DNA from: Thioalkalivibrio halophilus
GTDB lineage: Bacteria > Pseudomonadota > Gammaproteobacteria > Ectothiorhodospirales > Ectothiorhodospiraceae
NCBI RefSeq assembly: GCF_001995255.1
Contig: NZ_MUZR01000004.1
Location: 1-64,000 of the forward strand
Direction: 5' to 3'
Length of the DNA stretch: 64,000 nt
In this document: positions 1 to 64,000 of the stretch, in pieces
How positions within the stretch are numbered: position 1 is the stretch's first letter
Layout: each line of letters begins with the position of its first letter
Translations under genes and position numbers: made by a program
Notes under the pieces: model-generated
What the model saw: only the letters and a program-made list of their open reading frames with translations
What the model was told of the DNA's origin: nothing
The model's database searches: none

Positions 1-260
1 AGCCGCGCCGCCAGATCCGGAATGTTGTGGCGCACCAGCGGCTCGCCCCCGGTCAGGCGCACGCGCCGGGTGCCAAGGCGCCCGAAGGCCGCCATCACCC
101 GCTCGATCTCGTCGAAGGTCAGCCAGTGCTCGGGCACTTCGAAATCGCGAAAGCCCTCCGGCATGCAGTAAAAGCAGCGCAGGTCGCAGCGGTCGGTGAC
201 CGACACGCGTACGTATTCGATCGTACGGCCAAAGGGATCCACAAGTCCGCGATCGTTCAT
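1..260 (-). CDS. moaA: GTP 3',8-cyclase MoaA, 5' part only
   Basis: The N-terminal 86 residues of a radical-SAM enzyme run off the left edge. MoaA catalyses the first step of molybdenum cofactor synthesis, turning GTP into 3',8-cyclo-GTP in the cytoplasm. The first 4Fe-4S motif is visible as CDLRCFYC (Cys25, Cys29, Cys32), followed by MPEG and, further on, RLTGGEPL, the SAM-contacting GGEP motif of the family. The start is the ATG whose complement is at 258-260; the protein then reads MNDRGLVDPFGRTIEY, a normal MoaA N-terminus. It is divergent from the molybdoenzyme gene at 485, with a ModE-like operator between them. Only the C-terminal cluster, which distinguishes MoaA firmly from other radical-SAM enzymes, is out of view. 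Confidence 0.93.
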   Translation of the reverse strand, partial: MNDRGLVDPFGRTIEYVRVSVTDRCDLRCFYCMPEGFRDFEVPEHWLTFDEIERVMAAFGRLGTRRVRLTGGEPLVRHNIPDLAAR

Positions 261-284
261 CGAAGCTCCCGGCCTCGGGCGAGG

Positions 285-308
285 CGATATGTTTGGCAGG
301 ACATATCG
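285..308. promoter_or_regulatory. ModE-like operator
   Basis: A perfect inverted repeat, CGATATGT, 8-base spacer, ACATATCG, lies 24 bases upstream of the moaA start and about 175 upstream of soeA. Its length, spacing and outer bases match the molybdate-responsive ModE site ahead of E. coli modA (CGTTATAT, 8 bases, ACATAACG). Both flanking genes are molybdenum genes, which supports the assignment. Whether it represses moaA, activates soeA or both is not shown. Close to moaA it would overlap that promoter or leader. Confidence 0.72.
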
Positions 309-353
309 TAGGTCATGCGTGTCAGCATGTCGGAAATCGCACAGTTCCGGCGC

Positions 354-371
354 AAGAATAAATAAATTCTT
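354..371. repeat. AT-rich inverted repeat upstream of soeA
   Basis: AAGAAT, six bases, ATTCTT forms a perfect 6-6-6 inverted repeat in the only AT-rich patch between moaA and soeA. It probably lies in the soeA promoter region: a weak hexamer pair TTCTTT (367-372) and TATGCG (390-395) is spaced by 17 bases. It could be an operator or chance structure; no regulator is identified. Confidence 0.3.
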
Positions 372-484
372 TCGCGAATAACTCCAGTCTATGCGTGCAT
401 AGAAAAGTCTCGTTGGCACCCGGCTCGCCGGGCATCCACAATACGCGGTGGACAACTGAACCGACAGTCAACGAGGTCGCGCCC

Positions 485-3394
485 ATGAGTGCCCTGCCCG
501 AATTCGAAGATCACGGCAAGCAGGAGATCAAGTACACCACCTGTTACATGTGTGCCTGTCGCTGTGGCATCAAGGTCACCGTGGAGGACAACAAGGTCCG
601 CTACATCCAGGGGAACCGGCATCATCCGATCAACAAGGGCGTGCTCTGTGCCAAGGGCAACGCCGGGATCATGAAGCAGCAGTCCCCGGCCCGCCTGCAC
701 CAGCCGATGCGCCGCAAGCCGGGCACCGAGCGCGGCGCCGGCGAGTTCGAGCCGATCTCCTGGGACGAGGCCATCGATACCCTGTCCGAACGCCTGAAAA
801 AGATCCGCGAGACCGATCCGCGCAAGCTGGCGTTCTTTACCGGCCGTGACCAGATGCAGGCCCTGACCGGCCTGTGGGCGACCCAGTTCGGCACCTACAA
901 CTGGGCGGCCCACGGCGGCTTCTGTTCGGTGAACATGGCCGCCGGCGGCCTGTACACCACCGGCTTCGCCTTCTGGGAATTCGGTGATCCCGACTGGGAC
1001 CGCACCAAGTACCACATGCTGTGGGGCGTGGCCGAGGACCATGCCTCCAACCCGATCAAGATCGGGCTGGAGAAGCTCAAGCGCAACGGCGGCAAGTTCG
1101 TGGCCATCAACCCGGTGCGCACCGGCTACCAGGCGATCGCCGACGAATGGGTGGGCATCAAGCCCGGCACCGACGGCCTGTTCGCGCTGTCGATGCTGCA
1201 CGTACTGCTGAAGAACAGCCAGTTCGACTGGGACTTCCTGGTGCGCTACACCAACGCCACCCAGCTGGTGGTGCAGACCCCGGGGCAGCAGGGCGACGGC
1301 CTGATCCTGCGCGACGACAACGGCAACCCGCTGGTCTGGGAGCTGGAGAAGGAAGACTTCGTTGACGGCAGTCAGGTGGACATCAAGCCGGCGCTGTTCG
1401 GCGAGTACACCGCGCCCGACGGCCGCCCGGTCAAGACCGTGATGACCCTGCTGGCCGAGCGCTATCTGGATGACGAGTACTCCCCGGAGAACACTGCCGA
1501 GATCACCGGCGTGCCGGCCGAGCAGACCGAGCGCCTGGCGCTGGAGATGGCCCACGTCGCGTTCAAGGAGACCATCGAGCTCGATATCGAGTGGACCGAC
1601 TCCTGGGGCCGCAAGCACGACAAGGTGTTCGGCCGCCCGGTGTCCATGCACGCGATGCGCGGCATTTCCGCGCACTCCAACGGCTTCCAGACCTGCCGCG
1701 CGATCCACTTCCTGCAGATCATGCTGGGTTCGGTGGACTGCCCCGGCGGTCACCTGGCCAAGCCGCCGTATCCCAAGCACGTCCCGCCGGGCATCAAGCC
1801 GGCGAAGGAATGCGCGCCGAACACCCCGCTGAAGAGCCCGCCGCTGGGGTTCCCGACCGCGCCGGAAGACCTGGTCATCGATGACGACGGCAACCCGCTG
1901 CGCATCGACAAGGCCTATTCCTGGGATGCGCCGATCTCCAACCACGGCATGATGCACATGGTCGTGACCAACGCGGTCAAGGGTGACCCGTACCCGATCG
2001 ACACGCTCATCTTCTTCATGGCGAACATGTCGTGGAACTCCACGATGAACACCGCCGAAGTGATGGACATGCTGCGGGCCAAGGACGAGAACGGCGAGTA
2101 CAAGATCCCGTACCTGGTGGTCTCGGACGCGTTCAACTCCGAGATGGTCAGCTTTGCCGACCTGGTGCTGCCGGATACTACCTATCTGGAACGCTACGAC
2201 ACCATCTCCATGCTCGACCGCCCGATCTCCGAGCCGGCCGCGGCGGCCGACTCCATCCGCCATCCGATTCTCGAGCCGGATCGCGACGTGCGCCCGTGGC
2301 AGGAGGTGATGGTCGAGCTGGCCGGCCGCCTGAAGTTCCCGGCATTCACGAAGGACGACGGCAGCCGCAAGTTTGCCGACTACAAGGACTTCATCGTCAA
2401 CTTCGAGAAGGAGCCGGGCATCGGCTTTCTGTCGGGTTATCGTGGCAAGGATGGCCAGAGCCACCTGCGCGGCGAGCCGAACCCGAAGCAGTGGGAGGCG
2501 TACATCGAGAACCAGGGGTTCTTCATGTATCACCTGCCGGAGAGCCAGCAGTTCTACCGCTACGCCAACCAGGAGTATCTGGAGCTGGCGAAGCACGCCG
2601 GCTGGGTGGGCAAGACCGACCCGATCACCATCGAGCTCTACTCCGAGACCCAGCAGCGCTTCAAGCTGGCCGGTCAGGGCCTGTATGACGGTCCGCAGCC
2701 GACGAAACAGGAGCACAAGGATCGCCTGACCGAGTTCTTCGATCCGCTGCCGATCTGGCACAAGCCGCTGGAGCAGACCCGCATCGACGAGGACGAGTAC
2801 CCGTTCTACGCGGTCAACCAGCGCCCGATGTTCATGTATCACTCCTGGGATTCGCAGAACGCCTGGCTGCGCCAGATCTGTGCCCAGAACTACCTGTACA
2901 TGAACCGCCAGAAGGCCGAGTCCATGGGCATCGAGGACCTGTCCTGGGTGTGGCTGGAGTCGCACAACGGCAAGATCCGCGTGCAGGTGAAGCTGATCGA
3001 GGGCTGCGAGCCCAATACCGTCTGGACCTGGAATGCGATCGGCAAGCAGAAGGGCGCCTGGGGGCTGAAGGACGACGCCAACGAGTCGCAGAAGGGCTTC
3101 CTGATGAATCACCTCATCAGCGAGCTGCTGCCGAAGAAGGGCGACCCGGTGGACGATATCACCAACTCCGACCCGGTCACCGGCCAGGCCGCGTGGTATG
3201 ACCTGAAGGTCAAGATCACGCCGGCCGAGCCGGAGGAAAGGGGCTCCTGGCCGCAGTTCGACAAGGTCAAGGCCACGCCGGGCATGTCCGAATCGCCGGA
3301 CCAGCTGCGCTACCACGCGCACAAGCCCGTGCACCTGAACCGCGACATCCGCGACGTGCTGACCCGCGGCTCGCTGGACGACGACAAGAACTGA
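485..3394 (+). CDS. soeA: Sulfite dehydrogenase (quinone) SoeA, molybdopterin subunit
   Basis: A 969-residue molybdopterin oxidoreductase of the DMSO-reductase superfamily. It has a 4Fe-4S site Cys20-x2-Cys23-x3-Cys27 and Cys55 (VLCAKG), the long Mo-bis-PGD core, and a C-terminal dinucleotide-binding domain near residues 780-900. There is no twin-arginine signal, so the enzyme stays in the cytoplasm. That fits SoeABC, which oxidises cytoplasmic sulfite to sulfate and passes electrons to quinone, rather than exported DMSO, tetrathionate or polysulfide reductases. I chose ATG 485 because a GAGG at 473-476 precedes it by eight bases; an in-frame ATG at 395 would add 30 unmotivated residues. It forms an operon with the 4Fe-4S and membrane subunits. 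Substrate is inferred from subunit pattern and host type. Confidence 0.82.
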   Translation: MSALPEFEDHGKQEIKYTTCYMCACRCGIKVTVEDNKVRYIQGNRHHPINKGVLCAKGNAGIMKQQSPARLHQPMRRKPGTERGAGEFEPISWDEAIDTLSERLKKIRETDPRKLAFFTGRDQMQALTGLWATQFGTYNWAAHGGFCSVNMAAGGLYTTGFAFWEFGDPDWDRTKYHMLWGVAEDHASNPIKIGLEKLKRNGGKFVAINPVRTGYQAIADEWVGIKPGTDGLFALSMLHVLLKNSQFDWDFLVRYTNATQLVVQTPGQQGDGLILRDDNGNPLVWELEKEDFVDGSQVDIKPALFGEYTAPDGRPVKTVMTLLAERYLDDEYSPENTAEITGVPAEQTERLALEMAHVAFKETIELDIEWTDSWGRKHDKVFGRPVSMHAMRGISAHSNGFQTCRAIHFLQIMLGSVDCPGGHLAKPPYPKHVPPGIKPAKECAPNTPLKSPPLGFPTAPEDLVIDDDGNPLRIDKAYSWDAPISNHGMMHMVVTNAVKGDPYPIDTLIFFMANMSWNSTMNTAEVMDMLRAKDENGEYKIPYLVVSDAFNSEMVSFADLVLPDTTYLERYDTISMLDRPISEPAAAADSIRHPILEPDRDVRPWQEVMVELAGRLKFPAFTKDDGSRKFADYKDFIVNFEKEPGIGFLSGYRGKDGQSHLRGEPNPKQWEAYIENQGFFMYHLPESQQFYRYANQEYLELAKHAGWVGKTDPITIELYSETQQRFKLAGQGLYDGPQPTKQEHKDRLTEFFDPLPIWHKPLEQTRIDEDEYPFYAVNQRPMFMYHSWDSQNAWLRQICAQNYLYMNRQKAESMGIEDLSWVWLESHNGKIRVQVKLIEGCEPNTVWTWNAIGKQKGAWGLKDDANESQKGFLMNHLISELLPKKGDPVDDITNSDPVTGQAAWYDLKVKITPAEPEERGSWPQFDKVKATPGMSESPDQLRYHAHKPVHLNRDIRDVLTRGSLDDDKN

Positions 3395-3467
3395 GCCGGC
3401 CCGCCCCGTGGCGGCCCGGCGCCGTCACGGGGCTCGCCCGCACGAACGATCTGAGGGAGTACCAACC

Positions 3468-4163
3468 ATGCGTCTTGGACTCGTAATCGACATGGATACC
3501 TGCGTGGGCTGCCATGCCTGCGCGGTGGCCTGCAAGCAGTGGAACACCAGCGGCACCACCGGACCGCTGACCGACTATCAGCCCTACGGGGAAGACCCCA
3601 GTGGCGTGTGGTTCAACCGCATTCGCCACTATGAGGTCGGGGACTACCCCAACAACAAGACCGTCAACATCCCGATGTCCTGCATGCACTGCGAGCATGC
3701 CGACTGCGTGAACGTCTGCCCGACCGGCGCCTCCTACAAGCGCCCGGAAGACGGCATCGTGCTGGTCGACCAGGACAAGTGCATGGGCTGCAACTACTGC
3801 GCCTGGGCCTGCCCCTACGGCGCCCGCGAGCTGGACCGCGAAGACGGCGTGATGAAGAAGTGCACCCTGTGCGTGGACCGCATCTACGACGAGGCCCTGC
3901 CGCCGGAAGAGCGCCAGCCGGCCTGCGTGATCACCTGCCCGGCGCATGCGCGCTTCTTCGGTGACTTCGACGACGAAGAATCCGAGGTCAGCCGTCTGGT
4001 GCGCGAACGCGGCGGGGTGAAGCAGATGCCCGAGCTGGGCTACAAGCCGGTCAATACGTATCTGCCGCCGCGAGTCACCCGCCCCATTCCCACCGACGAT
4101 GTGCGTGCCAATACGCTGATCAGCTCGGTGAAGGACTGGGTCAACAAGATGGTGGCGCGCTAA
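3468..4163 (+). CDS. soeB: SoeB, four-cluster 4Fe-4S electron-transfer subunit
   Basis: A 231-residue ferredoxin-like subunit that carries electrons from the molybdopterin subunit to the membrane subunit. It starts MRLGLVIDMDTCVGCHAC and shows four cysteine groups: Cys12/15/18/22, CMHCEHADCVNVCPTG, CMGCNYCAWACPYG and CTLCVDRI with a distant CVITC. This is the usual four-cluster pattern of DmsB/NrfC/SoeB proteins. ATG 3468 has a strong GAGGGAG at 3453-3459. It sits 73 bases after soeA and 26 before soeC, so a single transcript is likely. There is no signal peptide, consistent with a complex facing the cytoplasm. Confidence 0.85.
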   Translation: MRLGLVIDMDTCVGCHACAVACKQWNTSGTTGPLTDYQPYGEDPSGVWFNRIRHYEVGDYPNNKTVNIPMSCMHCEHADCVNVCPTGASYKRPEDGIVLVDQDKCMGCNYCAWACPYGARELDREDGVMKKCTLCVDRIYDEALPPEERQPACVITCPAHARFFGDFDDEESEVSRLVRERGGVKQMPELGYKPVNTYLPPRVTRPIPTDDVRANTLISSVKDWVNKMVAR

Positions 4164-4189
4164 AGCGCCGCACCCGGGGAGAAAACACC

Positions 4190-5128
4190 ATGCATCCTGC
4201 ACTTTCCGTCATCCTGTTCACGGTCACTTCGGGCGCCGGCTATGGTCTGTTCGTCCTGCTGGTGATCTTTCATCTGGCCGGCATCGGTCCGGCGATGAGC
4301 CACGGTGAACTGATCGCCCACGGCGTTGCCGCGCTGGGCCTGATTACCTTCGGCCTGCTCCTTTCCACCGGCCACCTGGCGAACAAGAAGAACGCCTGGC
4401 GTTCGTTCATGCGCTTCAAGACCTCCTGGCTCTCGCGCGAGGCGGTGTTTGCCGTGCTGTTCTATCCGTTTGCGCTGGTTTATGGCCTCTGCGTGTTGCT
4501 GTTCGGTCCGGAGATCGGCCCGCTGGGCATGGTGGCCGGCCTGGTGGCCGCGATCCTCGCCGTGATCACGCTGTTCTCGACGGGCATGATCTACGGCTGC
4601 CTGAAGACCATCCGTCAGTGGAACACCGCACTGACCCCGGCCAACTACATCATGCTGGGCGTGGCCACCGGCGCGGTCGCCTATGCGGCCATTGCCAGCG
4701 CCTTTGGCAACGCCACCGCGATGCACGCCGGCGTGGCCATCGTGATGCTGCTGATCGCCGCGGTCCTCAAGGGGATCTACTATTTCTGGATCTCGCGCGT
4801 GACCGGCCCGACGATCAACACGGCCACCACCTTCAACCGTGCCACGGTGCGGCTGCTGGATACCGGCCACACCGCCGGTACGTTCCTGACCGACGAGTTT
4901 GGTTACGACCCGGGCAAGAACACCACGGACATCCTGAAGATGGCGGTGTTCCTGCTGGGCTTTATCGTCCCCGCGCTGGTGTTCGCGGCGGTGCTGACCG
5001 GCGCCCCCGCAGCGATCGGCTGGCTGGCCCTGGTGTCTACCCTGATCGGGGTCGGCATGGAGCGCTGGCTGTTCTTCGCCGAGGCCAAGCACGTGGTCCG
5101 CCTGTATCACGGTGCCCAGCACACCTGA
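4190..5128 (+). CDS. soeC: SoeC, NrfD/DmsC-type membrane anchor subunit
   Basis: A 312-residue integral membrane protein with about eight hydrophobic segments, beginning MHPALSVILFTVTSG. Length and profile fit the DmsC-like anchor family, which binds quinone and takes electrons from the iron-sulfur subunit. With soeA and soeB it completes a three-subunit sulfite:quinone oxidoreductase. A GGGGAGA ribosome binding site precedes the ATG. A perfect stem-loop follows 25 bases after the stop, marking the operon end. DmsC-like proteins diverge quickly, so partner identity rests on the operon. Confidence 0.82.
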   Translation: MHPALSVILFTVTSGAGYGLFVLLVIFHLAGIGPAMSHGELIAHGVAALGLITFGLLLSTGHLANKKNAWRSFMRFKTSWLSREAVFAVLFYPFALVYGLCVLLFGPEIGPLGMVAGLVAAILAVITLFSTGMIYGCLKTIRQWNTALTPANYIMLGVATGAVAYAAIASAFGNATAMHAGVAIVMLLIAAVLKGIYYFWISRVTGPTINTATTFNRATVRLLDTGHTAGTFLTDEFGYDPGKNTTDILKMAVFLLGFIVPALVFAAVLTGAPAAIGWLALVSTLIGVGMERWLFFAEAKHVVRLYHGAQHT

Positions 5129-5153
5129 CCCGACGCGGCCGTAGTGCCGCAGC

Positions 5154-5193
5154 AAAAGACCCCGCAACCGGGTTCCCGGGTGCGGGGTCTTTT
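5154..5193 (+). terminator. Rho-independent terminator of soeABC
   Basis: A perfect 13-base-pair stem (AAAAGACCCCGCA at 5154-5166 with its complement at 5181-5193) encloses a 14-base loop and ends in TTTT. The A-run at the 5' side would let it also serve the minus-strand gene at 5246 in the other direction. Confidence 0.9.
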
Positions 5194-5245
5194 CGTTCAG
5201 GGGAACCCGACGCAGATGCCCGTCGGGTCGTTCGGGGATGCCGGG

Positions 5246-5380
5246 TTACTTGTTCTTGCCGGCCTCGCGCACGTTGTGCACGACCACATAGCCCACCCAG
5301 CCGAGGAAGACAAGGATGCCTAGCAGGGTCGCAATGGTCAGGATGCCGATCGGGGACTGAAACAGGATTTCGGTAATCAT
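5246..5380 (-). CDS. Small single-pass membrane protein, DUF3149-like
   Basis: A 44-residue protein, MITEILFQSPIGIL followed by a hydrophobic stretch (about residues 11-35) and a short charged tail ending REAGKNK. The layout resembles the DUF3149 family of tiny proteobacterial membrane proteins, which begin with a short F-S-P/D-x-G-x-L motif before one helix; this is resemblance by eye. The mRNA carries GGGAGAG just before the ATG, so it is probably translated. It is monocistronic between the soe terminator and the response-regulator gene, which is transcribed in the same direction and ends 75 bases upstream. Function unknown. Confidence 0.6.
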   Translation of the reverse strand: MITEILFQSPIGILTIATLLGILVFLGWVGYVVVHNVREAGKNK

Positions 5381-5455
5381 GGCGCTCTCCCTGTGGTATA
5401 TGCCGCACCTGCTACGAAAATAGACCTGTTCCCCGCGGGGCTGCCATGACCTGTC

Positions 5456-7318
5456 TCAATCTTTCGGCGGCTCTTCCTCTCTGGCGCTGCCGTTGACGAC
5501 CACACAGTTGCGTCCCCGGGATTTGGCCGCGTAGAGGGCATCATCGGCCCGCCGCAGCGCATCGTCGGCGCCCCTGTCGTCCGCGCGAAGGATGGTCACC
5601 CCGATGCTGGTCGTCACCCCGGTGGTGTTCGGGCGTTCGGGCTGCGGCTCCATCGCCTCCACACGGGCCCGTACGCGCTCCGCGGTGTGCTCGGCGCCTT
5701 CCGGCGAGGTGCCGTGGAGGAGGATCGCGAATTCCTCGCCGCCCAGGCGTGCGGCGCGGTCGCCGGCCCGCAGCGCGGATGCGATACAGTCGGCGAACTC
5801 GACCAGCACCTGATCGCCGATCTCGTGACCGTAACGGTCGTTGAACCGCTTGAAGTGGTCGATGTCCAGCATCAGCAGGCCGGCGGTGTAGCCCGGTTCC
5901 CGGCGCATGCGCGCGTATTCGCGCTCCAGTTCGTCCATGAACAGCCGGCGGTTGGCCAGCCCGGTCAGCGGGTCGGTGCGCGCCAGCGTTTCCAGGCGCT
6001 GCTCCATTCGTTTGTGTTCGGTGATGTCCTGGACCACGCCCACCATGCGCCGGGCGTGCTGATCACGGTCGCGCTCGATCACTTGCCCTGCATCCAGCAG
6101 CCAGGCCTCGGACCCGGAGGGGTGGCGCACCCGGAATTCCGCGGAATAGCGCAAGGTTTCGCCCGCGAGGTGTCGCTGCAGCGCGGTGTCCCGGCGCTCG
6201 CGATCATCCGGATGCAGGACCTGCTCCCACAGCGTTATGGGCCCGATTCCTTCCGCCTCCGCCAGGCCTGTGAGCTCGCCCCAGCGGCGGTCGACATACA
6301 TCGAATCCTGATCGACCCGCCAGTCCCACAGACCCAGGTGGGCCCCTTCGAGTGCGGCGGCCATGCGCGCCTCCGATTCGCGGACCCGTCCCTCCAGACT
6401 CGCGCGGCTGCGGGCATAGCGGATCGCGCGCACCAGGGTGGAGGTCTCGATACGACCCTTGACCAGGTAGTCCGCCGCCCCGGCCTCCAGTGTCCTGAGA
6501 GCGAAATCCTCGTCGTCGTAACCGGTCAGCACGATGATCGGCGTCTCCCGGAACCACTCGCGTGCGGCGCGTACGGTGTACAGCCCGGTGCTGTCAGGCA
6601 GTGACAGGTCGAGCAGAACGACGGCGGGCGACACCTTGTCCAGGACCTGCGGCACCGCCGACAAACGGTCGACCCAGGTGACGTCGAAGCGATCGCGGGC
6701 GGAGCCCCGCAGGCCGAAGCGCACCAGGTCGGCGTCTCCCGGCTCGTCTTCCACCAGTAGCACCGGCACGCCCTCCCTGCGGGTGTCCTCCGGGGCCGTT
6801 GCATGGTCTCCGCCTTTCCGGGGCGCTTCCGGCGAGGCGTCGCGACGCTCGGTCGGGGAAGGGGCGGGGGTCGGAGACGGGGCGTGCTCCGCCAGCGGCA
6901 GGTTCCAGTCCTGCGCCAGTCGCTGTACCCGGACGCAGAACTGTTCCATGTCCAGCGGCTTGACCATGTAGTCGGCCGCACCGTTTTGCCGGCTGGCGCG
7001 GATGTCGCGTTCCAGATCCGAGGTGGACAGGACGACCACCGGGGTCGCGTCCGCCTGATCGGTTTCGCGCAGGCGTTGCAGGAACTCCAGGCCGCCCATG
7101 TGCGGCATGTTCAGGTCCAGCAGGATCAGCCCCGGCTGCGGGGCATGGTCGTAGGGCGCCTCACCCGCCAGAAACCGCAGGGCCTCGCGCCCGTCGTTCA
7201 CGTGATGCAGGCGCGCGGTGACCCCGGCTTCCTCGAAGGCCATGCGCGTCAGGTGGACGTCCGCCGGTTCGTCTTCCACCAGCAGGACGTCGGTGACCGG
7301 CTCGGCGTTCTCGCTCAT
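5456..7318 (-). CDS. Response regulator with two REC domains, PAS and GGDEF (diguanylate cyclase)
   Basis: A 620-residue cytoplasmic protein. Receiver 1 (about residues 9-135) has its acceptor Asp in LILLDLNMP. A proline/serine-rich linker follows, then receiver 2 (about 180-300) with VVLLDLSLP, a PAS domain (about 320-440) and GGDEF (about 455-610). The active site is GGEEF near residue 525, an active variant, and RAGD five residues before it matches the product-inhibition I-site. It should make c-di-GMP when phosphorylated. I chose the ATG at 7316-7318, which gives MSENAEPVTDVLLVEDEP, because reading further upstream only adds residues that overlap the kinase gene. It follows the kinase by 22 bases and is its likely output partner. 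Confidence 0.88.
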   Translation of the reverse strand: MSENAEPVTDVLLVEDEPADVHLTRMAFEEAGVTARLHHVNDGREALRFLAGEAPYDHAPQPGLILLDLNMPHMGGLEFLQRLRETDQADATPVVVLSTSDLERDIRASRQNGAADYMVKPLDMEQFCVRVQRLAQDWNLPLAEHAPSPTPAPSPTERRDASPEAPRKGGDHATAPEDTRREGVPVLLVEDEPGDADLVRFGLRGSARDRFDVTWVDRLSAVPQVLDKVSPAVVLLDLSLPDSTGLYTVRAAREWFRETPIIVLTGYDDEDFALRTLEAGAADYLVKGRIETSTLVRAIRYARSRASLEGRVRESEARMAAALEGAHLGLWDWRVDQDSMYVDRRWGELTGLAEAEGIGPITLWEQVLHPDDRERRDTALQRHLAGETLRYSAEFRVRHPSGSEAWLLDAGQVIERDRDQHARRMVGVVQDITEHKRMEQRLETLARTDPLTGLANRRLFMDELEREYARMRREPGYTAGLLMLDIDHFKRFNDRYGHEIGDQVLVEFADCIASALRAGDRAARLGGEEFAILLHGTSPEGAEHTAERVRARVEAMEPQPERPNTTGVTTSIGVTILRADDRGADDALRRADDALYAAKSRGRNCVVVNGSAREEEPPKD

Positions 7319-7340
7319 CGGGTGGTCTCCACGGGCCCCT

Positions 7341-10300
7341 TCATCCGTTCGATTCGTTATCAGTCTGCTCGTCGCCCGGGATCCGGCGGGGTATCCGGAA
7401 CCAGAAGGTGCTGCCGTGTCCCGGTCCGTCCGATTCGGCGCCGATGCGGCCGCCGTGATGTTCCACGATCCGGCGGCACAGCGCCAGACCGATACCGCTG
7501 CCCTCGTATTCGCCGTGACCGTGCAGGCGCGAGAAGACCCGGAACAGTCGATCCTCCTGATCCTGCGGGATGCCAACCCCGTTGTCGCGCACGCGGACCT
7601 CCCAGTGGTCGCCATCGATGCGTCCGTCGATGCGGACCTCGGGGCGCGTGTCGCCCGGCACGTACTTCAGCGCATTGTCGATCAGGTTCTGCAGCAGGCG
7701 TACCAGCTCGTCCTGGCTGGCGACCAGGCGCGGCCAGTCGCCTTCGACGTCGATGCGCGCGGATGTTTCGGTCACTGCCGGCTGCAGGAACGCCAGAGCG
7801 GTGTCCAGGACCTCGCGGGTGTCCAGCGGAGCCATGGGGTCGGTCTTGCGTCCCACTCGGGAGTATTCCAGCAGGCCCACGATCATGCGGTCCATGCGTC
7901 GGGCGCCCTCGGTGGCGTAACCGAGGAAACGCTGCTGGTCGGCATCCAGCTGTTCGCCCAGGCTGCGCTCCAGCAGCTGCAGGTAGCTGCTGACCATGCG
8001 CAGCGGCTGGCGCAGATCGTGGGATACCCCGTAGGCGAACTGCTCCAGCTCCTCGTTGGAGCGGCGCAGCTCCAGATTCAGCCCTTCCAGGGCCTGTTGC
8101 ACCCGGTGGCGTTCCAGTACGTTGCCCAGCAGGTCCGCCACGTGCCGCAGGGTCTCGGCATCCTCCGGCCCCCAGGATGCCGTGCCGTGTACGTCCACTA
8201 CACCCAGCAGGCCCACGGGGTCGCCGGCGGCCTGTAGCGGAGCGGCCATCATCGCCCGTATGCCCAGAGCCCGCATGAGCTCGTGTTCGGCGGAGGAGCT
8301 CTCGCCGGTGTGAGCGTTACCGGGCATCTGCATCAGCTGTCCCTGCTCCATCCGTTGCCGCCAGGCCGGCAGATCGTCCAGGTTCAGCGCCTGCAGTTCA
8401 TCCTTTTTCCGCGGGATGCCCGGGGCCGCCCATTCGTGGGTGTTGTCCATCAGCGACCCGTTGCGCCGCAGCAGAAGAACCGCGGACCGGCTGGCTCCCA
8501 GCAGTTCCCCCAGCACCTCCAGCGATTCCTCGATCGCCCGGTCCACGTCGCGTCGGGTCACCAGACGCGTAGCGATGTCGGAGGTCGCGCGGTCGGCGGC
8601 CTGGCGCCGGGCCAGGGCTTCTTCCGTGGCCTTGCGTTCGGTGATGTCGAGCACCGTCCCCAGCATCCACAGAGGCGTGCCCTCGTCGTCGAATTCGACC
8701 TCGCCCTGCTGGTAGACCGTGCGGATCTCGCCGTCCGGGCGCAGGATCCGGTGTTCCACCCGGTAGGGCACACCCGGGCCGCTCACCGAGGCATCGATGG
8801 CCGCGCGGACCGTGTCGCGGTCGTCGGGGTGGACCCGTTCCATGAAGGCCGCCTCGGTCGCGCCCCATTGGTCGTGGTCCAGTCCGAAGATGCGGTAGAC
8901 CTCCTCTGACCAGCGGATCTCGCCGGAGCGGAAATCGGATATCCAGTTGCCCATGTGGGCGATGCGCTGGGCCTCGGCCAGTTCGTTCTCGCGCTGGCGC
9001 AGCTCGGCCTCGACCTCCTTGAGCCGCTGGATGTCGACGTGGATGCCCGTCATTCGCCGCGGCTCGCCCAGCGGGCCCCACTCGACCACGCGTCCTCGAC
9101 CCAGGGTCCACAGCCATCCACCGTCGGCAAGGCGGTAGCGGAACTCGATGGAGAATTTCCCGCCCTCGGCCAACTGGCGCTGTACTTCCGCTTCCGCCTG
9201 GACAAGATCCTCCGGGTGGATCCGGTTGCGCCAGTCCTCGTAGGCCAGCAACCGGCCCTCCCCCGGGTCCTCGCCCAGCATGCGCCAGCACTGATCATCC
9301 CAGTGGATCCGGTCTTCCGGGACATCCCATTCCCAGATGCCGAAGCGCGCGGCCTCCTGGGCCAGGCGGAAGCGGGCCTCGCTGTCGGCCAGGGCCCGTT
9401 CCATCACCTTGCGCACCGAGATGTCCTGGAAGGACACCACCACGCCGGTCAGTTCGCCGGTGTCGTCGCGCGTGGGCGAGGCGTAGACCAGGACCGGGAA
9501 GGCCTCACCGTCCTGGCGCCAGAAATGATCTTCCCAGGCCTCCACCGTCTCGCCACTGAGCAGGACCCCGTGGATCGGGCATTCTTGCGCGGGATAATGC
9601 GAGCCGTCGGGATGGCTGTGATGTGTCGTGGCGTGAGAATCCCGCCCCAGGGCCTCGGTCTGGTCGGCGAAGCCCAGCAGGCGACAACCGGTGGGGTTGA
9701 TGAAGCTGAAACGACCCTCCCGGTCGATGCCGAACACGCCTTCGCCCAGGCTGGCCAGCAGGTTCTCGCGGAAGCGGCGTTCCTCGCTGCGCGCAACCTC
9801 CATCGTGAATCGCTGGCTGACGTCGCGCACGATCATCAGCACTTCGCGGTCGTTCAGCGGGACCACCCGGGCCTCGAAATGGCCGGGCATGCCCAGTGCA
9901 GTCGTGTCGTATTCGAAGTCGCGGACCTCGCCGCTGTCCAGTGCCTCGCGGATCGCCCGCGTCCCCTGTTCCGCATAGGCGGGCGGGAACAGCTCGTCCA
10001 GGCGCCGCCCGAGAAACTCCTCGGGTGGCATCAGCAGCATCTCTTCCGAGACGGCCTCGCATTCGATGAAGGTGCCGTCGCGGTCCATGCGGAACAGGCT
10101 GTCCGGCAGGGCCCGCATCAGTGCGCGCGCGTGGGCCTCGCTGCGCTCCAGCGCCGCCGCCTTGTCTTCCAGTTCCCGGCGCACGGTCGTCAGGCGACGG
10201 TTCACCAGGACCAGGCCGAGGATCAATGCGAGCATGAGACTGCCGACCACCAGCGTCAGGGTGACCTGCTGGCCGTAGACCTGCATGAATTCCCGCAGGG

Positions 10301-11213
10301 TAAGCTGCGGGAGGGCATCGAAGGGCGGCAGTCGGAGTTCGCGTGCCAGCTCCTCTACCGGTTCGTAGTCCATGGGTACCGCAAAGCCGTCGATACCCGC
10401 GGCCTGCGCGGGTGCCGACTGGCGGTCCAGTTCCAGCAGGGCGACCAGCATGCGGTGACTGAGCTCGCGGGGTACGTGGCCAATCGCGATGAACGGCCAT
10501 TCCGGATACAGCCGGGTGGACAGCGCCAGCGGGAAATCCGCCATGTCCTGGCGGGCGATCACTCGGATCTCCTCCGGGTCGATCCGACCGGCATCCTGCA
10601 GGCGTTCCAGGACCCCGATTCGCACGAACCCCACGTCCGCTTCGCCGTCCAGCACCCGTTCCACCACACGGTCGTGTGGCATCCCGGTGAATTCGATGTC
10701 TGCATCACGCGGTGTCGCGCCGCGTTCGCGCAGTTCCCGCGCCTGGGCCTGGTAGCCGCCCAGTGATTCGGGCACTACGGCCGCGATTCGCTGCCCGGCG
10801 ACGTCTTCCCAGTCCTGGATGTGATCGTGGTCGGCGCGGGTAAAGGCGACTCCGCCGAATCCGCGTACCGGTGTTCCTTTTCGCACCGGGATCAGGGTCG
10901 CCAGGGCACCCGACAGATGGCTGTCGCTGCGAATGCGGATGAAATGGGTGGGGTTGGTCAGCAGGAAATCCAGCCGGTTGTTGCGCAGCTCCTGATCCAG
11001 CGCCGAGTATTCGGCGATCACCGCGTCCACCGTCACATCATCCAGTTCCGCGTCCAGGTGCTGGATCAGCGGCTCCCAGCGATCCCGGGCCACATCTTCC
11101 GGTTCGAAGGCCAGGATCCCCACGGTCACGCTGCGTTCGGCCACCGCCGGTGTTGCCGCCAGCATCAGCAGGGCGATAAGCAGGGGTGCCGCGATCCCGA
11201 TTGCGTATCTCAT
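7341..11213 (-). CDS. PhnD-type binding domain fused to multi-PAS/GAF histidine kinase
   Basis: A 1290-residue membrane sensor. A signal peptide ending ATPAVA (about 1-25) leads into a periplasmic domain of the PhnD phosphate/phosphonate-binding type (about 28-300). After a transmembrane helix (about 318-340) come four PAS domains (about 360-870), a GAF domain (about 880-1030), a HisKA domain with VSHDLRQ (His near 1062) and an ATPase domain with N (NLIDNALKY), G1 (DNGVGI) and G2 (GSGIGL) boxes. It is a complete kinase without its own receiver. Its ATG overlaps the stop of the upstream binding-protein gene (ATGA), so the two are translationally coupled. The ligand is unknown; phosphate or phosphonate is suggested only by the fold and the divergent Na/Pi transporter. 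Confidence 0.88.
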   Translation of the reverse strand: MRYAIGIAAPLLIALLMLAATPAVAERSVTVGILAFEPEDVARDRWEPLIQHLDAELDDVTVDAVIAEYSALDQELRNNRLDFLLTNPTHFIRIRSDSHLSGALATLIPVRKGTPVRGFGGVAFTRADHDHIQDWEDVAGQRIAAVVPESLGGYQAQARELRERGATPRDADIEFTGMPHDRVVERVLDGEADVGFVRIGVLERLQDAGRIDPEEIRVIARQDMADFPLALSTRLYPEWPFIAIGHVPRELSHRMLVALLELDRQSAPAQAAGIDGFAVPMDYEPVEELARELRLPPFDALPQLTLREFMQVYGQQVTLTLVVGSLMLALILGLVLVNRRLTTVRRELEDKAAALERSEAHARALMRALPDSLFRMDRDGTFIECEAVSEEMLLMPPEEFLGRRLDELFPPAYAEQGTRAIREALDSGEVRDFEYDTTALGMPGHFEARVVPLNDREVLMIVRDVSQRFTMEVARSEERRFRENLLASLGEGVFGIDREGRFSFINPTGCRLLGFADQTEALGRDSHATTHHSHPDGSHYPAQECPIHGVLLSGETVEAWEDHFWRQDGEAFPVLVYASPTRDDTGELTGVVVSFQDISVRKVMERALADSEARFRLAQEAARFGIWEWDVPEDRIHWDDQCWRMLGEDPGEGRLLAYEDWRNRIHPEDLVQAEAEVQRQLAEGGKFSIEFRYRLADGGWLWTLGRGRVVEWGPLGEPRRMTGIHVDIQRLKEVEAELRQRENELAEAQRIAHMGNWISDFRSGEIRWSEEVYRIFGLDHDQWGATEAAFMERVHPDDRDTVRAAIDASVSGPGVPYRVEHRILRPDGEIRTVYQQGEVEFDDEGTPLWMLGTVLDITERKATEEALARRQAADRATSDIATRLVTRRDVDRAIEESLEVLGELLGASRSAVLLLRRNGSLMDNTHEWAAPGIPRKKDELQALNLDDLPAWRQRMEQGQLMQMPGNAHTGESSSAEHELMRALGIRAMMAAPLQAAGDPVGLLGVVDVHGTASWGPEDAETLRHVADLLGNVLERHRVQQALEGLNLELRRSNEELEQFAYGVSHDLRQPLRMVSSYLQLLERSLGEQLDADQQRFLGYATEGARRMDRMIVGLLEYSRVGRKTDPMAPLDTREVLDTALAFLQPAVTETSARIDVEGDWPRLVASQDELVRLLQNLIDNALKYVPGDTRPEVRIDGRIDGDHWEVRVRDNGVGIPQDQEDRLFRVFSRLHGHGEYEGSGIGLALCRRIVEHHGGRIGAESDGPGHGSTFWFRIPRRIPGDEQTDNESNG

Positions 11214-12181
11214 CGGGGGTCCTCGCGTGGCAGCAGGTCGTGGCGTACCAGCTCATCTCCAAAGTCGCGGTCCAGCGGTGCGCCTGCGTCTTCCGACAGA
11301 CCGGCAATCTCCCGTGCCGCCAGCAGGACCCGGGAGTCGGAACCATCCAGAAGCCGGCGGTTGCTGGCCGGGTCCGGCAGCACCAGTCCACGGAAGGTCT
11401 CCATGGCGCGGTGGCCGGGGACCCCGAGGCGTTCCGCCATGCGGTAGCCCGCGTCCACCGGATTGGCGCGCAGGTGATGCAGGGCACGGAAATGCGCCGC
11501 GATCAGGTGGCGGGTTGATCGCTCGAGGCGTTCCAGGTGGCCGGCCTCGATCGCGAGGACATCGAAGATCGTGTCCGGCATCGCCCGGCTGTCGAACAGG
11601 ACGTGCGCGCCGTCGTCCCGCAGGCGGTCGGCGACGGGCTGATAGGTCACCACGGCATCCACTTCATCCCGCTCCCAGGCGGCCTCCTGCTCGTCGATGG
11701 TCAGCGACACGGTTTTCACCTGGTCACGACCGAGGCCCGCCGTGTCCAGGGTGTGGTGGAGCATCAGGGCCCCCAGGGCCGAGTCTTCCACGCCGACCCG
11801 GCGCCCGGCCAGATCTTCCAGGGCCTCGATTCCGGGGCGCGCCAGCACCATGTCGGCCCCCGCGGAGATGTTGAAGACCAGCACGATGCGAAGATCCGTC
11901 CCCCGGGCGCGCACCCGCAGCACCTCATCCAGGGTCAGCGCCGCACCATGGACCTCTCCGGTGGCCAGCCGGCGCATGGATTCGCTGGCGGAGGCGGTCT
12001 CGCGCAGTCGGACCCGCTCGGGGTCCAGCCAGCCCATGGCCCGCGCCAGGAACATCGGCTCGTAGCCCGGCCATACGTGGCCGGCAATCTCCAGTGGCGG
12101 CTCCGGGCGGCCACAGGCCCCCAGCAGGGCGGGGAGGGTGGCGCCAGCGGCGACCAGAAAATGGCGTCGATCCATGTACAT
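11210..12181 (-). CDS. Tat-exported substrate-binding lipoprotein (NMT1/SsuA type)
   Basis: About 321-323 residues. The N-terminus carries a twin-arginine motif (DRRHFLV) and a lipobox ending LLGAC, so it should be Tat-exported and lipid-anchored. The mature part resembles periplasmic binding proteins of the NMT1/SsuA/TauA group, which bind sulfonates, nitrate or thiamine precursors. No permease or ATPase gene accompanies it. Instead its stop overlaps the start of the PhnD-fused kinase, suggesting a ligand-delivery or co-sensor role. Two in-frame ATGs (12181 and 12175) differ by two residues; the second places the Tat motif at residues 3-4. Ligand cannot be told from sequence. Confidence 0.8.
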   Translation of the reverse strand: MYMDRRHFLVAAGATLPALLGACGRPEPPLEIAGHVWPGYEPMFLARAMGWLDPERVRLRETASASESMRRLATGEVHGAALTLDEVLRVRARGTDLRIVLVFNISAGADMVLARPGIEALEDLAGRRVGVEDSALGALMLHHTLDTAGLGRDQVKTVSLTIDEQEAAWERDEVDAVVTYQPVADRLRDDGAHVLFDSRAMPDTIFDVLAIEAGHLERLERSTRHLIAAHFRALHHLRANPVDAGYRMAERLGVPGHRAMETFRGLVLPDPASNRRLLDGSDSRVLLAAREIAGLSEDAGAPLDRDFGDELVRHDLLPREDPR

Positions 12182-12284
12182 GTCCGCGTCTGGCGGGGGC
12201 GGCCCGGCTGGTCCGGGCGGTTGATAAGGTGTTCCAGTCTACAGCCTCCCGGTCCGGTGCGTCCCCGTTGGTTACAATGCCGCG

Positions 12285-13955
12285 ATGAATGGCGAATGGA
12301 TGATCACCTTCGAGATCGCGGCCACGCTGTTCGCCGGCCTCGGGCTGTTCTTCGTCGGTATCCGGCTGATCGGCGAACACCTGCGCCAGCTCGCGGATCA
12401 GCGCCTGCGGGCGCTGGTGGGGCGCGCGACCGGTTCCAGCCGCGCGGCGGCCCTGCTCGGTCTGGTCGGCGGGGCCATCACGCAGAGCATCCACGCGGTG
12501 ATCTTCGTGCTGATCTCGCTGGTGACCGCCGGCGTGCTGGACGCCCGGCGGGCGCAGCCGGTGATCAACTACGCCAACCTCGGGACCTCGCTGCTGGTCC
12601 TGATCGCTGCGCTCGATCTGACCCTGCTGGTGTTCATCCTCGTCGGGGTGACCGGACTGCTGTTCTACTTCGATCGCGACCGGTCGGCGCGGGTGCGCCA
12701 CCTGATCCGGGCCATGCTCGGCATCGGGCTGCTGTTCCTCGGCCTGATGTTCATCAAGGAGGGGGCCAAGCCGCTGAGCGAACTGGCCTGGATGACCGAT
12801 CTGATGTCGCTGTCGGCGCAGTCGCTGCTGATCGCGTTCGTGACCGGACTGGTGTTCGCGGTGATCGCGCATTCGGCTTCCAGCATCACCATCGTGACCA
12901 TGGCGCTGGCGGCCGGCGGCGTGATCGATCTCGAATACGGCCTGGTGGTGGTCTACGGGGCGAGCTTCGGCACGGGCCTGTCGACCCTGATCCTGGCCGC
13001 CTCGCACAAGGGGCTGGGGCGCCAGCTGGCGCTTTACCAGTTCATCCTGAAGGGGCTCGGGCTGCTGGTGCTGCTGCCACTGTTCTGGATAGAGTTCTAT
13101 GGTGGCATCCCGTTGGTGGCCGCCGCGTTGCAGGCTACGGGAGCCGGCATCGGCCTGCAGATCGCGTTCGCCTATATCCTCTACCAGGTGGTCTGCGACC
13201 TCGCGATGCACCCGGTCCACGGCCGGGTCTCCCGGTTCCTCGAGCGCACGGCCCCGCCCACCGAGGAAGAAGCCCTGGGCAAGCCCCGCTTCATCTATGC
13301 CGGGGCCCGCAATGATGCCGGATCGGCCCTGGTGCTGGCGGAACAGGAACAGCTGCGGCTGCTGCAGCGACTGCCCGATTATCTGGACGCCGTGCGTGAC
13401 GACGCCGATGGCGCCGGACACGATCGGCGGGCCCTGCACCGCGGCAATCTGCAGGTGACCGAGGCGATCGAGCGTTTTCTCGACGATATCCTGTCCGGGG
13501 CGCTGAGCGGGGCCACGCTCGACCACGCAATCGTGCTGAAGAACCGCAACCAGCTCCTGCACCAGCTTGAGGAGACCCTGAACGACCTTGCCACGGAGAT
13601 CGAACGGGCCCGGCGGGCGGGCGCCGGCAGCGAGGCCGGCGCACTGACCCACAACGTGGCCGAGACCCTGCACATGATGCTGCTGACGCTGAATGATGCG
13701 GCGCGCACCGGCGATCCCGAGGACATCGCCCTGCTGCAGTCCCTGACCCACGACCGCTCCGAGCTGATGGATTCGATCCGTCGCCGGCTGCTGGCTTCCG
13801 GGGATCTGGACGGGGCCGTGCGCGAGGCGGTCTTTGGCGCGACCAGCCTGTTCGAACGCGGTATCTGGGTGCTCCGGCGCTATGCGCTGTTGCTGGACCC
13901 GCCGGCGGGTGCGTCGTACGAGGCCGGGCCCGCGACCGAGGGTGTGGCTACGTAG
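12285..13955 (+). CDS. Na/Pi cotransporter family protein with PhoU-like tail
   Basis: A 556-residue membrane protein. The first ~330 residues hold many transmembrane helices with the two inverted repeats of the Na/Pi-cotransporter family: GAITQS near residue 65 and the related IAHSASS near residue 200. The C-terminal ~220 residues are helical and charged, like PhoU domains that end bacterial NptA/YjbB-type proteins. The likely role is sodium-coupled phosphate movement, direction unknown; YjbB of E. coli exports phosphate. It diverges from the binding-protein/kinase operon with only 103 bases between, so shared control is plausible. It ends nine bases from the convergent GGDEF-EAL gene with no terminator visible. 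Confidence 0.85.
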   Translation: MNGEWMITFEIAATLFAGLGLFFVGIRLIGEHLRQLADQRLRALVGRATGSSRAAALLGLVGGAITQSIHAVIFVLISLVTAGVLDARRAQPVINYANLGTSLLVLIAALDLTLLVFILVGVTGLLFYFDRDRSARVRHLIRAMLGIGLLFLGLMFIKEGAKPLSELAWMTDLMSLSAQSLLIAFVTGLVFAVIAHSASSITIVTMALAAGGVIDLEYGLVVVYGASFGTGLSTLILAASHKGLGRQLALYQFILKGLGLLVLLPLFWIEFYGGIPLVAAALQATGAGIGLQIAFAYILYQVVCDLAMHPVHGRVSRFLERTAPPTEEEALGKPRFIYAGARNDAGSALVLAEQEQLRLLQRLPDYLDAVRDDADGAGHDRRALHRGNLQVTEAIERFLDDILSGALSGATLDHAIVLKNRNQLLHQLEETLNDLATEIERARRAGAGSEAGALTHNVAETLHMMLLTLNDAARTGDPEDIALLQSLTHDRSELMDSIRRRLLASGDLDGAVREAVFGATSLFERGIWVLRRYALLLDPPAGASYEAGPATEGVAT

Positions 13956-13964
13956 ACCGCGTTT

Positions 13965-16900
13965 TCATTCTTCCGGCCGGGATTCATGTGCGCCGATCAG
14001 GGCGCGGATCGCACCGGTCATCTGGTTGCTCAACGCCTCCATCTCGCCAAACCGGGCGAGGGCCCGTGCGGCGTGACCCTCGCGTTTGAGCCGGACCAGC
14101 TCGTCGCCCAGCTGATGGACCTGATCGTGCAGGGCGTGGATCGACGGCACGCGGTCGCCGTCGGGGTCATGGGCATGCAGCCAGCGACCGAACGGGCACC
14201 GTCGCGGATCCGGCTCGGGCGGCCATTCCGTCCGGTCCTGCAGGAACTCCTGCAGCGAGTTGACCCAGGCGCGGTGGGCGACGATGCCGAACAGCATCGG
14301 GCGCAGCTCGTTCGCGACCGGCGTGGCCTGCGTCCAGCTGGCGTGCGGCTGCCACTGCGCCTGCCACGACAGCAGCTGGTCGGCGGGCATGGGGCGGGCG
14401 ATGGCATAGCCCTGGGCCATTTCGCAGCCCAGCTGCAGCAGCATCTCGCCGTGCAGTTCGGTCTCCACCCCTTCGGCGATCACTTCGCGCTGGAAGCTCC
14501 CGGCCAGCCCGATGATCCCGTGCAGGATGGACAGGTCATCCGGGTCGTACAGCATGTCGCGCACGAAGCTCTGGTCGATTTTGAGGGTCTCGACCGGCAG
14601 GCGCTTGAGATAGGACAGCGAGGAATAGCCGGTACCGAAATCGTCCAGCGAGAAACGCACGCCCAGTTCCCGGCACTCGTGGATCAGGGACGACACGTGG
14701 GTGATGTCCTGCAGGGCGCTGGTCTCGACCACTTCCAGTTCCAGATCCCCGGGCTGTACCCGGGGGTGGCGGGCGAGGGCGGCGCGCAGCCCGGCGATGA
14801 AGTAGGGGTCGCTCAGCTGCAGCGCATCCACGTTGACGCTGACCGTCAGCGGGCGGCCCTGTTCGCGCCACTGTTCGATCTGCGCGAGCACCATGTCGAT
14901 CACCCGGCTGCCCAGCTCCACCATCAGCGGATGGCCTTCCAGCTGCGGCAGGAATGCGCCCGGGGGCCGCAGGCCGTGCTCCGGATGCTGCCACCGGATC
15001 AGGGCTTCGGCCCCCACCAGTTCGCCGTTGCGCATCGACACCTTGGGCTGGTAGAAGAGCACGAACTCGTCGTTCGCCAGGCCCTGGCGGATGGCCTCCA
15101 GGGCTTCGTGCTGATCGCGCAGGTTGCGATCGAATGCCACATCGAACAGGTGGTAGCGGTCCCCGCCGGCCAGCTTGGCCTGATACATCGCCTGGTCCGC
15201 CTGACGCAGCAGCTGGTCGGCGTCCATGGGTTCGGCCTGGGGATACAGGCTGACCCCGAGGCTGGCGGTGACCTGCAGGCGGTGACTGCCGTCGTGCACC
15301 GGGCGGGAAGCGGTCTCGCGCAGGCGCTGCAACAGCGGCTGGGCGGATTCCACGTCCGGCAGGTCCAGCAGCACCGCGACGAACTCGTCGCCACCCAGCC
15401 GCGCCAGCGTATCGCCTTCGCGCAGGCATCCCTTCAGACGCTCCGCCAGTGCCACCAGCATGCGATCGCCCACCTCGTGGCCGTGACCGTCGTTGATCTC
15501 CTTGAAGCGGTCCAGGTCGAGGTAGACCAGCGCCAGTTGTTGTCCACGCCGCGCCTCCTGGGCCATGGCCTGATGCAGACGGTCGGCCAGCAATACCCGG
15601 TTGGGCAGCTCGGTGAGCGCGTCGAAATGAGCCATGTATTCCAGCTGACGCTGCTGTTCCTTCAGCGGGGTGATGTCGGAGAACAGCCCGACATAGCGCT
15701 GGATCGCGCCCTCGCCATCGCGAACCGCGCTGATGGTCAGCATCTCGGCGTACAGTTCGCCGTCCTTGCGCCGGTTCCACACCTCGCCCGACCAGCTTCC
15801 CTCGGCCCGGAGGGTCTGCCACAGGTCCGCGTAGAAGGCCTCGTCGTGCTTGCCGGACTGCAGCATGCTCGGATTGCGGCTCAGCACCTCCTCGCGCCGG
15901 TAGCCGGTGATGCGCGAGAAGGCGGTATTCACGTCGAGGATGCGGCCCTGCGGGTCCGTGATGAGGATCCCCTCGTTGGCATGATGGAAGACGCTGGCGG
16001 CCTGCATCAGCCGATCTTCGGCCTCGCTGCGCTGCATCTCGGAGGCAACACGGTCAACGAACAGCCCGAGCATCGCGGGGGCCAGTTCGTGCAGGCGCTC
16101 TTTCAGCGGCTGGCGACTCAGGGTCACCAGGATGCCCAGGGCCCGGCCCTGCCGATCCATCAGGTTGTGGCCGACATAGGCCTCGATGTCCATCTCCTCG
16201 AGCAGGTGGTCCTGCGGGAACAGGCTCCGGATGTTCTCCGGGTAACAGGCGGTACCGTCTTTCGTCACGTTGGCACAGGGGGTGCCAGCCAGATCGTAGC
16301 GGAAGGGCGTCAGTGGCTGACCGTCGGCCCAGCCGGCAAACGCCTCCACCCGATGCTGCCCCTCCTCCAGGCGGCCGACGAAGGCGATCTCGGTCCCGAG
16401 CGATTCGCACAGCAGGCGGCAGGCACGCTGGAAGAACTCCTCGCCGCCCAGCCGGGCCAGTTCACCGTTGAGCGTGGAGAGGGTCTGTTCGATGAGCTTG
16501 TGTTCGGTGATGTCACGACTGATGCCGAACACGCCGCGCACCCGCCCCTGGGGGTCGAACAGCGGCCACTTGTGGGTTTGCACGTAACCCGGGCGGCCAT
16601 CGGCATCGTAGAACGGGTCGACCCGATTGAGTATTGGCCGGCCCTCGGCAAAGATGGCTTTCTCTTCCTCCTCGTAGATCCGCGCGGTATCCGCGGGGAA
16701 GATCTCGCGATCATGCTTGCCCACCATCTCGCGCCAGTCATCGTGCCCGGTGACGCGTGCCATCGGCTGGCTGCAGAAGCGGATGCGGCTTTGCGCGTCC
16801 TTGAAATAGATGAAATCGGTGGTCTGGTCGAGGAAGGTGTGAAAGTCCTCGCTGAAGGTCCGCAGGCGCTCTTCGATACGGCGGCGCCGGCGGATGTTCA

Positions 16901-17486
16901 GCGCCAGGGCGACGACCAGCACGGACAGTACCACCAGGCCGCCGATCAGCCAGTACCGCAGCTGGCGCTCCCGGGCGACGATCTCGGTGGACTGCAGCTC
17001 GACCATTTCCTCCAGGCGTTCCTGATAATGCCAGAGGCCCTGCTGGAGGTTGCGGCCGGGGGTGATGTCCTGAATCACCGAAAGCAGCAGGGTCTGGTCG
17101 TTGAAGGGGAACGGATGGGAATGCACTTCAACGGTGCGGATCTCGCCATCGGCCAGGCGGTGGCGGAAGATGAAATAGTTGCGCCCCTCGCGCGCGGCCA
17201 GCTCGCGTTCCTCGGCGACCTGCTCCGGGGTGAAGGTGTTGATCTGCTGGATCGGCATGCCGCGCAGTTCTTCCCGCGAGTAGCCGTAGAAGGACGCCGC
17301 GGCGGGATTGGCATCGACGATCTCGCCGGACTCCGGCTCGATCCACAGCATCACCACCCCGTGCTGATCGAAGACCTCCTCGAACTCGGGTGCCCCGGCT
17401 AGCGCCGTCCCCCCGGCGGCCGCCAGGCTCAGCAGCACCAGCAGCCAGGCGGCTCGCAGCCAGTGGGTCGCGTTCGAACGCCTCAT
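13965..17486 (-). CDS. PAS-PAS-GAF-PAS-GGDEF-EAL protein with C-terminal CZB zinc domain
   Basis: A 1173-residue membrane protein for c-di-GMP turnover. Order: N-terminal hydrophobic segment (about 8-30), PAS (33-150), transmembrane helix (180-200), PAS (210-325), GAF (345-490), PAS (495-610), GGDEF (625-780, RLGGDEF near 697), EAL (800-1050). The EAL domain keeps GAEALIRW, DDFGTGYSS, LKIDQSF and AEGVET, so phosphodiesterase activity is likely. The last ~110 residues contain AHRAW, CPFGRWL and a later H-x2-H-x3-H segment, matching the chemoreceptor zinc-binding (CZB) pattern. CZB is best known on chemoreceptors and on the cyclase DgcZ, where zinc inhibits activity; here it ends an EAL protein. 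The downstream pga operon is a plausible target pathway. Confidence 0.88.
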   Translation of the reverse strand: MRRSNATHWLRAAWLLVLLSLAAAGGTALAGAPEFEEVFDQHGVVMLWIEPESGEIVDANPAAASFYGYSREELRGMPIQQINTFTPEQVAEERELAAREGRNYFIFRHRLADGEIRTVEVHSHPFPFNDQTLLLSVIQDITPGRNLQQGLWHYQERLEEMVELQSTEIVARERQLRYWLIGGLVVLSVLVVALALNIRRRRRIEERLRTFSEDFHTFLDQTTDFIYFKDAQSRIRFCSQPMARVTGHDDWREMVGKHDREIFPADTARIYEEEEKAIFAEGRPILNRVDPFYDADGRPGYVQTHKWPLFDPQGRVRGVFGISRDITEHKLIEQTLSTLNGELARLGGEEFFQRACRLLCESLGTEIAFVGRLEEGQHRVEAFAGWADGQPLTPFRYDLAGTPCANVTKDGTACYPENIRSLFPQDHLLEEMDIEAYVGHNLMDRQGRALGILVTLSRQPLKERLHELAPAMLGLFVDRVASEMQRSEAEDRLMQAASVFHHANEGILITDPQGRILDVNTAFSRITGYRREEVLSRNPSMLQSGKHDEAFYADLWQTLRAEGSWSGEVWNRRKDGELYAEMLTISAVRDGEGAIQRYVGLFSDITPLKEQQRQLEYMAHFDALTELPNRVLLADRLHQAMAQEARRGQQLALVYLDLDRFKEINDGHGHEVGDRMLVALAERLKGCLREGDTLARLGGDEFVAVLLDLPDVESAQPLLQRLRETASRPVHDGSHRLQVTASLGVSLYPQAEPMDADQLLRQADQAMYQAKLAGGDRYHLFDVAFDRNLRDQHEALEAIRQGLANDEFVLFYQPKVSMRNGELVGAEALIRWQHPEHGLRPPGAFLPQLEGHPLMVELGSRVIDMVLAQIEQWREQGRPLTVSVNVDALQLSDPYFIAGLRAALARHPRVQPGDLELEVVETSALQDITHVSSLIHECRELGVRFSLDDFGTGYSSLSYLKRLPVETLKIDQSFVRDMLYDPDDLSILHGIIGLAGSFQREVIAEGVETELHGEMLLQLGCEMAQGYAIARPMPADQLLSWQAQWQPHASWTQATPVANELRPMLFGIVAHRAWVNSLQEFLQDRTEWPPEPDPRRCPFGRWLHAHDPDGDRVPSIHALHDQVHQLGDELVRLKREGHAARALARFGEMEALSNQMTGAIRALIGAHESRPEE

Positions 17487-18005
17487 GCGCCTCCGGACGC
17501 GGGACGCCCGCGTGCACCCGGGCGGCGGGTGGCGGGTGGCGAGTCTGCATCGCGAGGGGGATGCCGGTTTCCGGAAATCATGCGCTACCGATCAGGCGAA
17601 AATGCTGGCCAATGTACTGCACGACCGGCCTTGAACACCATATTTTCAAGGCCTCGTGCGCCGAGACCGCAACGGGAAGACCCGTTGAGAAACCGGGGGA
17701 CGGCAGGGCCATGGGAGCCTGCCACGATTCCGCGTGCTTGAGCCAGTGGAGTCGTTCCGTCAATGCCTGCCCGTTTCGGAACGTCCCCGCAGCGCATGCA
17801 CAGGAACGTCCGCTGCCAGTGCTCGAATGCGGGGCGCCAGTTTGACGCGGGGGGTGCGCGGGCTCCCCGGGACCCGGCAGGACGTGTATTCGGGATGCTG
17901 TACCGGGCTGCCCGGGCGCCGCCGGTGATCTCGGCGGCGATTCTGGTTCGGTGCCGCGAGCGGGGGTAGAGTTGTGAGCCACGCACAATCAGGGAGGACC
18001 CAGGG
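17487..18005. other. Hairpin-rich intergenic region without a supported gene
   Basis: This 519-base gap lies between divergent genes. It holds three stem-loops within 115 bases: GCACGA/TCGTGC plus GGCCTTGAA/TTCAAGGCC around a nine-base loop (17619-17659), AACGGG-AAGA-CCCGTT (about 17670-17685) and GGCAGG/CCTGCC (about 17702-17723). Open frames here on the minus strand have poor codon character and no recognisable product. No match to a known riboswitch class was apparent. It may be a noncoding RNA, a long 5' leader for the GGDEF-EAL gene or the remnant of a mobile element. Confidence 0.45.
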
Positions 18006-19040
18006 ATGGGGCAGGACAAGGACGCTGCGGGCCGGGCCCGTGGGCACGATTACGGGTACAAGCTGCTGTTCAGTCACCCGGAGATGCTGGCGGATCTCAT
18101 TCGCGGGTATGTCCGCGAGCCATGGGTGGAGCGGCTGGATTTTTCCACGCTGAGCCGGGTGAGTGACGGCTACGTCAGCGAGGACCTGCGCGAGCGCGAG
18201 GACGACATGGTCTGGCGCGTGCGTTGGGCGGGGGACGGGCAGTGGCTGTATGTGTATTTGCTGCTGGAGTTCCAGTCCTCGCCGGAGCGGTTCATGGCGC
18301 TGCGGCTGATGACCTATCTGGGGCTGCTGTACGAGGATCTGCGCAAGGGCGCTCAATTGACGGCTTCCGGTCGATTGCCGCCGGTGTTGCCGGTGGTGCT
18401 CTACAGCGGTTCGCGCCGCTGGCAGGCGCCGGAGGAGGTTGCAGAGCTGATCGAGACGGTTCCGGGCGGTCTGGAACGCTATCGCCCGCAGTTGCGTTAT
18501 CTGCTGCTGGACGAAAGCCGTTTTCGGGACGACGGGCTGCCGGAGGTGCGCAATCTTGCGGCGGCGCTGTTTGCGCTGGAGAACAGCCGTCGTCCGGAGG
18601 ACATGGAACGGGTCCTGGAGAGGCTGGTGGCGTGGTTGCGGCGTCCGGAACAGACGGGACTGCGGCGGAGTTTTACGGTGTGGATCAAGCGCGTGTTGCT
18701 GCCGGCGCGCGTGCCGGGTGTAGACTTGGAACAGGTAGCGGACTTGCAGGAGGTACGCAGCATGCTTGCGGAACGTGTGGAGGAATGGACCCGGGACTGG
18801 AAGCAGCAGGGGATCGAGGAGGGGCGAAGGGAAGGACGCGAACTGGGTCGTGAAGAGGGTCGTGAAGAGGGCCGAAAGGAAGGCGAGGAAGCCGTGCTGC
18901 TGCGCCTGGTGGAGATGCGTTTCGGCGCCGAGGTGGCCGAAACGTATCGTGCCCGAATCGAACAGGCGGATTCGGAGACGTTGCTGCGCTGGTCCGAGCG
19001 GATTCTGACGGCAAAACGTCCGGAAGATCTCTTCGCCTGA
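18006..19040 (+). CDS. Rpn/transposase_31-like PD-(D/E)XK nuclease
   Basis: A 344-residue protein of the recombination-promoting nuclease (Rpn) or 'putative transposase' family. The N-terminal domain starts with the typical HDYGYKLLFSHPEML; the nuclease core shows EREDDMVWRV and, after a hydrophobic strand, LLLEFQSS, matching the D...E-x-Q pattern of PD-(D/E)XK enzymes. After residue ~260 comes a charged coiled region built of G-R-E-E repeats, then a DUF4351-like tail. E. coli Rpn proteins are DNA endonucleases that promote RecA-independent recombination and several act as phage defence; that role is not shown here. A GGGAGGA site lies just before ATG 18006. Members are often multicopy and mobile. 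Confidence 0.85.
   Translation: MGQDKDAAGRARGHDYGYKLLFSHPEMLADLIRGYVREPWVERLDFSTLSRVSDGYVSEDLREREDDMVWRVRWAGDGQWLYVYLLLEFQSSPERFMALRLMTYLGLLYEDLRKGAQLTASGRLPPVLPVVLYSGSRRWQAPEEVAELIETVPGGLERYRPQLRYLLLDESRFRDDGLPEVRNLAAALFALENSRRPEDMERVLERLVAWLRRPEQTGLRRSFTVWIKRVLLPARVPGVDLEQVADLQEVRSMLAERVEEWTRDWKQQGIEEGRREGRELGREEGREEGRKEGEEAVLLRLVEMRFGAEVAETYRARIEQADSETLLRWSERILTAKRPEDLFA
18846..18881 (+). repeat. 12-base tandem repeat inside the Rpn gene
   Basis: Two exact copies of GGTCGTGAAGAG (18846-18869) are followed by a degenerate third. They encode the G-R-E-E coiled stretch. Such tracts in this family vary in copy number through slippage without breaking the frame. Confidence 0.7.
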
Positions 19041-19055
19041 CGGCCGGCCGTCAGG
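19036..19055. repeat. 20-base perfect palindrome at the Rpn stop codon
   Basis: CCTGACGGCCGGCCGTCAGG is perfectly self-complementary and contains the TGA stop at 19038-19040. It can form a strong hairpin but lacks a following T-run, so it is a weak terminator candidate or a stabilising 3' end. Confidence 0.55.
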
Positions 19056-19232
19056 CCAGCCGGATGGCCTTCCGTCTGCGTGCTCCGTACGCTCGCCGAG
19101 GACCGGTTCCGGCACAAAAGCTCGGAGCCGTGCATCTCGCCTGCCCCGTCTTCAATGTCGTCATCGGCCGTTGTGGGAGGTTCACCGATGAACCACCCGG
19201 ATCGGATGGCAGGGCCTGGATCTTGCGGGAAA

Positions 19233-19309
19233 TGGCGCGCCCGAGAGGATTCGAACCTCTGACTTCCACCTCCGGAGGGTGGCGCTCTATCCAGCTGAGC
19301 TACGGGCGC
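19233..19309 (-). tRNA. tRNA-Arg (anticodon CCG)
   Basis: The minus strand folds as a complete tRNA. The acceptor stem is GCGCCCG/CGGGCGC, the D arm is GCTCAGCTGGATAGAGC, the anticodon stem is CCACC/GGTGG with loop CTCCGGA (anticodon CCG), and the T arm contains GGTTCGAATCC. The discriminator is G and CCA is encoded (19233-19235). A CATACT (complement at 19318-19323) is a plausible -10 element about eight bases ahead of the 5' end. It decodes CGG, a frequent codon in this GC-rich genome. Confidence 0.96.
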
Positions 19310-19469
19310 TTCGCGGCAGTATGCTACGCCTCGGCCGGTTCTGCGTCCAGTCTTTCGTGTGGCTGCGAGTGGATCACGCGTGTCTCACGGGACGCGCTTG
19401 TTCGCCCTCGGGGAATCCTGTTTACTCGTCCGCACTTTGCGACAGGGGCACCACGCGGCGGGAAACGGG

Positions 19470-21932
19470 ATGACAGGGATCGGGAGTGCGGGAGACAGGA
19501 GCATCCTGCGGGCGCTGGCGGGGCTGGGCCTGACGGTGTTACTGGCCACGGATGTGGCGGCGGGGACTGACGCGGCGCGCGAGGCGGCGGTGGAGGCCGC
19601 GCGGGCCGGGGATGGCGCGGCGGCGATCGTCGAGCTCGAGCGGCTGCACCGCAGTGCCCCGACGGATCCGGCGGTGCTGGCGGATCTGGTGGTGGTCCTG
19701 CGCAACGAGGGGGAGAACGAGCGCATCGTCGAATGGATGGAGGGCCGCGCGCCGGCCTCGCTGCCGGACTATGCCCACATGAGCTGGGCGGGTGCGCTGC
19801 GCGACCAGGGGCGTTTTGCCGACGCGGCCGATGTCCTCGCCGATTCGCGCCATGCCATCGGTCCGCGGGCGCATTTGCTGTACGCGGCGGCGCTCGCCGA
19901 ATCGGGTTTTCCCGACCAGGCGCTGGAGGCCCTGCCGGCGCCGGGCACCCCCGGCCTGGACGCCGACGAGCATACACTCATGGCCTACGTGCTGCGGATC
20001 GCGGGAGAGCCGCGCGCGGCCCTGCGGGCGGCGCGTCATGCGCTGGATGCCGAACCCGGGCTGGAAGATGCGCTGCGGCAGCGGATCCTGGCGCTGTCAG
20101 GGGTCGGGGCGGCGGGTTCGGCGCGGCGGCTGGCCGATGCGAATCCCGGCCTGATGTCCGCGGAGCTGCACGCCACGCTGGTCAATGATCACCTCGCGGC
20201 GCAGCTCCGCGAGGCGCTGCGGGAACGCCTCCGCCGGGAGCGTGCCGGGCAGATGGCACGGCGCGACGAGCCGGTGGAAGAGGTGCTGGAATCCCTGCAG
20301 GTGGCGCGCCTCGGAATGGATCCCGGAGGTACGGCTTTTCGGCGCAACACGCACGATCAGATCTTTGTGCTGCGCGAACTCGGCCGGCATGCCGAAGCGG
20401 TGGCCCTGTGGGAAGGCCTGGAGGATCGGGATGCCGCGCCGCCCTACGTGCGCCGCGCGGTCGCCGACGGGTATCTGGCGACCCGGGAGCCGGAGCGGGC
20501 CGGAGAGATGTACGCCGCCCTGATTGGGGAATCCGACAGCCCCGACGCCTCCCTGCTGACCAGCCGCTATTTCTCGCTGATCGAGGCCGAGGATTACGCT
20601 GCGGCCGCAGAGGTGCTGGAGCGGCTGGTGGATGAAACCCCGATCTGGCTGCGGGTCCCGGAGGAGCGTCCGGCCGACACCCCGAACTGGGAGCGCGTCG
20701 GGGTCGAGCAGATGCAGGCGATGGACCGCGCCTACCGCAATCGCGCGGATCAGGCCGATGCCATGCTGGCCGAGCGGATCCGGCGGGCTCCGGCCAACGC
20801 CGATTTGCGCAATGCCCATGCCCGCGTCCTGCGCTGGCGGGGCTGGCCGCAGGCCTCGGTCGAAGCCACGCAGCTGGCGGAACTGGAGGCCCCCGAGGCG
20901 GCCGATACTCGCCTCAATCATGCCGCCAATGCGCGTGATCTGGGGGACTTCGCGCGCTGGGAGCAGGAGCTGGAGACCCTGGAGCGGGACTTCCCGCGCA
21001 ACTCCCGGGTGCGGACGCTGGCGCGTCAGTGGGAGGATCGCGGCCGCCCGGCGATCCGCGGCGAGGTGGAGTACGGGCGGACCTCCGGACCGGACGACCA
21101 GACCGGACTGACCGGCGATCGCGACCTGCGTACCGAGCTGCGTCTGGATTCGCCATGGAGTCGCCGTAACCACCTGCGGGCCTTTGCGCTGCACCGGACC
21201 GAGCAGGGTGAGTATGACGATCGCTGGCTGCGTCAGGACCGGGTGGGCGTGGGCCTGGAATGGGAGGCCCTGCGGCGCAATGCCTGGGTGCGCCTGGATG
21301 CCGACCGGCAGGACAGCTCACAGATCGGTGTGGCCGCGGGCTGGTCGCACTGGCTGAACGATCACTGGAATTACAGTCTGGAGGTCGACTCGCGGTCGCT
21401 TCACACCCCACTGCGCGCCAGCGATGCCGGGCTTGACGGGGAGCGTCTGAACGGCTCGGTCTTCTGGCGCGCGAGCGAGCGCCTGTCGGCCTACGGCGGG
21501 CTGTCCCTGCTGCGCATCGATGACGGCAACCGGCGCGTGTCCGCTACCGCGGGTGCGACGCGCAGGCTGCATGCCTCCGCGCATCACGTGACCGAGGGCG
21601 GCGTGGACCTGTTTGCCGAGCGCAATTCGCAGCCCGGCGGGCCCTATTTCAATCCGCGCCACAGTGCCAGTGGTTCCCTGCGTCTGCAGCACGACTGGCT
21701 GACCTGGCGCGATTACGACCGGTCGCTGACCCAGGAATTCCGGGTGTCGGCGGGCATGGGTTATCAGGCGGATTTCGGCTCGGCGGCGATCGGGGATGCC
21801 GGTTATCACCACCGCTGGCAGCTGGGGCCGCGCTGGTCGCTGCATTACGGAGTCGGGGCCAGTACCCGGGTCTACGACGGCGACCGCGAGCAGCGGTATT
21901 ACCTGCAGGCCGGTTTCGAGGGGAGGTTCTGA
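19470..21932 (+). CDS. pgaA: PgaA, outer-membrane export porin for poly-GlcNAc
   Basis: An 820-residue protein with a signal peptide (about 1-30, ending DVAAG), a long helical region of tetratricopeptide-like repeats (to about residue 520) and a C-terminal beta-barrel rich in alternating aromatic/polar residues ending in EGRF, a typical outer-membrane C-terminal Phe. Length is close to E. coli PgaA (807). It exports partly deacetylated poly-beta-1,6-N-acetylglucosamine. I chose ATG 19470 because the signal peptide begins there; upstream in-frame codons run back toward the tRNA. Its TGA overlaps the pgaB ATG by one base, so it opens the pgaABCD operon. Confidence 0.88.
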   Translation: MTGIGSAGDRSILRALAGLGLTVLLATDVAAGTDAAREAAVEAARAGDGAAAIVELERLHRSAPTDPAVLADLVVVLRNEGENERIVEWMEGRAPASLPDYAHMSWAGALRDQGRFADAADVLADSRHAIGPRAHLLYAAALAESGFPDQALEALPAPGTPGLDADEHTLMAYVLRIAGEPRAALRAARHALDAEPGLEDALRQRILALSGVGAAGSARRLADANPGLMSAELHATLVNDHLAAQLREALRERLRRERAGQMARRDEPVEEVLESLQVARLGMDPGGTAFRRNTHDQIFVLRELGRHAEAVALWEGLEDRDAAPPYVRRAVADGYLATREPERAGEMYAALIGESDSPDASLLTSRYFSLIEAEDYAAAAEVLERLVDETPIWLRVPEERPADTPNWERVGVEQMQAMDRAYRNRADQADAMLAERIRRAPANADLRNAHARVLRWRGWPQASVEATQLAELEAPEAADTRLNHAANARDLGDFARWEQELETLERDFPRNSRVRTLARQWEDRGRPAIRGEVEYGRTSGPDDQTGLTGDRDLRTELRLDSPWSRRNHLRAFALHRTEQGEYDDRWLRQDRVGVGLEWEALRRNAWVRLDADRQDSSQIGVAAGWSHWLNDHWNYSLEVDSRSLHTPLRASDAGLDGERLNGSVFWRASERLSAYGGLSLLRIDDGNRRVSATAGATRRLHASAHHVTEGGVDLFAERNSQPGGPYFNPRHSASGSLRLQHDWLTWRDYDRSLTQEFRVSAGMGYQADFGSAAIGDAGYHHRWQLGPRWSLHYGVGASTRVYDGDREQRYYLQAGFEGRF

Positions 21933-23983
21933 TGAAGCGCTGGATGCTGGGCCTGGTCGGGTTCTGGCTGGGGCTGCCGGCGGTGGCCCTGGCGGAAGCG
22001 GATACTGCGAACCCCGGGGTGCCGGAGATCCCGGAGGGCCACTATTTCACCCTCGCCTACCACGATGTACGCGACGAGGTGGAGCCGGAGATCGACGCGG
22101 ACCCCTATGCGGTCAGCACGCAGCGGCTGGCGCGCTGGTTCGAATGGATGCAGGAGAACGACTGGAATCCGGTCTCGCTGGAAGATATCGAGGCGGCCGG
22201 CCGGGGCGAGGCATCGCTGCCGCCCAATGCCGTGCTGCTGATCTTCGATGACGGGCTGCGCAGCATGTATACGCATGTGTTCCCGCTGCTGGAGGAGTTC
22301 GATTACCCGGCGGTTTCCGCGATTACGACGAGCTGGCAGGAAGCGGCACGGGATGGTCGCGAGGTAGATTACGACGGCGGGCGATTTTCCGATGTGGGGG
22401 AAGACTTCGCCGATCCCGATGACCCGCGGATCGTGGCGGCGGGCGGCGAGACGCTGTACGCCGATGATTTCTTCACCTGGGACGAGGCGCGCGAGATGCA
22501 CGATTCGGGGCTGGTGGAGTTCGCCAGCCACTCCCATGACCTGCACCACGGGATTCTGGCCAATCCGCAGGGCAACACGCAGCCGGCCGCGGTGGTTCGC
22601 GAGTACGACCCGGAATCCGGCGCATACGAATCGGAAGAGGCCTTCGAGCAGCGTATCCGCGAGGACCTGGAACGCAGCTCCCGGGTGCTTGAAGAGCGCC
22701 TCGGCGAGGCGCCCCGTGCGATCGTCTGGCCCTACGGGGCGGGCACCGAGGCGATCGAGGAGATCGCTGCGGAGGTCGGCATGCCGTATTCCTTTACCCT
22801 TGGCAGCCGGCTGTTCAGCCCTGCGGGCCGGCGTGCGGATATTGGTCGGATGCTGATCATGGACGATCCTCTGCCTGCCGATATCCTCGCCGGCATCACC
22901 AACCGGCTGGATCCGCCCCGGGACTACCAGCGCGCCGTGCACGTGGACCTGGACTACATCCACGATCCCGACCCCGAACAGACCAACCGTAATCTGGGCC
23001 AGCTACTGGACCGGATCAAGGACATGCAGGTGCGCAGTGTCTACCTCCAGGCGTTCGCCGATCCCGACGGGGACGGCAATGCCGATGCCCTGTATTTCCC
23101 CAACCGGCACCTTCCCGTGCGCGACGACCTCTTCAATCGCGTCGCCTGGCAGCTGCGTACCCGCGCCGGGGTGGAGGTCTATGCCTGGATGCCGTTGCTG
23201 TCCTTTGACCTGCCCGATCGCGAACGGCAGGCCGGGCTCTCGGTGCGTCACTGGACCGCCGACGGCGAGATCGAGCGCTCCGATCGCGACTACCGGCGCA
23301 TGAGCCCGTTCCTGCCGGAGAGCGCGGAGCTGGTCGGGGAGATCTACGAGGACCTCGGGCGCATGGCGCCCGGCATCCACGGGATCCTGATCCACGACGA
23401 TGCCTATCTGGGCGACGATGAGGACGCCGCCGCCTGCCTGCCGGAGGCCCGCTGGCCGGGCAGCGACGACCCGATCCGCGAGTGCCGCCTGGAACCGCGC
23501 GACAGGACCCGCGCGCTGATCGAATTCGGCGCGGCCATGGTGGAACGTGCCGGACGCCACATCGCGGTCGGCAACGACCTCAGGGTGGCCCGCAACATGT
23601 ATGCCCGGCCGGTGCTGGATCCGGATGCCGAGGCGCGCTTCGCCCAGGCCCTGGGGCCGTTCGTCGAGCATTACGACGAGGTGGCCCTGATGGCGATGCC
23701 CTACCTGGATGGTACCGACCTGCCCGAGGAGAAGTGGTTCGACCGGCTGTTCGAAGCGGTGGATGAACACCCGAAGGGTGTCGATCGCGTGGTGTTCGAG
23801 CTGCAGACGCGGGACTGGGAAGAAAACGAGTGGATTCCCACCCGCACCCTGGTCGCCTGGATCGAGCAGCTCAAGCGCCGCGGGGCCGGCCATTTTGCCT
23901 ATTACCCGGACGATCCCTTCAACGATCACCCCGAACTCGAGGTGATCCGCGAGGGCATGTCCCTGACCGGATTTCCCTACTGA
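21932..23983 (+). CDS. pgaB: PgaB, poly-GlcNAc N-deacetylase/hydrolase
   Basis: A 683-residue periplasmic enzyme. The N-terminal polysaccharide-deacetylase domain (about 30-290) has YHDVRDE, the metal-binding DDG (IFDDGLRS) and SHSHDLHHG, and WPYGAG. The C-terminal glycoside-hydrolase-like domain (about 310-670) begins HVDLDYIHDPD. In E. coli PgaB removes some acetyl groups so the polymer can leave through PgaA. The signal peptide ends PAVALAEA with no lipobox cysteine, so unlike E. coli PgaB this looks like a soluble periplasmic protein. Its start overlaps the pgaA stop. Confidence 0.92.
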   Translation: MKRWMLGLVGFWLGLPAVALAEADTANPGVPEIPEGHYFTLAYHDVRDEVEPEIDADPYAVSTQRLARWFEWMQENDWNPVSLEDIEAAGRGEASLPPNAVLLIFDDGLRSMYTHVFPLLEEFDYPAVSAITTSWQEAARDGREVDYDGGRFSDVGEDFADPDDPRIVAAGGETLYADDFFTWDEAREMHDSGLVEFASHSHDLHHGILANPQGNTQPAAVVREYDPESGAYESEEAFEQRIREDLERSSRVLEERLGEAPRAIVWPYGAGTEAIEEIAAEVGMPYSFTLGSRLFSPAGRRADIGRMLIMDDPLPADILAGITNRLDPPRDYQRAVHVDLDYIHDPDPEQTNRNLGQLLDRIKDMQVRSVYLQAFADPDGDGNADALYFPNRHLPVRDDLFNRVAWQLRTRAGVEVYAWMPLLSFDLPDRERQAGLSVRHWTADGEIERSDRDYRRMSPFLPESAELVGEIYEDLGRMAPGIHGILIHDDAYLGDDEDAAACLPEARWPGSDDPIRECRLEPRDRTRALIEFGAAMVERAGRHIAVGNDLRVARNMYARPVLDPDAEARFAQALGPFVEHYDEVALMAMPYLDGTDLPEEKWFDRLFEAVDEHPKGVDRVVFELQTRDWEENEWIPTRTLVAWIEQLKRRGAGHFAYYPDDPFNDHPELEVIREGMSLTGFPY

Positions 23984-24007
23984 CATGCCGGTGCGGGACG
24001 GGAAGCG

Positions 24008-24033
24008 GGCGATCGCCGCATTTCGCGGTCGCC
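24008..24033 (+). repeat. Stem-loop between pgaB and pgaC
   Basis: GGCGATCGC and GCGGTCGCC form a nine-base-pair stem (one G-T) around an eight-base loop in the 71-base gap. No T-run follows, so it is not a clear terminator. It might adjust pgaC expression or protect the mRNA. Confidence 0.4.
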
Positions 24034-24054
24034 GATCAAGGATGACGGGAGTGC

Positions 24055-25323
24055 ATGATGATCCGTGACGTAATGTTCGCGTTTGCCTTTTTCTACCCGC
24101 TGATCATGGCCTGGATGTGGATGTTCGGCGGGCTCTGGTACTACCTGCGCTGGGAACGGGGCAACCGTACGCCGCCACCGGTGAAGGGGGACCCGGGGGT
24201 CAGCATCATCATCCCCTGCTTCAACGAAGAGGCCCAGATCCGCGAGACCATCGCCTACGCCCTCGCCTCCGAATACCCGGACTTCGAGGTCATCGCGGTC
24301 AATGACGGCAGTGGCGACAACAGCGCCGCGATCCTCGACGAACTGGCGTACGAACACCCGCGCCTGCGGGTCATCCACCTGGCCTCCAATCAGGGCAAGG
24401 CCGTGGCCCTGCGCACCGGGGCCCTCGCCGCCCGCAACGAATACCTGGTGTGCATCGATGGCGACGCCCTGCTGCACCCGGAGGCGGTGCACTGGCTGGC
24501 GTTTCACCTGGCGTCGGGGCCCCGCGTCGGCGCGGTCACCGGCAACCCGCGTATCCTCAATCGCACCACCATGCTGGGCAAGCTGCAGGTGGGCGAGTTC
24601 TCCTCCATCATCGGCCTGATCAAGCGGGCGCAGCGGGTCTATGGGCGGGTCTTCACGATCTCCGGGGTGATCGCGGGGTTCCGCCGGACCGCGCTCGATC
24701 GGGTCGGGTACTGGGCTCCCGACATGGTCACCGAGGACATCGACATCTCCTGGCGCCTGCAGATGGATCACTGGGACGTGCGCTACGAGGCCAACGCCCT
24801 GACCTACATCTACATGCCGGAAACCCTGCGCGGCCTGTGGAAGCAGCGCCTGCGCTGGGCCCAGGGCGGGGTCGAGGCGCTGGTGCGCCATCTCCCGGAT
24901 CTGTTCATGTGGCGACGCCGGCGTTTCTGGATGGTGGCGCTGGAATTCGGGGTCAGTGTCCTGTGGGCCTACGTGATCCTGTTCATCATGCTGCTGTTCG
25001 TGGTCGGCCAGCTGGTACCCCTGCCGCCGCAGTGGCACATCGAGACCCTGCTGCCACAATGGAACGGGGTGATCCTGGGTGTGACCTGTCTGATCCAGTT
25101 CCTGGTGAGTCTCGCGATCGACCGCCACTACGAACCGCGCCGCCGGTTCCTGCGCAACTATCTCTGGATCATCTGGTACCCGCTGGCGTTCTGGGTGCTG
25201 TCGGTGTTCACCACCGTGGCGGCTTTCCCGCGTGCGCTGTCCAAGCCGCGCGGCATGCGGGCCCGCTGGACCAGCCCGGACCGCGGCCTGCGGGCGGAAG
25301 CGTCGGGAGAGGGCCGTGACTGA
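24055..25323 (+). CDS. pgaC: PgaC, poly-beta-1,6-GlcNAc synthase
   Basis: A 422-residue processive GT2 glycosyltransferase in the inner membrane. It has one N-terminal hydrophobic helix, a cytoplasmic catalytic domain (about 50-290) and a further membrane block near 300-400. Motifs are visible: VSIIIPCFNEE, VNDGSGDNS, IDGDALL (the DxD), the TEDIDISWR acceptor motif and QRLRWAQGG, the Q-x2-R-W processivity motif. It polymerises UDP-GlcNAc and in E. coli needs PgaD and c-di-GMP. Two tandem ATGs (24055, 24058) follow GACGGGAG. Its stop lies inside the next gene's start region. Confidence 0.95.
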   Translation: MMIRDVMFAFAFFYPLIMAWMWMFGGLWYYLRWERGNRTPPPVKGDPGVSIIIPCFNEEAQIRETIAYALASEYPDFEVIAVNDGSGDNSAAILDELAYEHPRLRVIHLASNQGKAVALRTGALAARNEYLVCIDGDALLHPEAVHWLAFHLASGPRVGAVTGNPRILNRTTMLGKLQVGEFSSIIGLIKRAQRVYGRVFTISGVIAGFRRTALDRVGYWAPDMVTEDIDISWRLQMDHWDVRYEANALTYIYMPETLRGLWKQRLRWAQGGVEALVRHLPDLFMWRRRRFWMVALEFGVSVLWAYVILFIMLLFVVGQLVPLPPQWHIETLLPQWNGVILGVTCLIQFLVSLAIDRHYEPRRRFLRNYLWIIWYPLAFWVLSVFTTVAAFPRALSKPRGMRARWTSPDRGLRAEASGEGRD

Positions 25324-26866
25324 CGCAAGGCAGCGCCCCCGGATTCCGGAGGTCCTCGATTTTCCCGAGCTGCGCACCGCCCGCCACCGGGGGGTGGGAG
25401 CGATGCTGGCGCTCGCCGGGTGGGCGCTCTGGCTCTATCTGCTGACGCCGTTGCTGGCCCTGGGGGGCTGGGTGTTCGGGTTCGGGCGGTTCGAGGAATA
25501 TGTCCTCGATGACCCGCTGCGTACGGCCTTCACGGTGCAGATCTACGTGCTGGTGGTGATCGTGGCCGGGGCCCTGTTCCTCGGCTGGGCGATCTACAAT
25601 ATGGTCCGTTTCCGCGGACGTGAACGCCGCCGGGCGCCGCCGCCGGTGAATGCCGAGGGTCTGGCCCGCTCGTTCGGGCTCGATCCGTTCGCCGTGCAGC
25701 GGACACAGGGTGCCCGGGTCGGCGTGGTGCAGTTTGATGAGGACGGGCGGGTGCTGGATACCCGTCTCCTGGTGCCCTTGTCGGTGGAGAAGGCGGCCGG
25801 CCCCCCCGGTGCGCATTCGGAGTATTCGAGTGCTGCACTCGGTTTGTGGCCTGCCGCTGCCGGATGCCCTATACTTCCGCCCCTCGTGCGCGCCCGTGCG
25901 CCGCAGCTTTCAGGGCCGCGCCCGGATTCCAGGGGAAACCAAAATCAAGGCCGCATTCGGCCGGATCTCGGAGGGAGAGAAGTGGCGAATCAACCGATCA
26001 AGATGGATGCCGGGAACAAGGTGCTGCTGTTCGTCTCGGCGATCGCGCTGGCGGGCGCGGTCATTTTCCTGGTGGCCCAGCTGGTGAACTGGCTCGGCCA
26101 GATGGGCACGGCGGAACGCACCACCATCACCGAGGAACAGCTCGCGGAGCGCCTGACTCCGGCGGGGCGGGTCGAGGCTGGCCCGGTCGACGCGGCGGAC
26201 GAAGAAGCGGCCGATCTGAGTCCCGGGGATGTCTATCAGAATGTATGCGCGGCCTGTCATGACACGGGGGCCTCGGGGGCGCCCATCGTGGACGACACCG
26301 ATGAATGGTCCTCGCGCTTCAGTGACAAGGGCATGGATACCCTCTTTGATCACTCCCTCAACGGCTTCAATGCGATGCCGGCGAAGGGCGGAGACCCGAG
26401 TCTGAGTGACGACGAGGTCCGCCGTGCGGTCGCCTATATGCTGGACCAGGCGGACGTGGATCATGGCTGGTCGCCGGACAACGGTGCCGCTGAGAACGGC
26501 AACGATGAGGAAGCCGTGAGCGAGACGGCAGAAGAGGTCGCCGCCGAGGACGAGGCCGCTGCGGAGGAAGCCGCCGCGAACGGTGAGGCCGTCAACGGCA
26601 TCGATCTCGCTTCCGGCGATGCCACCCGGGCCGAGAACCAGCTGTTCGGCACCTGCGTGGCCTGCCACGGCGCCCGGGGCCAGGGCGTGGGCATCTTCCC
26701 GAGCATCGCCGGGAATACGGCGGAGTTCATTGCCGGTCGCCTGGTGGCGTACCGCGCCGGCGAGACGGTGGGTGACGATACCCACCTGATGGCCCCGAAC
26801 GCGCGCAATCTGTCGGATCAGGACATCGCCGATCTGGCCGTCTATATCGCGACGCTGGAAGAGTAA
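25316..26866 (+). CDS. pgaD: PgaD, reading in frame into a diheme cytochrome c
   Basis: A GTG at 25316 overlaps the pgaC stop and begins VTDARQRPRIPEV. The first ~160 residues match PgaD: two transmembrane helices (about residues 23-45 and 62-85), then an AIYNMVRF segment and a short cytoplasmic domain ending near SVEKAAG (25801). PgaD helps PgaC bind c-di-GMP. No stop follows. The frame stays open through a 60-residue low-complexity linker into the cytochrome coding region, giving a 516-residue fusion. A run of seven C at 25801-25807 marks the end of the PgaD-like part, but shifting frame there does not give a nearby stop either. PgaD has both ends in the cytoplasm, so the cytochrome's own helix would place its hemes in the periplasm. 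Confidence 0.75.
   Translation: MTDARQRPRIPEVLDFPELRTARHRGVGAMLALAGWALWLYLLTPLLALGGWVFGFGRFEEYVLDDPLRTAFTVQIYVLVVIVAGALFLGWAIYNMVRFRGRERRRAPPPVNAEGLARSFGLDPFAVQRTQGARVGVVQFDEDGRVLDTRLLVPLSVEKAAGPPGAHSEYSSAALGLWPAAAGCPILPPLVRARAPQLSGPRPDSRGNQNQGRIRPDLGGREVANQPIKMDAGNKVLLFVSAIALAGAVIFLVAQLVNWLGQMGTAERTTITEEQLAERLTPAGRVEAGPVDAADEEAADLSPGDVYQNVCAACHDTGASGAPIVDDTDEWSSRFSDKGMDTLFDHSLNGFNAMPAKGGDPSLSDDEVRRAVAYMLDQADVDHGWSPDNGAAENGNDEEAVSETAEEVAAEDEAAAEEAAANGEAVNGIDLASGDATRAENQLFGTCVACHGARGQGVGIFPSIAGNTAEFIAGRLVAYRAGETVGDDTHLMAPNARNLSDQDIADLAVYIATLEE
25870..25875 (+). promoter_or_regulatory. Candidate -10 element for the diheme cytochrome gene
   Basis: TATACT lies 107 bases before the cytochrome's GTG in the PgaD-cytochrome linker region. 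No good -35 is seen at 16-18 bases (TGGCCT at 17; TTGTGG at 20). It hints that the cytochrome has its own transcript. Confidence 0.4.
25982..26866 (+). CDS. Membrane-anchored diheme cytochrome c (c5 + c4/c553 type)
   Basis: The likely independent product is 294 residues, starting at GTG 25982 behind a strong GAGGGAGAG (25971-25979). It has an N-terminal anchor helix (VLLFVSAIALAGAV...), a c5-like heme domain with CAACH and distal Met in MPAKGG, an acidic Ala/Glu-rich linker, and a second class-I heme domain with CVACH and a later LMAPN methionine. It would carry electrons in the periplasm, probably toward the cbb3 oxidase encoded in this window. The linker's high Glu content is typical of halophile exported proteins. 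The same codons are reachable by read-through from pgaD. A terminator follows. Confidence 0.88.
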   Translation: MANQPIKMDAGNKVLLFVSAIALAGAVIFLVAQLVNWLGQMGTAERTTITEEQLAERLTPAGRVEAGPVDAADEEAADLSPGDVYQNVCAACHDTGASGAPIVDDTDEWSSRFSDKGMDTLFDHSLNGFNAMPAKGGDPSLSDDEVRRAVAYMLDQADVDHGWSPDNGAAENGNDEEAVSETAEEVAAEDEAAAEEAAANGEAVNGIDLASGDATRAENQLFGTCVACHGARGQGVGIFPSIAGNTAEFIAGRLVAYRAGETVGDDTHLMAPNARNLSDQDIADLAVYIATLEE

Positions 26867-26883
26867 ACCGGGCCTTCGGTCGC

Positions 26884-26921
26884 AGCCCCGTCGCGGTGCG
26901 GAACCCGCGGCGGGGCTTTTT
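26884..26921. terminator. Bidirectional terminator between cytochrome and comM
   Basis: AGCCCCGTCGCGG (26884-26896) pairs with 26905-26917 over 13 bases with one G-T, around an eight-base loop, and is followed by TTTTT. It lies between convergent genes and ends the cytochrome transcript. Confidence 0.85.
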
Positions 26922-26926
26922 CGTGT

Positions 26927-28438
26927 CTACTCCACGCGCCAATGGTCCAGGGCACGGAAGCTGAGGGCCTCGGTCAGCTGGGCGCGGCCGATGGTCGGTG
27001 CCCCGGCAAGGTCGGCCAGGCTGCGGGCGACGCGCAGGATCCGGTGGTAGGCCCGGGCCGACAGGCGAAAACGTTCCGCGGCGGCATCCAGCAGCGCCCG
27101 TTCTTCCTCGGGCAGGCTGGCGTGCTGCTGCAGGGCACGGCCTTCCAGCATCCGGTTCAGACAGCCCTGGCGTTCCAGCTGGAGCCGGCGCGCCGCGGCT
27201 ACGCGGCGGGCAACCGTGGTGCTGTCCTCGGCGTCCGGGTCGGGGGTGTCGCGGCCGAGTTCCGCCGGCGGAATGCGCGGTACGTCGATCGCGAGGTCGA
27301 TCCGGTCCAGCAGCGGCGCCGACAGCCGCTTGCGATGGCGCCCGCGCTGCTCCGGGGTGCACTGGCACGCGTTCCCCAGGTCACAATCGAAGCCCTGCGG
27401 GCAGGGATTCATGGCGCCGACCAGCTGGAAATGCGCCGGGAATTCGGCCTGGTGGGCGGCGCGGGAGATGTGGATGACGCCGGTCTCCAGGGGCTCGCGC
27501 AGCACGTCCAGCACTCGCCGGTCGAACTCGGTCAGCTCGTCCAGGAACAGCACTCCATTGTGGGCCAGCGAGATCTCTCCCGGGCGGGGCGTCCCGCCGC
27601 CCCCCACCAGGGCCACGCCCGAGGCTGTGTGGTGCGGCTGCCGGAACGGGCGGCTGCGCCAGTCCTCGTGCAGGTGCCGGGTGCCGCGCAGGCTGTGGAT
27701 CGCGGCGGTTTCCAGGGCTTCGGCGTCATCCATGGGCGGCAGGAGCCCGGGCATGCGGGCGGCGAGCATGGACTTGCCGCTGCCCGGCGGTCCGACCATC
27801 AGCAGGTGATGCCCGCCGGCGGCGGCGATCTCCAGCGCGCGGCGTGCGCGATGCTGGCCGCGTACGTCGGCCAGGTCGGGGTAGGCCGGCGGACACGCCG
27901 CCGGAGGTTCGGCGGCGGGCAGGGCGGGGCCCCCGTTGAGGGCCGCGCAGACCTCGCCCAGGTGGCGCGCGGTGACGATGTCGGCACGCCCGGTCAGGGC
28001 GGCCTCGCGACCGTCATCGGGGTTCAGGACCAGCTGGTGCCCCGCCTCGCCGGCGGCCAGTCCGGCCGGCAGGGCGCCGCCCACCGGACGGATGTGCCCG
28101 TCGAGGCTCAGTTCGCCGAGGAATTCGCGGGTATCCAGGGCGCTCTGCGGGACCTGTTCACTGGCCGCCAGGATCCCCAGTGCAATCCCCAGATCGAAGC
28201 GCCCGCCCTCCTTGGGCAGGTCGGCGGGCGCCAGGTTGACGGTGATGCGCCGACGCGGAAACTCGAAGCCTGCGGTCTGGATGGCCGCGCGCACGCGGTC
28301 GCGGCTTTCGCGCACCGCGGCCTCGGGCAGGCCGACGATCTGGAAGGCCGGCAGGCCGTTGGCCAGGTGGGTCTCGATGGTGACGGCCGGTGCGCGGATC
28401 CCGTCGGTCGCGCGCGCGGTAACAATGGCGATGGGCAT
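26927..28438 (-). CDS. comM: ComM/YifB-type Mg-chelatase-like AAA ATPase
   Basis: A 503-residue protein, beginning MPIAIVTARATDGIRA at the ATG complement 28436-28438 behind GGGAGAGG. It has the ChlI-like N-terminal domain (about 20-140), Walker A GPPGSGKSM (near 220), Walker B VLFLDEL and a C-terminal Mg-chelatase domain. ComM is a hexameric helicase that promotes branch migration when single-stranded DNA integrates during natural transformation. The gene is widespread even in bacteria not known to be competent. It is followed downstream by the convergent terminator and preceded by ubiK, transcribed the same way. Confidence 0.93.
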   Translation of the reverse strand: MPIAIVTARATDGIRAPAVTIETHLANGLPAFQIVGLPEAAVRESRDRVRAAIQTAGFEFPRRRITVNLAPADLPKEGGRFDLGIALGILAASEQVPQSALDTREFLGELSLDGHIRPVGGALPAGLAAGEAGHQLVLNPDDGREAALTGRADIVTARHLGEVCAALNGGPALPAAEPPAACPPAYPDLADVRGQHRARRALEIAAAGGHHLLMVGPPGSGKSMLAARMPGLLPPMDDAEALETAAIHSLRGTRHLHEDWRSRPFRQPHHTASGVALVGGGGTPRPGEISLAHNGVLFLDELTEFDRRVLDVLREPLETGVIHISRAAHQAEFPAHFQLVGAMNPCPQGFDCDLGNACQCTPEQRGRHRKRLSAPLLDRIDLAIDVPRIPPAELGRDTPDPDAEDSTTVARRVAAARRLQLERQGCLNRMLEGRALQQHASLPEEERALLDAAAERFRLSARAYHRILRVARSLADLAGAPTIGRAQLTEALSFRALDHWRVE

Positions 28439-28528
28439 CCCTGCCTCTCCCTGTTCGGGCCGGGCGTTCCGGGCCCGGCGGCAACTGGTTGGTGATGGCG
28501 CGGCCGCGGGCGGCGCCACATGCGGCGA

Positions 28529-28798
28529 TCAGTTGTCGGAATCGGTGTCCTGCGGCCGGGCGGCCTGCTCGAGGGCTTCCACCCGGGCCTCCAGTTCGGC
28601 GAGGCGCTCGCGGGTGCGCTCCAGCAGGGCGACCTGGACGTCGAAGTCCTCGCGGGTCACCACATCCATGCGCTCCAGCCCGGCCTGCAGCGAGCTGCGC
28701 ACCTGGCGGTGGACGTCTTCCTGCACGCTGCGCACCGATTCCGGCAGGCTTTCGGTAATGCGTCGGGCGAGGTCATCGAAATGTTTCGGGTCAAGCAT
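28529..28798 (-). CDS. ubiK: UbiK, accessory factor for ubiquinone synthesis
   Basis: An 89-residue protein, MLDPKHFDDLARRI, with an amphipathic N-terminal half and a C-terminal coiled coil (LLERTRERLAELEARVEALE). This is the BMFP/YqiC family. UbiK binds UbiJ and lipids and helps assemble the aerobic ubiquinone complex. Length and the DPKxxDDLARRI start are typical. It is transcribed with comM, 90 bases apart. Confidence 0.92.
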   Translation of the reverse strand: MLDPKHFDDLARRITESLPESVRSVQEDVHRQVRSSLQAGLERMDVVTREDFDVQVALLERTRERLAELEARVEALEQAARPQDTDSDN

Positions 28799-28846
28799 GC
28801 CTGCGGTCTCCGGGTTTCGGTTCTTCCAGTCTAACGCGTTCCGGTG

Positions 28847-29632
28847 TCATTGCGAGGCCGAGCGGCCGCCATCCACCGGGATCACCTGGCCGGTGATGTA
28901 GGGGGATTCCAGCAGCAGGAAGCGCACGGTGCGGGCGATATCCGCCGGCTCGCCGGGCCGCTTGAGGGCCGTGCGCTCCACCATTGCCTCGTGGGGGGCG
29001 ACGTTGGCCGGGTCTTCGGGAGTGAGGATGGCCCCCGGTGCCACGCCGTTGACGCGCACCTCCGGACCCAGCTCGCGTGCCAGCGACTGGGTCAGGGCAT
29101 GCAGCCCGGCCTTGGCCGCCGAATACACCGGATAGCCGCTCAGCGGTCGCAGGGCGTGGATGTCGACGATGTTCACCACCGCGCCGCCGCTCGCCCGCAG
29201 GGCGGGGGTGCAGGCCTGGGTCAGGAACAGCGGGGCGCGCACGTTGGAGCCCATCAGGTCGTCCCATTGCGCCATGGTGATCTCGCCCACCGGCGTGGGG
29301 TAGAAGGTGGAGGCGTTGTTGACCAGAAAGTCCAGCCGGCCGCGCCAGTCATGCGCTTCCCGGGCCAGGGCCTCAGGGGCCTGCGGGTCGAGCAGGTCGG
29401 CCTGCAGCGGCCGGGCACTGTCGGGACGCCGGGCGTTCAGTTCGTCGGTCAGCGCTTCGGCATCGGCGCGCGAGCGCCGACAGTGCACGATGACGTCCAG
29501 TCCGGCGGCGTGCAGTTCGCGCGCGATGGCCGCGCCGATGCGCCGCGCGCCGCCGGTGATCAGGACCACGCGGCGTTCGCCGCCGTCCTCCGGGGGTTTC
29601 GGTGAATCCTTGCCTGGGGCACTCTCTGTCAC
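28847..29632 (-). CDS. Pteridine reductase (short-chain dehydrogenase)
   Basis: A 261-residue SDR-fold NADPH enzyme. The cofactor motif is TGGARRIG, the pteridine-reductase form with paired arginines, and the active site is YSAAKAG (Tyr-x3-Lys); NNAS is the structural motif. Members reduce dihydrofolate, dihydromonapterin or related pterins (FolM in E. coli). I chose GTG 29632 because GGGAG lies six bases ahead; it gives VTESAPGKDS before the core. An upstream ATG is out of frame. The gene is divergent from the MidA-type methyltransferase with a 30-base gap. Exact pterin substrate is not determinable. Confidence 0.83.
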   Translation of the reverse strand: MTESAPGKDSPKPPEDGGERRVVLITGGARRIGAAIARELHAAGLDVIVHCRRSRADAEALTDELNARRPDSARPLQADLLDPQAPEALAREAHDWRGRLDFLVNNASTFYPTPVGEITMAQWDDLMGSNVRAPLFLTQACTPALRASGGAVVNIVDIHALRPLSGYPVYSAAKAGLHALTQSLARELGPEVRVNGVAPGAILTPEDPANVAPHEAMVERTALKRPGEPADIARTVRFLLLESPYITGQVIPVDGGRSASQ

Positions 29633-29662
29633 TGCCAACTCCCTGCATGGAACGAATGACCA

Positions 29663-30865
29663 ATGCCGCCGGCAGAATCTAGCACAGGATCCAGCAGCGA
29701 CTCCGGGGATCCGGGTGCGGCCCTTTCCGCCCGCCTGGTGGACTCCCTGCAACAGAGCATCCGCGAGGCCGGAGGGTTCCTGCCCTTCGTCGAATATATG
29801 GACCGGGCGCTTTATGCGCCGGGTCTGGGATATTACGTCAACGGGGCGCACAAGCTGGGTGCGGGCGGGGATTTCGTGACCGCGCCGGAGATCTCGCCGT
29901 TGTTCGGCGAGACCCTGGCGGCATGGCTGGCGCCCGTGCTGCAGCAGGACCTGGACGGTGAGGGGGTGATCCTCGAGTTCGGTGGTGGCACCGGGCGGCT
30001 GGCAGGCGACGTGCTGGCGACCCTGCGCGAGGCGGGAGTGCCGTGGGCGGGCTACTGGATCCTGGAGGTCAGTCCGGATCTGCGCGAGCGCCAGCGCGAG
30101 TATCTGCAGGCGGTGCTGCCGGCGGAAGACTTCGCGCGGGTGACCTGGCTGGATGCCCTGCCGGGCGAGCCCTGGCGCGGCGTGGTGCTGGCCAACGAGG
30201 TGCTGGATGCCCTGCCGGTGGAGCTGTTCCGCTGGCGTGACGGGGCGGTGGGGCAGATGGGCGTGTCCGCGGACGAGGGCGGCCTGGTGCTGGCCGAACG
30301 CCCGGCGCCGGAGCCGCTGCGCAGCGCAGTGTACGAGCTGCACGCGCGCTGCGGGCCGTGGCCCGAGGGTTACACCTCGGAGTGGCGTCCGGCCCAGAAC
30401 GCCTGGGTCGCGGCCGCGGCGGAGCATCTGGAGCGCGGCGCGGTGGTGATCGTCGACTACGGCTTCCCGCGCGACGCCTTCTACGCCCCGGAGCGGCATC
30501 AGGGGACGCTGGTGGGCTACCACCGTCAGCAGATGGTGCTGGATCCACTGGCGCAGCCGGGGCTGATGGATCTGACCGCCAGCGTGGATTTTACCGCGGT
30601 CGCGGAGGCCGCGGATGCCGCCGGGCTGGAGGTCGCGGTGTACGCCGCACAGGGCGAGTTCCTGCTGGCGGCCGGCCTTCCCGCGCGCTTCGATGCGCGG
30701 GTGGGCGACGCCAGTGACGCCGAGACCACCCTGCGTGCGGCGCAGGCGGTGCGCATGCTGACGCTGCCGGGGGAGATGGGCGAGCGCTTTCAGGTGATGG
30801 CCCTGACCCGCGACTGCCCGTCGCTGCCGCGGGCCGGCCTTCCCGACCGCCGGGGGCGCCTGTGA
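29663..30865 (+). CDS. MidA/NDUFAF7-family class I SAM methyltransferase
   Basis: A 400-residue protein of the DUF185/MidA family. Visible are [28 protein letters not shown], here noted by its parts GGDFVTAPE and SPLFGE, the SAM motif [12 protein letters not shown] and [11 protein letters not shown]. In eukaryotes NDUFAF7 dimethylates an arginine of complex I; bacterial targets are not established. It reads toward tsaD with a 61-base gap, suggesting co-transcription. Confidence 0.87.
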
Positions 30866-30926
30866 TGGAGACACGGGGGCGGTGCGGGCACTTTCCCGCC
30901 GGGGCGCCGCGGGGCATGATTCCCGG

Positions 30927-31946
30927 ATGAACGTACTCGGCATCGAAACTTCCTGCGACGAGACCGGCGTGGCGCTGATCAGCGACCGCGACGGTCTGCT
31001 CGCGCACCGGCTCTACAGCCAGACCGACCTGCACGCGGTCTACGGCGGGGTAGTGCCCGAGCTGGCCTCCCGGGACCATGTCAGGCGCTTGCTGCCGCTG
31101 GTGCGCGCGGTGCTGGACGAGGCGGGCATGCGCGGGGGGGAGCTGGATGCCATCGCCTACACCGGCGGGCCGGGGCTGCTGGGCGCGCTGCTTACGGGTG
31201 CCGCAGTGGCGCGTTCGCTCGCCTGGGGCTGGGGTGTCCCGGCCCTGCCGGTGCATCACCTCGAGGGGCATCTGCTGGCGCCAATGCTGGAGGGCGAGTT
31301 CGAGTTTCCCTTCCTGGTGCTACTGGTGTCCGGCGGCCACACCCAGCTGATCCACGCGCGTGCCCTGGGCGACTATGAGCTGCTGGGCGAGAGCATCGAC
31401 GATGCCGCCGGCGAGGCCTTCGACAAGACCGCGAAGCTCCTGGGTCTGGGCTATCCGGGCGGGCCGGCGCTGGCGCGGCTGGCGGCCGACGGACAGGCGG
31501 ATGTGCTGCGCCTGCCGCGGCCGATGCTTGACCGGCCCGGTCTGGACATGAGCTTCTCCGGGCTGAAGACCGCAGTGCTGACGGCCGTGCGCAAGGGCGG
31601 ACATGCCCCGGCCGACGTCGCGCGGGCGTTCGAGGAGGCGGTCAGCGAGACCCTGGTGGAGAAGACCCGGCGTGCGCTGAAGCAGAGCCGTGCGCCGGCG
31701 CTGGTGGTGGCCGGCGGGGTGGCCGCGAACGCGACCCTGCGCGCGGGTCTGGAACGGATGGCGCGCGAGAGCGGCGTGCCGGTGCATTTTCCGCGGGCGG
31801 AATTCTGCACCGACAACGGGGCGATGATCGCGCTGGCCGGCCTGCGCCGGTTGCAGACCGGGCGCGCCGCCGAGGCGGTGGACGACGCCGGCACCCCGGT
31901 CATCCATGCCCGGGCGCGCTGGCCGCTGGCGGAGCTGACCGGCTGA
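30927..31946 (+). CDS. tsaD: TsaD, tRNA threonylcarbamoyladenosine synthase subunit
   Basis: A 339-residue ASKHA-fold protein, [17 protein letters not shown], with the metal-binding HHLEGH and the conserved SGGHTQL and [13 protein letters not shown] segments. TsaD transfers threonylcarbamoyl to A37 of ANN-decoding tRNAs with TsaB and TsaE. ATG 30927 matches the family start; an in-frame start at 30882 would add 15 residues. It is convergent with plsY, 18 bases apart. Confidence 0.97.
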
Positions 31947-31964
31947 AGCCGTGCCGCAGCCGTG

Positions 31965-32609
31965 CTACGCGGAGCCGTCTCCTCCGGCGTCGTCTTCCCC
32001 GGAGGCGGGCTTTTTCTTCTCGCCGATGCGGGATTCCTCGCCGCGCATCAGCCGCCGGATGTTTTCGTCATGGCGGATGAACAGGATCAGGGCCATCACC
32101 GCGACCAGCGTGACGATCCAGAAATCCGGCTCGCCCGGGGCGAAGGCCAGGTACAGCGGCGCCGCGCCGGCGGCCACCAGCGCCGCCAGCGAGGAATAGC
32201 GCCAGATCGCAGCGACCGCCAGCCAGGTCAGCGCGCTCAGCAGGGCGACCAGCGGGTTTAGCGCCAGCAGGACGCCCAGCGCGGTGGCGACACCCTTGCC
32301 GCCCTGAAAGCGGTAGTACACTGGCAGGACGTGGCCGAGGAAGGCCGCCAGGCCGACGGCACCCGCGGCCCAGCCCGGCAGGTCCGTCCACTGCAGGACG
32401 ATGAAGACCGGCAGCCAGCCTTTGGCCACGTCGCCCAGCAGGGTGATCAGGGCCGCCGTGCGCCCGCCGGTACGCAGCACGTTGGTGGCCCCGGGGTTGC
32501 GCGAGCCGCTGGTGCGGGGATCGGGCAGCCGCAGCGCATGGCTGACCAGGATCGCGCTGGATACGGACCCGAGCAGATAGGCGAGGACGATGGCAATGGC
32601 GCTGAGCAT
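31965..32609 (-). CDS. plsY: PlsY, acyl-phosphate:glycerol-3-phosphate acyltransferase
   Basis: A 214-residue inner-membrane protein with about five helices. The family motifs are clear: GSRNPGATNVLR, HVLPVYYRFQGGKGVAT, here noted in two parts (HVLPVYYRF and GGKGVATALG), and IRHDENIRRL. PlsY makes lysophosphatidate from acyl-phosphate, the first phospholipid step. The tail is extended by a hydrophilic Lys/Glu/Asp stretch. ATG complement is 32607-32609. It diverges from bioH, 72 bases away. Confidence 0.96.
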   Translation of the reverse strand: MLSAIAIVLAYLLGSVSSAILVSHALRLPDPRTSGSRNPGATNVLRTGGRTAALITLLGDVAKGWLPVFIVLQWTDLPGWAAGAVGLAAFLGHVLPVYYRFQGGKGVATALGVLLALNPLVALLSALTWLAVAAIWRYSSLAALVAAGAAPLYLAFAPGEPDFWIVTLVAVMALILFIRHDENIRRLMRGEESRIGEKKKPASGEDDAGGDGSA

Positions 32610-32681
32610 GGTGGAGCGGTTCCGGTTGGCGAATGCGGGCCCATCATACGCAACGGGGCGTGGCCGGGGCAGGGGGCGCTC

Positions 32682-33443
32682 GTGAGCGACGGCAGCGCCC
32701 CCGCGCTGGTTCTGCTGCATGGCTGGGGATTCTCGGGCGCTGTCTGGGAGCCCGTGATCCGTGCGCTGCGGGCGCGGGGGTACGCGGGGAGGATCCATGC
32801 CCCGGACCTGCCCGGCCATGGCGCCGCCGGCGGCGGTGACGAGCTGGCCGATCCGGATGCCGTCGCCGCGCAGCTGGTGGCGGGGTTGCCCGACGATCTC
32901 GAGAGTCCCGTGTGGGCCGGCTGGTCGCTGGGCGCACTGCCCGCGCTGGCCATCCGGGGAGCAGACGCGCGGGGACGCATCCTGGTGGCGGGGAGTCCGC
33001 GCTTCGTGTGCGCGGCGGACTGGCCGGAGGCAATGGATCCCCGCGAGCTGGAGGGCTTTGCCCGCCTGCTCGGCAGCGACACCGGGCGCCTGCGCCGCCA
33101 GTTTGCTGCGCTGTGCGCGCGGGGCGCGCAGGAGCCCGCCGCGCTCGCGCGTTCCCTGCGCGGCGGGCTGGAAGCGGCGGCGGCGCGACCCGAGGCCCTG
33201 GCGGCGGGGCTCGCCGCGCTGCGTGACGCGGACCGGCGTGGCGATCTGGGCGCCGGGTCGCCGCTGGCCGCGCTGCTGGCCGAAGACGACGCCCTGATCC
33301 CGCCGGGTCTGGAACGGCATCTGGCGACCCGGGTGCCCGGGGCGCGCATCCGGCGGGTGCCCGGTCCGCACGCCCTGCCGCTGGCGGCGCCCGATACGGT
33401 CGCCGAATTCATCCATGCAACGCTGGCGGAGATCCCCGCATGA
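32682..33443 (+). CDS. bioH: BioH-type pimeloyl-ACP methyl ester carboxylesterase
   Basis: A 253-residue alpha/beta hydrolase: LLHGWGFSGAVW (oxyanion region), nucleophile Ser in GWSLGALPA, an Asp in LLAEDDALIP and catalytic His in GPHALPL. BioH removes the methyl group from pimeloyl-ACP methyl ester at the end of BioC-dependent synthesis. It starts at GTG 32682 with a purine-rich GGGGG ahead. Its stop overlaps the bioC ATG (ATGA), the strongest sign it is BioH rather than another esterase. bioFAD are not in this window. Confidence 0.88.
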   Translation: MSDGSAPALVLLHGWGFSGAVWEPVIRALRARGYAGRIHAPDLPGHGAAGGGDELADPDAVAAQLVAGLPDDLESPVWAGWSLGALPALAIRGADARGRILVAGSPRFVCAADWPEAMDPRELEGFARLLGSDTGRLRRQFAALCARGAQEPAALARSLRGGLEAAAARPEALAAGLAALRDADRRGDLGAGSPLAALLAEDDALIPPGLERHLATRVPGARIRRVPGPHALPLAAPDTVAEFIHATLAEIPA

Positions 33444-34318
33444 GCGACATCGACCCTTCCGGCTTCGAACTCGACAAGGCACGGGTGCGTGAAGGCTTTG
33501 CCCGCGCCGCTGCCGACTACGAAACGCACGCGGCAGTGCAGCGCGAGGTTCAGGGGCGCCTGCTCGAACGCCTGGACCTGATCCGCATGCAGCCGGAACG
33601 CGTGATCGATCTGGGCTGCGGGATCGGCGAATCGTTCGACGACCTGGCCCGCCGTTACCGCAGCGCCCGCCTGACCGGGGTCGACTTCGCGCCGGCCATG
33701 CTGCAGCGAGCCCGCCGGCGCGGGCGCTGGCTGCGGCGCCCGCGGGTGCTGTGTGCCGACATGGAGGCCCTGCCGCTGGCCGACGCCTCGCAGGATCTGG
33801 CGATCTCCAGCGCCGCACTGCAGTGGTGCAGCAGTCTGGATCGCGCGTTTGCCGAGGTCCGCCGGATCCTGGCGCCCGGTGGCCTGTGGATGTTCACCAC
33901 CTTCGGCCCGGCCACCCTGAGCGAGCTGCGTGAGGCGTTCGCCGCGGTGGACGGCGGCGCGGCCGCCCACGTGAATGCCTTCATCGATATGCATGACATC
34001 GGCGATGCCCTGGTACGCGCAGGCTTCGCCGACCCGGTGATGGACCAGGAAAGCCTGACGCTGACCTACCCCGATCTGACCCGCCTGGTGCGGGATCTGC
34101 GAGGCGTGGGTGTCCGCAATGCCCTGTCGGGGCGCGGCCGCGGGCTGATGGGGCCGCGGCGCCTGGTGGCCGTGGCCGAAGCCTACGCCGAACGATTCGG
34201 CGTGGAAGGCCGTCTGCCGGCTACCTGGGAGGTGGTGTACGGGCACGCCTGGGTGCCGGACGCGCCCCCGCCGCGTGCGCCGGAAGGCCGCACCATCCCC
34301 ATTCGGCCGATCTCCTGA
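33440..34318 (+). CDS. bioC: BioC, malonyl-ACP O-methyltransferase
   Basis: A 292-residue class I methyltransferase. The N-terminal VREGFARAAADYETHAAVQ is the BioC signature, followed by SAM motif IDLGCGIGES and LPLADASQDLAISSAALQW. BioC methylates malonyl-ACP so the fatty-acid machinery can extend it to pimeloyl-ACP. It overlaps bioH by four bases. The hairpin at 34347-34365 may end the transcript. Confidence 0.94.
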   Translation: MSDIDPSGFELDKARVREGFARAAADYETHAAVQREVQGRLLERLDLIRMQPERVIDLGCGIGESFDDLARRYRSARLTGVDFAPAMLQRARRRGRWLRRPRVLCADMEALPLADASQDLAISSAALQWCSSLDRAFAEVRRILAPGGLWMFTTFGPATLSELREAFAAVDGGAAAHVNAFIDMHDIGDALVRAGFADPVMDQESLTLTYPDLTRLVRDLRGVGVRNALSGRGRGLMGPRRLVAVAEAYAERFGVEGRLPATWEVVYGHAWVPDAPPPRAPEGRTIPIRPIS

Positions 34319-34346
34319 CGTCCGCCCCTCGCACTCCCTCGAAAAT

Positions 34347-34404
34347 CCCGCGACAAAATCGCGGGTGCGTGATTTGCCTCAACACCGAGTGGAATCACTC
34401 GGTG
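34347..34404 (+). repeat. Two adjacent perfect stem-loops downstream of bioC
   Basis: CCCGCGA-CAAAA-TCGCGGG (34347-34365) and CACCGAGTG-GAAT-CACTCGGTG (34383-34404) are both perfect. Neither has a T-run. They may be factor-assisted bioC ends or protein-binding palindromes ahead of ccoN. An FNR-like site lies between them. Confidence 0.5.
34369..34382. promoter_or_regulatory. FNR/ANR-like half-matched site upstream of ccoN
   Basis: GTGAT-TTGC-CTCAA matches the FNR consensus TTGAT-N4-ATCAA at eight of ten positions. cbb3 operons are classically FNR/ANR-activated. However, it lies about 150 bases ahead of the candidate -10 at 34526, not at the usual -41.5, so the assignment is tentative. Confidence 0.35.
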
Positions 34405-34502
34405 CACTCTCGCGTCAGGGGTATCCGCCGGTGTATCCTTCAGCGGCCAGAAAGTTCCCCTGCTCTCGAACGAATGTCCGACTGCAGGGGGTGGTCTTGG
34501 TT

Positions 34503-34531
34503 TTTTTTGTCGACCGGTAATGGGGTAGAGT
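34503..34531 (+). promoter_or_regulatory. Candidate ccoN promoter
   Basis: A TAGAGT (34526-34531) is preceded at 17 bases by a run of eight T (34501-34508), the only such tract in the region. The same 18-base context around the TAGAGT, with one mismatch, occurs at 17963-17980 upstream of the Rpn gene. Confidence 0.35.
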
Positions 34532-34587
34532 TCTGAGCCCCCGATCCATCGGGACCTTCGTGTTCCCCGCAGCAAGGTGGAAAAGTC

Positions 34588-36075
34588 ATGTCACAAGCAG
34601 CCACTACCGCGGGTGCCGCACCCGCAGCGTCAGTCGCTTCAACCGAGCAGTACAATTACGCGATCGTCAAGAAGTTCGCGGTTGCCGCCGTCCTCTGGGG
34701 CGTGTTCGGCATGGCCGCCGGGGTCTGGATTGCCTCGCAGCTCGCGTGGCCGTTCCTGAACTTCGACATCGCGCAGATCACCTTCGGGCGCTTCCGCCCG
34801 GTGCACACCACGGCGGTGATCTTCGGCTTCGGGGGTAACGCCCTGTTCGCCACGTCCTATTACGTCGTCCAGCGCACCTGTCACGCGCGACTGTGGAACG
34901 ACTCCCTGGCCAGCTTCACGTTCTATGGCTGGAACCTCGCACTCATTCTGGGTGTGATCAGTTACATGGCCGGGATCACGCAGGGTCGCGAATACGCCGA
35001 GTTCAACTGGCAGATCGACCTGATCATCCTGGTGACCTGGGTGGTGTACTTCCTGGTCTTCACCATGACGCTGCTGCGCCGCAACCAGCCGCACATCTAC
35101 GTGGCGAACTGGTTCTTCATGTCGTTCATCCTTGCGACCGCGCTGCTGCACATCTTCAACAACATCGAAGTGCCGGTGGGCCTGTTCAACCCGCAGTCCT
35201 ACCCGATGTTCTCCGGTGTGCAGGACGCGATGCGCCAGTGGTGGTACGGCCATAACGCGGTGGGCTTCTTCCTGACCGCGGCCTTCCTCGGGATGATGTA
35301 CTACTTCGTGCCGAAGCAGGCCGGTCGCCCGATCTACTCGTACAAGCTGTCGATCATCCACTTCTGGGCGCTGATCTTCCTGTACATGTGGGTGGGTGCG
35401 CACCACCTGCACTGGACGGCCCTGCCGGACTGGGTCTCCACCCTGGCGGCAACCTTCTCCATCCTGCTCCTGCTGCCGTCCTGGGGCGGCATGATCAACG
35501 GGATCATGACCCTGTCGGGCGCCTGGGACAAACTGCGCACCGACCCGATCATGCTGTTCCTGATCACCGCGCTGGCGTTCTACGGCATGTCGACCTTCGA
35601 GGGTCCGATGATGTCGCTGAAGAGCGTGAATGCGCTGTCCCACTACACCGACTGGACGGTGGGCCATGTGCACTCCGGTGCCCTGGGCTGGGTGGCGATG
35701 ATCAGCTTCGGCTCGCTCTATCACCTGATCCCGCGCCTGTGGAACGTGAACCTCTTCAGCCTGAAGCTGGTGTACGTGCACTTCTTCCTGGCGACCGTCG
35801 GCATCGTGCTCTACATCACCGCGATGTGGGTGGCCGGTATCGGTCAGGGCCTGATGCTGCGTGCCTTCGACCAGTACGGGAACCTGGCCTACACCTTCAC
35901 CGAGTCCGTGGTGTTCCTGCATCAGCCGTACGTGGTGCGTGCCATCGGCGGCGGTCTGTTCCTCCTGGGCATGGTGATCATGGCGTTCAACATCTTCATG
36001 ACGGTCCGCTCGGGCATCAAGGCGGAAGCCCGTGCCCGTCAGGAAGCCATCGAAGCCGAAGCCCGCACGGCCTGA
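34588..36075 (+). CDS. ccoN: cbb3-type cytochrome oxidase subunit I
   Basis: A 495-residue heme-copper oxidase subunit with twelve or more helices. Heme and copper ligands are visible: [28 protein letters not shown] (CuB His), [14 protein letters not shown] (His-His) and the heme pair in [11 protein letters not shown]. The YFVPKQAG and RIPRLW-like contexts are typical of CcoN. It reduces O2 to water at high affinity and pumps protons. First gene of ccoNOQP-GHIS. An ATG at 34588 follows AAGGTGG. Confidence 0.97.
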
Positions 36076-36094
36076 TCAGGGGAGAAGAGGAATC

Positions 36095-36829
36095 ATGAAG
36101 CACGAAAGCGTAGAGACTAACGCCGGACTCCTGATCGTCCTGACTCTGGCCGTCATCAGTGTCGGCGGCCTGGTCGAGATCGTCCCGCTGTTCTACATCG
36201 ACGATACCGTCGAAGAGGTGGATGGCGTCCGGCCCTATACCCCGCTGGAGCAGCGGGGGCGCGACATCTACATCCGGGAAGGCTGCTACGCCTGCCATTC
36301 GCAGATGGTGCGGCCCTTCCGTGACGAGATGCTGCGTTACGGCAATTACTCGCTGGCGGCCGAGTCGCAGTACGACTACCCGTTCCAGTGGGGTTCCAAG
36401 CGGACCGGTCCGGACCTTGCCCGGGTGGGCGGCAAGTACTCCAACGAGTGGCAGGTCCAGCACCTGATCGACCCGCAGTCGCTGGTGCCGGAATCCATCA
36501 TGCCGGGTTACCCGTGGCTGGCGGAGACGCCTCTGGACATGTCCGATCTCGAGGACCGGATGATTGCCCTGAAGCGCGTGGGCGTTCCTTACTCCCTTAC
36601 GGAAGAGGAGTACGAGCGTAACGTCGAGAAGTACGGCGAAGAACACGCCCGCATGTTCGACATCAACCGGGCGGAGGAAAACCTGATCGAACAGGCCCAG
36701 GCCGAGAACTTTGACGGCAACAGCGCCACCATTACCGAAATGGACGCCATCGTTGCCTACATGCAGGTTCTGGGAACCATGGTCGATTTCAGTGAATACG
36801 ATGACGGCCACTTTGCCGAATTCCGGTAA
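36095..36829 (+). CDS. ccoO: cbb3 oxidase subunit II, monoheme cytochrome c
   Basis: A 244-residue protein with one N-terminal helix (about 11-35) and a single heme c site EGCYACHSQMVRPF (near residue 64). MPGYPWL, with the distal Met, follows. CcoO relays electrons from CcoP to CcoN. It has its own GGGGAGAAGAGG site 19 bases after ccoN. Confidence 0.97.
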   Translation: MKHESVETNAGLLIVLTLAVISVGGLVEIVPLFYIDDTVEEVDGVRPYTPLEQRGRDIYIREGCYACHSQMVRPFRDEMLRYGNYSLAAESQYDYPFQWGSKRTGPDLARVGGKYSNEWQVQHLIDPQSLVPESIMPGYPWLAETPLDMSDLEDRMIALKRVGVPYSLTEEEYERNVEKYGEEHARMFDINRAEENLIEQAQAENFDGNSATITEMDAIVAYMQVLGTMVDFSEYDDGHFAEFR

Positions 36830-36853
36830 GCCGTCAGGGAGCTCGATTCCGTC

Positions 36854-37075
36854 ATGCTGAGTTTGTGGGAATGGATCCAGGACATGGGCAACAGCAAGAC
36901 CCTGGCCCTGATCCTGTTCATGAGCACGTTCGTCGGGGTGGTGATCTACCTGTTCGCCAGCCCCCGGCGTGCACGGAAATTCGAGACGTATCGCTACATT
37001 CCTCTGGATGATGATGATTCACATCGGGAGCCGACGACGTCCCGGCGTGACAAAACCGAGAGTGACGAGCAATGA
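36854..37075 (+). CDS. ccoQ: CcoQ, small cbb3 subunit
   Basis: A 73-residue single-helix protein (about 17-35: LALILFMSTFVGVVIYLF) followed by PRRARKFETYRYIPLDDD, the conserved CcoQ tail. It stabilises the oxidase. The stop overlaps the ccoP ATG by four bases. Confidence 0.93.
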   Translation: MLSLWEWIQDMGNSKTLALILFMSTFVGVVIYLFASPRRARKFETYRYIPLDDDDSHREPTTSRRDKTESDEQ

Positions 37076-38004
37076 GCACACAGGACAATCGCAAACCGGG
37101 TCAGGGTGAGGTGGAAACCACCGGTCACGTCTGGGACCAGGACCTCGCCGAATACAACAATCCGCTGCCGCGCTGGTGGCTGTGGGGCTTTTACGCCACG
37201 GTCGTGTTCGCCCTGGTCTACTGGGTCCTCTACCCGGCCTGGCCCATCGGCGACACCTTTACCAAGGGGCTGGCCTCGGTGACTTACGAGCAGGACGGCG
37301 AGGAGGTCACCACGCACTGGAACACCCGTGCGCTGTTCTACCGGGACATGCAGACCGGTGAATACGCCGTGCGCCAGCGCAACATGCTGGAACAGGTTGC
37401 GGGCATGGAGTACGCCGAAATCCTGCAGGACGCGGACGCGATGAGCTTCGTGAACGCCTACGCCCAGGGTTCCTTCGGCACGTGGTGCGCGGCCTGCCAT
37501 CAGGTGGGCGGTGCCGGCGTGATCGGCCAGTATCCCAACCTGCGGAACGACCACTGGAAGTGGGGCGGCACGGTGGAGCAGATCGAAGAAACCCTGGTTC
37601 AGGGACGCCTGGGCTACATGCCCGGTTATCGGGGCATCCTTTCGGACCAGCAGCTGGAGAACGTCTCCGCTTTCGTCCTGTCGATGAACGGCTACGACAT
37701 GGATCCGGCCGCGGTCGAGGCGGGCGAGCGGATCTTCACCGGCACTGACGGCGGCTGCTTCCAGTGCCACGGTACCGGCGGCGAGGGGCTCGAATCCCAG
37801 GGTGCGCCCAACCTGACCAATGACATCTGGGGTCTGGTGGACGTCCACGGTGCCGCCGACGATGGGGAGCGTCAGCGTCAGGTCGCGCGTTTCATCGGCA
37901 ACGGTGCCCAGCGCGAGATGCCGGCCTTCGCGGATCGGCTGTCGGATGAAGAGATCAAGATCCTGACGGCCTACGTGCACTCCCTCGGTGGCGGGCAGCC
38001 GTAA
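37072..38004 (+). CDS. ccoP: cbb3 oxidase subunit III, diheme cytochrome c
   Basis: A 310-residue protein. The conserved N-terminus HVWDQDLAEYNNPLPRWWLW leads into one anchoring helix, and two class I heme domains follow with CAACH (near 139) and CFQCH (near 229). CcoP receives electrons from soluble or anchored cytochromes c, for which the diheme cytochrome at 25982 is a candidate. Coupled to ccoQ by ATGA. Confidence 0.97.
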   Translation: MSTQDNRKPGQGEVETTGHVWDQDLAEYNNPLPRWWLWGFYATVVFALVYWVLYPAWPIGDTFTKGLASVTYEQDGEEVTTHWNTRALFYRDMQTGEYAVRQRNMLEQVAGMEYAEILQDADAMSFVNAYAQGSFGTWCAACHQVGGAGVIGQYPNLRNDHWKWGGTVEQIEETLVQGRLGYMPGYRGILSDQQLENVSAFVLSMNGYDMDPAAVEAGERIFTGTDGGCFQCHGTGGEGLESQGAPNLTNDIWGLVDVHGAADDGERQRQVARFIGNGAQREMPAFADRLSDEEIKILTAYVHSLGGGQP

Positions 38005-38040
38005 GCCCGCTGCTTCTTCCGCGTCGCTATTCGACCGCAA

Positions 38041-38067
38041 GGGTGCGAGGTTCTTGACCTCGCACCC
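38041..38067 (+). repeat. Perfect stem-loop between ccoP and ccoG
   Basis: GGGTGCGAGGT and ACCTCGCACCC form an 11-base-pair stem around TCTTG. There is no T-run, so it is more likely a 3'-end stabiliser of the structural ccoNOQP message, or a partial terminator, than a strong terminator. Confidence 0.55.
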
Positions 38068-38150
38068 GTATTAGCTGTTAATGATTCAAATCCCATGGGA
38101 CACCGGACCTGCGGCGTCCCTGATCCGGGGCCGTTCCCCGGGAGGCATTG

Positions 38151-39557
38151 ATGGCGGAACAGCAGCCGATGTACGAAGCCCGTATCCCGATCCATCCGCG
38201 TTCGGTTAAAGGGCGGTTCCGCAACCTCAAGACCGGTATCCTGCTCGTCGCCTACAGCGTTTATTTCCTGCTTCCGTGGATCCGCTGGGAGCGTGAGTAC
38301 GGCCCGAATCAGGCCATCCTCTTCGATATCCCGGGTCGCCAGTTCTTCCTGTTCGATCTCGTGGTGTATCCCCAGGATATCTTCTGGCTCGCCGGCTTCC
38401 TGATGCTCGCTGCCGTCACGCTCTTCTTCGTGACCGGTCTGGCCGGTCGCGTGTTCTGCGGCTATTTCTGTTTCCAGACGCTGTGGACCGACGTGTACAT
38501 GTTCCTGGAGCGGAAGATCCAGGGTGAGCGGCCCGCGCGGATCCGGCTGTCGAAGCAGCCATGGAATGGCGAAAAGATCCTCAAATACACCGCGACGCAC
38601 GCCTCGTGGCTGCTGGTTGCGTTTGCCACCGGACTGGGGTTCGTCCTCTACTGGGGTGACGCGCCCACCATCGTGCAGCAGTTCTTCGTCGGCGAGGCCG
38701 TGTTTGCAGCCTATGTGACGGCGGGCATCCTCACGGCCACCACCTACACGGCAGCGGGGCTGGCACGCGAACAGGTCTGCACCTTTATCTGCCCGTACGC
38801 GCGGTTCCAGAGCGTGATGTTCGACAAGGACACCATGATTGTGTCCTACGACGAAAACCGCGGCGAAGGTTCGGCAGGGCGGGCGAAGCCGGTCAAGGGG
38901 TTCCAGACGCGCGAGGAGCGCCAGGCGGCGGGTGTCGGCGACTGCATTGATTGCGGCTATTGCGTGCAGGTGTGTCCCACCGGGATCGACATCCGGGACG
39001 GACTCCAGTATCAGTGCATCCACTGCGCGCTGTGCGTGGATGCCTGCGACACGATCATGGACAAGCAGGGCTGGCCCCGCGGCCTGATCCGCTACACCTC
39101 CGAACGCGAGCTGGAAGGTGGCAAGACGCACCCGATCCGGCTGAAGACCGTGGGTTACGGGGCGGTGATGCTGGTCATCCTGGGGGCCCTGGTGGCGAGC
39201 ATCCTGGATCGTCCGCCGATGGATGCCAACGTGAATCAGGTGCGCCAGCCCCTCTACGTACAGATGTCGGACGGCCAGATCCAGAACTCCTACGAAATCC
39301 GCCTGAACAATACGAGTCAGGAAGTGCTCGACTTTGAACTGGGGATCGATGGCCTGGACGGTGCCACGCTGGATCTGGGGCAGGTGTCGGACATCCGCCT
39401 GGAGCCGGGCGAACGCCTGACGGTGCTGGCGCGAGTGCGCTACGATGTTCCGGCGGATGCCTCCGGATCCCGGATCCCGTTCGACTTCGTGATTACGGAT
39501 CGTCAGGGTCGGATCGACCCCTACACCATCGGCTCCCAGTTCAGCTACGCGCGCTGA
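38151..39557 (+). CDS. ccoG: CcoG/FixG/RdxA, copper reductase for cbb3 assembly
   Basis: A 468-residue membrane protein with about five helices. NosR/NapH-type motifs FCGYFCFQTLW and CTFICPYARFQ are visible, then two 4Fe-4S motifs CIDCGYCVQVCPTG and CIHCALCVDACD, and a C-terminal immunoglobulin-like periplasmic domain (about 360-468). CcoG reduces Cu(II) during oxidase maturation. ATG 38151 has GGGAGG five bases ahead. Confidence 0.95.
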   Translation: MAEQQPMYEARIPIHPRSVKGRFRNLKTGILLVAYSVYFLLPWIRWEREYGPNQAILFDIPGRQFFLFDLVVYPQDIFWLAGFLMLAAVTLFFVTGLAGRVFCGYFCFQTLWTDVYMFLERKIQGERPARIRLSKQPWNGEKILKYTATHASWLLVAFATGLGFVLYWGDAPTIVQQFFVGEAVFAAYVTAGILTATTYTAAGLAREQVCTFICPYARFQSVMFDKDTMIVSYDENRGEGSAGRAKPVKGFQTREERQAAGVGDCIDCGYCVQVCPTGIDIRDGLQYQCIHCALCVDACDTIMDKQGWPRGLIRYTSERELEGGKTHPIRLKTVGYGAVMLVILGALVASILDRPPMDANVNQVRQPLYVQMSDGQIQNSYEIRLNNTSQEVLDFELGIDGLDGATLDLGQVSDIRLEPGERLTVLARVRYDVPADASGSRIPFDFVITDRQGRIDPYTIGSQFSYAR

Positions 39558-39647
39558 CCGGAGGGCGGACCTCTACCCCGGCAAACGGATGTGCCGGGGT
39601 TCGCAAACACCGGACGCAACCCCGTCCCCGTGGACGTTGAAGGCATC

Positions 39648-40475
39648 ATGAGCAACCTGGTTATTACCCTTGGCCTGGGCAGTGCCGCCCTGGCGCTGCT
39701 GTTCTTCCTGATCTACCGCTTCACGCGCCTGCGCGCCTATCACGCGGCTGCGGTCGTGGTGGCGGTCATGCTGTTCGTGTTCATCCCGGCTTCCATCCTT
39801 ACCTGGCAGGGGGCGGATGTCTTCGCCATCCATCTGGCGCTGTACGTGATCGTGCCTTACGGGCTCGGGATCGTGTTCAGCCAGAAGGAGGCCGAGGCGG
39901 CCGCCGGCAAGGCCCACGTGGGGCGTCTGCACTGGGCGCCGATGGTGATCGTCGGGTTCTTCACCATCATTGCAACGGTTCAGGCCGTGCTGATTACCCT
40001 CGCGCACAATGGCATGCCGGACCGTTTCATCGGTACCCTGCTGCCCGAGCCGGACGCCCCCGTGGAGCGCGTGACCTCGGCGTTCCCGGGGCTGGTCGAC
40101 GGCTTGGAGGATCGTGACCAGGCGCTGGCGGTGCATCGCATGAGCGAACTGGAGGAGCAGGCCTCGCGTGGCTGGGAGATCCGGCAGGGGTGGCTGGGAG
40201 AGCCCCGCAAGGGGGAGACCGAGACGCTGCGGGTCGAGGTCCGCGACGCCGAGGGCCGGCCGCTCGAAGGGGCAGAGGTCACGGGTACCTTCCTCTGGCT
40301 CGCCGACCATCGCAAGGATCAGCCCTTCGCCATGCGCGAACGGGGTGACGGATTCTACGAGGTCGACGTGGCACTTCCCGAGGCCGGGCGCTGGGATCTG
40401 CGCTTCTTCGTCGAACGCGACGGGGCGCAGGTCGAACAGCAGGCGAACACGCGCGTTCACGGTCACTCGGGCTGA
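39648..40475 (+). CDS. ccoH: FixH/CcoH-family protein with multi-helix N-terminal extension
   Basis: A 275-residue protein. The C-terminal half carries the FixH pattern: one helix (WAPMVIVGFFTIIATVQAV), then a beta-rich periplasmic domain with GWEIRQ, VRDAEGRPLEGAEV and an EAGRWDLRF close. FixH/CcoH assists copper insertion and stays with the oxidase. Ordinary members are about 150-170 residues with a single helix; this one adds about 105 residues with three helices ahead of it. The ATG at 39648 has GAAGG nearby. Position between ccoG and ccoI is the standard order. Confidence 0.82.
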   Translation: MSNLVITLGLGSAALALLFFLIYRFTRLRAYHAAAVVVAVMLFVFIPASILTWQGADVFAIHLALYVIVPYGLGIVFSQKEAEAAAGKAHVGRLHWAPMVIVGFFTIIATVQAVLITLAHNGMPDRFIGTLLPEPDAPVERVTSAFPGLVDGLEDRDQALAVHRMSELEEQASRGWEIRQGWLGEPRKGETETLRVEVRDAEGRPLEGAEVTGTFLWLADHRKDQPFAMRERGDGFYEVDVALPEAGRWDLRFFVERDGAQVEQQANTRVHGHSG

Positions 40476-40514
40476 CGGCGCGGGTCCCGATGAGGCCATG
40501 CGTCTGACCCTGTC

Positions 40515-43004
40515 GTGAGCCAGCATGCGGTGAACGAACCGGCGCTGTCGGATGCGGCGCCGGAGGAGCACTGTTTTCACTGCGGTCTCGAGGTGCCCCC
40601 CGGTGCCGACTACCCGGTGGAGTTCGAGGGCGCCTGTCGCCCCACCTGCTGCCCCGGCTGCCAGGCCGTTGCCGGCGCGATCATCGAGCGCGGCCTGGGG
40701 TCGTATTATCATCATCGCACCGCGGCGCCGGCCGCATCGGGCGACAGCATCGTCCCCGACGAGCTGCGCGAACTCGAACTGTTTGACGCCCCGGCGGTTC
40801 AGCGCCAGTTCGTGACGGCCCGCGAGGCCACCTCCGGTGAACGTCGCGAGGCATCGTTGATCCTCGAGGGCATCACCTGTGCGGCCTGCGTCTGGCTGAA
40901 CGAGCGCCACGTCCAGGCACTGGACGGCGTCGAGGAATTCCGCGTCAATTACTCCACGCATCGGGCCCGGGTGACCTGGGACCCCGGGCGTCTGGCGTTG
41001 TCCGATATCCTGCGTGCGATCCGGGACATCGGTTATCGCGCCCATCCCTACGACCCCGGCACGCGCGAACAGGCGCTGGCCCGTGAGCGCGGGCTCGCCC
41101 TGCGTCGCCTGGGGGTTGCTGCCCTCGGCATGATGCAGGTGATGATGCTCGCCGTGGCCCTGTGGCTGGGGGAGGGGGATCCGCAGCACGAGTCGATCAT
41201 CGATTTCATGCGCCTGGTGGCCGCGATCTTCGCCACACCGGTGGTGCTGTACTCCGCGATTCCGTTCTATCAGAGCGCGTGGCGGGACCTGCGGCACCGA
41301 CAACTGGGTATGGACGTACCGGTCAGCATCGCGATCATCGCGACCTACCTGGCCAGCGTGTGGGCGGTGTTCTCCGGCACCGGCGAGCATGTCTATTTCG
41401 AGTCGGTGGTGATGTTCGTCTTTTTCCTGCTGACCTCGCGTTACCTCGAGCTGATGGCGCGCCAGCATGCGAGCGAAGCGGTGGATCGCATGGACCGTCT
41501 GGTCCCGGCGATCGCACGCCGGGTCACCGACAATGGCGAAACCGAGTCGGTGCCCGTGGCGGAGCTCGAGCCCGGCGATCGGGTGCAGGTACGCCCGGGT
41601 GAATCCGTGCCTGCGGATGGCGTGGTGGTGGACGGGCGGTCGACGGTGAACCGGGCCCTGCTGACCGGGGAACCCGAGCCGCGCCCGGCCAGTGCCGGTA
41701 CCGACGTGGTCGGAGGCACGGTGAACGTCGAGAGCCCGCTGGTGGTGGAGGTCCGCCGGGTCGGAGCGGAGACCACCCTGGCGGCGATCCAGCGGCTGCT
41801 GGATCGCGCGCAGACCGAAAAGCCCCGGGTCGCGCGCATGGCCGAGGCGGGTACCGGCTGGTTCGTCGCCGCGGTGCTGGTGCTCACGCTGCTGGCCGGG
41901 CTTGTCTGGTATTTCCTGATCGACCCGGCCCGGGCCCTGTGGGTGATGGTCGCCATGCTGGTCGCGACCTGCCCGTGTGCCCTCGCCCTGGCGACGCCGG
42001 TGGCGCTCACCGCGACCACGGGGACGCTGACGCGCGACGGCGTTCTGCTGACCCGGGGCTTTGCGCTGGAGGTCCTGCCACGCGTCACCACCGTGTGTCT
42101 GGACAAGACGGGCACGCTCACCGACGGCCGGCCCCGGCGGGTGGCTACCGAGGTCCATGACCCGGCATTCGATCCCGAGCGCGCGCTGGCGTGGGCCGCG
42201 GCCCTGGAGCGGCATTCCGAACACCCGCTGGCGCGCGCGCTGGTCGCCGAGGCGGGCGGGCAGCCGGTCGCGGCCGGGGTCGAAAATCACCCCGGCGAAG
42301 GCCTGACCGGCACGATCGACGGGCATCACGTCGCCGTCGGCGGAGCGTCACTGATGCCCGCCGCACCGCCGACCGGTCCGAACACCACGCCCGACCCCCT
42401 GGCCTCACCGGTGTGGCTGGCGGTGGATGGGCGAGTGGTGGCGACCTTCTGGCTTGCCGACACCCCGCGCGCCGAGGCCGCGGCCTCGGTGCGGGCCCTG
42501 CAGGAGCGTGGCCTGCGGGTCATTCTGCTGACCGGCGACCGGCCCGAGGCGGCGGCGAGGTTCGCCGAGCGGCTCGGGATCACGGAAGCCCACGGCGGCC
42601 TGTCGCCGGACGACAAGCTGGCCCATGTGCGCGAACGTCAGGCACGTGGCGAGTGCGTGCTGATGGCGGGCGAGGGGGTCAACGATGCCCCCGTGCTGGC
42701 CGGGGCCGACGTATCCCTGGCCATGGGTGGCGGCAGCAGCCTGGCGCGCACCCGCGCGGACCTGGTGCTGCTGTCGGATCGCCTCGACCGCCTGCCGGGC
42801 GTGTTCGAGCGGGCCGGGGCGACGCGGCACGTGATTCGGCAGAACATCATCTGGGCCATCGGCTACAACGTCGTGGCCCTGCCCGTGGCCGCCTCGGGCA
42901 TCCTGACTCCGTGGCTGGCCGCGCTGGGGATGTCGCTCAGTTCGCTGCTGGTGGTGGGCAACGCCCTGCGCCTGCGGCCGCCGCGCCCGCGTGACTCGAC
43001 CTGA
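40515..43004 (+). CDS. ccoI: CcoI/FixI, copper-exporting P1B ATPase for cbb3 assembly
   Basis: An 829-residue ATPase starting at GTG 40515. Order: a Cys-rich N-terminal segment (CFHCGLEVPPG, CCPGCQAV), a heavy-metal domain with CAAC (near 125), eight membrane helices, the TGEPEP actuator loop, the CPC metal site (TCPCALALATP), DKTGTLTDG with the phosphorylated Asp, SEHPL and the hinge motif. The hinge reads GEGVNDAP rather than the usual GDGxNDAP, an Asp-to-Glu change at a magnesium-binding position. It delivers copper for the CuB site. Confidence 0.95.
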   Translation: MSQHAVNEPALSDAAPEEHCFHCGLEVPPGADYPVEFEGACRPTCCPGCQAVAGAIIERGLGSYYHHRTAAPAASGDSIVPDELRELELFDAPAVQRQFVTAREATSGERREASLILEGITCAACVWLNERHVQALDGVEEFRVNYSTHRARVTWDPGRLALSDILRAIRDIGYRAHPYDPGTREQALARERGLALRRLGVAALGMMQVMMLAVALWLGEGDPQHESIIDFMRLVAAIFATPVVLYSAIPFYQSAWRDLRHRQLGMDVPVSIAIIATYLASVWAVFSGTGEHVYFESVVMFVFFLLTSRYLELMARQHASEAVDRMDRLVPAIARRVTDNGETESVPVAELEPGDRVQVRPGESVPADGVVVDGRSTVNRALLTGEPEPRPASAGTDVVGGTVNVESPLVVEVRRVGAETTLAAIQRLLDRAQTEKPRVARMAEAGTGWFVAAVLVLTLLAGLVWYFLIDPARALWVMVAMLVATCPCALALATPVALTATTGTLTRDGVLLTRGFALEVLPRVTTVCLDKTGTLTDGRPRRVATEVHDPAFDPERALAWAAALERHSEHPLARALVAEAGGQPVAAGVENHPGEGLTGTIDGHHVAVGGASLMPAAPPTGPNTTPDPLASPVWLAVDGRVVATFWLADTPRAEAAASVRALQERGLRVILLTGDRPEAAARFAERLGITEAHGGLSPDDKLAHVRERQARGECVLMAGEGVNDAPVLAGADVSLAMGGGSSLARTRADLVLLSDRLDRLPGVFERAGATRHVIRQNIIWAIGYNVVALPVAASGILTPWLAALGMSLSSLLVVGNALRLRPPRPRDST

Positions 43005-43057
43005 ACGGTGCCCGCGCGGGGTTTTGACGCCCGCGGCTGCCTCCGTACACTGGAGGC

Positions 43058-43333
43058 ATGAACATCCTGTACCTGCTCATTCCGCTGGCCATGCTGTTCG
43101 CCCTGGTGGTCGGACTGCTGTTGCTGTGGGCGATCCGCTCCGGACAGTACGATGACCTCGAGGGGCCGGCCCACCGTATCCTGATGGACGACGATGACCC
43201 CAGGATTCCCACGCAGCCTCCGGCCAGCGGGTCCGGCGGGCGCGGGGCGGCGAAGGAGCGGCGTGAGGACGACGGGCAGGCCCCGACCTCCCGGCGCCCG
43301 GAGGAGGCCGGTTCGGACACGCGCGACGGTTGA
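43058..43333 (+). CDS. ccoS: CcoS, cbb3 oxidase assembly protein
   Basis: A 91-residue protein: one N-terminal helix (IPLAMLFALVVGLLLLWAI), then SGQYDDLEGPAHRILMDDD, the conserved CcoS signature. The remaining ~40 residues are a disordered Pro/Gly/Arg/Glu-rich tail, longer than usual. CcoS is needed for heme and copper incorporation. Confidence 0.95.
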   Translation: MNILYLLIPLAMLFALVVGLLLLWAIRSGQYDDLEGPAHRILMDDDDPRIPTQPPASGSGGRGAAKERREDDGQAPTSRRPEEAGSDTRDG

Positions 43334-43403
43334 CCCCCTTGCGCCCCTCGCCGAAACGTCTTAATCTTGCCCACGAAAACGTAATGGATCTTGAGGTGGC
43401 GTC

Positions 43404-43505
43404 ATGGGTGGCTGGTTTACCTTCGAAAACTTCCCGCTGACCCTCACGGCTGTCCTGGTCGTCTGGTCGTGGTTCAGCTTTTTCTCGGTGATCCTCTTCG
43501 GCTGA
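43404..43505 (+). CDS. 33-residue membrane peptide after ccoS
   Basis: MGGWFTFENFPLTL followed by a single hydrophobic helix ending in VILFG. A GAGG (43393-43397) precedes the ATG, and a strong terminator follows 22 bases after the stop, so it looks like the last gene of the cco region. It is 70 bases from ccoS. Size and context recall CcoM, the small single-helix stabilising subunit of Pseudomonas stutzeri cbb3, although the sequence is not obviously alike. It could equally be a stand-alone small membrane protein. Confidence 0.55.
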   Translation: MGGWFTFENFPLTLTAVLVVWSWFSFFSVILFG

Positions 43506-43527
43506 GGGGCTACCGAAAGACCGCTAA

Positions 43528-43569
43528 CGAAAAAGCCCCCGGCGACGCGAATCGCCGGGGGCTTTTTCG
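43528..43569. terminator. Bidirectional terminator after the cco region
   Basis: An 18-base perfect stem (43528-43545 with 43552-43569) around a six-base loop, with A5 at one side and T5 at the other. It separates the cco genes from convergent rpoH and can work in both directions. Confidence 0.95.
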
Positions 43570-43604
43570 ATCACGGCCCCTGCGAAAGGGCGCGGATCCG
43601 AGAC

Positions 43605-44474
<870 letters not shown>

Positions 44475-44509
44475 GGATTTGCATCCCTCCCTTCGTAACA
44501 GCTTCAACT

Positions 44510-44536
44510 TTAGCACTCAAACCATTCGAGTGCTAA
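44510..44536. promoter_or_regulatory. CIRCE element (HrcA operator) upstream of rpoH
   Basis: TTAGCACTC, nine bases, GAGTGCTAA is an exact match to the CIRCE consensus, including the nine-base spacing. It lies between ftsX (stop at 44603) and rpoH (start 44474). HrcA normally binds such sites ahead of groESL, dnaK or hrcA and releases them on heat stress. Confidence 0.93.
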
Positions 44537-44602
44537 ACCCTCCGGGAGTTCCGCAATATGGGGTGTGCACCGCCGATTTCAACCCGGGGTCGGTCACGGG
44601 GA

Positions 44603-45532
44603 TCACGGGGCATCCCGCAGGGCGTGTCCGCTGCCCAGACGTGCGCCCGCCCAGCCGAGGATAACCGCCGCCATGACCACGCCCAACGCAACCTCGGGGC
44701 CCGGTAAACGCAGGGCATAGTCGATATCGAAGGCCCCGGCGGCCGTCTCCAGCGGCTCGCGCGCCAGCCAGGTGCCGAGGTAGAGCAGGAGCACGGCGAA
44801 CAGCCCCCCGCCCAGCCCGCCATAGACGCCCCCATAGAGCGACGGACGGCGCAGGAAGCGGTGGGTTGCGCCACTGATCCGCGCGATGGTGATCTCCTCG
44901 CGCCGCTCGCGCAGTTCGGACGCGCTGGCCAGGGCCAGCACCAGCAGGGCACCCAGGCCCAGCAGGCCGGCGACGATCGTGAGGACCCGCGTACCGAGTT
45001 GGTACAGAGCGTTGAGTTGGCGCACCCACTCGTCATCACTGACCAGCGTGGCGTCGGGGAGGCGCTCGGCCAGGGTCGCCTCCAGCCGTACGACGGTCTC
45101 GGGGTCGCTGCGGGCCGGCACCACGTCCAGGGTGTCCGGCAGGGGGTTGCCGTCCATCCAGTCGAGCAGGGCCGGATCGGCCAGGTCGGCGCGATAGTCC
45201 TCGAGGGCGCGTTCGGCCGGGACGGCCGTCACGCGGCCGACATCCGCGAGCCGCTCCAGCTCCCGCGCGTGCTCCTGCAGTGCGCCGGATTCGCCGGCTT
45301 CCAGATAGACCGCGATGCGCGGTTCATGGTCGACGTGCGCGGAGAGTGCCCGCGCATTGTCCAGCAGGACCCACAGGAATGCGGGAAGCGCCAGGATGAA
45401 CCCCAGCACCGCGATGCTGATCAGGGACATGATCGGGGCCTGCAGCCGCCGTGCGAGGCTGCGCCGGGCGGCGTCCGCGTGGGCCTCGCGCCAGGCGCCC
45501 AGGCGGTCGCGCAGGGCCCGGGCGCGGTTCAT
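44603..45532 (-). CDS. ftsX: Cell-division protein FtsX
   Basis: A 309-residue membrane protein. A cytoplasmic N-terminus with a basic stretch leads to helix 1 (SLISIAVLGFILALPAF), a large periplasmic domain (about 65-175) with DWMDGNPLPDTLDV, then three C-terminal helices. FtsX with FtsE controls septal peptidoglycan hydrolases. Its start overlaps the ftsE stop by four bases. Confidence 0.95.
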   Translation of the reverse strand: MNRARALRDRLGAWREAHADAARRSLARRLQAPIMSLISIAVLGFILALPAFLWVLLDNARALSAHVDHEPRIAVYLEAGESGALQEHARELERLADVGRVTAVPAERALEDYRADLADPALLDWMDGNPLPDTLDVVPARSDPETVVRLEATLAERLPDATLVSDDEWVRQLNALYQLGTRVLTIVAGLLGLGALLVLALASASELRERREEITIARISGATHRFLRRPSLYGGVYGGLGGGLFAVLLLYLGTWLAREPLETAAGAFDIDYALRLPGPEVALGVVMAAVILGWAGARLGSGHALRDAP

Positions 45533-46206
45533 GCGCCGGCCTCCTGGCGTGCGCGGGCCTCGATGCGCCCGTCCTCCAGATGCAGCACCGGATGCGGCAT
45601 GCGTTCCACCAGCTCCTGGTCGTGCGAGGCCACCAGCGCGGTCATGCCGATCCGGTTGAAATCGGCGAACAGGGCCAGGATCTCGCGGGACAGTGCCGGG
45701 TCGAGGTTGCCGGTGGGCTCGTCCGCCAGCAGCAGGGACGGGCGATGGACGATCGCGCGGGCGATCCCGACCCGCTGCTGTTCCCCGGCCGACAGGGTCT
45801 GCGGCCGTGCCCCCTCGCGCTGCAGCAGGCCCACCTTGTCCAGCGCCGCGCGCACCCGGCGGCGGATCTCGGGCCGCCGGTACCCCATGATCTCCAGCGG
45901 CAGGGCGATGTTGTCGTACACCGGGCGGTCATACAGCAGGCGGTGATCCTGGAATACCAGTCCGATGCTGCGGCGAAACTGCGGGATGTCGCGCGCGGAG
46001 AGCTGATCGAGATCAAAGCCGTTGACCCGCAGGCGGCCACGGGTCGGACGTTCCAGCCCGGCAATCAGGCGCAGAAGCGTACTCTTGCCCGCACCGGACG
46101 GGCCGGTGATGAACGCCATCACCCCGGGGTCGATCTTCAGGCTGACCTGACTGAGGGCCTCGGAGTGGGAGCCGAACCGCTTGGTGACGCGCTGCAGAAA
46201 GATCAT
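45529..46206 (-). CDS. ftsE: Cell-division ATP-binding protein FtsE
   Basis: A 225-residue ABC ATPase: Walker A GPSGAGKST, Q-loop LVFQDHRLL, signature LSAGEQQR, Walker B LLLADEPTGNLD and His-switch SHDQ. Couples cytoplasmic ATP hydrolysis to FtsX. The ATG complement is 46204-46206, seven bases downstream of the ftsY stop. Confidence 0.97.
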   Translation of the reverse strand: MIFLQRVTKRFGSHSEALSQVSLKIDPGVMAFITGPSGAGKSTLLRLIAGLERPTRGRLRVNGFDLDQLSARDIPQFRRSIGLVFQDHRLLYDRPVYDNIALPLEIMGYRRPEIRRRVRAALDKVGLLQREGARPQTLSAGEQQRVGIARAIVHRPSLLLADEPTGNLDPALSREILALFADFNRIGMTALVASHDQELVERMPHPVLHLEDGRIEARARQEAGA

Positions 46207-46213
46207 CGGCGGG

Positions 46214-47218
46214 TCAGTCGTCGTCCCGGCCGAGCAGGGCCCGTACGAAGCGGCGGGCGTCGAAGGGCTGCAGGTCCTCGGGCTTCTCGCCCACGCCAAT
46301 GAAACGTACCGGCACGCCCAGCTGTTCCGCCAGGGCGAAGATCATCCCGCCCTTGGCAGTGCCGTCCAGCTTGGTGACGACGATGCCGGTCAGGCCCAGC
46401 GCCTCGTGGAACTGCTGCGCCTGGCTCAGGGCGTTCTGCCCGGTGCCGCCGTCCACCACCAGCAGAACCTCGTCCGGGGCCTGCGCGTCCAGCCGGCCCA
46501 TCACCCGCTTGACCTTGCGCACCTCGTCCATGAGGTTGGTCTGGGTGTGCAGGCGCCCGGCGGTGTCGGCGATCATCACGTCGATACCGCGCGAGGTGGC
46601 GGCCTGCAGGCCGTCGTAGACGACCGACGCGGAGTCGGCGCCGGTGCCCTGGGCGATCACCGGCACCTCGTTGCGTTCGCCCCACTTCTGCAGCTGTTCC
46701 ACCGCCGCGGCGCGGAAGGTGTCGCCGGCGGCCAGCATCACGGAGAAGTCGTCGGCGCGGAAGTGATGGGCCAGCTTGCCGATGGTGGTGGTCTTGCCGG
46801 CCCCGTTGATGCCCACCACCAGGATCGAGAACGGCCGACCCGGCTCCTCGGGCAGGGTCAGCGGTTCGGAGACCGGTTCCAGCACCTCGATCATCGCGTT
46901 TTCCAGCGCGTCCATCAGCGCCTCGGCGTTATCGAGCTCGCGCCGCTTCACCTCGCCGGTGATTCGGTCCATGATCTTCTGCGTGGCTTCCAGGCCGACG
47001 TCCGCCATCAGCAGGCGCTCTTCCAGCTCCTCGAAGAGTTCGTCGTCGATGCGCCGGCGGAACAGGCTGCCGAGATCGGCGTTGAGCACCTGGCCGGTTT
47101 TGGACAGGCCCTGGCGCAGGCGCTGGAACCACCCGCCGCGCGCCGGTTTTTCCTCGGCGGCCGGCGTGGCGTCGTTCGCGGAGTCTTCGGACTTTTTCTT
47201 TTTGCGGAAACCGAACAT
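46214..47218 (-). CDS. ftsY: Signal recognition particle receptor FtsY
   Basis: A 334-residue GTPase. It begins MFGFRKKKK, a membrane-targeting basic start, with a short acidic A domain. The NG domain has GINGAGKTTTIGKLA (G1), DTAGRL (G3) and TKLDGTAKGG (G4). It docks ribosome-SRP complexes at the membrane. The ATG is at the complement of 47216-47218; an upstream in-frame start would add 13 residues before the basic motif. Confidence 0.97.
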   Translation of the reverse strand: MFGFRKKKKSEDSANDATPAAEEKPARGGWFQRLRQGLSKTGQVLNADLGSLFRRRIDDELFEELEERLLMADVGLEATQKIMDRITGEVKRRELDNAEALMDALENAMIEVLEPVSEPLTLPEEPGRPFSILVVGINGAGKTTTIGKLAHHFRADDFSVMLAAGDTFRAAAVEQLQKWGERNEVPVIAQGTGADSASVVYDGLQAATSRGIDVMIADTAGRLHTQTNLMDEVRKVKRVMGRLDAQAPDEVLLVVDGGTGQNALSQAQQFHEALGLTGIVVTKLDGTAKGGMIFALAEQLGVPVRFIGVGEKPEDLQPFDARRFVRALLGRDDD

Positions 47219-47273
47219 GCCGGGAGAGGTCTGTTGAGAGATGCACAATCCTAGCACGAGGCAGGAGCGCGAA

Positions 47274-48671
47274 ATGCGTGTTCACGTCCCGGGGTTGGCC
47301 CGGTTGCTGTTTTGCCTGACCGCCCTGTTCGCGGCTCCCGCCGCGGCATCCGGTTCCATCACCGACAATGTTGTCGAGACCCGTCTGGACAACGGTCTGA
47401 CCGTCCTGGTGCTGGAGGATCGGCGGGCGCCGGTGGTTTCCACCCAGATCTGGTATCGCGTGGGCTCGGCCGACGAATACGGCGGGGTCACCGGCATCTC
47501 GCACATGCTGGAACACATGATGTTCCGCGGTTCCGAGGCCTTCGAGCCCGGTGAATTCTCGCGCGTCGTGTCGCGCCTGGGTGGTCGCGAGAACGCGTTC
47601 GTCGGGCGCGACTACACCGGCTATCACCAGCTGCTGGGCAGCGACCACTGGGAGACCCTGCTGGAGATGGAGGCCGAGCGCATGCAGCACCTGCGCCTGA
47701 CCGAGGAGGAATTCCTGCCCGAACGCGAGGTGGTGCGCGAGGAACGCCGCCAGCGCGTGGACGACCGGCCCAACGCGCGTCTGCGCGAGGCGTTCATGGC
47801 CGCGGCCTTTCATGCCGATCCCTACGGCCAGCCGGTGATTGGCTGGATGAGCGACATTGACGAGTACAGCGTGGACGCCCTGCAGGACTGGTACGACACC
47901 TGGTACACCCCGGACAATGCGGTGGTCGCGGTGGTGGGTGACGTCGACGCCGAGGCGGTGGTGGCCGCCGCCGAACGCCATTTCGGCGATATCCCCGCCG
48001 GCCCCGGCGTGGAACGTCCGGCACGCAGTGAACCCCCGCAGACCGGTGAGCGCCGCATCACCGTGCAGGTGCCGGCCGAACTGCCCTACGTGATGATGGG
48101 CTGGAAGGCGCCGTCGCTGAATTCGCTGGAAGAGCCGGATGATGCCTATGCCCTGCTGGTGCTGGAGGGGGTGCTGTCCTCCGGCGAGGCCTCGCGGCTC
48201 GCCCGCGAGCTGGAGCGCGGCCGCGAGATCGCCGGCTCCGCGTCGGCCAGCTACAGCCCGTTCACCCGCCGTGACGGGTTGTTCATGCTGGGCGGCGTGC
48301 CGGCCGAAGATGCCGATGTTGCGACCCTGGAGGCGGCTCTGCGCGAGCAGATCGAGCGCCTGCGCGAGGAGCCGGTGGGCGAAGATGAACTGGAACGCGT
48401 GCAGGCGCGGGTCGTGGCGTCCGAGGTCTACGGCCGCGACTCGGTGCATGCGCAGGCGTCGCAGCTGGCGATGCTGGAGACGGTCGGCCTCGGCTGGCGC
48501 GAGCTGGGCGAGTTCGTCGAGCGGGTGCGCGCGGTCACCGCGGAGGATGTGCGCCGCGTCGCGCAGGAATACCTGGTGCCGGAGACCCTGACGGTGGGGA
48601 TCCTGGATCCGCTGCCGCTGGACGAGCGCGAGTCGGAGGAACCGGCCGCCGAATATGGAGGTGAGCTGTGA
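47274..48671 (+). CDS. M16 zinc peptidase, catalytic partner
   Basis: A 465-residue exported pitrilysin-family protein with signal peptide (about 1-24, ending PAAASG). The inverted zinc motif is HMLEH (H-x2-E-H), with the third ligand in the EREVVREER segment downstream. The C-terminal half is the non-catalytic M16C domain. It works in the periplasm, substrate unknown. A GGAG precedes ATG 47274. It is coupled to the next gene by GTGA overlap, giving a two-gene catalytic/inactive pair like mitochondrial processing peptidase. Confidence 0.92.
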   Translation: MRVHVPGLARLLFCLTALFAAPAAASGSITDNVVETRLDNGLTVLVLEDRRAPVVSTQIWYRVGSADEYGGVTGISHMLEHMMFRGSEAFEPGEFSRVVSRLGGRENAFVGRDYTGYHQLLGSDHWETLLEMEAERMQHLRLTEEEFLPEREVVREERRQRVDDRPNARLREAFMAAAFHADPYGQPVIGWMSDIDEYSVDALQDWYDTWYTPDNAVVAVVGDVDAEAVVAAAERHFGDIPAGPGVERPARSEPPQTGERRITVQVPAELPYVMMGWKAPSLNSLEEPDDAYALLVLEGVLSSGEASRLARELERGREIAGSASASYSPFTRRDGLFMLGGVPAEDADVATLEAALREQIERLREEPVGEDELERVQARVVASEVYGRDSVHAQASQLAMLETVGLGWRELGEFVERVRAVTAEDVRRVAQEYLVPETLTVGILDPLPLDERESEEPAAEYGGEL

Positions 48672-49966
48672 TTCGCTGGACAGGAGTGGTGCTGGCGGCG
48701 CTGTGCGCGGCGCCTGCGGCGGCGATGGAGATCGATCGCTGGGAAACCGACGAGGGCCTGCAGGTGTTGTTCGTCGAGGCCCCGGAATTGCCGATGGTGG
48801 ACCTGCGCCTGACCTTTGATGCCGGTGCGGCGAGGGACGGCGAATTGCCGGGGCTGGCGCGCATGACCAGCCGGAGCCTGCGTCACGGCACGACGGCGAT
48901 GGATGCCGATGCGCTGGCCGAGCGCTTCGAGTCCGTGGGTGCCCGTTTCAGTACCAGCTCGCAGCGGGACATGGCCGTGGTCTCGCTGCGCAGTCTCACC
49001 GAGACGGACTGGCTCGACACCGCGATGGAAACCCTGACCACGGTGCTCGCGGAACCCGCCTTCCCCGAGGACGACTTCGACCGGGCGCGGCGTCAGGCCC
49101 TGCTGGGACTGCAGCGGGAGCGTCAGGAGCCGGGCAGCGTGGCCGCGCGGCGTTTCCACGAGCTGGTTTACGCCGATCATCCGTACGCCAACTGGCCGGC
49201 GGGGGATCGCGAGAGTCTGGAGGCGCTGAGCCCCGAGGACGCGCGCGGCTTCTTCGAGCGGTATTACACGGCGCGCAACGGCGTGCTGGCGATCACCGGC
49301 GGCGTGGATCGCCGGCAGGCCGAAGCTCTGGCGGCGCGTGTCTCGCAGGCCCTGCGCCCCGGTAAACCGGCCGAACCCCTGCCGCCGGTGCCGCCGTTGG
49401 AGGGTGCGGTGACGGAGCATGTCCCGTTCCCCTCGGAGCAGGCGCACATCCGCATCGGCGCACCGGCTCTGCGGCGTGGTGACGATGCCTATTACCCGCT
49501 GACCCTGGGCAACCACGTGCTGGGCGGAGGTGGTTTCACCTCGCGTCTGTTCCGCGAGCTGCGCAGCGAGCGCGGACTGGCCTATTCCGTCAGCAGCGGG
49601 TTCGGGTCGCGCGCCGCGGAGGGACCGTTCAACGTCTCGATGCAGACCGGCACCGAGCAGACCGCCGAGGCGGTGGAAGCCCTGCACGAGCAGATCCGGC
49701 GCTGGCATGCCGAGGGCGTGGAGCCGGCCGAGCTGGAGGCCTCGCGCGCCAACGTGGTCAACGGTTTCCCGCTGCGCCTGGCCTCCAGCTCGGGGATCGT
49801 GTCGCATCTGGCCCTGATCGGTTTCTACGATCTCGGCTCGGACTATCTGACGCACTACCCCGCACGGATGGAAGCGGTGACGCTGGACGACGTGCAGCGG
49901 GCCATACGGGAACGGGTCGATCCGCAGGCCCTGGTCACGGTGATCGTCGGTGGCGAAGAACCGTAG
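48668..49966 (+). CDS. M16 peptidase-like protein without the zinc site
   Basis: A 432-residue homologue of its upstream neighbour, with signal peptide ending PAAAM. At the equivalent place it has LARMTSRSLRHG instead of H-x2-E-H, so it cannot be catalytic on its own. The conserved glycine-rich and R-x-Y motifs (FRELRSERGLAYSV, given here as FRELRSE and RGLAYSV) suggest it keeps the substrate-binding role in a heterodimer. It starts at GTG 48668 overlapping the previous stop. Confidence 0.9.
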   Translation: MIRWTGVVLAALCAAPAAAMEIDRWETDEGLQVLFVEAPELPMVDLRLTFDAGAARDGELPGLARMTSRSLRHGTTAMDADALAERFESVGARFSTSSQRDMAVVSLRSLTETDWLDTAMETLTTVLAEPAFPEDDFDRARRQALLGLQRERQEPGSVAARRFHELVYADHPYANWPAGDRESLEALSPEDARGFFERYYTARNGVLAITGGVDRRQAEALAARVSQALRPGKPAEPLPPVPPLEGAVTEHVPFPSEQAHIRIGAPALRRGDDAYYPLTLGNHVLGGGGFTSRLFRELRSERGLAYSVSSGFGSRAAEGPFNVSMQTGTEQTAEAVEALHEQIRRWHAEGVEPAELEASRANVVNGFPLRLASSSGIVSHLALIGFYDLGSDYLTHYPARMEAVTLDDVQRAIRERVDPQALVTVIVGGEEP

Positions 49967-50600
49967 GCGCGGGGCGGGGGCCGCGGGGCGGCGTGGCCAC
50001 GAGTCCCGGGTCCGCATCATCGGCGGCGCGTGGCGGCGGCGCTGGCTGTCGGTGGCCGACGTGCAGGGCCTGCGTCCTACCGCCGACGCCCTGCGCGAGA
50101 CCCTGTTTAACTGGCTACAGCCGCATCTGCCCGGTGCGCGGGTGCTGGACCTGTACGCCGGTACCGGGGCCCTGGGGTTCGAGGCGGCCTCGCGCGGGGC
50201 GCAGTCGGTGCTGCTGGTGGAGCGCGACCGGCGTGCCGTCGCGCGGCTGCAGCAGGCCGTCGAAGAGCTGGGCGCCAGCGGCGTGGAGGTGCGCTGTGCC
50301 GATGCGGCGCGTCTGCTGGAGGCGGGCCCGGACGCCGCCGCCCCGTTCCACGTGGTGTTCCTCGACCCACCGTTCGAGCGCGACCTGCTCGCCCCGGCAC
50401 TGCGCACCCTGGCGGGCGGGGGCTGGCTGGCGCCCGGGGGGCGCGTGTATGTCGAGCTGGAAGCCCATCGCGACCCGGCGGAGGTGACGGGGGCGCAGTG
50501 GCACATCCTGCGCGAGCGCACCGCCGGACAGGCCCGCGGGCTGCTGCTGGAGCCGGCGGAGCCGCTTTTTTGCAGTGCCCCGGGGCATTCGCTACCGTAG
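49950..50600 (+). CDS. rsmD: RsmD, 16S rRNA (guanine-966-N2) methyltransferase
   Basis: A 216-residue enzyme with RIIGGAWR, RPTADALRETLFNWL, the SAM motif LDLYAGTGALGFEA and the catalytic DPPF. All are typical of RsmD. The GTG start at 49950 overlaps the previous gene by 17 bases, and a GAGG/GGTG-rich region lies ahead, so the exact start has some uncertainty; an extra basic leader (KNRRRGAGAAGRRG) precedes the core. It often lies next to M16 peptidase pairs in gammaproteobacteria. Confidence 0.95.
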   Translation: MAKNRRRGAGAAGRRGHESRVRIIGGAWRRRWLSVADVQGLRPTADALRETLFNWLQPHLPGARVLDLYAGTGALGFEAASRGAQSVLLVERDRRAVARLQQAVEELGASGVEVRCADAARLLEAGPDAAAPFHVVFLDPPFERDLLAPALRTLAGGGWLAPGGRVYVELEAHRDPAEVTGAQWHILRERTAGQARGLLLEPAEPLFCSAPGHSLP

Positions 50601-50696
50601 GATGATCCGTTCAAGGCATTTCCATCCGCGTGCGGGGCCGGCGTCAGCGTCCCACGACCCGGCCGCCACGCTACCCATGCAAAAGGGGAGTCATCC

Positions 50697-52319
50697 ATGG
50701 ATGAATCATCCACTCCCGGTCTGTCCCAGACCCGCGTCCGCGGTTTCGGGGTCATCTGCAGTCCGGTCTTCATCATCGCCAGCATCATCATCGTGGCCTT
50801 CGTGGTTTTCGGGGCGGCGTTTTCCGAGACGGCCGAGGGCCTGTTCGTGCAGACGCGCGACGGCATCTCCCGTTACCTCGGCTGGTACTACATGCTGGTG
50901 GTGACGATCTTCCTGATCTTTGCCCTGTACCTGATGTTCAGCCGCTACGGCGGGGTGCGTCTGGGCGATCAGTTCGAGGCGCCGCGGTTCAGTTACGCGT
51001 CCTGGTTCGCGATGCTGTTCTCCGCCGGCATGGGCATCGGGCTGCTGTTCTTCTCCATCGCCGAGCCGATGTACCACTACATGTCGCCGCCGCATGCCGA
51101 GGGTGAATCCAGCGCGGCGGCGATGGAGGCGATGCGCTACACCTTCTTCCACTGGGGGCTGCACGCCTGGGCGATCTACATCATCGTGGGCCTGTCGCTG
51201 GCGTATTACGCTTACCGGCACAATCTGCCGCTGCTGATCCGCTCCTCGCTGTACCCGTTCATCGGCGACCGCATCTACGGCCCGTGGGGACACCTGGTCG
51301 ACATCCTTGCGCTGTTCGGGACGATGTTCGGGGTCGCGACCTCGCTGGGCCTGGGCGTCATGCAGATCAACTCGGGCCTCAACTTCGTCTTCGGCATCGA
51401 GGAAAGCACGCTGAACCAGGTCGTGCTGGTCGCGATCATCACCCTGATCGCGGTGGGTTCCGTGGCCCTGGGCGTGGATCGCGGGATCAAACGGCTGTCA
51501 AACTTCAACATCGGCCTGAGCGTGGTGCTGATCGCGCTGCTGCTGGTGCTCGGGCCCACGCTGTTCATCCTGCGGACCCTGGTCGAATCCACCGGCGTCT
51601 ATGTCCAGAACCTGCCCGCGATGAGCCTGTGGGCCGATACCATCGAGGATTCCGGCTGGGCCACGACCTGGACCATCTTCTACTGGGGCTGGTGGATCTC
51701 CTGGGCGCCGTACGTCGGCATGTTCATCGCGCGGGTCTCGCGCGGGCGCACCATCCGCGAATTCGTGACCGGCGTGCTGCTGGCGCCGACCGCGGCCGGG
51801 TTCGTCTGGCTGTCGGTGTTCGGCGGCACGGCCATGGGCTTCCAGCTCGAAGGCGTGGCCGACGTGGCCGGGCAGGTCTCGGAGCAGATGGAGACCGCAC
51901 TGTTTCTGACCATCGAGGCCCTGCCGATGCTGGACTGGATGGCGATCGCGGTGATGAGCGCGGCAACCCTGCTGATCGTCACCTTCTTCGTCACCTCCTC
52001 GGACTCCGGTTCGCTGGTGATCGACACCCTGGCCTCGGGTGACGTGCGCAATCCCACCGTGACCCAGCGCGTGTACTGGGCCGTGGCCGAAGGGGTCGTG
52101 GCCTCGGTGCTGCTGGTGGCCGGGGGGCTGGGCGCGCTGCAGGCGGTGGCGATCAGTGTCGGTCTGCCGTTCTCCATCGTGATGCTGATCATGATGGTGG
52201 GGCTGTACCGTTCGCTGCAGCAGACCGAGGCGATCACGCCCAGCCGCTATCAGCGCGAAGCCCCTCCCCCGCACACGTTGTTCGGCTACACCGAAGACCT
52301 CGACCACAAGATCCGCTAG
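50697..52319 (+). CDS. BCCT-family osmolyte transporter
   Basis: A 540-residue inner-membrane transporter with twelve helices. GMGIGLLFFSIAEPMYHY, the BCCT motif of helix 3, and WWISWAPYVGMFIARVSRGRT, here noted in parts (WWISWAPYVG and FIARVSRGR), are the family signature with a substrate-binding Trp box. Such proteins import glycine betaine, choline or ectoine with sodium or protons. The C-terminal tail is short, so no large osmosensory domain is visible. ATG 50697 has AAAAGGGGAG ahead. Substrate not determinable. Confidence 0.93.
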   Translation: MDESSTPGLSQTRVRGFGVICSPVFIIASIIIVAFVVFGAAFSETAEGLFVQTRDGISRYLGWYYMLVVTIFLIFALYLMFSRYGGVRLGDQFEAPRFSYASWFAMLFSAGMGIGLLFFSIAEPMYHYMSPPHAEGESSAAAMEAMRYTFFHWGLHAWAIYIIVGLSLAYYAYRHNLPLLIRSSLYPFIGDRIYGPWGHLVDILALFGTMFGVATSLGLGVMQINSGLNFVFGIEESTLNQVVLVAIITLIAVGSVALGVDRGIKRLSNFNIGLSVVLIALLLVLGPTLFILRTLVESTGVYVQNLPAMSLWADTIEDSGWATTWTIFYWGWWISWAPYVGMFIARVSRGRTIREFVTGVLLAPTAAGFVWLSVFGGTAMGFQLEGVADVAGQVSEQMETALFLTIEALPMLDWMAIAVMSAATLLIVTFFVTSSDSGSLVIDTLASGDVRNPTVTQRVYWAVAEGVVASVLLVAGGLGALQAVAISVGLPFSIVMLIMMVGLYRSLQQTEAITPSRYQREAPPPHTLFGYTEDLDHKIR

Positions 52320-52328
52320 GAGGCATCG

Positions 52329-53207
52329 ATGTCACAGGTGGCACTGCTGGGCTGCGGGCTGATGGGAACCCCCATGGGCCTGCGGCTGATGGAGGCGGGG
52401 TTCCCGTTGCAGGCGTACAACCGTACGCCGGCGCGGGCCGAGGATCTGGTCCGCGCCGGCGCGACCGTGTATTCGACCCCCGACGGGGCGGTGCAGGGGG
52501 CGGACTGGGTGGTTCTGATGCTCAGTGATGCACGGGCCATCGAGGCCGTGCTCGCCGATCTTTCCCCGGGAACGGTCGACGGGCGCTGTTTCATCCAGAT
52601 GGGCACCATTCTGCCGGCCGAGAGCCGGGTCCTGGGCGAGCGCGTGCGCGCGGCGGGCGGTTGCTACGTGGAGGCCCCGGTGCTGGGGTCCATCCCCGAG
52701 GCGCGGGAGGGCCGGCTGCTGATCATGGCCGGCGCCGAGCATGACGTGGACGTGGAGCGGGCCGCCCCGGTGCTGGAAGCGCTGGGCAGTACCGTCCGGC
52801 ACGTGGGTGCGACCGGCCAGGGGGCGGCGCTGAAGCTGGCCTTCAATCAGCTGATCGCCAGCCTCACGGCGGCATTCTCCCTGAGTCTGGGGCTGGTGCG
52901 GCGCGAGGGCGTGGAGGTCGACACCTTCATGGAGATCCTGCGCGAAAGCGCCCTCTACGCACCCACCTTCGACAAGAAGCTGGACAAGATGTGCTCGGGG
53001 GACTTCGGCACCGCCAACTTCCCGGTCAAGCACCTGCTGAAGGACGTGCGCCTGACCCATCAGGCAGCCGCCGACGCGGGGCTGTCCGATCCCTGGTTGC
53101 CATTGCTGGCGGATCTGCTCGAACAGGCCGCCGATCGGGGGCTGGGCGATGCCGACTACTCGGCCATCTATTCGTCCATCGTGCCGGAGGCCGGCAACCG
53201 CAGCTGA
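52329..53207 (+). CDS. Beta-hydroxyacid dehydrogenase family (NAD(P)-dependent)
   Basis: A 292-residue enzyme. The N-terminal Rossmann motif is LGCGLMGTPMG; the substrate site is VEAPVLGS; the catalytic Lys is in GAALKLAFNQ (G-x3-K-x3-N). Family members include 3-hydroxyisobutyrate dehydrogenase, tartronate semialdehyde reductase and glyoxylate/succinic semialdehyde reductases; sequence alone does not fix which. The AGGAGG just before ATG 52329 is the strongest ribosome site in this region. It is convergent with the kinase-like gene at 53214. Confidence 0.9.
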   Translation: MSQVALLGCGLMGTPMGLRLMEAGFPLQAYNRTPARAEDLVRAGATVYSTPDGAVQGADWVVLMLSDARAIEAVLADLSPGTVDGRCFIQMGTILPAESRVLGERVRAAGGCYVEAPVLGSIPEAREGRLLIMAGAEHDVDVERAAPVLEALGSTVRHVGATGQGAALKLAFNQLIASLTAAFSLSLGLVRREGVEVDTFMEILRESALYAPTFDKKLDKMCSGDFGTANFPVKHLLKDVRLTHQAAADAGLSDPWLPLLADLLEQAADRGLGDADYSAIYSSIVPEAGNRS

Positions 53208-53213
53208 CCCGCG

Positions 53214-54119
53214 TCAGCGCACTTCGGCGAGCAGCTGCTGTGCCATGCGATCGGCCTGCGAGCCGTAGCCGCCGCCGAACAGGTGGTCGTGGTTGAGGAT
53301 GTGGTACAGGTTGTACAGCGTCCGGCGGGTGGCATAGCCCGGATCCAGCGGCCGCTGTTCGGCGTAGGCCGCGAAGAAGTCCCGCCCGGGGTGGCCGAAC
53401 AGCTCCATCATCGCCAGGTCGGCCTCCGGGTCGCCGTAATAGGTGGCCGGGTCGAACAGCGTCGGCCGGCCGTCGCCGAGGAAGTCCCAGTTGCCGCTCC
53501 ACAGATCGCCGTGCAGCAGGGACGGCTGCGGGCGGTAGTCGGTGAAGAAGCCGTCCAGGCGTTCCTCCAGCTCGGCCAGGGTGTCCAGACGCCCGCGTGG
53601 GGCCCCGCGGTCGCGGGCCAGGCGACGCTGGAATCCCAGGCGCTCCTCGCGATAGAAATCCACCCAGTCCGCATGCGGCCGATTGGACTGCGGCGTGGAT
53701 CCGATGAAATTGTCCTCGTCGAGGCCGAAGCGGCTGGCGGTATGCCCGTGCATGTCCGTGATGCCACGCGCCAGCGCCACCGCGTCGCGCGGGCCGCCCA
53801 GGTCCAGGTCCTCGATGATCAGGAAGCGGGCCCCGCCGGCCTCGCCGGTGCCGATGACCTCCGGGATCTTGAGCACCTCGCAGCGCTGCAGCTCGGTCAG
53901 CCCGCGGGCCTCGGCGGCGAACATGCCGGCGTGGTCGCCACGGTTGAGCTTGACGAAGAAACGGCGGCCGTCGGTGCCCTCCAGACGCAGGGCCTGGTTG
54001 ATGGAGCCGCCGGAGCGCGCGCTGCGGCCTGTCGCCTCGAACGGCACTCCGGTATGGTCCGTGATGCACCGGGCCAGGGCGGCGGTCAGGTCGTCGTCCC
54101 GTGCGCTGCTTCGCGTCAT
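53214..54119 (-). CDS. Fructosamine kinase family protein
   Basis: A 301-residue kinase-fold protein. The N lobe has FFVKLN with the ATP-binding Lys; the C lobe has LLHGDLWSGN (catalytic loop) and LFDPATYYGDPEADLAM (metal site), both diagnostic for fructosamine/ketosamine-3-kinases. They phosphorylate sugars attached to protein amines and so reverse glycation. I chose the ATG at 54117-54119; an in-frame upstream ATG near 54161 would add 14 residues. It is divergent from the hemoglobin gene, 71 bases away. Confidence 0.92.
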   Translation of the reverse strand: MTRSSARDDDLTAALARCITDHTGVPFEATGRSARSGGSINQALRLEGTDGRRFFVKLNRGDHAGMFAAEARGLTELQRCEVLKIPEVIGTGEAGGARFLIIEDLDLGGPRDAVALARGITDMHGHTASRFGLDEDNFIGSTPQSNRPHADWVDFYREERLGFQRRLARDRGAPRGRLDTLAELEERLDGFFTDYRPQPSLLHGDLWSGNWDFLGDGRPTLFDPATYYGDPEADLAMMELFGHPGRDFFAAYAEQRPLDPGYATRRTLYNLYHILNHDHLFGGGYGSQADRMAQQLLAEVR

Positions 54120-54190
54120 GCGTCTGTCTCCCGTGGCGGATGTGGCTGACAGGTTAACCACTACACACCCCGAACGTCAGGAGTCCCGAG

Positions 54191-54574
54191 ATGGCCTTCC
54201 GCAAACTGGAACCGCTGTGCGACAAGATCGGGGCGGACCAGATCCGCGCCGTGATCGACGAGTTTTACCGCCGGGTGTCGGCCGATCCCCGGATCGGGCA
54301 CCACTTCGAGCGCATCGAGGATTTCGAGGATCACGTGCGCCGGATCAGCGATTTCTGGTACCAGAACCTGGGCGGGCGTCTGGAACAGCCTCCGACCATC
54401 GACATGGTGGGCAAGCACGCGCCGCTGAAGCTGACCGAAGACGATCTTCAGGCCTGGATGGAGCACTTCCGCGCGACCACCGACGAGATGCTGGATCCGG
54501 CGCACGCGAAGGAATGGCAGCAGCTGGCCGAGGGTATCGCCAGCCGCATGCGTCAGGACATCCTGACCGGCTGA
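54191..54574 (+). CDS. Group III truncated hemoglobin
   Basis: A 127-residue globin. IRAVIDEFYRRVSADPRIGHHFE and FWYQNLGG (given by their cores FYRRVSADP and FWYQNL) mark the trHb fold, and the HAPLKLT segment supplies the proximal His. Group III members bind O2, CO or NO tightly; roles in peroxide or NO stress are reported for relatives. In a cbb3 microaerobe it may protect the oxidase. GAG near the ATG serves as ribosome site. Confidence 0.9.
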   Translation: MAFRKLEPLCDKIGADQIRAVIDEFYRRVSADPRIGHHFERIEDFEDHVRRISDFWYQNLGGRLEQPPTIDMVGKHAPLKLTEDDLQAWMEHFRATTDEMLDPAHAKEWQQLAEGIASRMRQDILTG

Positions 54575-54581
54575 GGCGGCG

Positions 54582-56675
54582 TCAGCAGGGGGCCGCGCCG
54601 CCGCCGGGAAAGCCGCAGTAGCCGCGATTCAGGGCGATGTCGTCCCCGCCGTGCACCTCGCGCAGATGGGCCTGACGGGCCTCGGCCAGGTGCGATTCCG
54701 CGGTGACCGGGTACAGCAGGCTGGCCATCGACGGCGGTTCCTGGCCGAGACGCACGGCGTACAGGATGCGGTAGGCGTACACCCGGCGGATGTACTTGCG
54801 GGTCTCGGAGAACGGGATCAGTTCCGCCCAGATGTCCGCATCCAGGGTCTCGCCGTCTTCCGGCAGCCATTGCCGGACCCGGTGGGCCCCGGCGTTGTAG
54901 GCGGCGGTGGACAGCAGCCCGTGGCCGCCGAAGCGCTCCTGATTGCGCCCGAGATAGTAGGTGCCCAGGCGGGCATTGTTCGCGGGCTCGAGGATGTCCC
55001 AGTCGGAATTCACCTGCACGCCCGCGGCCGAGGCGATGTTGCGCCCGGTGGCCGGCATGATCTGCATGATGCCCAGTGCGCCCGCGTGTGAACGCACGTC
55101 ATGCAGGAATGCGCTCTCCTGGCGCGCGACCGCCATGGCCCAGGCCGGATCAATGCCCTGGTCGCGGGCGCCGGCAACGATCAGATCGTCGAAGGCCAGC
55201 GGAAAGCGCAGTTCGACATCGTCCCACTGGCGCGCGCGGGCCACGGTGAAGATCGCCCGGTCGTACCAGCCCCATTCGGCGAACTCGTGTGCCGCGGCCA
55301 CCCGCTCGTCGTTGTCCATGCGCGCGACCGCATGCTGCCATTCGCGCCGCGCCTCGGCGTGGCGATCCAGCCGCAGTAGTTCGCGCATCCGCAGCATCGC
55401 GGGCTGGTTGCGTACGCGCACCCGCAGGCCGTTGTCCAGATCCGCGCGCCGATGTCCGATACGGTAAGGCTGCCCGATCCGGTCGGCGGCGAGAAACCCG
55501 TGGAAATTGCGTTCGGTGGCGGCCCGCTCGTAATGATCGCGGGCGCTGTCCGCATTGCCCAGGGCCTCTTCGGCGCGCGCGAACCAGTAGTGCCACTGGG
55601 CCTCTTCGCGGGTTTCGCGCGGCATGGCGCGGACCGCGTCGCGCACGGTTTCCCAGTCCCCCGCCCGCAGGGCCACGCGTACCTGCCACTGGCGCAGCTG
55701 GGCGTCGAAGACCTCTTCGTCCAGTCCGGCGAGGAACTCGGGGGCCTCGTCGCGGTAGCGCACCGCCAGGCGCAGGCCCAGGGCGTGGGCCACCGCGTTG
55801 CGGCCGTCGCTATCCAGGGTCGCCGGGCCGTTCGCGGCCCGCTCCTGCCAGGCGTCCAGGGCGGCGTCCAGGTCGGAGCGGATCCAGCGTTTCCAGGCGT
55901 CCTCGGCCATGGGGCCGGCCTGCGGGTGGTCGCCGGCGTCGAAGTCGGCCCGGGCGACCCGACGCGGCCGTTCCCGGAGGTTGAGCCAGCGCTCGGCCCA
56001 GGCTTCGTCGTCACGGTCGAGGTAGCGGCGCAGGTAGCGGGCCAGCCCGGTCTGGCCGGCGTCCATGGCGAGGGCGAAGCGCTGCATCGCCAGTTCACTG
56101 GTCAGGCCGTCGGCATCCCGCCAGGCGTCCAGAGCCGGGTCACAGGCCGAGGGCCGCGAATGGCCGTGCAGCCAGATCGACTCGATGTCCTCCAGCGCGG
56201 CGTCGTCCTCGCCTCGGTCCAGCAGGGCCTGGCGGCGATGGCAGTCCTGGGTCACCCCCATGGAACGCTGGTCGTCGACCATCTCCAGCAGGGTATCCCA
56301 TTCGGATTCCTCGCCCAGATGGCGCAGGTAGTTGGCGTACAGGCGGTCGGCCAGCGGGGTATCGCCGTGATGCTCGAGGAATTCCCGCACCGCGTCGGGC
56401 TCCGCACGCCCGAGGTTGCGGGCGAGGCGGCGGTAGTCGAGATACGGGGCCAGGGGGTAATCGGCCAGGGTCTCGCGGGCGCGCTCGAACGCCTCGGTGT
56501 GGCCGCGATTGAGCGCCCGTTCGGCGGTGACGAACAGGCCGCGCTCGAAGGCGTAGCGAGTTTCTTCCGCGCCGGAACCGGAGTCCGCGGCAGAAGGGCC
56601 GCCGACCAGCAGGGTCAGGGTCATGGCGAGGACCATGCCGGGGGTGCCGGCGATCAGCCGCTGACGAATGCGCAT
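54582..56675 (-). CDS. Soluble lytic murein transglycosylase
   Basis: A 697-residue periplasmic enzyme with signal peptide (about 1-30, ending GGPSAAD), a superhelical U/L domain (about 40-480) and a C-terminal SLT domain (about 500-650). The catalytic Glu is in ARQESAF, with GIMQIMPATG and YNAG downstream. It cleaves glycan strands to 1,6-anhydro products. A 5'-flanking AGGAG lies eight bases from the ATG. It is convergent with the hemoglobin gene, seven bases away. Confidence 0.93.
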   Translation of the reverse strand: MRIRQRLIAGTPGMVLAMTLTLLVGGPSAADSGSGAEETRYAFERGLFVTAERALNRGHTEAFERARETLADYPLAPYLDYRRLARNLGRAEPDAVREFLEHHGDTPLADRLYANYLRHLGEESEWDTLLEMVDDQRSMGVTQDCHRRQALLDRGEDDAALEDIESIWLHGHSRPSACDPALDAWRDADGLTSELAMQRFALAMDAGQTGLARYLRRYLDRDDEAWAERWLNLRERPRRVARADFDAGDHPQAGPMAEDAWKRWIRSDLDAALDAWQERAANGPATLDSDGRNAVAHALGLRLAVRYRDEAPEFLAGLDEEVFDAQLRQWQVRVALRAGDWETVRDAVRAMPRETREEAQWHYWFARAEEALGNADSARDHYERAATERNFHGFLAADRIGQPYRIGHRRADLDNGLRVRVRNQPAMLRMRELLRLDRHAEARREWQHAVARMDNDERVAAAHEFAEWGWYDRAIFTVARARQWDDVELRFPLAFDDLIVAGARDQGIDPAWAMAVARQESAFLHDVRSHAGALGIMQIMPATGRNIASAAGVQVNSDWDILEPANNARLGTYYLGRNQERFGGHGLLSTAAYNAGAHRVRQWLPEDGETLDADIWAELIPFSETRKYIRRVYAYRILYAVRLGQEPPSMASLLYPVTAESHLAEARQAHLREVHGGDDIALNRGYCGFPGGGAAPC

Positions 56676-56783
56676 GCCTGTGTCTCCTGAGCCTCCGCGT
56701 ATTCCACCATCATCCGTCAGGTCCGGCGGGCTGGCAATCCCCGCGCCCGTGTTTTGCGCGGCATGACGCGCAATGCCGTCCGA

Positions 56784-57326
56784 TCAGCCGGAAAGCAGCA
56801 GGCTCTCGCCGCGGGCCAGCCCGTCGAGGGTCCAGGAGGCGACGCGGTAGCGCACCAGGCGCAGGGTGGGGTGGCCGACCGTCGCGGTCATCCGCCGGAC
56901 CTGACGGTTGCGCCCTTCGTAAAGGGTGATCGCAAGCCAGCGGGTGGGGATGTGGCGGCGAAAGCGCACCGGCGGGTCGCGTTCCGGCAGGTCCGGTGGG
57001 TCCATACGGTCGACCTTCGCCGGCAGGGTGAGTCCGTCGCGCAGTTCGACCCCGGTGCGCAGGGCCTCCAGCGCGGCCTCGTCGGGCTCGCCTTCCACCT
57101 GCACCCAGTAGGTCTTGCCCGCGGAGTCGGGGCCGGGGCGGGTGATGCGGGCGTTCAGAGCGCCATCGTCGGTGAGCACCAGAAGGCCCTCGGAATCGCG
57201 GTCCAGACGTCCGGCCGGGTGCACGCCGGGCAGGTCGATGTAATCGGCCAGGGTGGGACGGCCCTCGCGGTCGGTGAACTGGCTGAGCACGCCCCAGGGC
57301 TTGTGGAGCAGCAGGATCCGGCTCAT
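56784..57326 (-). CDS. rluE: RluE-type 23S rRNA pseudouridine synthase
   Basis: A 180-residue enzyme of the RsuA family without an S4 domain. The catalytic Asp is in [11 protein letters not shown], with KTYWVQVEG and the later [10 protein letters not shown]. RluE in E. coli (217 residues) makes pseudouridine 2457. Absence of S4 distinguishes it from RluB/RluF/RsuA. It is one base from the DUF1007 gene and clearly in one operon. Confidence 0.9.
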
Positions 57327-57327
57327 G

Positions 57328-57993
57328 TCAGTCGCAGCGCAGGGTCACCCGGTCGGCGAAATGGCGCCCGAGGTTCTCCTCGGGCTCCGCGCCATAGTCC
57401 AGGGCCATGGCGCGGGCGACCATCGCCGGGTCGGGCCGTGGCCGGTCGACCTCGACTTCGCATTCCGGTGCCCCGCGCACCTGCGGAGGGCGTTCGTCAG
57501 GGTGCAGGATCTCGATGAAATAGGTGGGATCAAAGACGCGGTAAGCCACCGGCGTCCGCGCCGGGTCGGGCGCACCCTCGAGCGCCAGGGTGAAGCGGTA
57601 TTCCAGGGTGTCTCCGTCCTTTTCCATCCGCGCCTCGCCCTCCGGCCGCACCTCGATCGCGTGGCCTTCGGCCTCGAAGTGTGTGTACCAGTCGTATTCC
57701 TCCAGATTGTCGAGGATCTCGCGCGCCAGCGCGTTCAGGCGCTCGACGTCGCTGTCGCCCTCCTGGTGGGCCAGGGCGTCTTCGTGGAGGTATTCGGAGT
57801 ACATCGGGTCGAATTGCCACAGGTGATGCATGCGCACCAGCTGGCCGGTGGCGTCGCGCTCGAAATCGACCTCGAGATCGATCCAGGCGTGCGGATGGGC
57901 GGCTGCGGTGCCGGGCAGGCCGGCCGTCGCGGCCAGCAGCAGGAATGCGGCAAGGCGCGTCGCCAGGCGCGGTTGAATGCGGACCGGGTTCAT
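57328..57993 (-). CDS. DUF1007 family periplasmic protein
   Basis: A 221-residue exported protein: signal peptide ending PGTAAA, then the family's [11 protein letters not shown] start, a potential metal-binding His cluster, and a highly acidic beta-rich body. DUF1007 genes often accompany nickel/cobalt exporters of the NicO type, which are not seen here. Its ATG overlaps the exonuclease stop by four bases. Function unknown. Confidence 0.85.
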
Positions 57994-58934
57994 GCCGGGA
58001 TGGCCTCCGGGGTCGGGGCGGCCACATGCAGCAGCCGCTCGTGGTAGTCGGGGTGCACGCCGAGGTCATGCAGCCGGGCGTGTATGTCACTGACCGGTCC
58101 GCGCGGCTGCAGTTCGGCGGGCAGATCGGAACCCCGGGGGAGTCCCGGGACGTCGTCCACCAGACCGGTCAGCCGGCGCGACAGGCGCAGGCGTTCGGGA
58201 TCGGCGGCGATCGCCTGCGCGAGGGCGGTGGCGCGGCGCAGGTTGCAGCGGCGAACCGCGTCGGGATCGGCAAGCACGCTTTCCAGGTCACCCAGGCGGC
58301 GCAGGATGCGGGCCGCTCCGCGCGGCCCCAGTCCGTGGATGCCCGGGATGTTGTCGCTGCGGTCACCGGCCAGAGCCAGCAGGTCGGCCACCTGGTCGGG
58401 GCGCACGCGCAGGCGTTTCTCGAGGGCCCGGCGGTCCATGGGCCGGCCGCGTTCCGGGTCGTGCAGGTGGTCCCGGTCGCCGAGGATGGTCTGTGCCAGA
58501 TCTTTGTCGGCGCTCATCACCGCGACCGGCAGTCCCGCCGTGCGCGCGTTGCGGGTCAGGGTGGCGATCAGATCGTCGGCCTCGTATTCGGGGTGTGAGA
58601 AGCGGGCCAGCCCGAGGGCGTCCAGCAGCTCGCCGATCCGCTCGAACTGAGCCCGCAGTTCGGGGGGTGCCGGCGGACGATGGGCCTTGTACCCGGGGTC
58701 GAGGCGGTGGCGGAAACCGCGCCGCAGCGAGGTGTCGAAACAGAAGCCCAGCGGCCCCGGGGCACGCCGTGGCAACCACTGGCACAGGGAGTGGACGAAG
58801 CCGTGCAGCGCACCGCCGGGCCGGCCCTGCGGGTCGGGGTCGAGGCCGCGCGCGAACCAGGCACGGAACACGAAGATGCTGGTGTCCACGACCGTGCAGG
58901 TCGGGCACGGGGCGGGGTCACTGCAGGCGTTCAA
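57990..58934 (-). CDS. 5'-3' exonuclease (PolA N-terminal/Xni type)
   Basis: A stand-alone FEN-like nuclease of about 314 residues. It has VVDTSIFVFRAW, EADDLIATL, SADKDLAQ, and the helix-hairpin-helix DRSDNIPGIHGLGPRGAA (in parts SDNIPGIHG and LGPRGAA), the set of acidic metal ligands and DNA-binding motif. The start is uncertain: TTG 58934 has AAGGA but only two bases away, and it overlaps the mdh stop; GTG 58889 lacks a ribosome site and begins just before the core. No polymerase domain is present. It could help with Okazaki or flap processing. Confidence 0.82.
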   Translation of the reverse strand: MNACSDPAPCPTCTVVDTSIFVFRAWFARGLDPDPQGRPGGALHGFVHSLCQWLPRRAPGPLGFCFDTSLRRGFRHRLDPGYKAHRPPAPPELRAQFERIGELLDALGLARFSHPEYEADDLIATLTRNARTAGLPVAVMSADKDLAQTILGDRDHLHDPERGRPMDRRALEKRLRVRPDQVADLLALAGDRSDNIPGIHGLGPRGAARILRRLGDLESVLADPDAVRRCNLRRATALAQAIAADPERLRLSRRLTGLVDDVPGLPRGSDLPAELQPRGPVSDIHARLHDLGVHPDYHERLLHVAAPTPEAIPA

Positions 58935-59841
58935 GATCCTTCCGGATGCCGGCGATGGAACGCTCGAGATCCGCCTGTTCGTCGGCCTGGAGATCCAGTT
59001 CCACGATGCGTTCCATGCCCCCCTGGCCGAGGATGCAGGGGACGCCGGTGGCGACATCGCGCTGGCCGTATTCGCCGTCCAGCAGCGCGACCGTGGGCAG
59101 GACCCGGCGCCGGTCGAGGGCGATCGCCTCGACCATCTCGGCGATCGCCGCGGCCGGGGCCGCATAGGCGCTGGAGGTCTGCTTGAGGGCGAGGATCTCG
59201 GCGCCGCCGTGGCGGGTGCGCTCGACGATGGAGTCGAGGGTTTCGCGGTCGAGGAACCGGTCCAGCGGGATGCCGTTGACATGCGAGTAGCGCAGCAGCG
59301 GGACCATGGCGTCGCCATGCCCGCCCAGCACCAGGGCCTGGATGTCGTGCACCGACAGGCCGGTCTCCAGCGCGATGAAGGCGGCCATGCGCGAGGTGTC
59401 CAGCACGCCCGCCTGGCCCATGATCCGGTCGCGGCTCCAGCCGGTCTGCTGCGCCGCGCGCCAGGTGAGCACGTCCACCGGATTGGAGACCACCAGCAGG
59501 CGGCTGTCGGGGGCGTGGCGCCGGACCTGGTCGAGGATTTCGTCGAGGATCGCGACGTTCTTGTCGAGGACATCGGAGCGCGACATGCCCGGCTTGCGTG
59601 GCAGCCCGGCGGTGATGATCACCAGTTCCGCACCGGCGATGACGTCCGCCTCGTGGGAACCGGTCAGGCGGGTGTCGAAGCCCAGCAGGGGCGCGGTCTC
59701 CTGGATATCCAGTGCGGCCCCGGCGGCGGTCCCTTCATGGACATCCAGCAGCGCGATCTCGCGGGCGAGGTCACGGCGGGCAAGGAACTGCGCGGTGGAT
59801 TCCCCCACCCGCCCGGCTCCGACGATGGCGATCTTCTGCAT
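58918..59841 (-). CDS. mdh: Malate dehydrogenase (LDH-like type)
   Basis: A 307-residue NAD-dependent enzyme. GAGRVGESTA (cofactor), LLDVHEG with the Asp for NAD preference, the substrate-specificity loop GLPRKPGMSR, SNPVDVLT and the catalytic His in LGGHGDAM. The Arg-rich active-site loop and length identify the MDH type 3 group rather than E. coli-type MDH. It interconverts malate and oxaloacetate and precedes the exonuclease gene. Confidence 0.93.
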   Translation of the reverse strand: MQKIAIVGAGRVGESTAQFLARRDLAREIALLDVHEGTAAGAALDIQETAPLLGFDTRLTGSHEADVIAGAELVIITAGLPRKPGMSRSDVLDKNVAILDEILDQVRRHAPDSRLLVVSNPVDVLTWRAAQQTGWSRDRIMGQAGVLDTSRMAAFIALETGLSVHDIQALVLGGHGDAMVPLLRYSHVNGIPLDRFLDRETLDSIVERTRHGGAEILALKQTSSAYAAPAAAIAEMVEAIALDRRRVLPTVALLDGEYGQRDVATGVPCILGQGGMERIVELDLQADEQADLERSIAGIRKDLERLQ

Positions 59842-59866
59842 GGCCTGCGCTCCTCGGACTGTGTGT

Positions 59867-61087
59867 TCAGGTTCGCGCCACGCCGCTGTCGCGGGCCGCC
59901 CGGGCCACCGCCTCCGGGATGGTCTCGATCAGGCGCGGATCGAACGGCGTGGGCAGGATGTAGTCCGGTCCGAACTCCAGGTGGTCGCGGCCGTAGGCGT
60001 CCAGCACGCTCTGCGGCACCGGTTCGCGCGCCAGGTCGGCGATCGCGTGGGTGGCCGCGACCAGCATGGCGTCGTTGATGCGTCGGGCGCGCACGTCCAG
60101 CGCCCCGCGGAAGATGAACGGGAATCCGAGCACGTTGTTGACCTGGTTGGGGTAGTCGGAGCGGCCGGTCGCCATGATCAGGTCGTCCCGGGTCTCGCGG
60201 GCCAGGTCCGGCTGGATCTCCGGGTCCGGATTGGACAGGGCGAAGATCACCGGGTTCGGCGCCATGCTCCGCAGCATGTCCGGGGTCAGGATGTCCGGGC
60301 CGGACAGCCCGATGAACACGTCCGCGTCGCGGCAGGCGTCCTCCAGCGTGCGGTCCTCGGTGTCCACCGCGAAGATCTGCTTGTGTTCATTGAGGTCTTC
60401 ACGGTGGCTGTGGATCACGCCATTGCGGTCGACCATGTGGATGAGGTGCTTGCTCGCACCCAGGCGCACCAGCAGCTGCATGGATGCGATGCCGGCAGCT
60501 CCCGCGCCCACACAGACGATTCGGGCGTCGGCCAGGTTCTTGCCCTGGATGGACAGGGCGTTGAGCAGGCCGGCGGCGGTGATGATGGCCGTGCCGTGCT
60601 GGTCATCGTGGAACACCGGGATGTCCAGGCGTTCGCTCAGGCGGCGTTCGATCTCGAAACAGTGCGGCGCCGCGATGTCCTCGAGGTTGATGCCGCCGAA
60701 GCCGCCGGCGATGCGCGCCACGGTATTGATGAAGTCCTCGGGCTGGGCGGCGTCGACCTCGATGTCGAACACGTCGACCCCGGCGAAGGTCTTGAACAGC
60801 ACGCCCTTGCCCTCCATCACTGGTTTGGAAGCCAGCGCGCCGGTGTTGCCCAGGCCCAGAACCGCGGTGCCGTCGGTGATCACGGCCACCAGGTTGCCCT
60901 TGCCGGTATAGCGGTAGACCTCGTCGGGGTTGTCGGCGATGGCGCGCACCGGGGCCGCCACGCCGGGCGAATACGCCAGCGACAGGTCGTCCTGCGTGGC
61001 GGTGGGCTTGGTGACGTGGATGGCCAGTTTCCCGGCCGGTTCGCGGGCGTGGTAGTCGAGGGCGCGCTGATTGAAATCGTCGGACAT
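59867..61087 (-). CDS. NAD(P)-dependent malic enzyme, short form
   Basis: A 406-residue enzyme that decarboxylates malate to pyruvate. Visible are SLAYSPGVAAP, VITDGTAVLGLGN, EDIAAPHCF, PVFHDDQHGTAI and GAGAAGIA. It equals the N-terminal portion of MaeB; the C-terminal phosphotransacetylase-like half of the 760-residue E. coli form is absent, as in many bacteria. It is 25 bases upstream of mdh in the same direction, so the two enzymes at the malate node are likely co-transcribed. Confidence 0.94.
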   Translation of the reverse strand: MSDDFNQRALDYHAREPAGKLAIHVTKPTATQDDLSLAYSPGVAAPVRAIADNPDEVYRYTGKGNLVAVITDGTAVLGLGNTGALASKPVMEGKGVLFKTFAGVDVFDIEVDAAQPEDFINTVARIAGGFGGINLEDIAAPHCFEIERRLSERLDIPVFHDDQHGTAIITAAGLLNALSIQGKNLADARIVCVGAGAAGIASMQLLVRLGASKHLIHMVDRNGVIHSHREDLNEHKQIFAVDTEDRTLEDACRDADVFIGLSGPDILTPDMLRSMAPNPVIFALSNPDPEIQPDLARETRDDLIMATGRSDYPNQVNNVLGFPFIFRGALDVRARRINDAMLVAATHAIADLAREPVPQSVLDAYGRDHLEFGPDYILPTPFDPRLIETIPEAVARAARDSGVART

Positions 61088-61119
61088 GATTGCGAACGGG
61101 CCTTGTGCGGGCGGTGGGT

Positions 61120-61977
61120 TCAGTTGACCGGGTGGGTCGGCAGATCATTGCGGTCGCGGGCCGCCTCGTACAGCGGTCGTACCTCGTCGGCCAGCCGGGC
61201 GAGCTCGCGCTGGCGCCCTTCCGGCGCCGGGTGGGTGCTGAGGAACACCGGGTGGCGGCTGTCGCCGGACTGCTCGGCCATCTTGCGCCACAGCGCCGGG
61301 GCGGCGTCGGGGTCGTAGCCGGCGCGGGCCGCCAGTTCGATGCCGATCTCGTCGGCTTCGGTTTCCATGCGCCGGCTGTGGGGCAGCTGCACCGCCAGCA
61401 CCGCGCCCAGCGCGGCGCCGGTCAGCGCCAGCTCGGAGCGGTCGCCGGTGATGGCGAAGCCGGTGACCGCCAGATTGGAGGCCATCGCCACCGACATCTT
61501 CTCGGCGCTGTGGGCGGACAGGGCATGGCCGATCTCGTGGCCGATGATCTGCGCCAGTTCGTCGTCGGTCAGTTCCAGCTGTTCGATGATGCCCGAGTAG
61601 ATCGCCATCTTGCCGCCGGCCATGGCGAACGCGTTCAGGGTGTCCGGCGCCTCGATGACCGCGATCTCCCAGTCCCAGTCCGCGGTTTCGGGGCGGTACT
61701 CGATGGCCTGTGCCACGACCCGGCCGGTGATGCCGTGGACCCGTTCGGTCATCTCGGGATCGGTGTTGATCCGCCCCTCCTCGCGCGCGCCGGACAGCAT
61801 TTCGACGTAGGCCTCGCGCGAGGCGTCGATCGCCTGGTTTTCGGAGACCAGCATTAGCTGGGAGCGCCCGGTCACCGGGTTGGTGGTGCAGGCGGGCAGG
61901 CCCAGGGCCATGCCCAGCACGGCGATCAGGGCCAGTACCGGCAGACGCCGGCGCAGCGGACGGAACAGCGAGTTCAT
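61120..61977 (-). CDS. M48 family metalloprotease lipoprotein
   Basis: A 285-residue exported Zn peptidase. Signal peptide with lipobox ending GLPAC, a TNPVTGRSQLMLVS start typical of the Loip/YggG group, the active site IGHEIGHAL (H-E-x2-H) and downstream ETEADEIG with the third ligand. Likely a periplasmic or outer-membrane quality-control protease. Two in-frame ATGs exist: 61977, used here, and 61992, five residues longer. Its stop is 32 bases upstream of maeB. Confidence 0.9.
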   Translation of the reverse strand: MNSLFRPLRRRLPVLALIAVLGMALGLPACTTNPVTGRSQLMLVSENQAIDASREAYVEMLSGAREEGRINTDPEMTERVHGITGRVVAQAIEYRPETADWDWEIAVIEAPDTLNAFAMAGGKMAIYSGIIEQLELTDDELAQIIGHEIGHALSAHSAEKMSVAMASNLAVTGFAITGDRSELALTGAALGAVLAVQLPHSRRMETEADEIGIELAARAGYDPDAAPALWRKMAEQSGDSRHPVFLSTHPAPEGRQRELARLADEVRPLYEAARDRNDLPTHPVN

Positions 61978-62085
61978 GCGTGACCAGTTCATGCGGTTTC
62001 TGCCTGCAGGACCCGCGGGGTCGCGGGATAATGACACCCCTTCAGCATACACCCTGCGGGCCGCGGAGCGGAGCCCGCACGCAAA

Positions 62086-62111
62086 CGAGGGCACCCCGAA
62101 GGATGCCCTCG
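62086..62111 (-). terminator. Rho-independent terminator after rpmE
   Basis: On the minus strand CGAGGGCA plus TCC pairs with GGG plus TGCCCTCG around a TTCG tetraloop, giving an 11-base-pair stem followed by TTTGC. It lies about 80 bases downstream of the rpmE stop. Confidence 0.65.
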
Positions 62112-62188
62112 CCGGATCGGCCACGCTGGCGGGGCCGATGGGCCGCCGCCTGCCTGCGGGGCCGCGTGATGCGACCTCGCGCGGGACT

Positions 62189-62392
62189 TCAGAACGCGAA
62201 GCGGCGCTTGAACTTGTCCACCTGGCCGGCGGTGTCGACGATCTTCTGCTTGCCGGTGTAGAACGGATGGCACTGCGAGCAGACGTCCAGGTGCATCTCG
62301 TCCTGACCCAGGGTGGAACGGGTCGTGAACTTCGTGCCACAGGTGCAGATCACGTTGACTTCGCGGTATTGGGGATGGATCTCGGCTTTCAT
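62189..62392 (-). CDS. rpmE: 50S ribosomal protein L31
   Basis: A 67-residue ribosomal protein, [19 protein letters not shown]. It keeps the zinc-binding cysteines (CTCG, CSQC with H nearby), so it is the C+ zinc form. The promoter at 62428-62457 and terminator at 62086-62111 give a monocistronic unit. In zinc starvation such forms are often replaced by a C- paralogue elsewhere. Confidence 0.97.
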
Positions 62393-62427
62393 GGTCGACT
62401 CACGCGTGTTCGGGCGAAAAGTGCGCT

Positions 62428-62457
62428 AGCATAGCCGCCTCCTGTGGCCGGGCGCAA
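62428..62457 (-). promoter_or_regulatory. rpmE promoter
   Basis: On the minus strand TTGCGC (62452-62457) and TATGCT (62428-62433) are 18 bases apart. Transcription would start about 30 bases before the rpmE ATG. Confidence 0.55.
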
Positions 62458-62642
62458 GTCGACGGCGGTCTTCGCGGCAGGCGGCCGCCGGTCCGGCCAG
62501 GTGGTTGTCCTGCGGGGCGTTGTGCCGGGGCGCGCGAGTTTTCCCCGAAACCTGTGGAAAACTTTGTGGACGAACTGTCACTGGATGGCGCCAGCGGCTT
62601 GCTGTGGCGCAGGGCCTTGAGTTGGTCAAGTTTTGTTCATTG

Positions 62643-62671
62643 TTGGTATGTTCCTGAAAATAAAGAATACT
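62643..62671 (+). promoter_or_regulatory. Candidate rimO promoter
   Basis: TTGGTA (62643-62648), 17 bases, AATACT (62666-62671): each hexamer matches sigma-70 consensus at four of six positions. An overlapping pair TTGTTG/AAGAAT is an alternative. Confidence 0.4.
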
Positions 62672-62742
62672 TTTTGTGTCAATGGGGCCGGGCCTGGCGC
62701 TGACCGGGGTCGGGGCCGGCGTGAAAGGGCGGGAGTCGCGTT

Positions 62743-64000
62743 GTGAATAACATGTCCGCATTGTCAAGCGCAGTGCCGCAGGTCGGCTTTGTCAGCCTTG
62801 GCTGCCCCAAGGCGCTGGTCGATTCCGAGCGCATCCTGACCCGGCTGCGTGCCGAGGGCTACGGGATCGTCGGGGACTACACCGGGGCGGACCTGGTGGT
62901 GGTCAATACCTGCGGGTTCATCGACGAGGCGGTGGAAGAATCGCTGGGGGCGATCGGCGAGGCCCTGGCGGAGAACGGGCAGGTGATCGTGACCGGCTGC
63001 CTGGGCAAGGATGCCGAGACCATCCACGAGCGCCATCCGGACGTGCTGGCGGTCACCGGGCCGCATGCCTACGAGGACGTGGTCACGGCGGTGCACGAGC
63101 ACCTGCCGCCGCCGGCGGGCACCTTCGAGACCCTGGTGCCACCGGAGGGCATCCGCCTGACGCCGCGCCACTACGCCTATCTGAAGATCTCCGAGGGCTG
63201 CAATCACCGCTGCAGCTTCTGCATCATCCCCGGGCTGCGCGGCGACCTGGTCAGTCGCTCGATCGGCGAGGTGCTGGCGGAGGCGGAGCGCCTGGCCGAG
63301 GCCGGTGTGCGCGAGATCCTGGTGATCTCGCAGGACACTTCCGCCTACGGCGTGGACGTGAAATATCGTACCGGCTTCCACGGCGGGCGCCCGATCCGCT
63401 CGGATATCGCGCACCTCGCCGAGGCCCTGGGGCAGCTGGGCATCTGGGTGCGGCTGCACTACGTCTATCCGTATCCGCATGTGGATCGCCTGATCCCGCT
63501 GATGGGCTCCGGCGAGGAGGGCGGACTGCTGCCCTATCTCGACATGCCGCTGCAGCACGGCCACCCGCGGGTACTGAAGGCCATGCGCCGTCCGGCCGCG
63601 GCGGAGAAGGTGCTGGAGCGGATCGCCGACTGGCGCGCGCGGCGCCCCGATCTGACGCTGCGTTCGACGTTCATCGTGGGCTTTCCCGGGGAGACGGAGG
63701 CCGAGTTCGAGACCCTGCTGGACTTCCTGCGCGAGGCGCAGCTGGACCGCGTCGGGGCCTTTGCCTATTCGCCGGTGGACGGGGCCGAGGCCAATGCCCT
63801 GCCGGACCCGGTCCCGGAGGCCGTGCGGCAGGAGCGTCTGGCGCGTTTCATGGAGGTGCAGGCGGAGATCAGTGCCGAACGGCTGCGCCGGCGGGTGGGC
63901 ACGCAGCCGGTGGTGCTGGTGGACGGCACCGACGAACACGGCATCGTGGTCGCGCGCTCGGCCGCGGAGGCGCCGGAGATCGACGGGGTGATCCGCGTGC
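62743..64000 (+). CDS. rimO: RimO, ribosomal protein S12 methylthiotransferase (3' end cut)
   Basis: The first ~419 residues of a radical-SAM enzyme that runs off the right edge. The UPF0004 domain has [13 protein letters not shown] (Cys21), NTCGFIDEA and GCLGKD; the radical-SAM site is CNHRCSFC; a TRAM domain begins near the end ([11 protein letters not shown]). [11 protein letters not shown] is specific to RimO rather than MiaB. It methylthiolates Asp89 of S12. GTG 62743 has GGGAG seven bases ahead; an in-frame ATG at 62752 is poorly spaced. Confidence 0.95.

Follow-up and report, generated by a model that had tools for sequence, protein, structure and literature searches.

Analysis of the first 64,000 nucleotides of contig NZ_MUZR01000004.1 from Thioalkalivibrio halophilus (the window) identified a three-gene block that encodes a binding-protein-like lipoprotein, a sensor histidine kinase with a periplasmic PhnD domain, and a REC-REC-PAS-GGDEF response regulator. 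We propose that the three proteins probably constitute one receptor pathway, in which the lipoprotein serves as the ligand-binding subunit of the kinase. The lipoprotein and its membrane receptor make up a module found in many phyla, which appears to be previously undescribed.

The three-gene block and its proteins

All three genes are located on the minus strand. The lipoprotein stop codon and the kinase open reading frame share the tetranucleotide ATGA (11213-11210), a stop/start overlap that couples the two genes and is possible, as NTGA, in 55/93 related loci. The regulator begins with an ATG at 7318, 22 bases past the kinase TGA (7343-7341). On the other side, a Na/Pi-cotransporter-like gene (12285..13955, plus strand; PF02690, Na_Pi_cotrans, 9e-34), which we judge to lie outside of the system, diverges from the lipoprotein gene, with 103 bases between the two starts. 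Neither a permease nor an ATPase gene stands beside the block. The overlap, the spacings, the domains, and the lack of a permease or ATPase had been reported in a preliminary description of this DNA, which holds in all checkable details.

The lipoprotein (11210..12181; 323 aa) has the N-terminal sequence MYMDRRHFLVAAGATLPALLGACG, an LGAC lipobox, and a Pfam match to NMT1 (PF09084, 7.6e-14). Its AF2 model (pLDDT 95.6) has TauA (6ssy) as the best PDB match (TM 0.81, Z 29.0), which assigns the protein to the TauA/SsuA fold. The NCBIfam cut-offs for SsuA_fam (85.6 of 163.5) and taurine_ABC_bnd (43.5 of 304) are not reached, nor do the permease and ATPase of an importer stand alongside.

The kinase (7341..11213; 1290 aa) has the Pfam architecture PhnD-TM-PAS(4)-GAF-HisKA-HATPase, with hydrophobic segments at aa 1-19 and 314-332, a HisKA and HATPase_c core at aa 1056-1277 (7383..8048), and the H-box at aa 1064. 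The periplasmic PhnD domain (aa 31-279, 10377..11123; PF12974, Phosphonate-bd, 5e-44) is of the TtrS type, and its AF2 model (pLDDT 87.5) matches PtxB, ArrX, and AioX in the PDB. Based on Pfam and on motifs common with TtrS-like sensors, the protein resembles TtrS in joining a PhnD-like sensor domain to a histidine kinase. The NCBIfam TtrS model (NF040750) gives 118.5 bits for the PhnD domain alone and 171 bits for the whole kinase, neither of which reaches its cut-off of 750 bits.

The regulator (5456..7318; 620 aa) consists of two receivers (6926..7288 and 6419..6763; PF00072, each with a complete phospho-Asp pocket), a PAS_3 domain, and a GGDEF diguanylate cyclase domain (5507..5980; PF00990, 1.2e-47) with a GGEEF active site and an RxxD inhibitory site 5 residues upstream of it. 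Its top NCBIfam model is PleD (PRK09581), at 210.7 bits and below the equivalog cut-off of 474 bits. The dual receiver had been called unusual, which overstates the case, since REC-REC-GGDEF is the architecture of PleD; the regulator differs from PleD in the additional PAS between receiver 2 and GGDEF and in having complete phosphorylation pockets in both receivers. The catalytic motifs of the block are intact: SHDLRQPL in the kinase, GGEEF in the regulator, and the acid pair, phospho-Asp, and Lys of both receivers.

Conservation and co-inheritance of the lipoprotein-receptor pair

We defined the module as an A2-family lipoprotein followed by a membrane receptor whose start lies within -15..+30 nt of the lipoprotein stop, an arrangement that the window pair displays. 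A possible partner start falls in this interval in 85/93 related loci, a pairing far beyond chance. The partner genes that overlap or abut the lipoprotein gene encode histidine kinases or GGDEF or GGDEF-EAL membrane receptors, and the module occurs in Proteobacteria, Planctomycetota, Cyanobacteria, Nitrospirota, Nitrospinota, Aquificota, Spirochaetota, and others. When 80 loci were retrieved by means of the lipoprotein alone, just two gene clusters recurred widely, the lipoprotein (75 loci) and its partner (72 loci); across these loci no conserved permease, or any other gene aside from the partner, stands beside the lipoprotein. Neighbors shared beyond the genus level, which were sought as a clue to the ligand, were not found. 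As a control, at least 11 of the 15 next-nearest NMT1 proteins adjoin a permease-like gene. Wide conservation applies to the lipoprotein-receptor pair and not to the exact three-gene form, which was seen only in the window and a sister genome (G012), with a related arrangement of PhnD-kinase and REC-GGDEF-EAL in Methylotuvimicrobium. Wide conservation without a shared permease supports the view of lipoprotein and kinase as a functional pair without a transporter.

These findings bear on whether the lipoprotein could instead be an ordinary ABC-importer binding protein, with its permease and ATPase encoded elsewhere and its adjacency to the kinase incidental. The fold and the nearest structures are those of the importer proteins TauA and SsuA, and the genome contains several permease-like genes, including one adjoined by an NMT1-type binding protein. 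However, the receptor coupling of most loci, the lack of a common permease cluster near the module, the permeases that do adjoin the next-nearest importer relatives, and a receptor sensor type that tracks the lipoprotein make this reading highly improbable.

This last point is based on a careful lipoprotein tree, on which the sensor of the partner shows a single change of type (UFBoot/SH-aLRT 100/96; shuffled mean 19.6), between PhnD and HAMP-type, the latter being a short HAMP-linked periplasmic domain without a recognized binding fold. The output, histidine kinase versus c-di-GMP, changes 13 times on the same tree (shuffled mean 24.5). Because the sensor type switches once and the output 13 times, the lipoprotein evolves with the outside of the receptor. 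The lipoprotein-linked PhnD domains form one clade (100/99) with those of a split pair, apart from 25 unpaired TtrS-like PhnD sensors that were selected by TtrS score and have no lipoprotein nearby, in loci whose flanking sequence amounts to only ~1.5 kb. In the split pair, the lipoprotein stands alone in three Methylo(tuvi)microbium genomes and a paired-clade PhnD kinase is encoded elsewhere, adjoining a REC-PAS-GGDEF-EAL regulator. These kinases score 361-374 bits (paired clade), compared with a maximum of 284 bits for unpaired PhnD, and the split lipoprotein and kinase group with the same four relatives in separate trees (SH-aLRT 96; 100/98). The Methylotuvimicrobium split is a single evolutionary event. 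Distance correlations were rho 0.47-0.68 for lipoprotein and sensor and 0.42-0.48 for lipoprotein and catalytic domains, values confounded by species descent; with the sensor little above the catalytic domains, the mirror-tree correlation was dropped as evidence. A search for lipoprotein residues that separate PhnD- from HAMP-partnered members, intended as an interface map, returned a single clear position, 156.

That the pathway leads to c-di-GMP, as was initially suggested, is supported by the PhnD-type members, nearly all of which, judging from gene content, lead to c-di-GMP. Sixteen PhnD partners carry GGDEF or GGDEF-EAL, and PhnD kinases adjoin GGDEF genes in the window, G012, one Magnetococcales, and Methylotuvimicrobium. 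Such an output is not universal in the module, because a PhnD hybrid kinase (L064) has no visible c-di-GMP gene nearby and HAMP-type kinases mostly lead to plain receivers or other kinases.

Candidate ligands of the two binding proteins

In TauA, Glu106 and Asp205 bind the amine and Gln30 binds the sulfonate (PMC6906117). The former correspond to D86 and D183 of the lipoprotein, both invariant, and the latter is replaced by Trp13. The earlier proposal that the lipoprotein binds an oxyanion is not supported by this pattern. D86 and D183 also occur in importer relatives of the urea/guanidine type.

The TtrS model is matched by 21/21 paired PhnD domains, which have [LF]GG[YFW] and LYPEWP motifs in common with the unpaired TtrS-like sensors. 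These similarities, the TauA-like amine-binding acids of the lipoprotein, and adjoining molybdopterin/Fe-S/DmsC genes (395-5128), which are kept in G012 (96%) and have relatives beside a Sulfuricella locus (L132), point to a sulfur-compound receptor. Like TtrS/ThsS, the PhnD domain would recognize thiosulfate, tetrathionate, or sulfite; the lipoprotein would be the co-receptor of a sulfonate or of a ligand with an amine group, for example taurine, and the neighboring SoeABC-like enzyme would provide the metabolic context. This reading, which refines and does not oppose the single-receptor pathway, is possible but on balance doubtful, given the unreached TtrS cut-off, the missing sulfonate Gln, and the urea/guanidine-type relatives with the same acids; sulfur genes are not conserved at most loci, and SoeABC-like genes lie near the module in two lineages only.

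A different possibility is that the PhnD domain is ligand-free and a mere docking platform for the lipoprotein, as might be expected from the HAMP partners, which use the same lipoprotein family with a short domain of no recognized fold. We consider this unlikely, as the cleft-type motifs TNPxH, [LF]GG[YF]Q, and LYPEWP are equally conserved in paired and unpaired TtrS-like sensors.

The preliminary description had also raised phosphate, as suggested by the transporter; in such a circuit, both binding proteins would sense P-oxyanions and the Na/Pi transporter would be a functional partner. In addition to the PhnD fold, linkage lends this some support: Na/Pi genes are found near modules here, at 4 Marinobacter loci, and at L139, and within 5 kb in 3 lineages, compared with ~0.16 genomes expected. 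However, a segment containing the Na/Pi gene (12252-19231) is missing at the G012 locus, where the module and the other flank are retained, and the window protein (P0004) gives no match or 25% to the Marinobacter and G012 proteins, which are thus not orthologs. PtxB binds phosphite through STS (PMC5700983); almost all paired PhnD domains have x-L-G at the aligned positions, and the His is mostly retained. The PhnD domain here lacks the STS-H oxyanion motif of PhnD/PtxB (PMC5700983). A phosphate or phosphonate circuit is accordingly very unlikely and was set aside as the main reading, since the segment is absent in the sister and the Na/Pi genes of other modules are mostly non-orthologous.

Proposed pathway and relation to known systems

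In the single-receptor pathway, the envelope-tethered, TauA-fold lipoprotein would be a detachable ligand-binding subunit of the kinase and not of an ABC importer. In its ligand-bound or its empty state, it would dock on the periplasmic PhnD domain, which may itself take another ligand, of the thiosulfate/tetrathionate type. The signal would cross the membrane by the helix at aa 314-332, continue through the stacked PAS and GAF domains, and set autophosphorylation at the H-box His (~aa 1065). One receiver of the regulator, or both, would accept the phosphate, and the regulator would then make c-di-GMP.

NspS is PotD-like and MbaA is a GGDEF-EAL protein. In Vibrio cholerae and Sinorhizobium, NspS is a free periplasmic binding protein that passes its ligands, polyamines, to this membrane c-di-GMP receptor (PMC8967002, PMC9993111). 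The present system is similar in having a free binding protein, a link to c-di-GMP, and no importer, but here the binding protein is an NMT1/TauA-fold lipoprotein, and the role of the receptor falls to a PhnD kinase whose GGDEF regulator is a separate protein. AioX-AioS-AioR likewise employs a dedicated binding protein as the first component of a two-component system (PMC5908839); AioX, a free protein, is itself PhnD-like, whereas in the present system the kinase contains the PhnD domain and the free protein resembles NMT1. The T. halophilus genome encodes an AioX-S-R-like set at another site (L173). TtrS/ThsS also fuse a PhnD-type periplasmic domain to a kinase, and kinases of this type adjoin a regulator gene in 131/154 non-redundant cases (PMC5408782). 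Unlike the present locus, the TtrS-like loci that we checked lack a lipoprotein partner. The present kinase scores far below the cut-off of the TtrS model, and the regulator beside it is a diguanylate cyclase. TauA/SsuA importer binding proteins share the fold and the amine-binding acids (PMC6906117) with the lipoprotein, which differs in its lipobox, its receptor coupling, and its lack of a permease/ATPase and of the sulfonate Gln.

No description of the lipoprotein-receptor module was found in the literature searched, which covered a minority of subscription papers, so that this result does not prove novelty. A broader view, which we regard as a serious possibility rather than a probability, is that of a phylum-spanning, undescribed receptor family in which a conserved lipoprotein plugs into interchangeable membrane receptors; the PhnD branch would pair two Venus-flytrap proteins, with the lipoprotein on PhnD and one reading the other, and would integrate two different ligands into one c-di-GMP signal. 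According to a 2022 census, the periplasmic-binding-protein clan comprises 27 Pfam families and is common in c-di-GMP proteins, and SBP_bac_3 is the one family among them that had been studied in c-di-GMP networks (PMC8846402). With one lipoprotein family beside kinases, diguanylate cyclases, and GGDEF-EAL enzymes, the module offers a conserved, testable entry to this type of input. Lone 'ABC substrate-binding protein' annotations would become receptor subunits, and a single identified ligand could help to assign inputs across a large orphan-receptor family.

The lipoprotein and its receptor partners

Re-reading the window sequence bore out all genes, overlaps and spacings of the preliminary description. 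The operon lies on the reverse strand and consists of the lipoprotein gene (12181-11210), which comes first, a kinase gene (11213-7341; signal/TM, PhnD at aa 31-279, TM at 314-332, four PAS, GAF, HisKA and HATPase), and a regulator gene (7318-5456; REC-REC-PAS-GGDEF). By sequence motifs, the regulator retains the phosphorylation residues of both receivers, and the GGEEF active site of its cyclase domain is intact and accompanied by an RxxD I-site.

A first search of 77 relatives, using the lipoprotein alone as query, yielded 15 close family members; in 15/15, the start of a gene for a membrane signalling protein either overlaps the lipoprotein stop codon or lies directly next to it. A named-genome scan gave at least 256 relatives, and the best 80 loci were read; because these are the most similar, remote module members may differ. 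The window and 94 loci comprise 22 PhnD-type, 63 HAMP-type, and 10 other or unresolved partners, with GGDEF with or without EAL (52), histidine kinase (30), or unresolved (13) outputs. A possible partner start, the kind of gene start used throughout the survey, falls −15 to +30 nt from the lipoprotein stop at 85 of the 93 loci having a downstream ORF. In HAMP-type partners, a short periplasmic domain that Pfam does not match with confidence is followed by HAMP, in most cases PAS or GAF, and the output; proteins beyond the Pfam scan received their domain labels by phmmer and a custom HAMP profile. When all neighbouring genes were clustered, the only widely shared clusters were the lipoprotein and its partner. 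In contrast to the module lipoproteins, a nearby permease-like gene accompanies at least 11 of the 15 NMT1 proteins that come next in similarity (21-31% identity). Taken together, these data, which like all evidence herein are sequence based, assign the lipoprotein to a receptor module.

Co-inheritance and c-di-GMP output

A carefully built ML tree of the 95 lipoproteins was used to map partner traits, with shuffled labels for comparison. Partner type (PhnD versus HAMP) changes once (UFBoot/SH-aLRT 100/96; shuffled mean 19.6), whereas output (kinase versus c-di-GMP enzyme) changes 13 times (shuffled mean 24.5), which argues that the lipoprotein stays with the extracellular side of the receptor while the output is exchanged. 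In the PhnD tree, 21 lipoprotein-linked domains group with the three split ones in a single clade (100/99). Outside it are 25 TtrS-like PhnD sensors whose flanks, about 1.5 kb each, contained no lipoprotein gene; one of the 25 is a second PhnD protein encoded by T. halophilus.

The split cases come from three Methylo(tuvi)microbium genomes in which the lipoprotein lacks an adjacent partner. A PhnD-profile search of these genomes, which could have failed, found a paired-clade PhnD kinase encoded elsewhere, immediately downstream of a REC-PAS-GGDEF-EAL regulator in the two genomes whose surroundings were read. The split lipoprotein and split kinase each group, in their own trees, with the same four relatives (L063, L065, L069, and L072). 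At the sequence level, this shows an association that outlives gene linkage, through one event.

A c-di-GMP output is well supported by gene content for the PhnD branch, where 16 partners themselves carry GGDEF or GGDEF-EAL and the PhnD kinases of the window, the sister genome G012, one Magnetococcales genome (L071), and Methylotuvimicrobium adjoin such genes. However, the hybrid PhnD kinase at locus L064 has no GGDEF or GGDEF-EAL gene beside it, and HAMP-branch kinases lead for the most part to plain receivers or other kinases; therefore, this output is not universal.

Signalling genes adjoin 5/5 PhnD-type genes found in the T. halophilus genome, and no PhnD importer was seen among them. One (L170:4026-11250, C47) encodes a single PhnD-GGDEF-EAL protein, possibly a cyanate-linked c-di-GMP sensor; its neighbours encode cyanase, a sigma-54 activator, and an ABC-type permease together with a binding protein. 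Three free PhnD proteins (L172, C62; L173, C11; L174, C70) neighbour a GGDEF protein, a kinase with a sigma-54 regulator (AioX-S-R-like), and a HAMP-PAS-GGDEF-EAL protein.

Flanking genes and the sister genome

DNA comparison with G012 revealed conservation of 1402-12251, tRNA-Arg (19233-19309), and 25805-27583; the corresponding locus of G012 lacks both 12252-19231 (Na/Pi, GGDEF-EAL-CZB, and transposase-like genes) and 19355-25804 (pgaABCD). The Na/Pi neighbour (12285-13955, +) thus reflects an insertion or loss at the species level. Na/Pi genes do lie close to modules in Marinobacter (four genomes) and at L139, more often than chance predicts (three lineages versus 0.16 genomes expected within 5 kb), and a loose association with c-di-GMP genes is possible. 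Nevertheless, the window protein is not orthologous to the Na/Pi proteins of Marinobacter and G012, and a phosphate link through the transporter is not supported. The 7-kb segment around the window Na/Pi gene that is missing in G012 also contains a convergent gene (13965-17486, −) for a PAS-GAF-GGDEF-EAL protein with a terminal CZB zinc-binding domain; another Na/Pi gene in G012 (C6) is likewise convergent with a related GGDEF-EAL gene.

Adjoining tRNA-Arg is a pgaABCD-like poly-N-acetylglucosamine operon (19359-25804; PgaA barrel, PgaB deacetylase/GHL13, PgaC glycosyltransferase, and PgaD). Since PgaCD is activated by c-di-GMP in E. coli, this operon could be a downstream target. A single ORF (25232-26866, +) combines a PgaD domain with a pair of cytochrome c domains and, as the sister match begins only at 25805, may be a junction product of an inserted pga segment.

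Ligand pockets and place in the family

The confidently predicted lipoprotein model (pLDDT 95.6) is closest to TauA (TM 0.81, Z 29.0), which binds the amine through Glu106, Thr132, and Asp205 and the sulfonate through Gln30 and main-chain Gly61, Gly79, and Thr132 (PMC6906117). In the alignment, Glu106 and Asp205 correspond to D86 and D183, invariant in 73/73 sequences, and Gln30 to W13; both acids also occur in urea/guanidine-family TIGR03427 importer proteins (L020-type, 540 bits). Thus, as we infer from these residues, the pocket looks better suited to an amine-, guanidinium-, or zwitterion-type ligand than to a simple oxyanion. The aligned PhnD domain lacks the phosphite-binding STS motif of PtxB (PMC5700983) and shares [LF]GG[YF]Q and LYPEWP with TtrS-like sensors; TtrS and ThsS sense tetrathionate and thiosulfate (PMC5408782). 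Convergent with the operon are molybdopterin/Fe-S/DmsC-type oxidoreductase genes (395-5128, +), which we take to be SoeABC-like from their organisation. G012 retains them at 96% identity, and Sulfuricella (L132) has related genes near its module. This context hints at, but does not prove, a sulfur ligand.

Each element has a precedent: NspS-MbaA for c-di-GMP receptors driven by a binding protein, PleD for REC-REC-GGDEF regulators, and kinases already described with a fused PhnD domain (PMC5408782). Our literature search found no paper treating this lipoprotein family as receptor subunits. The lipoprotein-receptor pair is widely conserved; the three-gene form is one branch of that lipoprotein-receptor family.
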